Assembly: GCA_903900235.1 (NCBI GenBank) | Contig: CAIUMH010000048.1 | Span: forward strand, 1 to 44,627 | From: an uncultured Actinomycetes bacterium | GTDB lineage: Bacteria > Actinomycetota > Acidimicrobiia > Acidimicrobiales > RAAP-2 | Direction: 5' to 3' | DNA: 44,627 nt | Shown: in pieces, positions 1 to 44,627 of the stretch | Numbering within the stretch: the first letter of the stretch is position 1 | How the letters are laid out: each line of letters starts with the position of its first letter | The notes under the pieces: generated by a model | The model's input: only the letters and a program-made list of their open reading frames with translations | Told to the model about the DNA's origin: nothing | Databases searched by the model: none | Made by a program: the position numbers and the translations under genes

Positions 1-421
1 CCCGCACCGGGCGCTGGATCCCGTTGGCCGGGGTCAGCCGGGCCCGGTTGCTCACGGACAGGTCGGCGACCAGGAGTATCCCGGTGTCCCATCCAACTGC
101 CTCCACCAAGCCGGGCACATACAGGCGGCCGGCGTCGAGCCGGCGCACCGACACCACCGACCGGGGCTCGGCGACCGGCTCGGGGATGTCGAGCGACCGC
201 AGCGGACTCGTTACCTGCACTGCGTCACGAGGGTGCCCTAGGGGGCCCAGCGGGAGACCAGGGGCCGTGCCCGAGGCCATGCCTGAGGCCACGCCCGAGG
301 CCTCGGCACCGCCCATCGCCCCGGGCCGGGCGCGCAGCGTCCCAGCCCGGGTGGTCTTCGGGGGTCGTGGTCGAGGCATGCCATCGACCGTCGGGTGGTC
401 GCCTGGACGGGCAATCGCCAC
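1..421 (-). CDS. partial Pro/Ala/Gly-rich protein with possible AbrB-like C-terminal domain
   Basis: An open minus-strand frame with very high third-position GC runs off the left window edge, so its 3' end is missing. The first part is low complexity: proline- and arginine-rich, then four ASGx-type tetrapeptides around 260-310. The last roughly 50 visible residues look ordered. The pattern LDAGRLYVPGLVEAVGWDTG, followed by a hydrophobic strand and RLTPANG, resembles the SpoVT/AbrB DNA-binding fold (GR..iP..lr.alGl..Gd). That resemblance is my reading of the pattern, not a database match. The start is uncertain: GTG at 421 is used here, and ATG codons at 379, 316 and 280 are alternatives. None has a convincing ribosome-binding site. 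The frame also stays open upstream towards the tRNA, without an obvious start. Base composition is richer in GC than the rest of the window. Confidence 0.4.
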   Translation of the reverse strand, partial: MAIARPGDHPTVDGMPRPRPPKTTRAGTLRARPGAMGGAEASGVASGMASGTAPGLPLGPLGHPRDAVQVTSPLRSLDIPEPVAEPRSVVSVRRLDAGRLYVPGLVEAVGWDTGILLVADLSVSNRARLTPANGIQRPVR

Positions 422-580
422 CGGTAGCCCCGGCGGGTCGCCACGATCAGAGAACCAGGGCGGTGGCGCAACCGGGTACGCAGTGCCCGGTTGCGCGGTG
501 CCTGCATGCGCTCCTGCTGCGGAGCCGGACTGTAGGGGGGCAAGCGGGACCAGGAGTCTCCGCTGGCCGTCTGGCCCACT

Positions 581-622
581 GCGGCTAGCCAGGCTGCGGC
601 TAGCCAGGCTGCGGCTAGCCAG
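581..622. repeat. 15-bp tandem repeat, about 2.8 copies
   Basis: The unit GCGGCTAGCCAGGCT occurs twice exactly, and a third copy keeps its first 12 bases. It lies between tRNA-Leu(GAG) and the partial gene at the left edge. In the minus-strand frame it would encode SLASR repeats. Too few copies to be an array; replication slippage is the simplest explanation. Confidence 0.85.
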
Positions 623-648
623 AAGGGGTGCTGCAGTTCCGTTGGATG

Positions 649-671
649 GGGCTCCCGAAACCTGGGAACCC
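649..671 (-). terminator. hairpin downstream of tRNA-Leu(GAG), likely terminator
   Basis: Read on the minus strand, GGGTTCCC and GGGAGCCC pair over 8 bp with one G-U wobble around a 7-nt loop. The hairpin begins 14 nt after the tRNA end. There is no U-tract, which is common for actinobacterial terminators. It could instead be a processing structure. Confidence 0.4.
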
Positions 672-684
672 TCCCACTGAGACG

Positions 685-768
685 TGTCGGAGGGGGGACT
701 TGAACCCCCACGCCCTTTCGGGCACTAGCCCCTCAAGCTAGCGCGTCTGCCTATTCCGCCACTCCGAC
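685..768 (-). tRNA. tRNA-Leu (anticodon GAG)
   Basis: The full class II cloverleaf is readable on the minus strand. The acceptor stem GTCGGAG pairs with CTCCGAC. There is a D arm, an anticodon stem CTAGC/GCTAG around loop TTGAGGG, a long variable arm (CCC GAAA GGG core) and a T stem GGGGG/CCCCC. Anticodon GAG decodes CUC and CUU leucine codons. The discriminator is A and CCA is not encoded. It lies 57 bp after the binding-protein gene. Its 3' end faces the GC-rich left edge, which is the usual polarity for integration at a tRNA gene. Confidence 0.96.
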
Positions 769-825
769 GTGGCCGCTACTGCGGAGGTCTCACCTTAGCG
801 CGTCCACACCACCTACCCGTCAGGG

Positions 826-2505
826 TCAGGGTGCCTTTGCTGGCGAGTTGAGTGTCCATGAGGTGGCTGCTGCAAGCGTCCCTGGCTGGTATGGATTATC
901 CACGACGCCGTTCAATTGACTCGACCATGCCGTGACGAACGGTTCAGTGAAGAGCGGCAATGTCGGCATCATGACCCACAATCGGCGGCCTACCTGCTGG
1001 TAGAGGGGAAGGGCCGTCACCGGGTTGAGGATGCGCTGCGCTTGCGAGGCCAATGTGTCGATCGAATGGTCGCGGTACCCGGTCCACAGCTGAGACGAAG
1101 GATTGGCAGAGGGTCCGGAGAACCAAGCTGCCGCATGGGCAATGAACGGATCCGTTGGTCGGGCTAGGACGCCGAGGTCCGCTTCACCCCGTCGCACCTG
1201 AGCGGCCACGTCTGCAGCGCTTGGCGCCCACTCGATGGTTGTGGTCAGGTGAGCCCGATTGAGTTGGGCAGCGATGCTGCGAGTAGCCATGATCGCCCAA
1301 CGGTCATCCCGAGCTGTTGACAGCCGAAGATGGAGGGGCACGCCGCGGCGATTCACCCACTTGCCCCCCTTGAGGCGCCATCCCGCCTTTTGGAGAAAGC
1401 GGCGAGCCAGGTCAATGCCGGTCGGTTTTGTGCCTGGCAGCGTGGTGGTGGTCGACGACACCGTCGAAGAATCCGACAATGGACGCGACGGTGGGCCGGT
1501 GTAGCCGGGCTGCCCCTGGCTCACGAGGTTGCTGCCTGCCACGGCAATCTTGGGGAAGAGCGTCTGAGGTCCTGTGGCCACCAGCTCCTGTCGATCAATG
1601 AAGTGAGCGATGGCCTGTCGGACCATGACCGACGTGGTTGCACCGCGTTGGGTGTCGAAGTTGAGACTCAGGAGACGGTTCGACAAATCGACCTGGCTCG
1701 AGAGTGTCGCTGACGAGGTCAGATCCACCAATGTCTGGCCGGTCATCCAAGACCGTTCGATCAACAATGGTGACGTGACGGTTGAGATCGATGGTGTTGT
1801 CGAACGCAAACCTTGGACCGTGATCCATTGCGCTGGCGGGACCCTTCCACTCCAGTGAGGGTTTCGCACGAGGACAACTTGGTCTCGGGAGCTGGTGGCG
1901 ATGATGAATGGTCCCGCCGAGACATCCGCTGCCGCAGATGGAGACGTGCAGGAAGTGAGCACAGCTTGTGATGTCGACGCAGCCATGAGCGGACTAAATA
2001 ATGATGGCCACGCGCTCGTCGGCGTGCGGAACACCACGATGATGTGGTGGTGATTCGACCCAGGGTGGATCGATCGGATTTGGCGGTACTGCGGGGCAGA
2101 CACTCCACTGCCCCGAGCGCCCCGTCGCGCAGTGGCGACAAAATCTGGAAGTCCGACTCGACTGCCATCGCTCCACGTTGACCCTTTGCGTATCTGATAA
2201 TCCACCGTCAACGGGCTGAGGTTAGTGACCTCGGAGTGCACGAAGATCGAATCCGCGGCGGCGATCGATCCCGAGGGAGCCGACGAAGTAGCCCTAGGCA
2301 GAACGAGTGACAACACCTGCTCAACCGATGGTGTGACCGTAGTACCCACGGGGTCGCAACCCGAAAGAGGCCCCGGCAGAGATACGGAGATCGTCTTTGG
2401 CGTTGGGGGTACTAGCGACGCCGCTCCAGCTGGTGATTCGGAGATCGTGAGAGCTCCGAGTAAGGCGAAGAGGGCCAACCGGGCACCACCTCCTCGGCTA
2501 CTCAC
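826..2505 (-). CDS. ABC transporter substrate-binding protein, family 5 (peptide/nickel type)
   Basis: The protein is predicted to be secreted and to capture peptides or similar ligands for an Opp/Dpp-type importer. I place the start at GTG 2505, which overlaps the secG stop as GTGA. A longer frame reaches 2559 but runs inside secG. From GTG the protein has 559 residues and begins with a basic segment and a hydrophobic stretch (LALFALLGALTI) typical of a signal peptide. I see no clear lipobox cysteine. Family-5 features include an early segment on channel and ligand range (KGSTWSDG, then DFVATARRG) and long alternating regions. A Ser/Thr-rich insertion (SSTVSSTTTTLPG) lies mid-protein. It is the last gene of the uvrC-to-secG operon. 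No permease or ATPase genes are adjacent; the only matching transporter in the window is dppBCDF at 29395-33260. Confidence 0.8.
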   Translation of the reverse strand: MSSRGGGARLALFALLGALTISESPAGAASLVPPTPKTISVSLPGPLSGCDPVGTTVTPSVEQVLSLVLPRATSSAPSGSIAAADSIFVHSEVTNLSPLTVDYQIRKGSTWSDGSRVGLPDFVATARRGARGSGVSAPQYRQIRSIHPGSNHHHIIVVFRTPTSAWPSLFSPLMAASTSQAVLTSCTSPSAAADVSAGPFIIATSSRDQVVLVRNPHWSGRVPPAQWITVQGLRSTTPSISTVTSPLLIERSWMTGQTLVDLTSSATLSSQVDLSNRLLSLNFDTQRGATTSVMVRQAIAHFIDRQELVATGPQTLFPKIAVAGSNLVSQGQPGYTGPPSRPLSDSSTVSSTTTTLPGTKPTGIDLARRFLQKAGWRLKGGKWVNRRGVPLHLRLSTARDDRWAIMATRSIAAQLNRAHLTTTIEWAPSAADVAAQVRRGEADLGVLARPTDPFIAHAAAWFSGPSANPSSQLWTGYRDHSIDTLASQAQRILNPVTALPLYQQVGRRLWVMMPTLPLFTEPFVTAWSSQLNGVVDNPYQPGTLAAATSWTLNSPAKAP

Positions 2506-2732
2506 TGCAAGCGCAGCCCGAGCGTGACGGTCGTGAACGCGAACACGAGTGCCACACAAATGGTGATTCGATCGAGGTTCTTTTCCACGACGGTTGACCC
2601 TTGGGCCGCAGAGCCGACGGCACCACCAAACATGTCGGACAGACCACCGCCACGTCCGCTGTGCATCAGGACAAGGAAGATCAGCCCGAGGGCCGAGACG
2701 ACTTCGATCACGATATAGAGGGCAGTCAGCAC
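2502..2732 (-). CDS. secG: SecG, protein-export membrane subunit
   Basis: SecG is the small auxiliary subunit of the SecYEG translocon. The protein has 76 residues. A first membrane segment (IVIEVVSALGLIFLVLMH) is followed by the family signature SGRGGGLSDMFGG, a short polar stretch and a second membrane segment. I choose GTG 2732, which gives VLTALY and sits 3-4 nt behind AAGGA. The upstream ATG at 2777 would overlap the end of tpiA and add an unconserved leader. The gap to the tpiA stop is 13 bp, and the stop overlaps the next gene as GTGA. The pgk-tpiA-secG order is standard for Actinobacteria. Confidence 0.92.
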   Translation of the reverse strand: MLTALYIVIEVVSALGLIFLVLMHSGRGGGLSDMFGGAVGSAAQGSTVVEKNLDRITICVALVFAFTTVTLGLRLQ

Positions 2733-2745
2733 AAATCCTTCACCT

Positions 2746-3555
2746 TCACTTGCCGGCAGGTGAACCGTAGCAGGCACTCACAGCCTCGATCATGGCAGCG
2801 AAACTCTCTGCGTCTAGCGAAGCACCACCGACCAACAATCCGTCGACATCCGGCTGCCCCACCAGGTCACCCGCATTGTCGGGCTTCGCCGATCCACCAT
2901 AGAGAATCCTCATAGTGCTGGCGATTGCCTCGGTCCTCTCATGCGCGATCACGGAGCGAATATGGGCGCAGGCCATCTGGGCATCTACCTCGGTAGCCGC
3001 CACTCCTGTGCCGATCGCCCAGATGGGCTCATAGGCGAACAGGACGCGGTCCTCTGCACCGGAAGCAACGCCCGCCAATGCCATTTCGACCTGGTGCGTC
3101 AATACGGTCGTGGTCTCGCCATCAGCGCGCTGCTCGGCGGACTCTCCGACGCAGATGATGGCCGTCAATCCCCCGCCTAGCACTGCCGATGCTGTGCTCG
3201 CTACAAGCTCGTCTGTCATACCGAAGAACTGTCGGCGTTCCGAGTGACCCACCAACACCAATTCCACAGACAGCCGGCTCAGCATTCCCACGCTGACCTC
3301 ACCGGTGAACGCTCCAGATTCAAGGTCCGAGCAGTGCTGGGCACCAAGGCGAATCGGCAAGCTGTCCGCTCCGATGATCCCTTCAACGGAGCGAAGGTCG
3401 GTAAACGGAGGGTGGACGACAACGTCGATCTGGCTGGACTCGGTCGAGCGGAGTCTCAGGGCGAGCGCCTGGATCAGATGGATGGCTTCGACATGGTCGA
3501 GGTTCATCTTCCAGTTGCCGGCCACCATCGGTGTACGGGTGGTCTTCTGTGCCAT
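2746..3555 (-). CDS. tpiA: triosephosphate isomerase
   Basis: Interconverts dihydroxyacetone phosphate and glyceraldehyde 3-phosphate in glycolysis and gluconeogenesis. The 269-residue protein shows the family landmarks in order: N-terminal GNWKMN, which supplies the active-site Asn and Lys; GHSERR with the catalytic His; AYEPIWAIGTG with the catalytic Glu; the flexible loop 6 region; and LYGGSAKP and GLLVGGASL, which bind phosphate. ATG 3555 has a strong GAGGAG site 5 nt upstream and is 1 bp past the pgk stop. The longer in-frame extension to 3831 lies inside pgk and is rejected. Length is near the family's usual 250. Confidence 0.98.
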   Translation of the reverse strand: MAQKTTRTPMVAGNWKMNLDHVEAIHLIQALALRLRSTESSQIDVVVHPPFTDLRSVEGIIGADSLPIRLGAQHCSDLESGAFTGEVSVGMLSRLSVELVLVGHSERRQFFGMTDELVASTASAVLGGGLTAIICVGESAEQRADGETTTVLTHQVEMALAGVASGAEDRVLFAYEPIWAIGTGVAATEVDAQMACAHIRSVIAHERTEAIASTMRILYGGSAKPDNAGDLVGQPDVDGLLVGGASLDAESFAAMIEAVSACYGSPAGK

Positions 3556-3556
3556 C

Positions 3557-4723
3557 TCAGCTCCTCGGTGCATTGGGCGCGTGGCGGAGGGCAGCGAGGC
3601 CAGGGAGATCTCCGAACTCGAGGAACTCGAGTGATGCTCCGCCGCCTGTCGACATGAAGCTGATTTGATCGACGAGACCCATCTCCTCGATGGCCCGACA
3701 ACTGTCACCGCCACCAACCACGCTGTTGCCACCACAAGAGGCGACCGCTGCGCCGACAGCACGAGTCCCGAGGGCGAAGCGTTCATCCTCGAAGGCACCC
3801 ATAGGTCCGTTCCACAGCACTGTGCCTGCATTGGCGATCACCGAAGCGAACGACGCTGCGCTCTGCGCTCCGATGTCGAGCCCCACCCACCCTTCGGGAA
3901 GATCTCCCGTGAAGGTGTCGACGTCACCCGACGTCTCACCCGGACCGAATGATGATCCGGGCGACAGCGCCACGATGTCTGTCGGAAGAAGGATCTCGGC
4001 GTGCCCTCCAAGAAGGGCAGCGCAGTCGTCGAGACGTGAAGCATCAAAGAGCGATCCACCAATGGAGCGTCCTTGGGCGCCGAGGAAGGTGAACGCCATC
4101 CCTCCTCCGACGATGATGCTGTCAGCCACCTTGGCGAGAGCTTTGAGTACACCGAGTTTGTCCGCCACCTTGGCTCCACCGACGATTGCAACGAACGGCT
4201 TCTTGGGCTCGGAGAGCAAGCCTCCGAGTATCTCAACCTCATGCTGGACGAGCCGACCCGCTGCACTCGGTAGGACGGTCGGCGGACCCACGAGCGAGGC
4301 ATGGGCACGATGTGAGACGCCGAAGGCATCATTGACATAGAGGTCAAATCCCTCCACGAGCGAGGCTGTGAACGCTGCATCGTTGGCGGTCTCCCCTGCG
4401 TTGAAACGAAGGTTTTCAAGAACCTCCACACCGGGTAGCAGTGACCTCACGTGCCGAGCCACTGGATCCATCGAGTAGCGCTCGTCCTTCTTTCCATCCG
4501 GACGCCCGAGGTGGGATGCACACACGACGGTGGCTCCGCGGTCGATGAGCCACGACAGCGTGGGCACTGCTGAACGGATACGGAAATCATCTGCCACCAC
4601 AACCCGACCATCGACGTCTTTCAGCGGCACGTTGAAGTCGGTTCGCACCAAGACGCGCTTGCCAGCGACATCACCCAAGTCTTCGAGAAGTGGCAGACCG
4701 GCGAGAGCCAGGGGGCGCGCCAT
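3557..4723 (-). CDS. pgk: phosphoglycerate kinase
   Basis: Transfers phosphate between 1,3-bisphosphoglycerate and ADP, the first ATP-yielding step of lower glycolysis. The 388-residue protein carries the classic motifs: RTDFNVPL near the N-terminus, SHLGRPDGK, NLRFNAGE, GGAKVADKL in the hinge and nucleotide domain, and GGGDSCRAIEEMG near the C-terminus. ATG 4723 shares one base with the gap stop (TGATG), so its translation is coupled to gap. It is followed by tpiA after 1 bp. Length and motif spacing are normal for a bacterial PGK. Confidence 0.98.
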   Translation of the reverse strand: MARPLALAGLPLLEDLGDVAGKRVLVRTDFNVPLKDVDGRVVVADDFRIRSAVPTLSWLIDRGATVVCASHLGRPDGKKDERYSMDPVARHVRSLLPGVEVLENLRFNAGETANDAAFTASLVEGFDLYVNDAFGVSHRAHASLVGPPTVLPSAAGRLVQHEVEILGGLLSEPKKPFVAIVGGAKVADKLGVLKALAKVADSIIVGGGMAFTFLGAQGRSIGGSLFDASRLDDCAALLGGHAEILLPTDIVALSPGSSFGPGETSGDVDTFTGDLPEGWVGLDIGAQSAASFASVIANAGTVLWNGPMGAFEDERFALGTRAVGAAVASCGGNSVVGGGDSCRAIEEMGLVDQISFMSTGGGASLEFLEFGDLPGLAALRHAPNAPRS

Positions 4724-5742
4724 CAGGCGACGCCGATGATTCCCACCAGGTCCACCAGGCGGTTCGAGTAGCCCCATTCGTTGTCGTACCAGCCCATGAC
4801 CTTCACGAGGCTGGTCGCATCGTCAATTGCCTGCACCATCGTGAGCCCTGCGTCGAATGTGCACGAAGCCGGATCGCCCACGATGTCGGAGGAGACGATT
4901 GGGTCCTCGGTGTAGACGAGGACCTTGGCCAGTGGACCATTTGAGGCGGCTGCGGCATAGGCAGCATTGACCTCATCAATCGTTGGCCGACCAGACACGA
5001 CGGCGGAGAAGTCCGTGATGGAACCGGTCGGAATCGGAACTCGCAGAGACGTGCCGTCAAGCCGACCTTGCATGGACTGAAGCACAAGTCCGGTGGCCCG
5101 GGCTGCACCGGTCGAGCTCGGAACGATATTGACAGCCGCAGCCCGAGCACGCCGCAGGTCCTTGTGGGCCAGGTCCAGCAGATTCTGGTCGTTGGTGTAG
5201 GCGTGCACTGTCGTCATGAGACCCGACACCACGCCGAACGCATCATCGAGGACCTTGACCATCGGGACGAAGCAGTTCGTCGTGCACGAGGCATTCGACA
5301 CCACGTCGTGGGTCGCAGCGTCATACTGATCGTCGTTGACGCCGACCACGAAGGTTGCGTCGGCGCCAGTTGCGGGAGCTGAGATGATGACCTTCTTCGC
5401 TCCCCCGGCGATGTGCTGCGCTGCATCTTCTCGTGCGGTGAAGAGACCGGTGGACTCGACCACGACATCGACCCCGAGTTCGCCCCACGCGATGTCGGCC
5501 GGATTGCGCTCCGACGTGACTGCGATCTGCTTGCCGGCCACTAGGAGCCCACCATCATGGACGGACACCTCGACCCCGAGTCGACCCTGGGAAGAGTCGT
5601 ATCGCAGGAGGTGAGCGAGGGTCTCGGGCGATGTGAGGTCATTGACGGCGACAACCTCAATATCCACCCCTTGTTCAAGTACGGCCCGGACGAAGTTGCG
5701 CCCAATCCTGCCGAATCCATTGATTCCCACTCGTACCGTCAT
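4723..5742 (-). CDS. gap: glyceraldehyde-3-phosphate dehydrogenase, type I
   Basis: Oxidises glyceraldehyde 3-phosphate to 1,3-bisphosphoglycerate with NAD. The 339-residue protein starts with the Rossmann fingerprint VGINGFGRIGRN, has the catalytic cysteine in SNASCTTNC around residue 152, the catalytic histidine region TVHAYTNDQ, and a C-terminal WYDNEWGYSNR. ATG 5742 has a GGGGAG site about 8 nt upstream, inside the end of yvcK, and only 4 bp separate the two genes. It heads the gap-pgk-tpiA block. In many actinobacteria whiA lies between yvcK and gap; here it does not. Confidence 0.98.
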   Translation of the reverse strand: MTVRVGINGFGRIGRNFVRAVLEQGVDIEVVAVNDLTSPETLAHLLRYDSSQGRLGVEVSVHDGGLLVAGKQIAVTSERNPADIAWGELGVDVVVESTGLFTAREDAAQHIAGGAKKVIISAPATGADATFVVGVNDDQYDAATHDVVSNASCTTNCFVPMVKVLDDAFGVVSGLMTTVHAYTNDQNLLDLAHKDLRRARAAAVNIVPSSTGAARATGLVLQSMQGRLDGTSLRVPIPTGSITDFSAVVSGRPTIDEVNAAYAAAASNGPLAKVLVYTEDPIVSSDIVGDPASCTFDAGLTMVQAIDDATSLVKVMGWYDNEWGYSNRLVDLVGIIGVA

Positions 5743-5746
5743 GAGT

Positions 5747-6643
5747 TCAACTCCCCTTGTTCTTGACCCTGTGTTGGTCTGCCAGGTCGACCAACGCCGC
5801 GCTCAGTCTCATAGGATCATGGACCAAGCCGTTCGATCCTGCCAGCATTTCCTCCCTGAGAGGAAATCTGGTGTCTCCGAGGGCTAATCCCGAGGTTGTA
5901 TCGCACAGGACGATGTCAGGACGGACGCCATGCCGCTCGAGCGCAGCGACATGATCGGCCACGCTGTATCCGGCAGTTTCGGGGAGCTGGGGCCGGAGAT
6001 TGCAGATATAGATCTTCATGGCCGAGGTCGACTGCAAGGACGCTCGGATCTGCCGTGGCAACACGCCGGCGAGGACGCTGGTGTAGAGCGATCCCGGTCC
6101 GATCACCACTTGGTCTGCCGCAGCGATCGCGTCACAAGCCGCCTGCGGCGAACTGGCCCCAGATGGTTCTAGATCGACCTCCTCCACCCCACCCGAGCGA
6201 GCGATCGCAGCCTGCCCTGTAGTCGGTCCGCCGATGCCCGACGCCGTGAGCCGAACCGGCACCTCGGTGGCAGGGAGAATTGTTCCATCCACGCCAAGCA
6301 ATCGTGCAGCGGCAGCCAAGCCGCTGACCAGACCTCCCTCAGTGTGAATGAGGCCGGCGAGCAACATGTTGCCAAGTGCATGACCGGCCATCTCGCCCTC
6401 GGTGAAACGGTGCTCCATGGCTGCTGCCAAATCGGATCCGGGTGCGGCCAACGCCACGAGGCACTTTCGGAGGTCCCCGAGCGCTGGGACACCCAAGACC
6501 TCGCTGAGTCGACCGCTCGACCCCCCGTCGTCGGCGACCGAGACAATTGCCGTGATCTCTCCGGCATAGTGTCGACAAGCCCGAAGAGTCGCTGCAGTGC
6601 CATGGCCACCACCCAGGGCAACCACCGATGGCCTGTCGGTCAT
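5747..6643 (-). CDS. yvcK: YvcK/CofD-like gluconeogenesis factor
   Basis: A 298-residue member of the YvcK (UPF0052) family. It is related to the CofD 2-phospho-lactate transferase fold and binds UDP-sugars in studied relatives. In Bacillus and Mycobacterium relatives it supports cell shape and peptidoglycan precursor supply on gluconeogenic carbon. Seen here: N-terminal GGGHGTAATLRA, then VADDGGSSGRL, GDLRKCLVAL, and GPGSLYTSVL in the second half. Its ATG overlaps the rapZ stop as ATGA, and gap follows after 4 bp. The link to glycolytic genes matches its proposed role at the branch between carbon flow and wall synthesis. Confidence 0.93.
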   Translation of the reverse strand: MTDRPSVVALGGGHGTAATLRACRHYAGEITAIVSVADDGGSSGRLSEVLGVPALGDLRKCLVALAAPGSDLAAAMEHRFTEGEMAGHALGNMLLAGLIHTEGGLVSGLAAAARLLGVDGTILPATEVPVRLTASGIGGPTTGQAAIARSGGVEEVDLEPSGASSPQAACDAIAAADQVVIGPGSLYTSVLAGVLPRQIRASLQSTSAMKIYICNLRPQLPETAGYSVADHVAALERHGVRPDIVLCDTTSGLALGDTRFPLREEMLAGSNGLVHDPMRLSAALVDLADQHRVKNKGS

Positions 6644-7494
6644 CGCTCGATATCGCGATGGAACAGCGAGATTGCGAGACCGTCGGCTCGCAGCCGCCGA
6701 GCAAGTTCCTCGCTGATGGCCACTGATCGGTGGTGGCCTCCGGTGCAGCCCACACCGATGGTCAGATAGGCCTTGCCTTCGCGTCGGAACGCCGGAAGCA
6801 GGTCGCGCAGCATGGCCTCTACCTGATCAACGAACCTCAGGGCTTCAGGCGACGACAGCACAAAGTCCCTGACCGGATCATCAAGACCGACCTGCTCGCG
6901 CAGCTCATCGACCCAATGAGGGTTTGGCAAGAAGCGAACGTCAAAGACCATGTCGACATCAAGCGGGAGCCCATGTTTGAAGCCGAACGACATCACTGTC
7001 GTCCGCATGAGCTCCTCAGCCTGCTGCTCGCTAAACATCTCGGTGATTCGGTTGCGCAGCTGATTGACGTTGAGCTCACCGGTATCGAGCACGATATCGG
7101 CATCTCGACGGAGTCCCTCGAGGGAGAGACGCTCTTCGGCGATCGCCTCTTCTACCCCACTCGATGTTCGAGGATGACGTCGGCGCGTACCCTCGTATCG
7201 GCGAACAAGTACGTCGTCAGGAGCGTCGAGATAGAGCACTCGCACGATGTGCGAACCCTCTCGCAGCCGCTCGATCGCCTCAAGAAGTTCAGTGACGTCT
7301 CCCGCTCCACGCCGACCGGCGATCAGCGCCACGCGCTGGGCGTCAGCACCAGCTGTGGCCACGAGTTCGCCAAGTCTCGGGATAATGGGGGCTGGAAGGT
7401 TGTCGATCACGAACCACCCCAGGTCCTCCAGGCTGGCAGCTGTGGTCGACCGCCCTGCCCCCGACATCCCAGTCACGATCACAAACTCAGCCAT
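6640..7494 (-). CDS. rapZ: RapZ-family RNase adapter / nucleotide-binding protein
   Basis: A 284-residue RapZ/YvcJ-family P-loop protein. In E. coli RapZ controls glucosamine-6-phosphate synthase through small RNAs; the actinobacterial role is less clear. The N-terminal Walker A reads GMSGAGRST, with Arg where most P-loops have Lys. This arginine form is usual in actinobacterial members. The segment LYLDAPDDVLVRRYEGTRRRHP and the C-terminal GVGCTGGHHRSVAISEEL are family hallmarks. I choose ATG 7494 (MAEFVIVTG) over an upstream start at 7545 because the extension lies within uvrC. It overlaps the uvrC end by 8 bp. Confidence 0.93.
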   Translation of the reverse strand: MAEFVIVTGMSGAGRSTTAASLEDLGWFVIDNLPAPIIPRLGELVATAGADAQRVALIAGRRGAGDVTELLEAIERLREGSHIVRVLYLDAPDDVLVRRYEGTRRRHPRTSSGVEEAIAEERLSLEGLRRDADIVLDTGELNVNQLRNRITEMFSEQQAEELMRTTVMSFGFKHGLPLDVDMVFDVRFLPNPHWVDELREQVGLDDPVRDFVLSSPEALRFVDQVEAMLRDLLPAFRREGKAYLTIGVGCTGGHHRSVAISEELARRLRADGLAISLFHRDIER

Positions 7495-9382
7495 TGTCTG
7501 ATTCTGCCTCCTCCTGAACTCCGATGGGCGCCTCTTGGTTCTCATGGAGACGCTCGAACAACGCCGTGGCTACGTGATCCGGCAACCACGATTCGGCCTG
7601 AAGCTCCTCGAGTGAGCGATTGCGCATGGCCTCGATTGTGCCGAAGCGTTCGGTCAGACGCTCCGTTCGACCATGTCCGAGCCCGGCGATGCCGTCGAGG
7701 ACGCGAGCCGTCATGGCCTTCCCCCGCTTGGAACGGTGGAAGGAGATGGCAAAGCGATGAGCTTCGTCTCGAACTCGTTGCAACAGGAACAAACCTTCCG
7801 ACCCCCGAGGAAGTCGGATCGGCAGGCTGCTTCCGGTGCGGTAGACCTCTTCGAACCGCTTTGCCAACGACGCCACCTCGGTCGCCTCCGACAGGCCCAA
7901 GCGATCAAGCACCTCGACAACGACACCGAGCTGTCCAAGCCCTCCATCGATCAGCAGGAGATCCGCAGGGCTGGCGAAGCCACGACGACCCCCAGACTGG
8001 GGCTCCTCGGACCATCTGCGAAGCCGACGTTCAAGCACCTCTGCCATTGCAGCGAAGTCATCATTGCCCTCGACCGTCTTGATGTTGAAGTGGCGATAGG
8101 CAGATTTGACGGGGAGACCATCTTCAAAAACCACCATTGACCCGACATAGGAAGTCCCCTGCAGGTGGCTCATGTCGTAGCACTCAATGCGAAACGGTGG
8201 AACGTCGAGATCAAGGGCCTGTTGAAGCTCAAGAAGGGCCTTGGATCGTGCATTGTGGTCGCTCGCCCGACGGAGTCGATCGCGGCCGAGCTCTTCAGCA
8301 GCATTCCGCTCCGCCATCTCAATCAGACCCTGCTTCAGTCCTCGTTGAGGTTGCGTCAATCGCACCCGGGTTGCGCGCCTGCTCTCCAACCAGGCAGTCA
8401 GAGCGTCAGGATCCTCCGGCTTGGTTCGAGTGGCCACGATCGGGGGAATGACCGCTGCGGGGTCCCCATAGAAATCCCGCAGGACGATCGCCGTTAGGCC
8501 ACCCTCCTCGTGATCCTCGACAAGGTCGGCCACTGAGGATCCCCTTCCCACGATCCGTCCATGACGGACATGCAGCACTGCCGCCGCCACCTGGAGGTCG
8601 TCGGCGGCGAGACCGACCACGTCGAGGTCATCGCTGTCGGCGAGTACCAGTTGCTGAGATTCCGCAGCCTCTTTCATGGCCTCAACCCCATCGCGAAGCC
8701 TCGCAGCACGCTCGTAATCCATCGCCGCAGCGGCGTCGCTCATGGAGGACTCAAGGTCTCGGATGATGGGGTCCGCCTCGCCGGAGAAGAAGCGCGTGAA
8801 GCCTTCGAGGTGCGAAGCGTAGGTAGCAGCGTCGACGGCGCCGATGCATGGACCACTGCATCGGCGGATGTCGAACAGCAGGCACGGGCGCCCTGATCGT
8901 TGGTGACGATCAAACTTGCTGTCGGCGCAGGTCCGTAAAGGGAAGGTGGGCAAGAGCAAATCGACGGTTCGCCGAAGCGAACGAGTATGTCCGAAGGGCC
9001 CGAAGTAGCGGTTTCCTCGACGTCGCTGGCCTCGGGTCACGATAGGCCGAGGCCACTCGGATCCCGTTGTGATCGCCAACCACGGGTAGCTCTTGTCATC
9101 CTTCAGCCGGATGTTGAATCGAGGCTGGAAGGACTGGATCAACGAAACCTCAAGGATGAGGGCCTCAACCTCGGTGCTCGTCACGGTCCACTCAAGGCGA
9201 TCAGCTTGGGCCACCATCTGGGCCGTACGAGCATGAAGATGACGGGGATCTTGAAAGTACGAGCTCACGCGACTGCGAAGTGAGCGTGCCTTACCGACGT
9301 AGAGCACTCGACCCTTGTCGTCGAGAAACTGGTAGCAACCTGGCTCGTCGGGGATGCTGGTCGTCGGCGGACGCAATGGCAT
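7487..9382 (-). CDS. uvrC: excinuclease ABC subunit C
   Basis: UvrC makes both incisions flanking a lesion during nucleotide excision repair. The roughly 631-residue protein has an N-terminal GIY-YIG nuclease (PGCYQFLDDKG, then LYVGKA) and a cysteine cluster (ADSKF to RRCSGPC, about residues 160-190). A UvrB-binding UVR motif follows (MDYERAARLRD, about 210-235). The RNase H-like nuclease follows, with Asp in ECYDMSH and LLIDGG and His in DEAHRFA. Tandem helix-hairpin-helix segments end the protein. ATG 9382 (MPLRPPTTSIPDEPG) is chosen because it sits just ahead of the conserved nuclease. It heads the eight-gene minus-strand operon and faces nadA across 171 bp. Confidence 0.97.
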   Translation of the reverse strand: MPLRPPTTSIPDEPGCYQFLDDKGRVLYVGKARSLRSRVSSYFQDPRHLHARTAQMVAQADRLEWTVTSTEVEALILEVSLIQSFQPRFNIRLKDDKSYPWLAITTGSEWPRPIVTRGQRRRGNRYFGPFGHTRSLRRTVDLLLPTFPLRTCADSKFDRHQRSGRPCLLFDIRRCSGPCIGAVDAATYASHLEGFTRFFSGEADPIIRDLESSMSDAAAAMDYERAARLRDGVEAMKEAAESQQLVLADSDDLDVVGLAADDLQVAAAVLHVRHGRIVGRGSSVADLVEDHEEGGLTAIVLRDFYGDPAAVIPPIVATRTKPEDPDALTAWLESRRATRVRLTQPQRGLKQGLIEMAERNAAEELGRDRLRRASDHNARSKALLELQQALDLDVPPFRIECYDMSHLQGTSYVGSMVVFEDGLPVKSAYRHFNIKTVEGNDDFAAMAEVLERRLRRWSEEPQSGGRRGFASPADLLLIDGGLGQLGVVVEVLDRLGLSEATEVASLAKRFEEVYRTGSSLPIRLPRGSEGLFLLQRVRDEAHRFAISFHRSKRGKAMTARVLDGIAGLGHGRTERLTERFGTIEAMRNRSLEELQAESWLPDHVATALFERLHENQEAPIGVQEEAESDNG

Positions 9383-9553
9383 CCCGCAATGGTCCCACCT
9401 CGAAGGCGTCCGGCGCGCCACGGTGTGGACCTAGACTGGAGAGCACGGGCCCAGCTTCCCGCACATCACAGATTCTCATGGCCGACACATCCGCGGAAGG
9501 GCGACTGGGCTGTCCCCGCCGGCTAAGTGAGACGAGCTCCACAAGGGGGAGCC

Positions 9554-10666
9554 ATGATCAAGATCGCCGCATCGATGCCCGCAGAGTACCGGGACGCGTC
9601 ATCAGAGGAACTCGCCCGTCGCATCGCAGCGGCCAAGGAATCCCTCGGGAGCCGCTTGCTGATCCTTGGCCACCACTACCAGATGGATGAAGTCATGGAC
9701 TTCGCTGACGCCCGTGGGGATTCGTTTGGACTTTCGAAGATCGCTGCGGAGCAACGAGACGCAGAGATCGTCGTCTTTTGTGGAGTCCACTTCATGGCGG
9801 AATCTGCTGACATCCTGACCGGACCCGAGCAGCGAGTCATCCTTCCTGATCTGAGTGCCGGCTGTTCGATGGCCGACATGGCCGACATCGACCAGGTGGA
9901 GGCAGCCTGGGCGGACCTCGCCACCATTGTGGACATCGAGCGAGTGGTCCCGATCACGTACATGAACTCCACCGCAGCCATCAAGGCCTTCGTTGGCCGC
10001 CACGGAGGTGCGGTCTGCACCTCATCGAACGCTCGTGCCGTGTTGGCTTGGGCGCTTGGAGACGAAAAGGCCTCTGCCCGAGGAGACCGGGTGTTCTTCC
10101 TCCCCGATCAGCACCTCGGCCGCAACACTGCCCTGTCCATGGGTTACGACCAAGAGGAACTCGTCCTCTGGGACCCAGCGCAGCCGCTCGGCGGCCAGAT
10201 GTCCGACGTCATCGAACAATCACGCGTCTTGCTTTGGAAGGGTCACTGCTCAGTTCACGGCCGATTCACCATTGATCAGGTCAGGCGCTTTCGCGAAGAG
10301 AATCCCGAGGGCAAGGTGATCGTGCATCCGGAGTGCACGCAGGACGTCGTGGAGTCTGCCGACGCATGGGGCTCGACCGATTTCCTAATCCGATGGATCG
10401 AGGCGGCGCCTATCGGAACCGTTGTGACGATTGGCACCGAGGTCCACCTGGTCAGCCGCCTTGCCAAAGAGCACCCAGAGCTGACGATTACCTGTCTCGA
10501 TGATGAGGTCTGCCCCTGCATCACGATGGCGCGCATCGACGCGCCACATCTTGCCTGGGTGCTTGAGGAGGCAATGGAGGGCCGGATCCGCAATCAGATT
10601 ACGGTCGATCCTGAGACTGCTCGATGGTCCCTCGTGGCCCTCGAGCGCATGCTCGAGATCACCTGA
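9554..10666 (+). CDS. nadA: quinolinate synthase A
   Basis: Condenses iminoaspartate with dihydroxyacetone phosphate to quinolinate in de novo NAD synthesis, using a [4Fe-4S] cluster. The 370-residue protein shows LILGHHYQMDEV, FCGVHFMAESA, DLSAGCSMAD, the Ser-containing segment TSSNA, HPECTQDVV, and a C-terminal DDEVCPCITM. Candidate cluster cysteines are in FCGVHF, near HPEC or VCTSSN, and in CPC. ATG 9554 has a GGGGGAG site 3-5 nt ahead; the in-frame ATG at 9527 lacks one. It stands alone on the plus strand, divergent from uvrC and convergent with uvrA. No nadB or nadC is visible nearby. Confidence 0.95.
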   Translation: MIKIAASMPAEYRDASSEELARRIAAAKESLGSRLLILGHHYQMDEVMDFADARGDSFGLSKIAAEQRDAEIVVFCGVHFMAESADILTGPEQRVILPDLSAGCSMADMADIDQVEAAWADLATIVDIERVVPITYMNSTAAIKAFVGRHGGAVCTSSNARAVLAWALGDEKASARGDRVFFLPDQHLGRNTALSMGYDQEELVLWDPAQPLGGQMSDVIEQSRVLLWKGHCSVHGRFTIDQVRRFREENPEGKVIVHPECTQDVVESADAWGSTDFLIRWIEAAPIGTVVTIGTEVHLVSRLAKEHPELTITCLDDEVCPCITMARIDAPHLAWVLEEAMEGRIRNQITVDPETARWSLVALERMLEIT

Positions 10667-10680
10667 GGCCCAAGCGATTC

Positions 10681-10718
10681 GTGAGCACCATCGCCAATTT
10701 CTTGGTTGTTGGTCTCAC
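10681..10718. terminator. stem-loop between convergent nadA and uvrA
   Basis: GTGAG pairs with CTCAC, ACCA with TGGT, and an inner CCAA with TTGG around a 4-nt loop, with small bulges between the helices. It begins 14 bp after the nadA stop. No T-run follows on either strand, so its strength as an intrinsic terminator is doubtful. The same bases also read as the start of a 23-codon hydrophobic ORF, described in the findings. Confidence 0.3.
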
Positions 10719-10858
10719 GCAGACCATCGTTCTGCTGCTCAGCGCTGCCTGATGACGCGCCTCATGATCATCGTATTTCCAGTTGGAATCGCCCCACTGC
10801 GGAACGTCGGGATGATGGCATTCCCATCGGGCAGGGCAATCGGCCCGCCCGAAGTGAA

Positions 10859-13717
10859 CTATTCGGTTCGCAGAAGGAGCGGGGCCAGCACCTCTCCGGT
10901 GTGACTCCCCGCAACTGTCGCCACAGACTCGGGAGTGCCGACCGCAACGATGCGACCTCCCCGGTGTCCGCCCTCGGGGCCGAGGTCGATGAGCCAATCG
11001 GCCGTCTTGATCACATCAAGATTGTGCTCGATAACCAGGACCGTGTTGCCCTGATCAACAAGTCGTTCCAGCACGGTGAGCAGCCGGGCGACATCCTCGA
11101 AATGCAGTCCAGTCGTGGGCTCGTCGAGCACGTACAAGGTATGCCCCGTAGGTCGGCGACTGAGCTCGGAGGCCAGCTTGACTCTCTGCGCCTCGCCTCC
11201 GGAAAGTTGCGGGGCCGGCTGGCCGAGTCGCACATAGCCAAGGCCGACATCCACCAGAGTCTGGAGATGGCGGCGAATTGATGGTTGCTTCTCGAAGAAT
11301 TCAAGGGCCTCGGCGGCGGGCATGTCGAGTACGTCGGCAATGTTCTTCCCCCGGAACTGCACTTCTAGGGTCTCACGGTTGTAACGAGCGCCCCCGCAGA
11401 TCTCACAAGGGACGTAGACATCCGGTAGGAAGTGCATCTCGATCTTGAGCGTGCCGTCACCGGCACACGCCTCGCAGCGCCCCCCCTTGACATTGAACGA
11501 GAACCGGCCGGGCAGGTAGCCCCTGACCTTGGCTTCCTGGGTCTGAGCGAAGAGCTTGCGGATTGAATCGAACACACCGGTATAGGTCGCCGGATTCGAG
11601 CGAGGAGTCCGCCCAATCGGCTGTTGATCGACCGCCACCACCTTGTCGATGTGCTCCACCCCGGTGATCGTGCGGTGAGCGCCGGCCGTCTCCTTGGTTC
11701 GATGGATCTGATGCAGCAGCGACTTGAGGAGAATCTCGTTGACCAAGGTCGACTTCCCGGAGCCCGACACGCCTGTGACGGCTACGAGGACACCGAGGGG
11801 AATGGTGACGTCGAGGTCATCGAGGTTGTGCTCGCTGGCACCGAGAATGCGCAGCGAGTCACCCGAGGGCTCTCGACGCTGCTGAGGGACGGGGATCTTG
11901 CGCTTACCCGAAAGATATTGGCCCGTGATTGATGCGGAGTTCTTAAGCAAGCCACTACGTCCCGTCACGGGACCCGCATGAACGATCTCCCCACCGTGCT
12001 CCCCTGCCCCAGGGCCGACGTCGACGCAGTAGTCCGACGCAAGGATTGTCTCCTCATCGTGCTCCACCACGATCACGGTGTTGCCGAGATCCCGAAGGCG
12101 CTCAAGCGTCGTGATCAGTCTGCGATTGTCACGCTGATGAAGGCCAATCGACGGCTCGTCGAGGACGTAGAGCACACCGACGAGACCACTTCCGATCTGG
12201 CTCGCCAGTCGGATGCGCTGGGCTTCTCCTCCCGAAAGGGTCCCAGCACCGCGGGACAGCGACAGGTAATCCAACCCAACGTCGAGCAAGAAGCGCATCC
12301 GTTCGAGGATCTCTTTGGTCACGCGATCGGCAATCAGGTGTTCGCGCTCGGAGATCTCCATGGTCTCGAAGAACTTCACGGCATCGGCAATAGAAAGCCC
12401 GCAGACCTCTGCGATGCTTCGGCCATCGATGGTGACAGCGAGGCTGGTTGGCTTCAGCCGAGCCCCTCCGCACGACCGACACGACACCTCGCGCATGTAC
12501 TGCTCGATCTGCTCTCGGCTCCAGTCGGAGTCTGACTCACCATGGCGCCGTTGGAGCCAAGGGATCACGCCCTCAAACGCTGAGGAGTAGGAGCGGGATC
12601 GACCGAACCGGTTGCGATAACGGATATCGACCTTCTTGTTCCCGGTCCCGTAGAGCACGAGCTTGCGGTCCTTGGCCCGAAGGTCACTCCAGACCGTCTC
12701 CGGCTCAAAGCCGCCGAGCTCGGCGACGCCGGTGAGCAATGTATCGAAGTATGCGCTTCGCGCTCCCGCCCACGGGGCGATCGCTCCACCCGAGAGGCTC
12801 AGCCCGGCGTCGGGGACAACCAGGTCGGGATCTACTTCGAATCGAGTTCCAAGGCCGGCACAGTCAGAACAGGCACCATAGGGAGAGTTGAAGGAGAAGC
12901 TCCTCGGCACCGGCTCTTCAAACGAGGTTCCACAATGCGTGCAGGCGAGGTGCTCGGAAAAGGTCAGCGCCTCTCCAACCGGGACCCCTTCCTCGTCGAC
13001 CGCCTGAACTTCGGCCGTGCCCCCAGCGAGGCCCAGCGCCTGCTCCATGGACTCAGTCAGCCGCTGACGAATGCCTGATCGCAAGATAAGACGATCGACC
13101 ACAACCTCAATGGTGTGCTGCTCGTAGCGGGCGAGCACAAGGTCATTGCGCTCGGAGAGCTCGATCATCTCCCCGTCGAGTCGGACGCGAGCGAAGCCCT
13201 GGGTGGCGAGGTCATCAAGCAGACCGGTGTACTCGCCCTTTCGCCCTCGGACCACTGGAGCGAGCACCAAGAACCGAGTTCCCTCAGTCATCGTCAGGAC
13301 CCGGTCCACGATCTGCTGCGGGGTCTGACGGGCCACTGAGCGACCACACGACGGGCAGTGAGGCCGACCTACCCTGGCATAGAGCAGTCGCAGGTAGTCA
13401 TAGACCTCAGTGATCGTCCCAACGGTCGATCGGGGGTTGCGTGACGCGGACTTCTGATCGATGGAGATGGCCGGTGACAGGCCTTCGATGAAATCAACAT
13501 CCGGCTTGTCCATCTGTCCGAGGAACTGACGGGCATAGGCCGAAAGAGACTCGACGTAGCGGCGTTGGCCCTCGGCGTAGATCGTGTCGAATGCCAGAGA
13601 GGACTTTCCCGAACCCGAGAGGCCGGTGAAGACGATGAGCTTCTCTCTCGGCAACGTCACCGAGACATCCTTGAGATTGTGTTCCCTCGCTCCTCGAATC
13701 GTGATGATGTCGGCCAC
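10859..13717 (-). CDS. uvrA: excinuclease ABC subunit A
   Basis: UvrA is the damage-sensing ATPase that loads UvrB. The 952-residue protein has two ABC modules: first Walker [10 protein letters not shown] near residue 32, second GVSGSGKST near 650. Each has a signature (LSGGEAQR) and Walker B ([18 protein letters not shown]). Cysteine pairs for zinc modules are visible: CPSC, CTHC with CSDC, and CEAC with CEIC. The [12 protein letters not shown] segment matches the UvrB-interaction region. It starts with GTG 13717 and has no clear ribosome-binding site. It follows uvrB by 23 bp in the same operon. Length matches the family norm of about 950. Confidence 0.98.
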
Positions 13718-13740
13718 AGCCGGAGGCTAGCGGAGGCTGC

Positions 13741-15807
13741 CTAGGGTTCCCCCGGTGACGGCTGCATCTCAACCAACTCGTCATCGCCGAATTCGGCGAT
13801 CGCCTCGGAGCGCAGCGCGTGCAACTCATCGCGCAGCAGAGCCGCCTCCTCAAATCGCAGAGCATCAGCGGCTTCGAGCATGAGCCGTTCGACCTCGGCG
13901 GCGGTTCGCACCAGATCGGGATCGTCGGCAGCGAGAGTGTCCGGTGAGACCATCCGGCCGCCCGGGCGTCGAGAAGAGGCACCCGCACGGCTCATCTTCG
14001 CCGATCTGTTCGATCGGAGCCGCCCGAGGATGTCGGTGACGGCCTTTGTCACGGTGGACGGATCGATCCCGTGTTCGACGTTGTACGCCTCCTGTACCGC
14101 TCGACGGCGCTGGGTCGTTCCAATGGCCACCTCCATCGAGGCAGTCACCGAATCGGCATAGAGGATCACCCGTCCACGCGCATTGCGCGCCGCTCGGCCC
14201 ATGGTCTGGATGAGCGCCGAACGTGACCGCAAGAATCCTTCCTTGTCCGCATCGAGGATCACGACGAGGCTGACCTCAGGCAGATCGAGGCCTTCTCGGA
14301 GCAGGTTGATTCCAATCAGCACATCAAAGCGACCGAGGCGTAGATCCCTGAGGATCTCGATGCGTTCGATCGTGTCGATATCGGAGTGCAGGTACTCAAC
14401 CTTGACGCCATTCTCTGCGAGGAAGGCAGTCAGGTCCTCGGACATCTTCTTCGTCAGCGTGGTGACCAACACTCGACCGCCGAGTGCCACCTCCTTGTCG
14501 ATCTCGGCACGCAAGTCGTCGATCTGTCCCCGTGTCGGACGGAGTTCGACGAGAGGGTCGAGCAGTCCCGTCGGCCTGATCACCTGTTCGACCACCTGGT
14601 CAGAGTGTTCGATCTCGAACGGTCCTGGTGTGGCGCTGACGAAGATCGCTTGCGGAACGATCTCCAAGAATTCTTCAAAACGCAATGGCCGATTGTCCGC
14701 AGCCGAAGGTAACCGGAATCCATGGTCTACGAGGACCTCCTTGCGAGACCGGTCTCCGGCGAACTGGCCGTTCAGCTGAGGGACCGCCACATGGCTCTCA
14801 TCGATCACGACGAGGAGATCTCTCGGGAAGAAATCGATCAGTGTGAATGGGCGCTCTCCAGCAGAGCGTCCATCGAAGTGGCGGCTGTAATTCTCCACGC
14901 CGGCACATACGCCCGTCTCGGCCAACATCTCGAGATCATGCTCGGTTCGAGTCCGCAGACGTTGAGCCTCAAGAAGCTTGCCTTCCGACTCGAAGGTTGA
15001 GAGTCGTTCCCGAAGTTCATCTTCGATGGCGACGATGGCTCGTTGCATGGTCTCTTCACCTGCCACGTAGTGGGTGGCGGCGAAAATGATGACCTCCTCT
15101 TCACTGCCGATCACGTCGCCGGTCATGGTGTCGAATACTGAAATCCGATCGATGATGTCACCGAAGAGTTCAATCCGCAGTCCATGCTCCTCGTATGCCG
15201 GATGCACCTCGATGGTGTCCCCTTTGGACCGGAAGGCCCCCCGGAGAAGCGTCAGGTCATTGCGGTGATATTGCAGGTCCACGAGACGACGAAGGATCTG
15301 GCGTTGGTCGAGCTCGTCGCCAACCCGCATGGAAAGAACCCGATCTTGGTACTCGGTGGGATTGCCGAGGCCGTAGATACACGACACCGACGCCACCACC
15401 ACCACATCACGTCGAGTCAGCAGGGAGGATGTGGCAGCATGACGCAGGCGGTCGATCTCATCATTGATCGATGAGTCCTTCTCGATGAAGGTATCGGTCC
15501 TGACGATGTAGGCCTCAGGCTGGTAGTAGTCGTAATACGAGACAAAGAACTCAACCCTGTTCTCCGGCAGGATCTCCCGTAACTCAGAGGCCAGTTGGGC
15601 AGCAAGCGACTTGTTTGGTTCGATAATCAGCGTCGGCCGCTGCGCCCGCTCAATCATCCAGGCGATCGTGGCGGTCTTGCCACTCCCGGTGATGCCCTCG
15701 AGCGTCTGAAAACGGAGTCCATCAGCCACGCCCTCAGCGAGTTGCTCGATGGCTGCCGGCTGGTCGCCGGCCGGACTGAAGGGCGAGACAACTTTGAAGT
15801 CCGTCAC
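13741..15807 (-). CDS. uvrB: excinuclease ABC subunit B
   Basis: UvrB is the helicase-like subunit that verifies damage and recruits UvrC. The 688-residue protein has Walker [10 protein letters not shown] near residue 40, the beta-hairpin [12 protein letters not shown] used to probe [12 protein letters not shown] as the DExH box, the SATPGPFE motif, [10 protein letters not shown] as motif VI, and a C-terminal UVR motif ([18 protein letters not shown]) that pairs with UvrC. The start is GTG 15807, directly ahead of the conserved [18 protein letters not shown]. It is 18 bp from coaE and 23 bp from uvrA. I looked for a LexA-type box (GAAC-N4-GTTC) in the short spacers and did not see one. Confidence 0.98.
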
Positions 15808-15825
15808 CCTCGACGACCGTGGTGA

Positions 15826-16434
15826 TCAGCCATGAGATCGGACGTCGTCGATCCACGACCACAGTGCATCAACGGCCACGCCCAGCTCATCGAGTCCCGC
15901 TTCGTTTACCAGCACGTAATCAGCTTCGGCCACTCGCTCCTCTCGGGAGATCTGGGCGGCGATGCGAGCTCGGGCATCAGCTTCAGGGAATGCTCGATAG
16001 CGGATCAGGCGCTCCACTGCGACCTCAATGGGGCAGTCGACCACCACAACTTGATCAATGACCATCGTCTCTCGATGGATCGGACGAAGCAACGGGATCG
16101 CCAAGACGACCAAGGCGTCGGTTTCAGCCAATGCGCGTTGTCGCTCGATCATCTCAATCCCAATAGCTGGATGCGTGATGGCGTTCAGGGCTGCCACTGA
16201 TGCTTCGTCTGCAAAGGCAACGTCGGCGAGCGCCTGACGATCGATGGTCAGATCGGCCGAAAGTATGCCTGATCCGAACCGTTCTACCAATGGCCCATAG
16301 GCCGGTCCTCCCGGGACAACTACGGCCCTTGCCACTTCGTCTGCATCGATCAGCCACGCTCCGCGCTCCACCAGCAGGTCAGCGACTGCCGACTTGCCTG
16401 ACCCAATGCCACCCGTGAGGCCGATGCTGAACAT
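15826..16434 (-). CDS. coaE: dephospho-CoA kinase
   Basis: Phosphorylates dephospho-CoA at the 3'-hydroxyl of the ribose, the last step of coenzyme A synthesis. The 202-residue protein has the P-loop GLTGGIGSGKS at the start, LIDADEVAR with the catalytic Asp, and PLL-R in the lid region, followed by RYRAFPEADARARIAAQ. Its ATG shares one base with the methyltransferase stop (TGATG). It is a short single-domain form without the C-terminal extension seen in mycobacterial CoaE. Its place before uvrB is the conserved actinobacterial order. Confidence 0.96.
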   Translation of the reverse strand: MFSIGLTGGIGSGKSAVADLLVERGAWLIDADEVARAVVVPGGPAYGPLVERFGSGILSADLTIDRQALADVAFADEASVAALNAITHPAIGIEMIERQRALAETDALVVLAIPLLRPIHRETMVIDQVVVVDCPIEVAVERLIRYRAFPEADARARIAAQISREERVAEADYVLVNEAGLDELGVAVDALWSWIDDVRSHG

Positions 16435-17231
16435 CAGCGACGACGAGGCTTGCGTGCCACCGCAAAGAGCACCAGCGTGGTCTCATCGATCTGTTCAGTG
16501 ACCGACCAGTCGTCGATGGTGATGCCCTTGGTGCCACCGGAGTCGCCCCGAGCAATCAACTTGTAGGCGATCGGCAGCAATCGGGTATAGGCCGCCACGT
16601 ACCACGACTGAGGGATTTTGTGACGCAGGTCGAACACATCGAAAGCCAGGACCTTCCGAGCCTTCGCCCGGCGCTCGGCAAAGTCCGCCTTCACCCAATC
16701 GACGGCATCTACTCCGCCCAGCCAGACCTCTTCGAAATGCTCTTCGAGCATGGTGCGCAGCTCCGCAGCATCGAACAGGTGGAGGTGGAAGGGGTTTTCA
16801 AAGTCTGCTGGCTCATTCGGAGTCAGCACATAGACGGCGCCGTCATCGGCGACGACTCGAGCCATCTCGGCCACATGGAGGGCCGGTTCATGGAAGTGCT
16901 CGATCAAGTGAGACGAGCACACCGACTGGAATGACCCTGCGGAAAAGCCGAGCTTGAACGCATCCATCTGCGCCACCTCGAAGGATTCACCACCAAATTT
17001 GCTGCGGGCGAATTCCACGGCGTCCGCGGAGTAGTCCACACCGATCACTGGTCGATCCGGTGCAGCAAGTGTGATCGACTCGAATCCTTGTCCACAGCCA
17101 ACATCGAGCAGCGGACCAGGCCCCAACTTCTCTCGAACGGCTCGATAGCCAGCGGCGTGGAGGGTCAGCAGCGAATCAGGAGTGACGCCCTGCTGGGGTC
17201 GCTCACCGGTCAAACGTGCGTTCTCAGACAT
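16434..17231 (-). CDS. class I SAM-dependent methyltransferase
   Basis: A 265-residue predicted cytoplasmic methyltransferase of the Methyltransf_11/25 type. Motif I is LLDVGCGQGFES near residue 42. Motif II is GVDYSADAV. The post-I region has SSHLIEHFHEP and a C-terminal strand TLVLFAVARK. The substrate cannot be read from sequence. ATG 17231 has a good GGAGG site 8 nt upstream. Its stop overlaps the coaE start, so it heads the coaE-uvrB-uvrA operon. It is divergent from the aftD-like gene, and a role in envelope glycan or lipid modification is possible but only inferred from position. The segment YTRLLPIAYKLIARG could be weakly membrane-associated. Confidence 0.8.
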   Translation of the reverse strand: MSENARLTGERPQQGVTPDSLLTLHAAGYRAVREKLGPGPLLDVGCGQGFESITLAAPDRPVIGVDYSADAVEFARSKFGGESFEVAQMDAFKLGFSAGSFQSVCSSHLIEHFHEPALHVAEMARVVADDGAVYVLTPNEPADFENPFHLHLFDAAELRTMLEEHFEEVWLGGVDAVDWVKADFAERRAKARKVLAFDVFDLRHKIPQSWYVAAYTRLLPIAYKLIARGDSGGTKGITIDDWSVTEQIDETTLVLFAVARKPRRR

Positions 17232-17289
17232 CGTCAGGGCCTCCCGAGCCCTCAGCGCGGCCCCTCTGTTCGGTTCCGGGTGCGTGACT

Positions 17290-17296
17290 TACACTA
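17290..17296. promoter_or_regulatory. overlapping divergent -10 elements
   Basis: TACACT on the plus strand, and TAGTGT read from the same bases on the minus strand, both fit the TANNNT -10 consensus. They lie between the divergent methyltransferase and AftD-like genes. A weak -35-like TTCGGT is 15 bp upstream on the plus strand. Polymerases firing in the two directions would compete. No operator is recognised. Confidence 0.35.
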
Positions 17297-17358
17297 CAGC
17301 GGCACGCCATGGATCTCCGGGGACACCGGTCTCGATCACTGGGGCTGCCGAGCTGATC

Positions 17359-20300
17359 ATGACCACCCTTCCCGCCGACACCGACACTGACCACGCGACA
17401 GCGACGGCACGAAGCGAGAGTCGCCGCTGGCCCGGTCGGACGTGGTTGGCCGTTGAGGTTCTCATCTTGACCCTCTCGGCGTATCTTCCGCTCCTGCTGA
17501 CGCGACGGGGTGTCAGTACTCCGGATACGAAGACCTACTTGTATCTCAATCCTGGCCGATTCGTCCCACAGGTGGCTTCAATGTGGGATACGACCGTCGG
17601 GGCTGGCACCGTCACCCACGAGTACGTCGGCTATCTCTTCCCCATGGGCCCGTTCTTCTGGGGACTTCATGCCGCTCAGGTCCCACTCTGGGTGGCCCAG
17701 CGGCTCTGGCTGGGATCAATCCTCTTCGCCGCCGGCACCGGTGTCGCCTACCTCTGCCGTCGAATCAACCTCACCGGACCAGCAGCCCTCGTCGCGGGCC
17801 TCCTCTACATGCTGTCGCCGTATCTCCTCCAGTACGCCGGTCGTATCTCGGTCATTCTCTTGCCGTGGGCTGGCCTTCCGTGGTTGCTCGCCTTCACCAT
17901 GCTGGCGCTGCGTCGTGGCGGCTGGCGCTACCCCGCACTCTTTGCTCTCGTCGTTCTCACGGTCAGCTCGATCAACGCCTCCTCGATCATCTACGTGGGT
18001 CTCGCTCCCGTCCTGTGGATTCTGTTTGCTCTTTGCGTCCAACGCTCGGTCTCTCTTCGGCGGGCACTCATCACCACCGCGCAGATCGGTGTGCTGACAG
18101 TGGCGGTCAGCATCTGGTGGATCGTCGGTCTCGCCATCGAAGCCGGCTACGGCGTAAACGTCCTCAAGTACACCGAGACCGTCTCCGCCACCTCAGGCAG
18201 CTCGAGTGCCGCCGAGATTATTCGGGGACTCGGCTATTGGTACTTCTACGGTTTCGACCGCCTTGGACCATGGACCGAGTCCTCGGTGGTCTACACCCAG
18301 CATCTCCACGCGCTGATCCTGTCCTACGGGCCGCCGTTGCTTGCGCTGGTTGCCGCTGCCTTCTTTCGCTGGAGGCTCCGTGCGTACTTCATCCTCCTGA
18401 TTGTTGTCGGCATGATGTGGTCCGTGGGGGCACACCCCTACGACAGCCCGACACCCTTCGGTGGACTGCTCAAGACCTTCATGACCACTACGACTGCCGG
18501 TCTCGCCATGCGCTCGACCGATCGAGCCACTCCTCTGGTGATCCTCGGACTCGCCGTCCTGCTCGGGGCAGGCCTCTGCGCGCTGTGGCGGAGGTTTCCA
18601 AGAGTTTCGGTGCCCGTTGCCCTGCTCTGCATCGTGATCATCCTGGCGAACGCCGCTCCGATTGCCCGAGGCGACACCATCGCCAACAATTTCTCTCAAC
18701 CCGATCACCTCCCTCGGTCAGAGCAGGCGGCCATCGGGTATCTCAATAGCGTGAATCCCGGGACTCGGGTGATGGCCATCCCCGGCAATGACTTCGCCTC
18801 GTTCCGATGGGGCAACACCGTCGATGCCCCTCAGCCCGCCTTCCTGACGAGGCCATTCCTGATCCACGAGCAGCAGGTGATGGGTTCGATGGCGACTGCA
18901 GACATGCTCTATGCCCTCGATGATCCGATCCAACAGGCCACCGCAAACCCCGCATCATTCGCTCCGATCGCCAGACTCATGAGCGTCGGAAACCTGCTCG
19001 TCGAGTACGACACGCAGTACGAGCATTTCGGTCAGCCCCATCCACTCACTGTCGCCTCATTGCTCTCCCCAACGCCGACTGGGTTGACCGGCCCGGTCAA
19101 CTTCGGTAAGCCGTCGGTCAATCGATCCATGTTCTCGACGCTCGACGAACAGGATCTTGCAGCTCCTGATCCGAATCGCAAACTCCCGAAGCTGGCCGTT
19201 TACGGAGTCACTGCCCCTCGACCACTGCTTCGCACGGAGTCCTCCGCTGGGGCGCTGGTGGTGGCTGGGGATGGTACGGGTCTCGTCAATCTCGCCCCCA
19301 CAGGACTACTCGACACCAATAGCTCTGTGTTCTATTCGGGAACACTCGCCAACGAAAAGGCACGGCTCCACGCACTGGCGTCCAATGGCGCCGCTCTCGT
19401 CATCACTGATTCGAATCGCAAGCAGGGATTTCGCTGGGACACGATCTCCTCGACAGCCGGGGCGACGGAGACTGCAACAGAGGACCCCCGTCGGACGGAC
19501 CCGACCGATGCCCCCATCGAACTGTTCCCGGCTGCACGTCTGAGCGCCAAGACGATGGCAACGTACCTGGGAGCGACGAGTGTGAGTGCCAGCAGCTACG
19601 GATCCCCCTTCTCGTTCATCCCTGAAGATCGCGCCTTCAGCGCCCTCGATGGAAATTTTGACACTGCATGGAGAACCGGGATCTTCGCCAATCCGCGTGG
19701 ACAGTGGTGGCGTGTCGCATTCGCTCAGCCGGTGACGACGGATCACATACGTCTTGTTCAGCCGCAGAACGGATCGGTCTCGCGGTGGATCACCAAGGTG
19801 GGACTCTCCTTCGACGGTGGGCCTATCGAGAAGGTTGATCTCACCGCAATATCGAGAGCTTCCACTGGACAATCGGTCAACTTTCCGAGTCGATCCTTCC
19901 GTAGCCTCAAGATCACCATCTTGCATACCAGTAACGACAAGGCCCGTGGCTCTGCCGCTGCCGAAGTCGGATTCGCCGAGGTGCAGATCCCCGGTCACAC
20001 CGTGACCGAGGTCCTCACCATGCCCACAGATCTGACTCGCTCTATCGGGAGCGCCTCAATCGCCAACCGCTTGACGCTTTCGATGACCCGGTGGAGGTCC
20101 AGCCCGTATCCGACCAGGTTTGACGCAGAACCCACCATTGAGCGCTTGGTAACAATTCCTACGGCGCGTCGCTTCACACTCTCAGGCGCTGCCACTCTGT
20201 CCACGCTGATCCCCGATGATCAGATCGACCGACTGATCGGTCGGCCTGCCGGGACGGCTGGACAGGTCGACGCCTATTCGAGCGGACGGCTACCAGGATC

Positions 20301-22065
20301 GCTCTCCAATCGAGCCTCGACGACCCTCGACCACGATCCGTCGACCTACTGGCAACCCGGGTTCGCCACTGCGAGGGCCAAGGACTCTTGGCTCCAGTAC
20401 AACCTTGCCCAACCAACCACGATCTCGCAGCTGCCCATCACGATCGTCAACGATGGTCGCCATTCGGTGCCGACCTCCGTGACCATCCTCACTGAACAGG
20501 GCAGCCGGACGCTGACCATTCCTCCGGTGGCAGATCAGAAGACCCCTGGGGCAACGGTGGCTGTGTCTCTCGCCGTCAATCCACCACTTACTGGGCGTCA
20601 GGTTCGTCTGACGTTCCCCACGTTCCGTAAGGTCTCGTCGGCCAGTTTCAACACCACCATCCCACTCGATCGTCCAATCGGTATCGCCGAAGTTGGGCTG
20701 CCGGGAACGATCGCACCAACGATCCCATCGGCCGTCCCTTCCAATTGTCGCTCTGATCTTCTCTCCATCGATGGAGCCCCAATCGACCTAGCTATCTCAG
20801 GGTCCACCACTGATGCTGTTCGCCTCCGTCCGCTCACGATCGAGCCGTGCGGTAACTCGATCGGCGGCATTGACCTCACTGCTGGTCGCCATGTGATCTC
20901 GACCGCTCTTGGTCATCAACCCACCACCGGATGGAACCTCGACCAGGTGACCCTCGATTCAGCACCCGGAGGAGCGGCCGGGCCGGCCCCGGTGGCCGGA
21001 TTAATCCCAGCCACGACCGCTGGATTCGCACCAACCAGCACCACGCATCTCGACACCACGACCGGCACGATCACCGCCCATCAGGTCACCGGTCCCTTCG
21101 AGGTGGTGCTTGGGGAGAGCATCAACACCGGATGGACCGCCACCGCCACCGTGCTCGACCCCCATGGTCGACCCGGGCGGAAGATTGACCTCGGCACTCC
21201 AGAGCTCATCGATGGCTATGCCAATGGATGGCATGTGACGAAGGCCAACCTCTCTGCGCTTGGTGCCGACTCCTCGCCCGGACATCCACCCACCTCGGTC
21301 CGCATCGATCTTCGATGGACACCGCAGTCCTCGATGAATATCGCACTGGCACTCTCCGCGGTCGCCTCATGTGCGTGCCTCGTGCTGGTGGCGGTTCCCC
21401 GTCGTCGGCGCCGCCGATCGGCCGATGTCCAGGCTGAAACAACCCGAAGCGAAAGCCAAGACAATGAGGCAGTCGAGCGACCGTTGACCCGCCAGCAGAT
21501 CCAATCGTTGCGCCGGGCTCACGCCGACAGTGTTCCCACCCGAGATCGGGATTCACTCGGATCAGGTGACCTCGTGCTCCCCCTCCTGGTGTCGCCCCCG
21601 GAGCCCCCGGTGTTGATCTCTCCAATCACACCATCGATCCGACGACCGTCCTGGATCGTCATCGTCCTCGCTGCGCTGTTCGCTGGCGGTTTGGCTGCTG
21701 CGGTGTCGACTGCACTCTGCGCCCTCGTGGTTGGGACCTCAGTGGCGCTGTGCCTTGCGGTGCGTCACCTTCGAGCTCTCCCTGGCCTGGTTGCGATCGG
21801 CTTCTTTGTGGCAGCCGTGGTGAACGTGATCCGCCTTCAGTCCATTGAGCACTTCGGTCCCGGCGACTGGCCGAGCCACTTCACCTCTGCCGGTGCGCTG
21901 ATGTGGGTGGCCATCGTGCTTGTGGGGGCCGACGGTGTCATCGGGGCTCTTGGTGACTCGCCTCCACAGGCACGGGGCGATGCTCGATACGCCGAAACTC
22001 AGGACCCATCCGTCGAGGCCACGTCGACAGACGAATCGCTGCCTGAGGACAACACGGACGACTAG
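17359..22065 (+). CDS. AftD-like alpha-(1->3)-arabinofuranosyltransferase (DUF3367 family), GT-C fold
   Basis: A 1568-residue integral membrane transferase. Mycobacterial AftD adds arabinofuranose from decaprenyl-phosphoarabinose to envelope arabinan outside the cell. The N-terminal half shows the family signature: a first membrane helix, then STPDTKTYLYLNPGRF with the GT-C acidic residue at about D56, a conserved Trp-Asp, and EYVGYLFPMGPFFW at about 88-102. Many membrane helices follow to about residue 440. Two discoidin/F5-8C-like carbohydrate-binding regions are likely near residues 740-880 and 960-1110. A helix near 1327-1347 is followed by six arginines, a polar linker, and three or four further helices (1433-1530). 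The protein is longer than mycobacterial AftD, which I recall as about 1400 residues. ATG 17359 is chosen because the frame's earlier start overlaps the divergent methyltransferase; its ribosome site is weak. Donor and acceptor here are inferred. Confidence 0.85.
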   Translation: MTTLPADTDTDHATATARSESRRWPGRTWLAVEVLILTLSAYLPLLLTRRGVSTPDTKTYLYLNPGRFVPQVASMWDTTVGAGTVTHEYVGYLFPMGPFFWGLHAAQVPLWVAQRLWLGSILFAAGTGVAYLCRRINLTGPAALVAGLLYMLSPYLLQYAGRISVILLPWAGLPWLLAFTMLALRRGGWRYPALFALVVLTVSSINASSIIYVGLAPVLWILFALCVQRSVSLRRALITTAQIGVLTVAVSIWWIVGLAIEAGYGVNVLKYTETVSATSGSSSAAEIIRGLGYWYFYGFDRLGPWTESSVVYTQHLHALILSYGPPLLALVAAAFFRWRLRAYFILLIVVGMMWSVGAHPYDSPTPFGGLLKTFMTTTTAGLAMRSTDRATPLVILGLAVLLGAGLCALWRRFPRVSVPVALLCIVIILANAAPIARGDTIANNFSQPDHLPRSEQAAIGYLNSVNPGTRVMAIPGNDFASFRWGNTVDAPQPAFLTRPFLIHEQQVMGSMATADMLYALDDPIQQATANPASFAPIARLMSVGNLLVEYDTQYEHFGQPHPLTVASLLSPTPTGLTGPVNFGKPSVNRSMFSTLDEQDLAAPDPNRKLPKLAVYGVTAPRPLLRTESSAGALVVAGDGTGLVNLAPTGLLDTNSSVFYSGTLANEKARLHALASNGAALVITDSNRKQGFRWDTISSTAGATETATEDPRRTDPTDAPIELFPAARLSAKTMATYLGATSVSASSYGSPFSFIPEDRAFSALDGNFDTAWRTGIFANPRGQWWRVAFAQPVTTDHIRLVQPQNGSVSRWITKVGLSFDGGPIEKVDLTAISRASTGQSVNFPSRSFRSLKITILHTSNDKARGSAAAEVGFAEVQIPGHTVTEVLTMPTDLTRSIGSASIANRLTLSMTRWRSSPYPTRFDAEPTIERLVTIPTARRFTLSGAATLSTLIPDDQIDRLIGRPAGTAGQVDAYSSGRLPGSLSNRASTTLDHDPSTYWQPGFATARAKDSWLQYNLAQPTTISQLPITIVNDGRHSVPTSVTILTEQGSRTLTIPPVADQKTPGATVAVSLAVNPPLTGRQVRLTFPTFRKVSSASFNTTIPLDRPIGIAEVGLPGTIAPTIPSAVPSNCRSDLLSIDGAPIDLAISGSTTDAVRLRPLTIEPCGNSIGGIDLTAGRHVISTALGHQPTTGWNLDQVTLDSAPGGAAGPAPVAGLIPATTAGFAPTSTTHLDTTTGTITAHQVTGPFEVVLGESINTGWTATATVLDPHGRPGRKIDLGTPELIDGYANGWHVTKANLSALGADSSPGHPPTSVRIDLRWTPQSSMNIALALSAVASCACLVLVAVPRRRRRRSADVQAETTRSESQDNEAVERPLTRQQIQSLRRAHADSVPTRDRDSLGSGDLVLPLLVSPPEPPVLISPITPSIRRPSWIVIVLAALFAGGLAAAVSTALCALVVGTSVALCLAVRHLRALPGLVAIGFFVAAVVNVIRLQSIEHFGPGDWPSHFTSAGALMWVAIVLVGADGVIGALGDSPPQARGDARYAETQDPSVEATSTDESLPEDNTDD

Positions 22066-23252
22066 CGCTTCGACGAGATGGCCAACTGCTCGAGCGCCGT
22101 TTGCGCTGTCGCGTCCCAAGAGAAGTGTTCAGCCCACGAAAGCGCACCGTCCTGGAGCGTCCTTCGGAGTCGTTCATCGGTGAGAACCTCGATGATCCCA
22201 GTCGAAAGGGAACTCACATCATCGACGAGGATCCCTGAGTGGTAGTGGCTGACTGCATCACGATGGCCGGCAATATTGGTGGCCACACTCGGCGTGGCGC
22301 ACGCTGCCGCTTCCGTAAGCGTCATACCCCAGCCCTCGCGCAGTGAAGCTGACGCGACGACCCAAGCCTGTTGATACCACGAAATCAATTTGTCTTCCTC
22401 GACGAATCCGGGCATTGACAACCACGTGTCGGCACCCAGCGAGCGTCGAAGTGCCTCAAGAGCAGGCCGCTCATAGCCCTCGCCGATGATCACCGCTTCG
22501 AGGTCAGGCACCCGGCGGCGGACTTGCGCCAATTCCTTGATGAGCAGGTCGACTCGTTTGACCGGGACAAGGCGCCCGACGGCCACGACAAGTGGGCGAT
22601 CATGGCGGTTCGAGCCGGGTCGGTATCGACTCGAGATCCCAGGTGGAGCAACCACGACATGATCAGCCGAAAGGCGAAGTCGATCAACGATCTCGTCGCG
22701 TGATGATGCCGACAAGGTCACGATTCGCTCTCGACGGTAGAAGGGTGGAGCCAATCGACGTTCGATGGTGTCGCCGAGGGATCCGAGCAGTCCGGGCAGC
22801 GTCATTTGCCACATCTCGTCGTGCACATGGTGCAGCACTGTGATGCGAGGTCCCCGGAACCACACTGGACTGAAAAAGGGCATCCCGTTCCAGATCTCGA
22901 CCATGGCCGAACCCGGGTCTCGACGGGTCGACAGCCCTCCACCGATCACCGAGGGGAACACTCCGTAGCGTCCACTGCGACGTTCGGCGCGGTATCCACT
23001 GCGTTGCACCGACGAACCTTGGCCGGCGATCCCAGACGTGCGCTGGGTCACCTCGATTCCAGCAGCCGCCCATCGCTTAGCGATCTCATGGGCGTGCAGC
23101 TCAGATCCTCCAGCCTCTGGATCATCAAGATCCCGCCAGGCCACCATGTGGATTCGTTCAATGCCGGAGCCAGAGGCAATCTCCGCCAACCGACCAGGAC
23201 CGGTACTGACGAACCGATCCTCAGGGCTGTCGGTGCTGCCACGATCTTCCAC
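22062..23252 (-). CDS. GT4-family glycosyltransferase
   Basis: A 396-residue GT-B glycosyltransferase, predicted to act at the inner face of the membrane with a nucleotide-sugar donor. The N-terminal domain begins at about residue 34 with IHMVAWRDLDDPEAGGSE, a loop typical of this family, and LHHVHDEMW follows. The C-terminal domain starts at VVAVGRLVPVKR and has the E-x7-E donor site in REGWGMTLTEAAACATP. The start is GTG 23252, so about 30 residues precede the core; a later start is possible. The gene converges on the AftD-like gene and the two share a CTAG, each ending in TAG. The flippase gene is 60 bp upstream in the same direction. Confidence 0.85.
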   Translation of the reverse strand: MEDRGSTDSPEDRFVSTGPGRLAEIASGSGIERIHMVAWRDLDDPEAGGSELHAHEIAKRWAAAGIEVTQRTSGIAGQGSSVQRSGYRAERRSGRYGVFPSVIGGGLSTRRDPGSAMVEIWNGMPFFSPVWFRGPRITVLHHVHDEMWQMTLPGLLGSLGDTIERRLAPPFYRRERIVTLSASSRDEIVDRLRLSADHVVVAPPGISSRYRPGSNRHDRPLVVAVGRLVPVKRVDLLIKELAQVRRRVPDLEAVIIGEGYERPALEALRRSLGADTWLSMPGFVEEDKLISWYQQAWVVASASLREGWGMTLTEAAACATPSVATNIAGHRDAVSHYHSGILVDDVSSLSTGIIEVLTDERLRRTLQDGALSWAEHFSWDATAQTALEQLAISSKR

Positions 23253-23312
23253 GGTTGTCCGCCATCTCCGGATGCTCAGGTGAAACGCCGAGGATAGTAG
23301 GACGGGCGCCGA

Positions 23313-24863
23313 TCAGGGAGAGATGACCGGTCGCTTCTTTCGGTGAAGGGTCACGAAGCTCGCAATCACCACACCAAGTAAGACGACTTGGACGATCAGG
23401 TCATTGCGGGCGGTCGTCACTGGACTCCCATGCGCGATCACCACAGCGACAGTGGCACTTACTGCCCCGACGAGCAGCAGCAGTGAGATCCAGCGCCATC
23501 CGATCGCCAAAAGGTACATGGTCAAGATCACCGTGAAGCTCAGGCACACCATGGCCACCACGAGCGGAGCGAAGGCCTCTTGAGCGCCGAGATAGCGCGG
23601 CGAGAACACCAGTCGCAGCAGCAACGAGGGGAAGAACTCAGAGACGATCAATAGAAGACCCGCAGGGACACTGAGCAGCAACAATGCCACCGCCGCCTGA
23701 CGCAGTGCGTGGCTCCCCTGTCGCCAACGGATAGCGGCTTCCGGCAGGAGATAGCTTCCGAGGACCACGGCTCCGTAGACGATGGCCTTGGACGCCACCG
23801 AGACCGCTGCATACGAACCACTCATCCCAGGATTGTCGCGACCGAGGACGATCACATCGACATTCTGAAGCACGGCAAGCATGGCAAGCACGCTGAGGGC
23901 CACCGTGAGGTCAAGGATCATCTCAACCTTGAGTCCTCGGGGCGCCACCATGCGGGGGTCGCTCTTGAGATGGTGCAACCAGACACGGCCCGCCACAATC
24001 GGATGCTGGACCCGCTTGGCAGCGCGGCTGAGTGGACTCTGCGGTGCGCCCTCCCCGAGTTCATGGTCCCAGGCCCGATCAGCCGACACCCTTGCCTGGA
24101 CGGCTGTCACGATCTCTGCCAACAGGACGCCCACTGCGATCCCCGAGGCACCGGTTCCCAGCGCCACGAACCCAATGATGCCGATCGTCCGTGCTCCTCC
24201 CTCAACCACCAGGTTCACGGCCAGCGTCCGATAATCACGGTGGGCCTGCAGGAGCCCACGATCGATGGAGAGAAGGATCCACACTGCTCCGGCCCCCACG
24301 ATGGCCACGACGCCGACGGCATTGGGTTGGTTGAGCAGCGAAGCCACCCACTCGCCGGCGATGACCATCACCACGAAGAACGCTGCGGTCACCAAGGTGC
24401 CCTGAGTATGGAGCCGCCGAGCCCAGTCACGCACCCGATTTGCATCGCCCGCCGTAGTCCACATCGTCACACGGCGGACGATGGCCACGATGATCGCTGA
24501 TCCGGGCATTGAGATGATCAGGAAGATTCCGGTCAGCTGATTCAGCAGCCCATAGTCGCGCGTCGTGAGAGCCCGAGCCACCAACACCGTGACCACGACG
24601 TTGATGCCATTGGCGAAGACACCGGCCAATGCCAGCGGGCCCGCCTGGAGGATCCCTGAACGGACAGAGTCGGACCCCACCTGCTCCTGCGTTGTCCCGC
24701 CAGGAAGCAGCAACTCTCCACCGAGAGACGGAGTGGGACCACCGGGTGACAGAGCGATGCTGCCCACCAGTCCTTCTGCCGCCGCCTCGAGCGCCTCAAG
24801 AGCCGATGGGGACTCGGAATCTCCATCGACTTGCGAGTGTGACGGCGTGTCGGCGTCAGACAT
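23313..24863 (-). CDS. MOP-superfamily polysaccharide flippase (Wzx-like)
   Basis: A 516-residue multi-pass membrane protein resembling oligosaccharide flippases, which move lipid-linked glycans to the outer face. A hydrophilic N-terminal tail of about 70 residues (Ser/Glu/Gly-rich) precedes the core. The core then has about 12-14 hydrophobic segments. Typical features are LALAGVFANGINVVVTVL followed by ARALTTRDYGLLNQ, and the mid-protein LQNVDVIVLGRDNPG with SVASKAIVYGAVVL. ATG 24863 has a GGGGGAG about 11 nt upstream. It lies between the GT4 gene and the FAD oxidoreductase gene, with short gaps, consistent with a glycan assembly operon. It could equally be a MurJ-like paralogue, but the context favours Wzx. 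Confidence 0.82.
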   Translation of the reverse strand: MSDADTPSHSQVDGDSESPSALEALEAAAEGLVGSIALSPGGPTPSLGGELLLPGGTTQEQVGSDSVRSGILQAGPLALAGVFANGINVVVTVLVARALTTRDYGLLNQLTGIFLIISMPGSAIIVAIVRRVTMWTTAGDANRVRDWARRLHTQGTLVTAAFFVVMVIAGEWVASLLNQPNAVGVVAIVGAGAVWILLSIDRGLLQAHRDYRTLAVNLVVEGGARTIGIIGFVALGTGASGIAVGVLLAEIVTAVQARVSADRAWDHELGEGAPQSPLSRAAKRVQHPIVAGRVWLHHLKSDPRMVAPRGLKVEMILDLTVALSVLAMLAVLQNVDVIVLGRDNPGMSGSYAAVSVASKAIVYGAVVLGSYLLPEAAIRWRQGSHALRQAAVALLLLSVPAGLLLIVSEFFPSLLLRLVFSPRYLGAQEAFAPLVVAMVCLSFTVILTMYLLAIGWRWISLLLLVGAVSATVAVVIAHGSPVTTARNDLIVQVVLLGVVIASFVTLHRKKRPVISP

Positions 24864-24916
24864 GGTCGGCGTCGCTCCCCCACAGCTGCGGCCCCACTTG
24901 GACTTCGCTCATGGGC

Positions 24917-26410
24917 CTAGTGACCCGTGGTGCTGTCGCGCCGAGGAAGGATCGGAGCGTCGCGACCAGTTCCTCCAGTCGATGGGCCCGAGGCAGTCTC
25001 GTGGTATTCCTCTTCCACATTGACCGCCCAGATGTCGTGGTTGGCACCGTGCAGGTTTTCGACGGTCAGCATCGCTGTGTACATCGAGTGGTCCTGGTTG
25101 TTGTACTTGTGCATGCCGTTGCGGCCAACGAGATGGACGTTGGGAGCTTCGGCATCGATCCACGCACAGATCGTGGCCACATTGTCCTTGTACTCGAAGT
25201 CGTAGTAGGGATACGCCTTCGGGATACGCATCACGTAGCCCATTTCGACATCCTCGGCTCGGACGAGTCCGAGCGTCTCAAGCTCTTTCGACCCGAGGGC
25301 TATCAGTTCCTCGTCCGACATCGACCAGATGTGATCGTCCTCAAAGACGAAGTACTCGAGACCCAGGCACGTGCGGCCGTCCTTGACCATAAAGGGCGAC
25401 CAGGATCCGAAGTTCTGGATTCGGCCGACCTCGACCTCGGATGCGTGGATGTAGATCCAGTTGTCCGGAAAGCCCTTGTCTTCCGGGATGACCAAGGCAA
25501 CGGTCAGAAAGTCGCGGTAATGCAGATCATCCCCGGCTGCGAGCACAGGAGGCGGAGGAGCCGGGGCGAAGGCACGAACAAGGTGATTCATAGGCATCGT
25601 CGAGATCACATGGGCCACCTCATGGTCAACCTCTTGGCCGTCCGGCCCGACCACCGTCACCGAGGTCGCCATCCCCTCGGTCACGTTGATGGCGACCACG
25701 CGCGTCCTCATGGCGACGGTTCCTCCGGCGGCCTCCACCAGTTGCTGACAGCGCTCCCACATCATCCCCGGCCCGTACTTTGGGTACTGGAACTCCTCAA
25801 TGAGGCTGGTGATGTCCGTCTGCTTCCGCTTGGGTGTCAGGGCGTTGATGATGGCATTGCCAAGAGATAGACCCTTCACGCGCTGTGCCGCCCAGTCGGC
25901 CGGCATGTCCTTCACGGGAACGCCCCAGACTTTCTCGGTGTAGGTCTTGAAGAACCGCCGATAGAGGCGCCACCCAAAGCGAGCTACGAGCCAGTTCTCG
26001 TAATTCGACTGATCCTTGGGTGGGCGAATCTGGGCCCACGCATACGAAAGCACGCTGCGGATGGCCTCGAGGATCCCCATGTTGCGCAACGCATTCGACG
26101 CCTTCAACGGGTAGTCGTAATACTTGCCGTCGTAGAAAATCCGACTCATCCGGGGACGGAGCAGGAAGTCCTCGTCGGGCAGGATCTCATGCCAGAGATC
26201 CTCGACTGGCTGCACCTTGGTGAAGAAGCGATGGCCTCCAATGTCGAACCGCCAGCCATCTCGTTCGACAGTCCGGCTGATCCCTCCGACCACCTTGTCG
26301 GCCTCGAAGACAATGACCTTGTCTCCGCGCTTGACTAGCTCATAGGCGGCAGTCAGTCCCGCCGGCCCTGCGCCGATGATTGCAATTGGTAGGCCTTGGG
26401 GGCGGTCCAT
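24917..26410 (-). CDS. FAD-dependent oxidoreductase, UDP-galactopyranose-mutase / protoporphyrinogen-oxidase-like
   Basis: A 497-residue flavoprotein. The dinucleotide-binding [13 protein letters not shown] begins at residue 13 and is followed by the FAD ribose acid in VIVFEA, the GG motif ([22 protein letters not shown]), and a C-terminal FAD segment ([19 protein letters not shown]). The overall plan resembles amine-oxidase-fold proteins often encoded beside glycosyltransferases, and distantly UDP-galactopyranose mutase. I do not claim Glf activity. The tail after about residue 470 is polar and disordered. ATG 26410 has GAGGA 7-8 nt upstream. It is transcribed with the neighbouring glycosyltransferases, so a sugar-nucleotide or lipid-linked sugar substrate is likely but unproven. 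Confidence 0.8.
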
Positions 26411-26479
26411 GGGTGAATCCTCGCTGATGACGTCCGAAGAGACCTTAGTGCCGAGGCTCGGATGATTCCGGGAACCATC

Positions 26480-27625
26480 TCATGGAACGAGATAGTCAGC
26501 AAAGACCAGCACGCTCGTCAACGCCAAGCCCGCAGCCAAGACCAACAAGACACCGATCCGAACCGTTCTGCGGCCGAGCCAACCCGCCGCCACGAGAAAC
26601 AGGGTGGGAACGGCCAACAGGTAGCGCTCGAAACTGTCGAGGTTTTGTCCTCCCAGCGCCAAGGCCAAGATCCCGACCGCATAGACCGTTGCCGACAGCG
26701 GAAGTTTCCGAACTCCAAGCGCGACGGCCACCAGCGCCACCGCCACCCACGGAAGATGGAGGAGCGCACCAAGGTGGCCGTGGGCGGCCAAGGACACCCC
26801 ATGGAGGACTCCAGTGATCGGATTGGTCAGGCTCCCGTGGTGCCCAGCCTCGGTCTGCACTTTCAGCGGAGCCAACGCGTCGCCAAATGCGGATCGCACC
26901 CACAGGAGGTAGGCGCCAGCACCGAGCAACGGACTGCACAACGCAACGATCGAGGCCACCATTGCGACACCCGTGCTTCGCCGCCGCCACGCCTCAATGG
27001 CAATTGGGATGACAAGGAGGACGCCCACCGGACGGGTGGCACCGGCGAGCGCACCGAGGACGGCAATCACTAGCCAAGCTCCGGTGCTCGGCGACGACCG
27101 CCCGGCCGGTCGGTACACGACAGCCAAAGCCGCAGCGACGAGCACGACCAAGAGCGGCTCGGAATAGCCCAGCACCGTGGCAACGGCACCGGGCACAAGA
27201 CACAACAGCCAGATTGCTGTGGTCCTCCGCCGGGCATCGAAGGCCAAGGAGGCTCCCAATTGGTCAATGGCAATCAACGCTGCCCACCACAGGAGGCTCG
27301 CCCCTCCAACAAGCGCCCAGGACGTCGGCACGCCAAGGAGGTGGACCCCTCGAACCATCTCCGGCCACAGCGGGAAGAAGCGCGTGGACTCTCGACCGAG
27401 GGGAAGGTACCCATGGCCGGCGATGGCTCGGTACCAACCGGCGTCCCAGCCGAGCAGGCCTTGATCAATTCTCGACTGAGCAGTGGCCTTGTGGATCCAC
27501 CCATGCGCCACCGCCTGAGACGCCACGAGATACGCGCCCAGAACGAGGGCCCGAGAAGCCAACCAAGCAGGAGCCGTCGCCCGAAGCGACGCACTGAGTG
27601 ACGGCCGCCCGGACGCTGCGCTCAC
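26480..27625 (-). CDS. PIG-V-like mannosyltransferase family membrane protein
   Basis: A 381-residue GT-C-type membrane protein. The early loop has WDAGWYRAIAGHGY, matching the WD-x-WY-x-IA-x-xGY signature of PIG-V (GPI mannosyltransferase 2) relatives in bacteria, with the likely catalytic Asp. RFFPLWPEMVR follows, then about ten further hydrophobic helices and a Glu/Arg-containing SFERYLLAVP near the C-terminus. GTG 27625 overlaps the stop of the GT39-like gene as GTGA. The family uses polyprenyl-phosphate sugars on the outer face of the membrane. The sugar here is not shown by the sequence. Confidence 0.8.
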   Translation of the reverse strand: MSAASGRPSLSASLRATAPAWLASRALVLGAYLVASQAVAHGWIHKATAQSRIDQGLLGWDAGWYRAIAGHGYLPLGRESTRFFPLWPEMVRGVHLLGVPTSWALVGGASLLWWAALIAIDQLGASLAFDARRRTTAIWLLCLVPGAVATVLGYSEPLLVVLVAAALAVVYRPAGRSSPSTGAWLVIAVLGALAGATRPVGVLLVIPIAIEAWRRRSTGVAMVASIVALCSPLLGAGAYLLWVRSAFGDALAPLKVQTEAGHHGSLTNPITGVLHGVSLAAHGHLGALLHLPWVAVALVAVALGVRKLPLSATVYAVGILALALGGQNLDSFERYLLAVPTLFLVAAGWLGRRTVRIGVLLVLAAGLALTSVLVFADYLVP

Positions 27626-29277
27626 GGAGCGATCTTCTTCTTCTGCGGGATCGGAGGAGAGGGTGGATTGAACTGCGTGAGGTTCATGGACTGGAAATAC
27701 TCATAGGGGTGAGCGTTCACCCACTGATGTCCGCCCCATCTCGGGCGTCCGAGGAAGGTGGACGCCACGAATGAACAGGTGCTCTGGTACGGGCCATAAC
27801 CCGTGGACCACACCAACCACACGCTGTGGCCATCCACTCGATGAGCGATGTCCTTGACGAATCGAGCAGGACTCGTCGAACGGATGGCGGCGAGGTAGTC
27901 CACCCAGTTGATGAACCGAGGGTTATCGAGCCGAGGATAGGAAAGGGCCGTCAGGCCTGACGACGCTGGAATCTCTCGCATCACGGCAGGACCGAGCTGG
28001 TCCGGACAGAACAACACAAAATCGCCGGGCTTCGACTCCTTGGACAGGACGGCCACGATCTGCGCAGCTTGGGACCGCTGGGTCGTCCGCCACTCGAGTC
28101 CTTGGGTGAGAAGCGCTGCGGCAAGGACGGTGATGACTCCGAGACGCACCCATCGGGCTCCGATCGCTTGAGTTCCCACCGCCATGAGCACCACGAGCGG
28201 CACGAAGATGACAGAGGCATAGCGGGGGACGAAGGTGCTCTTCGAGAGATGAGCTCCGATGATGCCAAGCACCAGGGTGCCGAACACGATCCAGGCGAGA
28301 AACCGACCCTTCGGGCGGCCGGCCAGATCAATCACGATACGGCGCCGATTCTTCGGGATCCCGAAGATGGCCAAGACCACGAGGGCCACGGTGAGCAACT
28401 CGAGCAGCGAGAGACTGGGACCCGCAGCCGTGGGCAATGCTCCTTGGTTGTCATAGAAATGGAGGATCCCCGTCACGATGATCTGAAGATCGGGCACCCT
28501 GGCCCAGGGGGTACCGGTGTGTGCGGACTGGAACGAGAAGATGTTCAGCCAGGGAAGAAATGTGAGGCCCGCCAGGCCGAGGCCGCATAGGCCCACGAAG
28601 CCCTGACGACGGTGTTGACCACCGACCACCACCATCACTACGAACCACGCACCGAGAGCCCCACACAAAAAGAAGCTCCAGTAGTGCGTGTACAGGAGCG
28701 CCGCCGCGCTCACGGACAGCCCCAGGGTTCGGATCACCGTGGGCCGTTCCATGAGGAGCGTGAGCATCCAACCCAGGACGACCACCAGCAACATCACAAG
28801 GGCGTACATCCGAGCTTCGGTGGCGTAATACGTGGCGAACGCAGATGCCGCGAAAATGCCACTCGCGATCACTGCTGGCTCAAGTCCCCAAATGCGTCGG
28901 ACCACGAAGAAGAGTCCGACCAGCGTCAATAGTGAACACACTCCTGACAGAGACCGCACGGCGAGATCGGATTCCCCGAAGACCTGCATCCACCAATGGA
29001 GCAGCACGTAATACAGCGGAGGCGCACCGTCGCGCTGAAGTGCGCCGGGAATCTGACCGATTGGCAACTTCGCGATGTTGACGGAGAGAGCTTCGTCGAG
29101 CCAGAGCAGCGACGTCGTCGCAAACCTCAGCCACACACCGACCAGCACGACTATGGCAGTCACCGCCATGGCGATGCCAGCCGTCACTCCTGAGAGCGGC
29201 GTCACCCTGAGTTCTCGCCAAGACTCCCATGGGTCGGATTGGACCGACTGCTCGGCCTGTTCGATGTCAATGCTCAC
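27622..29277 (-). CDS. GT39-like membrane glycosyltransferase (GT-C)
   Basis: A 551-residue membrane protein. After a polar start and one helix it has LLWLDEALSVNIAKLP, the Asp-Glu loop typical of ArnT/PMT-type GT-C enzymes. GAPPLYYVLLHWWMQ follows, then repeated hydrophobic helices to about residue 400. A soluble C-terminal domain follows, with YPRLDNPRFINWVDYL and a YGPYQS segment, ending in PQKKKIAP. It would transfer a sugar from polyprenyl phosphate outside the membrane. GTG 29277 has no Shine-Dalgarno site; a TATCAT element 8 nt upstream suggests a leaderless transcript. It is the first gene of the minus-strand envelope operon. Confidence 0.84.
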   Translation of the reverse strand: MSIDIEQAEQSVQSDPWESWRELRVTPLSGVTAGIAMAVTAIVVLVGVWLRFATTSLLWLDEALSVNIAKLPIGQIPGALQRDGAPPLYYVLLHWWMQVFGESDLAVRSLSGVCSLLTLVGLFFVVRRIWGLEPAVIASGIFAASAFATYYATEARMYALVMLLVVVLGWMLTLLMERPTVIRTLGLSVSAAALLYTHYWSFFLCGALGAWFVVMVVVGGQHRRQGFVGLCGLGLAGLTFLPWLNIFSFQSAHTGTPWARVPDLQIIVTGILHFYDNQGALPTAAGPSLSLLELLTVALVVLAIFGIPKNRRRIVIDLAGRPKGRFLAWIVFGTLVLGIIGAHLSKSTFVPRYASVIFVPLVVLMAVGTQAIGARWVRLGVITVLAAALLTQGLEWRTTQRSQAAQIVAVLSKESKPGDFVLFCPDQLGPAVMREIPASSGLTALSYPRLDNPRFINWVDYLAAIRSTSPARFVKDIAHRVDGHSVWLVWSTGYGPYQSTCSFVASTFLGRPRWGGHQWVNAHPYEYFQSMNLTQFNPPSPPIPQKKKIAP

Positions 29278-29284
29278 GGTGAGG

Positions 29285-29290
29285 ATGATA
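29285..29290 (-). promoter_or_regulatory. -10 element for leaderless GT39-like transcript
   Basis: TATCAT on the minus strand ends 7 nt before the GTG start at 29277. This matches the spacing of actinobacterial leaderless promoters, where the transcript begins at the start codon. The gene lacks a Shine-Dalgarno site, which fits. No convincing -35 element is visible. Confidence 0.4.
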
Positions 29291-29331
29291 CTGAGACACG
29301 GGTGTACCGACGATGTGTCGCGTCATAGGGG

Positions 29332-29359
29332 TGTGAAGTCGTCCCGCATGTCCTACTAT
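29332..29359 (+). promoter_or_regulatory. candidate promoter of dppBCDF operon
   Basis: TACTAT at 29354-29359 fits a -10 element, with TGTGAA at 29332-29337 as a weak -35 at 16 bp spacing. It lies about 35 bp upstream of the dppB-like start and diverges from the GT39-like promoter. Transcription would begin near 29366. Prediction from sequence only. Confidence 0.4.
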
Positions 29360-29394
29360 CCAAGAATCACGCAGCGTTGAGGGGGCATAACAAC

Positions 29395-30342
29395 ATGGCG
29401 AAGTTCTTGCTCAAGAGGCTGCTTGCTCTCATGGGCATTTTGTTGCTGGTGTCGCTCGGCATCTTCATGCTCGTACACCTACTCCCGGGTGATCCGACGA
29501 CGACCATCCTCGGTCCCAACAACACGGCCCACAACCGTGCCGTCCTGATGCAGCAACTGGGGCTCAACAAGCCGATCTGGTCACAATATTTTCTGTGGCT
29601 CGGCAATATTTTCCACGGCAATCTTGGGCAATCGTTCATCACCCATCAGACCGTCACCAACACATTGGCCAATGCGTTCCCGATTGACCTCGAGTTGATC
29701 GTGATCTCTCAGGTCGTGGCTCTGTCTGTGTCGATCCCCTTGGCCATCGCCTCAGCAAAGAAGCCCAACGGCTTGCTCGACCGAGTGTCGACAACAACCA
29801 GCTTCGCATTGCTGGCGCTGCCCCCATTCATCATCATCGTGTTCGCTGTGCTGATCTTCTCGATCCACTTCCACGTGTTCCCTGGACCCGGCAGCTACGT
29901 TCCGTTCTCCCAGGATCCGATCAGCAACCTCCACACCATGATCCTGCCCAGCCTCGTCCTGGCCATCGGGTCGGTCGTTATCTACTTCCGGCTGTTGCGT
30001 GGTGACCTGATCACCACCCTCCAAGAGGAGTTCATTGTCATGGCGCGCTCGAAAGGGCTGTCGAATCGCTACATCATGTGGCGGCATGCCCTTCGGCCCT
30101 CCTCGCTCTCACTACTTGCAGCCGCAGGACTGAACATCGGCGGCCTCGTGGCCGGGGCCTTCGTGGTCGAGTTCCTTCTGGCCATTCCGGGTCTCGGTTA
30201 TGCGCTGGTCAACTCAATCCAGCAGGTTGACTACCTCGCCGTTCAGGGTGTCACCCTGTTTGTGGCTGTCGTCGTCGTCGTCCTCAACTTCATCATCGAC
30301 TTCCTGTTCACCATCGTCGACCCGAGGATTGCCCGTGAGTAG
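29395..30342 (+). CDS. peptide ABC transporter permease, DppB/OppB type
   Basis: The first membrane subunit of a dipeptide or oligopeptide importer. The 315-residue protein has an N-terminal helix (KRLLALMGILLLVSLGIF), the family segment HLLPGDPTTT, about six membrane helices, and the cytoplasmic EAA loop EEFIVMARSKGLSNRYIMWRH that docks on the ATPases. The C-terminal AIPGLGYALVNSIQQVDY is typical of DppB. ATG 29395 has GAGGGGG 9 nt upstream; a TTG at 29377 in frame is less likely. The stop overlaps the next gene by 8 bp. Confidence 0.93.
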   Translation: MAKFLLKRLLALMGILLLVSLGIFMLVHLLPGDPTTTILGPNNTAHNRAVLMQQLGLNKPIWSQYFLWLGNIFHGNLGQSFITHQTVTNTLANAFPIDLELIVISQVVALSVSIPLAIASAKKPNGLLDRVSTTTSFALLALPPFIIIVFAVLIFSIHFHVFPGPGSYVPFSQDPISNLHTMILPSLVLAIGSVVIYFRLLRGDLITTLQEEFIVMARSKGLSNRYIMWRHALRPSSLSLLAAAGLNIGGLVAGAFVVEFLLAIPGLGYALVNSIQQVDYLAVQGVTLFVAVVVVVLNFIIDFLFTIVDPRIARE

Positions 30343-31231
30343 CACCACCGATGCCGTTTCATCAGCGGCAACCGAGTCCAGCGTCGGGGTTTCCCGCGCA
30401 CCCAAAAAGAGAATGAGGAAGGCGCTCGGGACGATCTTTTGGATCTCGATCTGCTGGATCGGTGTCGTGTTCCTGCTCGCCATCGTGGCCTCATGGATCG
30501 GACTCGACGATCCCAACAACGGGGACTTCTCGCTGATCAACTCCAGTCCTTCGTGGTCCCACCTCTTTGGAACCGACGATCTCGGGCGCGACATCCTTAG
30601 CCGGGTCATCTATGGGGCACGGGTCTCGCTGATCGTTGGATTCGGCGCTATGGGCCTCGGAATGAGCATTGGTGGCACCCTCGGCATGATCGCCGCGTAC
30701 CGTCGTGGTGCCGTCGACACGCTGGTCTCAGCTGCGTCCTACGTGATGCTCGCGTTCCCTGCGCTGGTCGCCGTGATCGCCATCGTGGCCTTCTGGGGTC
30801 ACGACATCTGGAAGATCACGATTATCGTCGGCGTCGCCAGTACCCCATTGGTCTACCGGGTCATCCGAGCAGCCACCCTGTCCTACGCGACGCGAGAGTT
30901 TGTGACCGCTGCGAAGGCGCAGGGGGCCACCGATACTCGAATCCTGAGTCGCGAGCTGCTCCCAAATGTGCTCCCCACCATCATCTCGTACTTCCTCATC
31001 GGCGTGGCGACCGTCATCATCCTCGAAGGCGCGCTCGCCTTCTTGGGCCTCAGCGTGCCGGCTCCGACGGCATCGTGGGGCAACATGATCAACGAGTCGA
31101 GGACCTACTTGAGCGATAACCCGTGGCTTGCACTCTTCCCCTCTATGGCGATGTTCCTTTTCCTGGTTGCCCTCAACCTTGTGGGCGACGCCCTCCGTCA
31201 GTCCTTCGACGCCCAGGAGTCCAAGCTGTGA
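30335..31231 (+). CDS. peptide ABC transporter permease, DppC/OppC type
   Basis: The second membrane subunit. I place the start at GTG 30335, which overlaps the dppB stop and gives 298 residues. The longer frame from 30200 lies inside dppB. A polar N-terminus and KKRMRKALG lead into the first helix. Family features are LFGTDDLGRDILSRVIYGAR, the EAA loop REFVTAAKAQGATDTRILSREL, and the C-terminal AFLGLSVPAPTASWGNM. The stop overlaps the next start as GTGA, so the operon is translated as a coupled unit. Confidence 0.92.
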   Translation: MSSTTDAVSSAATESSVGVSRAPKKRMRKALGTIFWISICWIGVVFLLAIVASWIGLDDPNNGDFSLINSSPSWSHLFGTDDLGRDILSRVIYGARVSLIVGFGAMGLGMSIGGTLGMIAAYRRGAVDTLVSAASYVMLAFPALVAVIAIVAFWGHDIWKITIIVGVASTPLVYRVIRAATLSYATREFVTAAKAQGATDTRILSRELLPNVLPTIISYFLIGVATVIILEGALAFLGLSVPAPTASWGNMINESRTYLSDNPWLALFPSMAMFLFLVALNLVGDALRQSFDAQESKL

Positions 31232-32292
31232 GTAATGAGCAGTCCTCAATCGCGTTCCCTTCGACCGAAGAGCTCTCGGGGCCCCTGCTGAGGGTCAAGG
31301 ACCTCCGCACCACCTTCTCGACCCCGCGAGGATCGCTGACTGCTGTCGACGGTGTTTCTTTCGAGCTCGGACGCGGCGAGACCCTTGGCATCGTCGGAGA
31401 ATCAGGTTCGGGCAAGACCGTGCTCGCCCGATCGGTCATGGGACTGCTGCCCCGCTCCAACACGACTCAGACCGGCTCAATCCTGTTTGAAGAGACCGAG
31501 ATCGTCGGCGCACAAGAAGCAACGCTCCGAGAAATCTGGGGCGCCAAGATCGCCATGGTGTTCCAGGACCCCATGACCTCCCTCAACCCGGTCGTGCGGA
31601 TTCAGCGCCAGATTACTGAGTCACTCCGTCTCCACACCTCAATGGACCGGGCAGAGGCCAAGGCAACGGCCATCTCACTGCTCAGTCAGGTTGGAATCCC
31701 CTCCCCCGCCGAGAGAGTGCGCGCCTATCCGTTCCAGCTCTCCGGCGGCATGCGCCAACGGGTGACGATTGCCATCGCCCTGGCTTGCTCGCCCCGACTA
31801 CTGCTGGCAGACGAACCCACTACCGGCCTCGACGTAACGGTCCAAGCCCAGATTCTCGACCTTCTCTCGTCGCTGCAGTCGGCCCGTCAAATGGCGGTGA
31901 TCTTGGTCACTCACGACCTCGGAGTGGTAGCCACACGGACCGATCGAATCGCTGTGATGTATGCAGGCCATATCGTTGAGATGGCCTCCACTAAGCGACT
32001 GTTTGCGAGCATGGCCATGCCCTACACGCAGGCACTCCTTCGTTCGACCCCTCGGATCTCCCAGCCGAGCCACACGAGGCTGATCGCCATCGATGGTCGG
32101 CCACCGGACCTCATCAATCCCCCGTCGGGATGTGCGTTCGCACCTCGTTGCACGTATGCAACCGATCAGTGCCGAAGCGAGAGGCCGCCACTGCGCACCG
32201 CCCCTGAAGACCCCACTCACCTCTTCGCGTGCTGGAATCCCCTCCAGACCGGTAACGCTGGGTCCATCACCACCGCCAAGGGAGAGAACTGA
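31228..32292 (+). CDS. peptide ABC transporter ATPase, DppD/OppD type
   Basis: One of the two ATPases that drive the importer. From GTG 31228 the protein has 354 residues. It has Walker [10 protein letters not shown], the Q-loop in [12 protein letters not shown], signature LSGGMRQR, Walker [13 protein letters not shown], and the H-loop VTHDLGVV. The C-terminal oligopeptide-transporter extension has [17 protein letters not shown] and two further cysteines, a four-Cys pattern that binds an iron-sulfur cluster in some OppD proteins. The stop shares a base with the next start (TGATG). Confidence 0.93.
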
Positions 32293-33260
32293 TGTCGGCT
32301 GAGACCGCACCGCTGCTGAGTGTCAAGGACCTGACCGTCAGCTTCAAGAAGGGTCGTCAGGTCGTTCAGGCTGTCGCCGGGATCTCCTTCGATGTCTACG
32401 AAGGTGAGACCCTCGGACTGGTCGGAGAGTCGGGTTGTGGCAAGTCGACCACCGGTCGAGCGATCGTACGCATCGAGGAGCCCACGTCGGGTGAAGTACT
32501 GGTTGCAGGAAAACGGCTGACGGGCCTCGGGCGAGGCGAGTTGCGGCGTGCCCGCACCTCGATACAGATGATCTTCCAAGACCCTGTCTCGTCCCTGAAT
32601 CCACGTCGACGAGTGAACGATATCGTCGCCGAACCGATCGACATCTGGAAGACCGAGACAGGTGACCAACGGGCTGCCACCGTCCGAGAGATGCTCGAAG
32701 CAGTGGGCCTTGACCCAGACGTTGCAGGGGATCGCTATCCACGGGAATTTTCCGGTGGACAATGCCAGCGAATCAGTATTGCTCGCGCATTGGTCATGAA
32801 GCCCAAGGTGCTGATCTGTGACGAGATGGTCTCGGCGCTTGACGTCTCGGTCCAAGCGCAGATCCTCAATCTCGTTGAGGACCTCAAGGCCAAGTACGGA
32901 CTGACCCTCGTCTTCATCGCCCACGACCTAGCCGTCGTGAAGAACGTCAGCGATCGCGTGGCCGTGATGTACCTCGGTCGTCTTTGCGAAGTGGCCCCGT
33001 CTGACGACCTCTACGCACTTCCAGCGCATCCCTATACGCAGGCGCTGCTTTCTGCAGTGGTCGAGCCAGACCCTGAAAAGGCCACGTCCCACGTCACACT
33101 GACTGGTGAGCCCCCGAGCCCGATCAACCCGCCCTCAGGCTGCCGCTTCCGGACCCGCTGCCCCAGCGCCCAAGAGCGGTGCGCGTCAGAGGTCCCCGAG
33201 CTGCGGGAAATCGCACCCCGGCACCAAGTGGCCTGTCACTTCCCGACACTGCGCCCGTAG
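32292..33260 (+). CDS. peptide ABC transporter ATPase, DppF/OppF type
   Basis: The partner ATPase, 322 residues. It has Walker A GESGCGKST, Q-loop FQDPVSSLNP, signature FSGGQCQRISIARAL, and H-loop IAHDLAVV. Walker B reads VLICDEMVSALD, with Met where most family members have Pro after the Asp-Glu. The C-terminus has INPPSGCRFRTRC and two more cysteines. It is the last gene of the operon; a strong terminator follows. No substrate-binding protein gene is in the operon. Confidence 0.93.
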   Translation: MSAETAPLLSVKDLTVSFKKGRQVVQAVAGISFDVYEGETLGLVGESGCGKSTTGRAIVRIEEPTSGEVLVAGKRLTGLGRGELRRARTSIQMIFQDPVSSLNPRRRVNDIVAEPIDIWKTETGDQRAATVREMLEAVGLDPDVAGDRYPREFSGGQCQRISIARALVMKPKVLICDEMVSALDVSVQAQILNLVEDLKAKYGLTLVFIAHDLAVVKNVSDRVAVMYLGRLCEVAPSDDLYALPAHPYTQALLSAVVEPDPEKATSHVTLTGEPPSPINPPSGCRFRTRCPSAQERCASEVPELREIAPRHQVACHFPTLRP

Positions 33261-33320
33261 CGTCATCGCAATGGCCTCGCGAGGCTGAACACGATGTGGT
33301 GAGCGAAGAGACCAACAACG

Positions 33321-33352
33321 AAGCCCCGTCACCCCTGAGGGAGACGGGGCTT
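33321..33352. terminator. strong intrinsic terminator between dppF and rpsA
   Basis: AAGCCCCGTC and GACGGGGCTT form a perfect 10-bp stem around a 12-nt loop, followed by TTGTTG on the plus strand. It lies 60 bp after the dppF-like stop and 26 bp before the rpsA stop on the other strand. It can therefore serve both convergent transcripts, though the T-rich tail favours the plus strand. Confidence 0.85.
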
Positions 33353-33378
33353 TGTTGAAGCAGTTGAGGATGCGGAAG

Positions 33379-34806
33379 TTACCCCTCGGGGACTGACTCC
33401 TCCGCGAGCGCAACCTCGTCGACAACAACCTCGGTCTCGGCGTCTGCCACTTCCTCAGTGACGACCTCGACCCCAGCGGTGCCAGCCTCGGCTGCCGGAG
33501 CGACCGCCTGAGCCTCTGCGGCGTAGTCGGCCCACGCGGCCTGAGCCTCAGTCTCTGGGGTGAACTCGGACTCCGAGTAGTCGAAGCCGATGTAGTTACC
33601 CTCTTCGTCGTACGCGTGCTCGCCGAAGGCCTCACGGTACTCCTCGGAGACCTCGCCTCCGTCGGCGGCCTGCTTGATCGACAGGCTGATTCGACGACGC
33701 TGGAGGTCGATCTCGATGATCTTGACCCACAGCTCTTCGCCGGGCGTGACGACTTGCTCGGGCAGGTCGACGTGGTGTGCGGCCATCTCCGAGATGTGCA
33801 CGAGGCCTTCGATGCCGTCGCCCACCTGGACGAAGGCGCCGAACGGCACCAACTTGGTGATTCGGCCGTACACCAGCTGACCTTCCTGGTGGCTATCGGC
33901 GAACTGCTGCCACGGGTCGGCTTGAGTATTCTTGAGCGACAGGCTGATGCGCTCCTTGTCGAGGTCCACGTCGAGAACCTCGACCTCGACCTCGTCACCC
34001 ACGGTGACGACGGACGATGGGTGCTCGACGTGCTTCCAGCTCAGCTCGGACACGTGAATGAGTCCGTCCATCCCTCCGAGGTCCACGAACGCCCCGAAGT
34101 TCACGACCGACGAGATGACTCCCTTGCGTCGCTCACCTGGCTTGAGGTTATTGAGGAAGTCGCCTCGCTGCTCCTTCTGGGTCTCCTCGAGCCATGCTCG
34201 ACGTGACAGCACCACGTTGTTGCGGTTCCGGTCGAGCTCGATGATCTTGGCCTCGATGTTCTGACCAATGTACGGCTCGAGTTCACGCACACGACGCAAC
34301 TCGACGAGCGAGGCAGGCAGGAATCCACGCAGGCCGATGTCCACGATGAGGCCACCCTTGACCACCTCGATGACTGGGCCGCTGACGATCCCGTCCTCGT
34401 CCTTGACCTTCTCGATGTCAGTCCATGCACGCTCGTACTGCGCCCGCTTCTTGGACAGGATGAGTCGGCCTTCCTTGTCCTCCTTTTGGAGCACAAGCGC
34501 CTCGACGGCTTCGCCGAGGGAGACGATCTCTGCCGGGTCGACGTCGTTGCGGATGGAGAGCTCTCGCACGGGAATCACACCCTCGGACTTGTAGCCGATG
34601 TCAAGAAGCACCTCATCGCGGTCGATCTTGACGACCTTCCCCTTGACAAGGTCGCCGTCGTCGAACTCGATGATGGAGGTGACCATCGCGCTGTCGAGCT
34701 CTGGGGCACCGAGATCGTCTTCGACGATGATGCGGGGAATGTAGTTACCTTCTGCGTCGAAGGTACCCATCGCTTCGGTAGAGAGGGGGGAGAACAGGTC
34801 AGCCAT
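33379..34806 (-). CDS. rpsA: 30S ribosomal protein S1
   Basis: S1 binds mRNA on the small ribosomal subunit. The 475-residue protein has four S1 (OB-fold) repeats: GDLVKGKVVKIDRDEVLLDIGYKSEG..., GPVIEVVKGGLIVDIGLRGF..., GERRKGVISSVVNFGAFVDLGGMDG..., and GQLVYGRITKLVPFGAFVQVGDGIEG... This is the four-domain form usual in Actinobacteria. After the last repeat comes an acidic Ala/Glu/Val-rich tail. Only weak Shine-Dalgarno sequence precedes ATG 34806 (GAG 6 nt upstream; AGGA 14 nt upstream), as for other rpsA genes. The 104-bp leader from polA contains a stem-loop. Confidence 0.97.
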   Translation of the reverse strand: MADLFSPLSTEAMGTFDAEGNYIPRIIVEDDLGAPELDSAMVTSIIEFDDGDLVKGKVVKIDRDEVLLDIGYKSEGVIPVRELSIRNDVDPAEIVSLGEAVEALVLQKEDKEGRLILSKKRAQYERAWTDIEKVKDEDGIVSGPVIEVVKGGLIVDIGLRGFLPASLVELRRVRELEPYIGQNIEAKIIELDRNRNNVVLSRRAWLEETQKEQRGDFLNNLKPGERRKGVISSVVNFGAFVDLGGMDGLIHVSELSWKHVEHPSSVVTVGDEVEVEVLDVDLDKERISLSLKNTQADPWQQFADSHQEGQLVYGRITKLVPFGAFVQVGDGIEGLVHISEMAAHHVDLPEQVVTPGEELWVKIIEIDLQRRRISLSIKQAADGGEVSEEYREAFGEHAYDEEGNYIGFDYSESEFTPETEAQAAWADYAAEAQAVAPAAEAGTAGVEVVTEEVADAETEVVVDEVALAEESVPEG

Positions 34807-34857
34807 ATTCAGCTCACGTCCTGGGGTGATCGCGCTGGGATCTGCTCGTGAATAGGA

Positions 34858-34880
34858 CCCGGTCTCCAGCGCAGACCGGG
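34858..34880 (-). promoter_or_regulatory. stem-loop in polA-rpsA spacer
   Basis: CCCGGTCT and AGACCGGG form a perfect 8-bp stem with a 7-nt loop, 30 nt after the polA stop and about 51 nt before the rpsA start. No U-tract follows, so it may be a processing or translational control element for rpsA rather than a terminator. No function is proven. Confidence 0.5.
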
Positions 34881-34910
34881 ACCGTCAGGTTATCACCCAG
34901 CGAGCAAGGG

Positions 34911-37589
34911 TCATCCCTTTGCTGCACCCCAACTTGTCCCCCATGCCAGCGAGACCTTGAGCGGCACGGCCAGCGAGGCGGCGCCCATGAGTTCTTCGAG
35001 TGTGGCCGTCTCGACGCGTGCGTGCTCCTCGGGTGGTGCCTCGACGAGAACCTCGTCATGAATCTGGAGCACGATTCGGGCCTCAAGGCCCTCCCGAATG
35101 AGTCGATCATCGAGTCGAACCAGGGCCACCTTGAAGATGTCGGCGGCGAGGCCCTGGATTCCAGCATTCATAGCCTGGCGTTCCGCGGCCGCACGCACCG
35201 CTCCATTCTTGGCGTCGAGATCTCTAAGTGGCCTGATCCGACCCAACTCGGTCCTCGTCTGAAGCGTCTCTCGTGCCTCGATCACCGCCTGATCCATGTA
35301 GCTGCGCAGCCCCGGGAATGCTGCGAAGTAGCGATCCATAATCTCCCTCGCCTCGGCGACGTTGCCACCAAGGCGCTGAGCGAGGCCAAAGGCCTCCATT
35401 CCATAGGCCAGCCCGTACGAGACCATCTTTGCCCGCTCGCGCTGCTCAGGGGTGACGTGCTCGGTGGTGATCCCGTAGACGCTGGCGGCGATCGAACGAT
35501 GGATGTCCTCTTCCGTAGAGAAGGCCGCCAGCAAGCCTTCATCACCCGACAGGTGTGCAATGACCCGGAGTTCCACTTGGTCGTAGTCGGCTGCGAGCAG
35601 CGACCAGCCACTCGTTGGGATGAACGCCCTGCGGAATCGCCGACCCTCCTGCGACCGAACGGGGATGTTGTGCAGGTTCGGCCGCTCAGAACTGAGCCGG
35701 CCGGTGCGTGCCACAGTCTGGCGGAATGTGGCATGAATCCGCCCGTCGGGAGCAACTTCTGCCAGTAGCGACTCGCCATAGGTCGAACGGAGTTTCTCAA
35801 TCTCCCGGTAGTCCAGGATCGCTTCGATGATCGGATGCTCGCCTCGGAGGGCTTCGAGGACTGAGGCATTCGTCGAATACCCGGTCTTGGTCTTCTTGCC
35901 GCGGGTCAATCCCAGTTCGTCGAAGAGCACCGTTTGGAGCTGCTGCGTCGAATTCACCTTGAACGGATGACCAGCCAAGTCCTGGACCCGCTGCTCGAGT
36001 TGTCCGACCCGACTCGTCAAGTCGGCGGAGATCGCTCGCAGCTCGTCGAGATCGACGGCGATACCGCGATCTTCCATGCGAGCCAGAACTCGGACAAGCG
36101 GAAGCTCGACGTCGCGGTAGAGAGCGGTCAGGCCTGCGTCGGCGAGTTTCGGATCAAGTGCGGCCGTGAGGCGATCGACCACCACCGCCGACAGTGCCAA
36201 CACCTCTTCATCGGGCCTGGCATCAAGAGACAGCTGACCGGTGCCGCCGAGGTCGGAGGTATCGATTTCCGGCAGATACCGCCGAGCCATCGTGGCGAGG
36301 TCATAGTCGCCCAACGATGCATCGAGCAGGTAGCCGGCAATACCGACATCCCCATCGGGGACCATGGGTTCGATTCCGATGGCAAGGCTCTGGCGTAGGA
36401 CTCGCTTCGCATCATCCGAACGCACCGGACCTCGGGACCCGAGGGCCGCCACCCACCGCTCGGCCGCCGTCGAAACAATCGCCACCTCGGTGGACCCGGG
36501 AACCAGCACCGCGAGCTTCTCGGCATCCTCGCTCAGGACGGCGACATGGGCTGATCCGTCACAGTCGTCAAGGATTCCAGACGCTGCCTCGGCTGAGACC
36601 ACCGTGATCGAAACCTCCTCGGTTTCCACACGCTCAGGCATGACCGTGGTGAAGCTGAGTCCAGACGATGCCTCATGGCCGACGCCGAGATGGCCTGCAT
36701 CGAGCATCTCCGCCACGCGTCGCCAAGCGCCGCGCATCTCGAGCCGCTCGAACAATTCCTGGACGTCGCCTCGATACCATCCGCCCATCTCAAGGTCCAT
36801 TGGATCAACCGCAAGAGGAACGTCTCTCACCAGCGTCATCACGGCGAGATTGGTACGAGCCAGCGTCTCGTTGGCGGCCATGTTCTCGCGCAGCTTTGGG
36901 GTCAGCTCATCGAGGTGGGCAAAGATGCCGTCGAGATCTCCATAGGAGGTGAGCATCTTCGCTGCAGTCTTCTCCCCGACACCGGGGACTCCCGGCAGGT
37001 TGTCCGAACTGTCACCGCGCATGGCGGCCAGCATGGGATAACGCTGTGGCTCAATTCCGGTGCGCTCGATGATCCCGGCCTCGTCATAGAGCGCGTAGTC
37101 ACTGACCCCGCGTTTGTTGTAGAGCACCCGCACATACGGGTCCTCCACCAACTGGAAGCAATCTCGGTCGCCCGTCACCACCACCACCGGCCGCTGCTCG
37201 TCGCGTGAGCGGGTGGCAAGGGTAGCCAGCACGTCATCGGCCTCGAAGTCGGGGCAACTCACCAGGGGGATCCCAAGACAGCGGACGAGATCGCGAATCA
37301 TGTCGAATTGAGGGAGAAGGTCCTGTGGCGTCTCGGCTCGACCTCCCTTGTACTCCTCAACCATGGCGTCACGGAACGTCCCCCCGGGCAGATCGAAGGC
37401 CACTGCCAGTGCTCCGGGCCGATGGTCACGCACGATGCTCAGCAACATGTTGGTGAAGCCGTGCACTGCATTGGTCACAAGGCCGTCGGAAGTCGCCAGA
37501 TCCGGCGGCAGGGCGAAGTAGGCCCGAAAGGCCAACGACATCCCGTCAAGGAGAAAGAGCTCCCCCTCCTTCACGGTGGTGTCGGCCAT
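34911..37589 (-). CDS. polA: DNA polymerase I
   Basis: Family A polymerase for repair synthesis and primer removal, 892 residues. The N-terminal 5' nuclease has LLDGMSLAFRAYF, DFEADDVLATLA, VTGDRDCFQLV and the helix-hairpin-helix GVPGVGEKTAAKML. The middle 3'-5' exonuclease domain lacks the DxE pair, so proofreading is probably absent. The polymerase domain has motif A YDQVELRVIAHLS, motif B RAKMVSYGLAYGMEAFGL, and motif C IHDEVLVE. The motif B aromatic is Tyr, as in mycobacterial Pol I, rather than the Phe of E. coli. ATG 37589 shares a base with the regulator's stop. Confidence 0.98.
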   Translation of the reverse strand: MADTTVKEGELFLLDGMSLAFRAYFALPPDLATSDGLVTNAVHGFTNMLLSIVRDHRPGALAVAFDLPGGTFRDAMVEEYKGGRAETPQDLLPQFDMIRDLVRCLGIPLVSCPDFEADDVLATLATRSRDEQRPVVVVTGDRDCFQLVEDPYVRVLYNKRGVSDYALYDEAGIIERTGIEPQRYPMLAAMRGDSSDNLPGVPGVGEKTAAKMLTSYGDLDGIFAHLDELTPKLRENMAANETLARTNLAVMTLVRDVPLAVDPMDLEMGGWYRGDVQELFERLEMRGAWRRVAEMLDAGHLGVGHEASSGLSFTTVMPERVETEEVSITVVSAEAASGILDDCDGSAHVAVLSEDAEKLAVLVPGSTEVAIVSTAAERWVAALGSRGPVRSDDAKRVLRQSLAIGIEPMVPDGDVGIAGYLLDASLGDYDLATMARRYLPEIDTSDLGGTGQLSLDARPDEEVLALSAVVVDRLTAALDPKLADAGLTALYRDVELPLVRVLARMEDRGIAVDLDELRAISADLTSRVGQLEQRVQDLAGHPFKVNSTQQLQTVLFDELGLTRGKKTKTGYSTNASVLEALRGEHPIIEAILDYREIEKLRSTYGESLLAEVAPDGRIHATFRQTVARTGRLSSERPNLHNIPVRSQEGRRFRRAFIPTSGWSLLAADYDQVELRVIAHLSGDEGLLAAFSTEEDIHRSIAASVYGITTEHVTPEQRERAKMVSYGLAYGMEAFGLAQRLGGNVAEAREIMDRYFAAFPGLRSYMDQAVIEARETLQTRTELGRIRPLRDLDAKNGAVRAAAERQAMNAGIQGLAADIFKVALVRLDDRLIREGLEARIVLQIHDEVLVEAPPEEHARVETATLEELMGAASLAVPLKVSLAWGTSWGAAKG

Positions 37590-38188
37590 CAGGTGGAAGT
37601 CGGAGGAGGATCGACGATTGCCGCTGCGATGTCTCGCATGCGGGTCCTCGACTGCATGGCCTTCTGCTGGATCGTCGAGAACGCCTGCTCTTCGGAGAGC
37701 CCGTCACGTTCCATGAGAATTTGTTTGGCCTCGTCGACGAGCCGACGCGTCTCGATCTTGTCCTCAGAGCCGCCGGGGGTCTCGTTGCCCAGATCTGCGT
37801 CGATCACCCGATCCTCCTGTGCCCGAGCCAGCACGCCTTCAATGGCGGGGATCAGCTCCGCCTTTCGGAAGGGCTTCACAAGGTAGGCGGCCACGCCCGC
37901 CTCGCGAGCATCTTGGATCAGATCCCGCTGGCTAAAAGCCGTGAGCAGAAGCACTGCTGTTGACTGGTCGGCCAAAATTGCCTTCGCGGCTGTGATGCCA
38001 TCGGTGCCGGGCATCTTGATGTCGAGGATTGCGAGATCTGGCTGATGGTGCGCCACCAAACTGACAGCCTCATCGCCACGACCGGTCTCCGCCACCACAT
38101 CGTAACCAGCCTCCTCGAGGATCTCCTTGAGGTCGAGCCGGATGATGGCCTCGTCATCTGCGATGACGATTCGCGGGGCATGTTCCAT
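37589..38188 (-). CDS. pdtaR: ANTAR-domain response regulator (PdtaR-like)
   Basis: A 199-residue two-domain regulator that acts on RNA. The receiver domain has the acidic pair at D11-D12, phospho-acceptor D56 in AILDIKMPG, the conserved Thr in LLTAFS and the Lys in YLVKPF. The C-terminal ANTAR helices include RRLVDEAKQILMERDGLSEEQAFSTIQ and KAMQSRTRMRDIAAAI. ANTAR proteins bind paired RNA hairpins and act as antiterminators. The matching kinase is not in the window. ATG 38188 has a GGAGG site inside the end of the upstream small gene. pdtaR next to polA is a known actinobacterial arrangement. Confidence 0.9.
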   Translation of the reverse strand: MEHAPRIVIADDEAIIRLDLKEILEEAGYDVVAETGRGDEAVSLVAHHQPDLAILDIKMPGTDGITAAKAILADQSTAVLLLTAFSQRDLIQDAREAGVAAYLVKPFRKAELIPAIEGVLARAQEDRVIDADLGNETPGGSEDKIETRRLVDEAKQILMERDGLSEEQAFSTIQQKAMQSRTRMRDIAAAIVDPPPTST

Positions 38189-38478
38189 CAGACCTCCACT
38201 ACCAACTGCTCGATTAGTCGATCGCGCTCGGACTCGAGTGCGTGCAGCGAGACGAACGCATGATCACGAGCCCGGTGAGCAAGATTGGCGTGACGTGAAG
38301 CCTCGGCATGCTCCTTTTCGGCAAGTGGTGTCTCGCTGATCAGTGCTCGGACCCTGAGATCTGAGACCTCATCGTCGGCGACAGCGATCTGCTCATCAAG
38401 GATAACGATCTCGGCGCGCAGCGCCGTGATCCTTCCCTGGAGGTCTTGGAGTCTTCTTCTGAGCACTGACTGACGCAC
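38188..38478 (-). CDS. small coiled-coil protein, unknown function
   Basis: A 96-residue protein I do not recognise. It is rich in Leu, Arg, Glu and Ala with heptad-like spacing throughout, so mostly alpha-helical and probably a coiled coil. There is no membrane segment. The start is GTG 38478 and its stop overlaps the start of the ANTAR regulator (TGATG). It follows menC by 9 bp. Translational coupling to the regulator suggests the two products are needed together, but no function is evident. Confidence 0.7.
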   Translation of the reverse strand: MRQSVLRRRLQDLQGRITALRAEIVILDEQIAVADDEVSDLRVRALISETPLAEKEHAEASRHANLAHRARDHAFVSLHALESERDRLIEQLVVEV

Positions 38479-38487
38479 GACTGCATC

Positions 38488-39642
38488 CTAGAGGCCGGGA
38501 CGGCGATGCTCCCATCGCACTTCGGCGACCGTGCGATCTGGCCATGGACCCACCCCTGGTTCATCGAAGAGGGGCTGGCTGCCTCCCTCTGGCCCGTTCT
38601 GGTGACAAGGATCTTCGACGAGGTAGGTGCCAGCGCTCACCACATCGCCGATGAGCGTGGCCTCCGGTCGGCCAGCCAAGGCGCCGAGTGCCGAGCGGCC
38701 GAGTCCCGCTTCGAACATCCCCCCGACAAAGCAGTCCACTCCATGCATCTGGGCCTCACCGAGAGCCCGCAACGCTGCACGGATCCCGCCGAGTCGTCCC
38801 GGTTTAATGCACAAGACGCCACAAGCCTGATAGCGAAGCGCGTCACGGACGACCCGGGGTGTCGACAGTGTCTCGTCGAGGCACAGCGGCGTGCTGATCT
38901 GCTGTGCCAATGACGCGCTCGCCGCAAGGTCGGTCGTCCCCAGTGGCTCCTCGATGCAGGCCAGACCAAGCCCGTCGATACCATGCAACACCTTGAGGCC
39001 CTGAGACCCGCCGAGGCTGCCGTTGGCATCCGCCTGCAACAGGGCCTCCGGTGCGGCCCTGCGCAGTGCACTCAATGGTTCGAGTGCCCACGAGGGGTCT
39101 ACTTTGACCCGGAGCCGAGATGCACCATTCGTCAGTGCATCGAGAGCATCAGCCACAAAGGTGTCGATCGAACGATCCGCCGGGATGCCGCGAAGTGCCC
39201 CGAAGGCGACAGATGAACCCCCAACCTCAAGCCAGCGAGCCAGCGACAACCCGGCGGCTCGCAGTTCCGCATCCAAGACGGCCATCTCCAGAGCTGCTGC
39301 TGCCTGGCGATCAACCGCTGAGGCTGGGCCGAGAACTGCAATGGCGTGGCTTGGTGGACAGTCGCCGCCTCTCGCTCGAGCGGCTTCGAACAGGCGAGGT
39401 GACCACTGCTCCTCAATCGACCGCAGCACGAGGTCGAGCCGGGGGTCAGTGCCTACCGTTTGATCCATCGCTGCGATCTCACCAAAGCCTTCTGCTCCGC
39501 TGCACCGCACCCTGACGAAACCAATCCGACGGACTTGATGGTTGTGCAACGACGAAACAATGGGTGAGGCCAGTGCACACGAAGCCACCCAAAGCTCCAC
39601 CGATTCAAGTGTTCCCACCCCCTCAAGGCCGGCGGGTATCAT
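38488..39642 (-). CDS. menC: o-succinylbenzoate synthase (MenC), enolase superfamily
   Basis: Likely dehydrates SHCHC to o-succinylbenzoate in menaquinone synthesis. The protein has up to 384 residues with a capping domain and TIM barrel. Active-site positions are readable: Lys in LRVKVD, metal ligands in LQADANGS, IEEPLG and LCLDETLS, and the second catalytic Lys in CIKPGRLGG. The segment GGMFEAGLGRSA is typical of MenC. The first of the usual KxK pair is Arg here. The start is uncertain: ATG 39642 lies 10 bp from an opposite-strand tRNA with no ribosome site, and GTG 39618 or 39600 are alternatives. An acylamino-acid racemase activity cannot be excluded. Confidence 0.78.
   Translation of the reverse strand: MIPAGLEGVGTLESVELWVASCALASPIVSSLHNHQVRRIGFVRVRCSGAEGFGEIAAMDQTVGTDPRLDLVLRSIEEQWSPRLFEAARARGGDCPPSHAIAVLGPASAVDRQAAAALEMAVLDAELRAAGLSLARWLEVGGSSVAFGALRGIPADRSIDTFVADALDALTNGASRLRVKVDPSWALEPLSALRRAAPEALLQADANGSLGGSQGLKVLHGIDGLGLACIEEPLGTTDLAASASLAQQISTPLCLDETLSTPRVVRDALRYQACGVLCIKPGRLGGIRAALRALGEAQMHGVDCFVGGMFEAGLGRSALGALAGRPEATLIGDVVSAGTYLVEDPCHQNGPEGGSQPLFDEPGVGPWPDRTVAEVRWEHRRPGL
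39637..39642 (+). promoter_or_regulatory. -10 element for tRNA-Leu(CAA)
   Basis: TATCAT ends 9 bp before the mature tRNA start, a plausible -10 for a short leader. The -35 is not convincing. It overlaps the ATG 39642 candidate start of menC on the other strand. Confidence 0.35.
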
Positions 39643-39651
39643 CGTCGTCTG

Positions 39652-39735
39652 GCCCGGATGGCGGAATCGGCAGACGCGACGGATTCAAAATCCGTTGTCC
39701 TTAGTGGCGTGCGGGTTCGAGTCCCGCTCCGGGCA
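39652..39735 (+). tRNA. tRNA-Leu (anticodon CAA)
   Basis: Class II cloverleaf: acceptor GCCCGGA with TCCGGGC, D arm, anticodon stem ACGGA/TCCGT around loop TTCAAAA, a long variable arm, and T stem GCGGG/CCCGC. Anticodon CAA decodes UUG. The discriminator is A and CCA is not encoded. It is on the strand opposite to both neighbours, 9 bp from menC and 4 bp from the nitrilase stop. Confidence 0.96.
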
Positions 39736-39739
39736 CCCA

Positions 39740-40525
39740 TCACTCTCGAGCAAGCCGACGGCTTGAGAGCACTGGCAGTGTGGTTCGAACTCGATCGAGT
39801 TCATCGATTTCGAGGTATGCCTGGATCAGCCCGGGAGACGCCTGCGCCTGAGCGAGGATCTCGCCGCTCGGTCCCACGATGCTCGAGTGACCGCAATACC
39901 GGGGCCCCGGTTGGGCTGCGGCGACCACAAACGAGGTGTTCTCAATGGCGCGAGCAGCGAGCAGGGTCTGCCACTGCTCGAGCTTTCGAGGACCTGGTAC
40001 CCATGCGGCACCCAGCACCAGCACTTGGGCGCCATCGTCGACTAGCGCAGCGCTGAGTTCAGGGAAACGAAGATCGAAGCACGTCAAGATCCCCACCTTG
40101 GTATCGCCAACCTGCACCACCACAAGGCCGCTTCGATCACCCGTTCCCGCCGAGATGCCCGCCGATTCGACGAACCCCAGAGCGTCATAGAGATGCATCT
40201 TGCGATAAGCGCCGACGAGCTCCCCTCGTGCTACCACCACGGTGGTGTTGTAGGGACGGCCGTCGACCCCCGAGTCCTCGAACATGCCCGCAACAATCGT
40301 TGCTCCACCCTGCGAAAGATCAGCCAGCAGGCCCACGAACGGGCCATCAAGGCGCTCACTTGAGCCGGCGAGCGGTCCAGGAGCGTCACCGAACGCCAGC
40401 ATCGAAGCCTCGGGAAGCACGACCAGATCTGGACATCCGTCGATCGTCTCGATCAAGCCCCTGATGGCAGTTCGGTTGACTGACTGGTCTTCACCCGATG
40501 CCCACTGGACTGCGACGACCTTCAC
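39740..40525 (-). CDS. carbon-nitrogen hydrolase (nitrilase superfamily amidase)
   Basis: A 261-residue cytosolic amidase of the nitrilase superfamily, closest in pattern to Nit1/omega-amidase-like members. The catalytic triad is visible: Glu39 in LVVLPEAS, Lys in YRKMHLYD, and Cys in ILTCFDLRFPE. I place the start at GTG 40525 (VKVVAVQ), where family proteins normally begin. The frame extends to 40666 but that part overlaps the fabD promoter and start. Substrate is not determined; repair of deaminated glutathione is one possibility. The stop is next to the tRNA, and menC follows on the same strand. Confidence 0.87.
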   Translation of the reverse strand: MKVVAVQWASGEDQSVNRTAIRGLIETIDGCPDLVVLPEASMLAFGDAPGPLAGSSERLDGPFVGLLADLSQGGATIVAGMFEDSGVDGRPYNTTVVVARGELVGAYRKMHLYDALGFVESAGISAGTGDRSGLVVVQVGDTKVGILTCFDLRFPELSAALVDDGAQVLVLGAAWVPGPRKLEQWQTLLAARAIENTSFVVAAAQPGPRYCGHSSIVGPSGEILAQAQASPGLIQAYLEIDELDRVRTTLPVLSSRRLARE

Positions 40526-40597
40526 CTCCCCGAACCTACCCGCCTGAGGGCGCAGTGATCGTGGCAGACTCGATGCAGCACGAAGGAGGTTGCAGCC

Positions 40598-41503
40598 ATG
40601 ATCGTCGGACTGTTTCCCGGGCAGGGTTCCCTGCGTCCGGGCATGGGCGAACCGTGGATGGACCATCCTTCGGCGGTCGTCATCGCCCAGGTGGCGAACG
40701 TCACAGGGGTCGATGTCCCGCGGCTCCTCACCACGGCTCCCCTCGAGGAACTCGTCAGGACCGACAACGCGCAGTTGGCCACCTTCGCTCTGAGCTCAAC
40801 CATTGCCCATGCTGTCGCCCAATCGGGTGTCGATCTCGATCTCGTGGTCGGACACAGCCTCGGCGAGTACAGCGCCCTCGCCGCATCCGACATCGTGTCG
40901 CTCGAGCAGGGAGCACTTCTCGTCCATCAACGTGGATTGGCCATGGCCGCAGCAGCCCTGCTCGAGGAGGGTTCCATGCTGGCGGTCCTCGGCACCGACG
41001 ATGACACGCTGGCGAACGCCCTCGAGGCCTTCCCACGCGTCGTGGTGGCCAATCGAAATGCTCCCGGCCAAATCGTCGTAGCCGGCCCGAGTTCCGACTT
41101 GGCAACGTTGAGTGACAAGGCCCGCTCGCTGGGTCTCCGAAAGGTGATTCCCCTTGAGGTCGGCGGTGCATTCCACTCGCCGCTCATGGCACCGGCGGCC
41201 GAAGCGCTCTCGGGCGCTCTCGATTCCACGGTCTGGGCTCGAGGTCGCATTCACGTCGTCGCCAATGTTGACGCCACCGCTCATGATGGAACGGCCCCGT
41301 GGTCAACACTTCTCGCAGAGCAGTTGACCGCACCCGTGGAGTTCTCCCGATCGATCGGTGAACTCACTGGTGATCCTCGCTTCGTCGAGATGGGACCAGG
41401 GGGGATCCTGTCGGGACTCGTCGGCCGGATCCGCAGAGGCAGCACGGTCGACGGTGTCGCAACGCCCGACGATCTTGCAGCGCTTGAGGTGCTCCGTGGC
41501 TGA
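40598..41503 (+). CDS. fabD: malonyl-CoA:ACP transacylase
   Basis: Loads malonate onto acyl carrier protein for type II fatty-acid synthesis. The 301-residue protein has FPGQGS at the start (oxyanion-hole Gln), the nucleophile Ser87 in GHSLGEY, Arg in HQRGLAM, and catalytic His193 in GGAFHSPLM. ATG 40598 has a strong AAGGAGG 8 nt upstream. It is divergent from the nitrilase gene and opens the fabD-fabG-acpP-fabF cluster. The stop lies inside the start region of fabG. Confidence 0.95.
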   Translation: MIVGLFPGQGSLRPGMGEPWMDHPSAVVIAQVANVTGVDVPRLLTTAPLEELVRTDNAQLATFALSSTIAHAVAQSGVDLDLVVGHSLGEYSALAASDIVSLEQGALLVHQRGLAMAAAALLEEGSMLAVLGTDDDTLANALEAFPRVVVANRNAPGQIVVAGPSSDLATLSDKARSLGLRKVIPLEVGGAFHSPLMAPAAEALSGALDSTVWARGRIHVVANVDATAHDGTAPWSTLLAEQLTAPVEFSRSIGELTGDPRFVEMGPGGILSGLVGRIRRGSTVDGVATPDDLAALEVLRG

Positions 41504-42218
41504 GTCCGACACCCAACGTATTGTCGTGGTCACCGGAGCCAGCAGGGGCATCGGTGCAGCTTGTGCCTCCGCGTTCCTCGCCAATGGTGATGTCGTGGTG
41601 GGGCTCTCACGCAGCCGTGGAACTACCCCCACAGGGGCTGAGTTCGTCACCTGCGACCTCACCGATCCAGCCAGTGTTGAAGATGCCTTTGACGAGGTCA
41701 CCAATCGCCATGGCCACATCGATGTCCTTGTGGCCAACGCCGGTATCACCCGGGACCAGCTTGCAATTCGGATGTCTGACGAAGATTTTTCGACAGTCAT
41801 CGACACCAACCTGCTTGGGACCTTCCGTTGCGCAAGGAGCGCACTGAAGCGGATGATCCGTCAACGCTCGGGCAGCATCATCATGGTCTCCTCCGTCGGA
41901 GCCTTCATGGGCCTCCCCGGTCAGGCCAACTATGCCGCGTCGAAGGCTGGCCTCGTGGGGATGGCGCGAGCCCTCGCTCGAGAAGTTGGCAGTCGTTCCA
42001 TCACGGTCAACGTGGTTGCCCCGGGTCTCATCGCCACCGAGATGACCGAGGTTCTCGGACAAGAGCGTGTCGAGGCGATGACCACTCAGGTCCCCCTCGG
42101 TCGCATCGGACAGGCGGAGGAGGTGGCATCGGCGGCAGTGTTCCTCGCCTCGGCCGGTGCGAGATACATCACGGGTGCGGTGCTGAGTATCGACGGTGGT
42201 CTCGGAATGGGCCACTAG
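41496..42218 (+). CDS. fabG: 3-oxoacyl-ACP reductase
   Basis: Short-chain dehydrogenase that reduces beta-ketoacyl-ACP with NADPH. From GTG 41496 the protein has 240 residues. It has TGASRGIG for cofactor binding, NAGITRD, and the Ser-Tyr-Lys triad in SSVGAFMGLPGQANYAASKAG. The C-terminal PGLIATEMTE and YITGAVLSIDGGLGM are typical of FabG. The start overlaps the fabD stop by 8 bp with GAGGTG upstream; the longer frame from 41358 lies inside fabD. In many bacteria fabH occupies this neighbourhood; no fabH is present here. Confidence 0.94.
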   Translation: MAESDTQRIVVVTGASRGIGAACASAFLANGDVVVGLSRSRGTTPTGAEFVTCDLTDPASVEDAFDEVTNRHGHIDVLVANAGITRDQLAIRMSDEDFSTVIDTNLLGTFRCARSALKRMIRQRSGSIIMVSSVGAFMGLPGQANYAASKAGLVGMARALAREVGSRSITVNVVAPGLIATEMTEVLGQERVEAMTTQVPLGRIGQAEEVASAAVFLASAGARYITGAVLSIDGGLGMGH

Positions 42219-42292
42219 CCACTTCCCCAGTCACCCGAGGCGCTACCGTCAAGAGCGAACAGGGGCCGTTCGGGCCTCAGGAAAGGACCACC

Positions 42293-42532
42293 ATGAGCGA
42301 CGATGCAACCTTTGAAAAGTTCCGGGCCTGTGCGGTCGAAGTACTGCAGGTATCCCCCGATGCCGTCGTGCTCGAGGCCTCCTTCTCAAAGGACCTTGAT
42401 GCCGACAGTCTTGACCTCGTCGAGCTCGTTATGGCCCTCGAAGAGGCGTTTGACGTCACTGTTGAGGAGAACGAGATCGAGGGCGTTGAGACCGTGGGGC
42501 AGGCCTATGACCTGATTTCCGCAAAACTCTGA
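42293..42532 (+). CDS. acpP: acyl carrier protein
   Basis: A 79-residue acidic carrier protein. The phosphopantetheine site is Ser39 in DADSLDLVEL. Helix II and III residues (MALEEAFDVTVEENEIEGVETVGQ) match the family. ATG 42293 has AAAGGA about 7 nt upstream; the longer frame from 41828 is antisense-free but lies within fabG. Its stop overlaps the fabF start (TGATG), so the two are coupled. Confidence 0.97.
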   Translation: MSDDATFEKFRACAVEVLQVSPDAVVLEASFSKDLDADSLDLVELVMALEEAFDVTVEENEIEGVETVGQAYDLISAKL

Positions 42533-43731
42533 TGCTCGTCGGTCACATTTCGGGAGAACCAGTCCACGGGTATCGGGTCGTGGTCACTGGCCTCGGCGCA
42601 CTCTCGTGTTGCGGTGTGGGAACCGAAGCGCTGTTCAACGGACTCCTCCAGGGAACGTTTTCTGAGGATCACAGGATTCCCGACTTCGATCCGGCCACGA
42701 TCTTCGGGCCCAAAGAGGTCCGGCGGGTCGACCGCTTTGCTCAGATCACCCTGGCCGCAGCCGTCGAAGCAATGGCGGACAGCGGTCTCGACGAGATGGA
42801 TCCAGATCGGGCTGCAGTGGTGATGGGAACGGGAATCGGAGGCATGGGGACACTCATTGCCCAGCAGCAAGTACTTGAGCAGCGAGGCGCGAACCGAGTC
42901 TCGCCCTTCTTGGCCCCGATGATCATGCCCAATGCGGGTGCCGCTCAGGTGGCCATGCGCTTCGGATGCCGTGGGCCGGTTGAAACCGTGACTACGGCCT
43001 GCGCGGCAGGAACACATTCCATCACCGCCGGAGCTCGGCTCGTCGCTTCGGGTCGGGCAGATGTGGCGATCGTCGGAGGAGGCGAGTCAGTCATGGAGGC
43101 CATCACCTTCGCTGGCTTCGGAAACATGACTGCTCTCTCGAACCAGGGGATCTCCCGACCATTCGATATCGATCGAGACGGGTTTGTGATGTCCGAGGGT
43201 GCCGGAGCTCTGGTCCTCGAACGATTCGACCACGCCACCGCCCGCGGAGCTCGCATCTATGGCGAGGTGATCGGTGCCGCTTCGACCGCCGACGCCTTCC
43301 ACATCACGGCACCTCGAGAGGACGGTTCAGGAGCTCGACGTTGCATGGAACTGGCGCTCGAAGATGCAGGGATCTCCACTCGTGACGTCGGAACCATCAA
43401 TGCACACGGAACGTCGACGCCGCTCAATGATCTGGCCGAGTCGGTTGCCATCGAGGCGCTCTTCGGAGACGAGAGCCCTCCAGTGACCTCGTGCAAGGGA
43501 GTGACCGGACACAGCCTCGGTGGAGCGGGTGCCCTCGAGGCCGTGGCTTCGCTCCTCACCATCGCCCGAGGGGTTATCCCGCCGACCGTCGGCCTCACGA
43601 CGGTCGATCCCGCCATCCATCTTGACGTCGTGAAGGGCGAAGCTCGTCCCCTCTCTGTGCCAGTCGTGCTCAGTAACTCCTTCGGCTTCGGAGGACACAA
43701 CGGCAGTCTGGTTTTTGCCGCCGCAACCTAG
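42532..43731 (+). CDS. fabF: 3-oxoacyl-ACP synthase II
   Basis: Condenses malonyl-ACP with the growing acyl-ACP. The 399-residue protein has the Cys-His-His triad: Cys157 in TACAAGTHS, His292 in NAHGTSTPLND, and His327 in GVTGHSLGG. The C-terminal SNSFGFGGHNGSLVF is also conserved. It starts at ATG 42532, overlapping acpP. An N-terminal extension of about 14 residues precedes the usual VVVTGLGALS. The gene converges on trpA across 18 bp with no visible terminator. Confidence 0.96.
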   Translation: MLVGHISGEPVHGYRVVVTGLGALSCCGVGTEALFNGLLQGTFSEDHRIPDFDPATIFGPKEVRRVDRFAQITLAAAVEAMADSGLDEMDPDRAAVVMGTGIGGMGTLIAQQQVLEQRGANRVSPFLAPMIMPNAGAAQVAMRFGCRGPVETVTTACAAGTHSITAGARLVASGRADVAIVGGGESVMEAITFAGFGNMTALSNQGISRPFDIDRDGFVMSEGAGALVLERFDHATARGARIYGEVIGAASTADAFHITAPREDGSGARRCMELALEDAGISTRDVGTINAHGTSTPLNDLAESVAIEALFGDESPPVTSCKGVTGHSLGGAGALEAVASLLTIARGVIPPTVGLTTVDPAIHLDVVKGEARPLSVPVVLSNSFGFGGHNGSLVFAAAT

Positions 43732-43749
43732 GAGCCAGCCAGGATCGGC

Positions 43750-44529
43750 CTACGCGTCGATCGCTGACCGCAGAGACCCGACGAAGGATGCTGCTCCCTC
43801 TGGGCCTGCTCCTTCTGTGAGCCTGCGCACAAGCGCCGATCCCACCACAACGCCATCGGCCACCCGAGTGACTTGCCGAGCTTGCTCCGGTGTGGAGACG
43901 CCGATTCCGACACAGACGGGAAGCGACGTCGTCGGTGCAATCTTTGACACCACCTGCGACACCTCGTCGCCGATCTCGGCGCGCTCACCGGTCACTCCCA
44001 TCCGGGCAACCGCGTAGACGAAGCCTCGTGAACGGTCGCTGATCCGCTGCGTCCGCTCTGGCGAGGAGGACGGGGCCACAAGCATCACCGTGGAAATATC
44101 CGACCCGTCAGCGACTTCGGCCCAGGGATCAATCTCCTCAAGGCTCAGGTCCGGAATGATCGTCGCCGACACACCTGCCTCACTTGCGAGGCCCGCGAAT
44201 CGTTCATGGCCAAGATGAGCGATGACGTTGTAGTAGGTCATCACGATCAGCGGGGCTCCCCACTGTCTCGCACCGAGTGCCGCAAGCACGTCGGGTGCGG
44301 TCGTTCCTCGCGCCAGGCTGCGATTCCCAGCGTCCTCGATCGTCTTCCCGTCAATGATGGGATCGGAGAATGGCAGGCCCACCTCCACTGCATCCGCACC
44401 AGCATCGATGACCGCCTCGATCGATTCCAACCAGGAATCCTCGGCGCCGGCCATGAGGTACGGGATAAGGAGTTTTGAGCCCTCGGGGCGGTCCGAGAAA
44501 CGCTGAGCCAACGTCGGAGTCGATGCCAT
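43750..44529 (-). CDS. trpA: tryptophan synthase alpha chain
   Basis: Cleaves indole-3-glycerol phosphate to indole and glyceraldehyde 3-phosphate; indole passes to TrpB. The 259-residue TIM-barrel protein has the catalytic Glu in AVEVGLPFSDP and Asp in DGKTIEDAG, followed by MTYYNVIAHLG and the phosphate-binding VGIGVSTPEQ and GVVVGSALV. ATG 44529 follows the trpB stop with no gap, and GGGGGGAG near the trpB end serves as its ribosome site. Confidence 0.97.
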   Translation of the reverse strand: MASTPTLAQRFSDRPEGSKLLIPYLMAGAEDSWLESIEAVIDAGADAVEVGLPFSDPIIDGKTIEDAGNRSLARGTTAPDVLAALGARQWGAPLIVMTYYNVIAHLGHERFAGLASEAGVSATIIPDLSLEEIDPWAEVADGSDISTVMLVAPSSSPERTQRISDRSRGFVYAVARMGVTGERAEIGDEVSQVVSKIAPTTSLPVCVGIGVSTPEQARQVTRVADGVVVGSALVRRLTEGAGPEGAASFVGSLRSAIDA

Positions 44530-44627
44530 CTAGGACTCCCCCCGCAAGATCTCACGCACCTGTGCGACATCCTTGTCGCCTCGACCCGAAAGGTTGACGA
44601 GCACGGTGGATCCATGGGGGATGCGTC
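44530..44627 (-). CDS. trpB: tryptophan synthase beta chain, C-terminal fragment
   Basis: Only the last 32 codons are inside the window; the gene continues past the right edge. The visible tail reads IPHGSTVLVNLSGRGDKDVA and ends in EILRGES, the conserved C-terminus of TrpB (LSGRGDKD). The stop is directly followed by the trpA start, as usual for trpBA. Confidence 0.93.
   Translation of the reverse strand, partial: RIPHGSTVLVNLSGRGDKDVAQVREILRGES

Follow-up and report, generated by a model that had tools for sequence, protein, structure and literature searches.

Arabinan made from decaprenyl-phosphoryl-arabinose (DPA) is regarded as a hallmark of the Mycobacteriales cell wall, and the pathway is a drug target. 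The closest described systems are the AftD enzymes of mycobacteria and corynebacteria, the DPA pathway, the three-component systems for pentofuranose side chains and, for one protein of the locus, the eukaryotic UDP-galactopyranose mutases (UGM). The linkage made by AftD is given as alpha-1,3 by the Pfam name and as alpha-1,5 by PMC6034362. In the open-licence literature no paper was found on arabinan in Acidimicrobiia, on arabinose among the whole-cell sugars of this class, on DprE1 in Acidimicrobi-named taxa or on AftD in Acidimicrobi-named taxa and Actinobacteria together, and a search for DPA in non-mycolate actinobacteria gave only titles of the Mycobacteriales type. The present paper describes an AftD locus in a 44,627-nucleotide stretch of DNA (the window; contig CAIUMH010000048.1) from an uncultured bacterium of the Acidimicrobiia, which is no more than a distant relative of the mycobacteria. 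Most AftD loci of the class included here come from uncultured bacteria. We consider it probable that the locus belongs to a system without Emb, presumably independent of mycolates, that adds D-arabinofuranose to a secreted envelope glycan, whose backbone we leave unassigned.

The gene of the AftD homologue lies in an open frame of 1627 amino acids (17182-22065, plus strand). A start at 17359, which is Met60 of this frame, gives a product of 1568 amino acids and keeps the gene clear of overlap with the divergent methyltransferase gene. The N-terminal GT-C domain matches the GT-C_AftD family with 270.1 bits (cut-off 26). A discoidin domain (F5_F8_type_C, 60.7 bits, cut-off 28.2) is also present, and CBM_AftD, with 27.4 bits against a cut-off of 27, is a marginal third carbohydrate-binding module. 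The solved AftD structures 6wbx and 6w98 match residues 85-1350 of the 1627 in a PDB sequence search (E about 6e-24), the similarity to 6wbx running past the GT-C domain, and the C-terminal part contains four hydrophobic stretches. The STPDTK motif is found just past the first hydrophobic stretch, and its D115 and K117 (1627-residue numbering) are identical in 30 of 30 aligned rows. These results bear out the earlier note, which had read the protein as an AftD with probable discoidin-like sugar-binding regions. Judged by its sequence, the product is an AftD homologue, and transfer of arabinofuranose from DPA is predicted.

The GT-C domain is 25 % identical to that of L002, the mycobacterial-type AftD copy of genome G012. 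In a quick tree, made without bootstrap, the window copy fell within a class-only set of 36 rows (SH-aLRT 100) and grouped with its own family (SH-aLRT 99), apart from L002, which grouped with the presumed Mycobacteriales; four changes were needed on this tree for the class as a whole. Acquisition of the window gene from Mycobacteriales is not favoured by its position in the class-only set.

Table 1 Features of the AftD locus in the window
Feature	Position	Strand	Evidence
SAM methyltransferase of class I, transcribed divergently from AftD	16434-17231	-	PF08241, 68.1 bits
AftD homologue	17359-22065	+	PF11847, PF00754, PF24607, PDB AftD match
GT4 glycosyltransferase	22062-23252	-	PF00534, 113.5 bits
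Polysaccharide flippase of the Wzx/MOP type (516 aa), weakly assigned	23313-24863	-	PF01943
UGM-like flavoprotein of the eukaryotic UGM type (PRK07208 family)	24917-26410	-	NF005548
Small GT-C membrane glycosyltransferase ("PIG-V-like")	26480-27625	-	Predicted GT-C fold
GT39-like GT-C enzyme, PMT_2 domain	27622-29277	-	PF13231

All six open reading frames that the earlier note had grouped as envelope-glycan genes, i.e. AftD with a GT4 enzyme, a (weakly assigned) flippase, a UGM-like flavoprotein and two further GT-C enzymes, were found in place. The five co-directional minus-strand genes, with spacers of 60, 53 and 69 bp and, in one case, an overlap of 4 bp, are arranged as in an operon. Among the best 80 of 577 confirmed AftD loci, which lean to close relatives, a GT4 homologue was beside AftD in at least 59, and homologues of the methyltransferase and the flippase were present in at least 43 and 21, respectively. 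The housekeeping neighbours CoaE and UvrB were found in at least 40 and 36 of the same 80 loci. Many of the loci are cut by contig ends, and the counts are thus lower bounds. Of the three findings that the earlier note had named as speaking against it, two were examined and both turned out in its favour: the AftD domain matches, and the genes occur together in relatives.

The GT4 gene has a wider distribution with AftD. Its best match lay within 20 kb of aftD in all ten presumed Mycobacteriales genomes, and in the reverse search the window gene ranked first in its own genome (145 against 65 bits) and the best match back was obtained in 10 of 10 class genomes, both sets of ten having been chosen among AftD-positive genomes. 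The presumed Mycobacteriales (families f54, f61, f49 and f81) were labelled by AftD scores of 725-954 bits, compared to less than 340 in all others, nine of them by this score alone; the tenth, G187, also has a PgfA equivalog (337 bits, cut-off 160) between aftD and GT4, PgfA being a mycobacterial protein. By these sequence comparisons, the GT4 of the window and the one at or near aftD in the presumed Mycobacteriales are reciprocal best hits. AftD and GT4 thus seem to form an old module of actinobacteria, which the Mycobacteriales have retained at or near aftD. For Rv0225 as a glycosyltransferase, no paper was found in the open-licence literature. The window shares the polA-rpsA-coaE context around AftD and GT4 with G197 and G314. 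The reading of the methyltransferase as an orthologue of MtrP, the methyltransferase of the corynebacterial locus, is unsupported: its best match was at the aftD locus in two of the ten presumed Mycobacteriales genomes (G236 and G266), and in G154 the match at the locus was second best.

The UGM-like reading of the flavoprotein in the earlier note agrees with the present results. The protein scores 791.8 bits (cut-off 389) with NF005548, a family named only "hypothetical protein", and its nearest solved relatives are eukaryotic UGMs (E 1.7e-33 for the profile against Aspergillus fumigatus UGM). The AF2 model matches UGM 4dsg with Z 36.0 over 443 residues at 2.7 Å, followed by protoporphyrinogen oxidases at Z 33. 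Active-site residues of Trypanosoma cruzi UGM are His62, Arg176, Arg327, Tyr395 and Tyr429 (PMC4192007). In the window protein these five positions, placed by alignment to the A. fumigatus enzyme with the T. cruzi numbering matched to it by us, are H60, R177, R330, Y400 and Y436, identical in 27 of 27 homologues. The position of T. cruzi Asn201 (A. fumigatus N207) is Ile204, with Ile in all 27, and the protein is therefore called UGM-like and not UGM. A. fumigatus Q107 and N163, presumably with a role in nucleotide binding, correspond to Lys103 and Thr158; the two columns contain K/Q/R and N/T among the 27 homologues.

Of the remaining genes, the flippase is present and its product has 11 hydrophobic stretches, but its PF01943 score of 26.4 bits is below the cut-off of 28.2, which makes the assignment weak, and its alignment gave no significant match to PDB sequences. 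For the small GT-C enzyme, which had been called PIG-V-like, the AF2 model (mean pLDDT 90.9) indicates that the product has a GT-C fold. The 50 matches listed for this model span Z 12-21 and include OST, ALG12 and ArnT (Z 20-21), GPI mannosyltransferase I (16.6), AftB (16.2, 320 residues) and GPI-transamidase chain U (14.1-14.8). Membership of the PIG-V family was not upheld: no Pfam family matched at E 0.001, and the GPI entries are below OST, ALG12 and ArnT in Z, an order that is not decisive. W60-D61 is invariant in 19 of 19 rows, and the alignment had no significant match among PDB sequences. The GT39-like enzyme fits its description, with PMT_2 at 35.5 bits (cut-off 26.1) and D61-E62 invariant in 13 of 13 rows; its alignment found nothing significant among PDB sequences, the O-mannosyltransferase TMEM260 being at E 0.61.

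The earlier note had proposed an arabinan- or mannan-like polymer. For the mannan-like alternative there was no evidence, whereas the arabinan-like one gains independent support, at the level of gene content, from a donor operon elsewhere in the same genome. On contig C53, outside the window, genes for a DPPR synthase (NF008978, 334 bits, cut-off 207), DprE1 (NF053785, 528.3 bits, cut-off 500; E 2.9e-107 to the solved DprE1 4aut) and a DprE2-like SDR are consecutive. The SDR has DprE2 (NF053786) as its best family with 248.2 bits, just under the cut-off of 250, which is exceeded by the G043 homologue (266.4 bits). The DprE1 cysteine in GWNVCVDFPI is Ala in this protein. No HAD phosphatase was found beside the operon; one was adjacent in 11 of the 23 donor loci read, which had been chosen as known to carry both genes. 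This operon, the reciprocal link of the GT4 and the methyltransferase as a frequent neighbour were absent from the earlier note.

Among 119 genomes of the class, DprE1 (more than 430 bits) was present in 42 of 48 AftD-positive and 10 of 71 AftD-negative genomes (p 3e-16 by Fisher's test, relatedness not fully corrected). The curated cut-off of 500 bits was passed by 50 of the 119, with G067 and G006 lying between the two levels; G107, with only pieces of DprE1 and DPPR synthase, was counted as negative, as was G100 for its DPPR synthase, split by a contig end. At genus level (69 of 70 genera, positive if any member is) the table was 32/5/6/26, with p 1e-8 and relatedness again not fully corrected. 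The ten AftD-negative genomes with DprE1 count against the proposed system. In five AftD-positive genomes (G012, G048, G068, G072 and G075) both DPPR synthase and DprE1 were missing at the score levels applied, and AftD may therefore use another donor in them. In family f2, DprE1 is 4.9-23.5 kb from AftD in six of eight AftD-positive genomes, the two genes being on different draft contigs in the other two; this linkage probably goes back to a single arrangement passed on by descent. The homologue of the window GT4 directly follows DprE2 on the same strand in G043 and G051.

Emb, AftA and canonical Glf, noted before as absent from the window, are missing from the whole draft genome (96.6 % complete) as well, in which no match to PF04602, PF12250 or PF03275 was found. 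Among the 48 AftD-positive genomes of the class, Emb was found in none, AftA in only four and Glf in one.

The system would act as follows. The UbiA-type DPPR synthase, whose gene is present, would transfer ribose-5-phosphate onto decaprenyl (polyprenyl) phosphate. After removal of the 5'-phosphate by a phosphatase, DprE1 with the DprE2-like reductase, likewise present as genes, would epimerise the product to polyprenyl-phosphoryl-arabinose. In the cytoplasm a lipid-linked glycan would receive a sugar from the GT4 enzyme, and the UGM-like flavoprotein may provide a furanose donor for this glycan, which the flippase would carry outward. Going by family and fold, AftD would there grip the glycan by its carbohydrate-binding domains and use the polyprenyl donor to attach arabinofuranose; other sugars would be added from polyprenyl-phosphate donors by the two smaller GT-C enzymes.

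It is also conceivable, although unlikely, that the sugar transferred by AftD is a different pentofuranose, such as the ribofuranose of the GT136 O-antigen system, or a hexose (mannose or galactofuranose), and that the DprE pathway serves a different enzyme. The five genomes without DPPR synthase and DprE1 would fit this, as would the low identity to L002 and the separation from it in the tree, and according to the available part of PMC11127046 the GT136 enzyme, a GT-C protein with a CBM, can use polyprenyl-P-ribose. In the accessible text on Actinospongicola halichondriae, a cultured member of the class, whole-cell rhamnose, ribose, mannose and galactose are reported and arabinose is unmentioned (PMC12263773), which counts against the arabinan reading; the comparison is by class membership and not by AftD content. 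However, DprE1/E2 would turn a ribose donor into arabinose, DprE1 tracks AftD across the class, and in one family the donor set is in the AftD-GT4 neighbourhood. Emb and AftA, at 0 and 4 of 48 genomes, are no alternative user of the donor.

Improbable in our view is that DPA serves a separate glycoconjugate, for example a protein-linked arabinan such as has been proposed for the type IV pili of Pseudomonas aeruginosa, and that the product of the AftD locus is a capsule-like polymer unrelated to it. Here, the donor genes have their own operon on another contig than AftD, they are 100-493 kb from AftD on three long contigs from other families (G110, G003 and G083), and ten genomes have DprE1 and no AftD; the linkage in f2 and the strong co-occurrence argue against such a separation. 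Still harder to credit is a coincidental neighbourhood, in which an envelope-gene island between rpsA-polA and coaE-uvrB would be all that joins AftD and the minus-strand genes, the two being otherwise independent. Given its convergent orientation to GT4 and its divergent one to the methyltransferase, AftD is not co-transcribed with either, and several partners are no more frequent near AftD than CoaE and UvrB. Yet GT4 accompanies AftD even in loci that gave no match to CoaE or UvrB (e.g. L106, L109 and L115-L117), G110 has a separate GT4 homologue for its second AftD copy, and AftD and GT4 lie within 20 kb of each other in every presumed Mycobacteriales genome.

The preferred reading, arabinofuranosylation of an envelope glycan, suggests that the sugar-attaching machinery of AftD may predate the waxy wall of mycobacteria and occur more widely than that wall does. 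More tentatively, and with some doubt, we propose that arabinofuranosylation by AftD, its GT4 partner and the DprE donor pathway is the work of an ancient actinobacterial module predating Emb, arabinogalactan and mycolic acids, that Acidimicrobiia still build with it a chemically undescribed envelope polymer bearing D-arabinofuranose, and that the GT4 near mycobacterial aftD belongs to the original core. The class, with AftD and donor enzymes, no Emb and mostly no galactan mutase or AftA, would offer a simpler setting for AftD's own role. Such a system would also mark a little-studied GT4 as the old partner of AftD, and it would predict an arabinose-bearing polymer in Acidimicrobiia.

Compared to the mycobacterial and corynebacterial AftD system (Rv0236c, NCgl2757; 6w98, 6wbx), the locus shares the GT-C and carbohydrate-binding domains, the reciprocal-best-hit GT4 within 20 kb and AT3 acyltransferase matches near AftD, seen in both groups. 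It differs in the low identity of AftD, in CBM_AftD being only at the cut-off, in the operon with flippase, UGM-like flavoprotein and two smaller GT-C enzymes, and in a genome without Emb, AftA and canonical Glf. The DPA pathway (Rv3806c, DprE1, DprE2) is matched by three consecutive genes, two of them over NCBIfam cut-offs, whereas the DprE2-like gene is 2 bits under its own and DprE1 has Ala at the cysteine position. The HAD phosphatase adjacent to some donor loci is unlike Rv3807c, which the available part of PMC11127046 describes as unrelated to HAD-family phosphatases. The flavoprotein resembles eukaryotic UGM (4dsg, 3ute) in fold and in the His, Arg and Tyr residues of the flavin/diphosphate site, and differs at N207 throughout its homologues; at Q107 and N163 some homologues retain Gln and Asn. 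With the three-component GT136 systems, as far as the accessible text of PMC11127046 describes them, the locus has in common a PRPP-derived polyprenyl-P-pentofuranose, a GT-C enzyme with a CBM and, in some relatives, a HAD-type phosphatase, but AftD belongs to a different GT-C family, and the window flippase, with 516 aa and 11 hydrophobic stretches, contrasts with their four-helix transporter.

The window is the whole of a contig from a draft genome of 2.4 Mb (96.6 % complete), and its gene order is uvrA-uvrB-coaE, a methyltransferase gene on the minus strand, the AftD gene on the plus strand, five minus-strand genes, an ABC transporter and rpsA-polA. The five genes encode a GT4 glycosyltransferase, a flippase, a UGM-like flavoprotein, a small GT-C protein and a GT39-like protein, in this order, and are separated by 53-69 bp or overlap. 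In profile searches the window AftD matched PF11847 with 270 bits; an F5/8 type C domain was also detected in it, and an AftD CBM marginally. Its residues 85-1350 align with the solved AftD. The STPDTK motif lies just past the first hydrophobic stretch, and its Asp and Lys were identical in 30/30 rows of the GT-C domain alignment. Judged by sequence, the identity of this ORF as AftD is far beyond chance. Among the matches listed, the named records closest to the window AftD were Acidimicrobiaceae and other Acidimicrobiia MAGs, and on this basis we assign the genome to the class Acidimicrobiia. AftD loci of the Acidimicrobiia type were also present in records titled Bifidobacterium breve (L092, L129 and L135), titles that look wrong for these MAGs. 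The ABC transporter, of the oligopeptide type, lies between the glycan operon and rpsA, and an SBP_bac_5 protein is encoded far from it.

Coordinates of the features discussed, by contig or locus
Feature	Contig or locus	Positions	Strand	Remark
SBP_bac_5 protein	C48 (window)	826-2559		
AftD	C48 (window)	17359-22065	+	
ABC transporter	C48 (window)	29377-33260		four genes (two permeases, two ATPases)
NAGPA protein	L036 (same genome)	1231-2523		phosphodiester glycosidase
DprE1	L036, C53 (same genome)	3358-4782		
Protein of ~579 aa	L043	14711-16447		
AT3-SGNH acyltransferase	L154	15908-18082		

The genome has four UbiA proteins, and one of them was identified as DPPR synthase with 334 bits vs. a cut-off of 207. 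Its gene is directly followed by that of DprE1 (528 bits, cut-off 500) and then by an SDR gene, for which DprE2 was the best family with 248.2 bits vs. a cut-off of 250. Across the class Acidimicrobiia, the gap between the DPPR synthase and DprE1 genes was at most 200 bp in 43 of the 51 genomes with both at the levels used. Among 23 donor loci picked for carrying both of these genes, 22 had a DprE2-like gene and 11 an adjacent HAD phosphatase gene; no HAD phosphatase was found in the donor locus of the window's own genome. According to PMC11127046, O-antigen pentofuranose systems use a HAD phosphatase, and the mycobacterial Rv3807c is unrelated to the HAD family. A NAGPA protein is encoded near the donor operon, as it is in L167, L168 and L169, which come from three relatives within this genome's family. 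DprE1 of this genome keeps the HGKNHH and AKDSR motifs and has Ala at the position of the Cys of GWNVCVDFPI in the solved DprE1 4aut, the covalent target of benzothiazinones.

AftD was present in 48/119 genomes of the class and in 60/396 of the phylum set, where families f54, f61, f49 and f81, presumed to be Mycobacteriales, had best matches of 494-954 bits and the remaining genomes stayed below 340 bits, some with mere fragments. AftD was also present in Aciditerrimonas ferrireducens MV1 and Acidiferrimicrobium sp. IK, and G027, presumed to be Ilumatobacter coccineus, carries AftD together with DprE1. DprE1 was found in 42 of the 48 AftD-positive vs. 10 of the 71 AftD-negative class genomes (Fisher p 3e-16; p 1e-8 when counted by genera), and DPPR synthase in 41/48 vs. 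10/71. In family f2 the distance from DprE1 to AftD was 4.9-23.5 kb in six of eight AftD-positive genomes; this is probably a single inherited arrangement and was therefore counted as one event. In G043 the order was HAD, DPPR synthase, DprE1, DprE2, GT4, one more ORF and then AftD on the opposite strand. Donor genes and AftD were 100-493 kb apart in G110, G003 and G083. Another genome, G012, has two AftD copies (L002 and L051), of which L002 groups with the presumed Mycobacteriales; despite the two copies, no DPPR synthase or DprE1 match was obtained at the levels used. An AT3-SGNH acyltransferase is flanked by both AftD copies of G043, and its sole NCBIfam match at E 1e-8 was the SucT model (100 bits, far below the cut-off of 1275).

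Conservation differed between the partner genes. In 19 loci from relatives, a GT4 homologue was near AftD in 15, one at merely 27 % identity, and a UGM-like homologue in seven. The best 80 of 577 AftD loci had as neighbours GT4 (59), methyltransferase (43), CoaE (40), UvrB (36), flavoprotein (24), flippase (21), small GT-C (18) and GT39-like (14) genes. For a protein of ~579 aa in L043, searches of Pfam (E 0.001) and NCBIfam (E 1e-8) gave no match; it is conserved in L045, L156, L158 and L160, where its gene adjoins that of GT4 or the donor operon.

NCBIfam places the flavoprotein in a family that bears just the name 'hypothetical protein'. The structure predicted for it (mean pLDDT 82) had UGM 4dsg as top match (Z 36.0 over 443 residues, 2.7 Å), and protoporphyrinogen oxidases reached Z 33 in the same fold search. 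In a profile alignment the flavoprotein keeps the equivalents of T. cruzi UGM His62, Arg176, Arg327, Tyr395 and Tyr429, the roles of which are described in PMC4192007, and these were identical in 27/27 homologues. It differs from eukaryotic UGM in that Af N207 is Ile in 27/27 homologues and in that the window protein has Lys for Af Q107 and Thr for Af N163, although Gln and Asn are present in some of the 27. We read it as a predicted pyranose-furanose mutase, the sugar of which may differ. The small GT-C had no Pfam match in the profile search and was predicted to have a confident GT-C fold, the GT39-like protein has a PMT_2 domain and an invariant Asp-Glu pair, and the assignment of the flippase, with 26.4 bits in Pfam and under cut-off, is weak.

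Polyprenyl-phosphoryl-arabinose would be made in the cytoplasm and flipped outward, where AftD may use it on a glycan bound by its CBMs, a scheme modelled on mycobacteria as presented in PMC11127046 and PMC12041299. We infer the acceptor and the roles of the GT4, flavoprotein, flippase and smaller GT-Cs. That the locus adds D-arabinofuranose to an envelope glycan is our prediction, made with somewhat better than even confidence; against it stand one Acidimicrobiia isolate, Actinospongicola halichondriae, without reported arabinose, the five AftD-positive class genomes in which the donor genes were not found at the levels used, and the low identity of the window AftD to characterised AftD.

Emb, AftA and canonical Glf were not found in the window's own genome, and among the 48 AftD-positive class genomes they were found in none, four and one, respectively; the system therefore differs from the mycobacterial arabinogalactan pathway in its known form. 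Emb-like matches within the class were seen only in the AftD-negative G026 (L056 and L057; 104 and 44 bits).

With the window GT4 as query, the best match was near aftD in 10/10 presumed Mycobacteriales genomes searched, all of them AftD-positive; its distance to the AftD domain was 0.9-1.1 kb in five genomes and 9-20 kb in the other five. We take the GT4 of the corynebacterial aftD locus to be Rv0225. When the GT4 of G187 was searched back, the window GT4 came first in its own genome (145 vs. 65 bits), and the best match lay less than 4 kb from the AftD domain in nine of ten AftD-positive class genomes and 17.6 kb away in G027. As in the window, polA, rpsA and coaE also flank the aftD-GT4 pair in G197 and G314. 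The simplest account would be one ancestral AftD-GT4 locus. PMC8698533 describes TmaT, MmpA and MtrP of the corynebacterial aftD locus in mycolate transport, and PMC6034362 (section 12) places AftD within a syntenic region conserved across Corynebacteriales.
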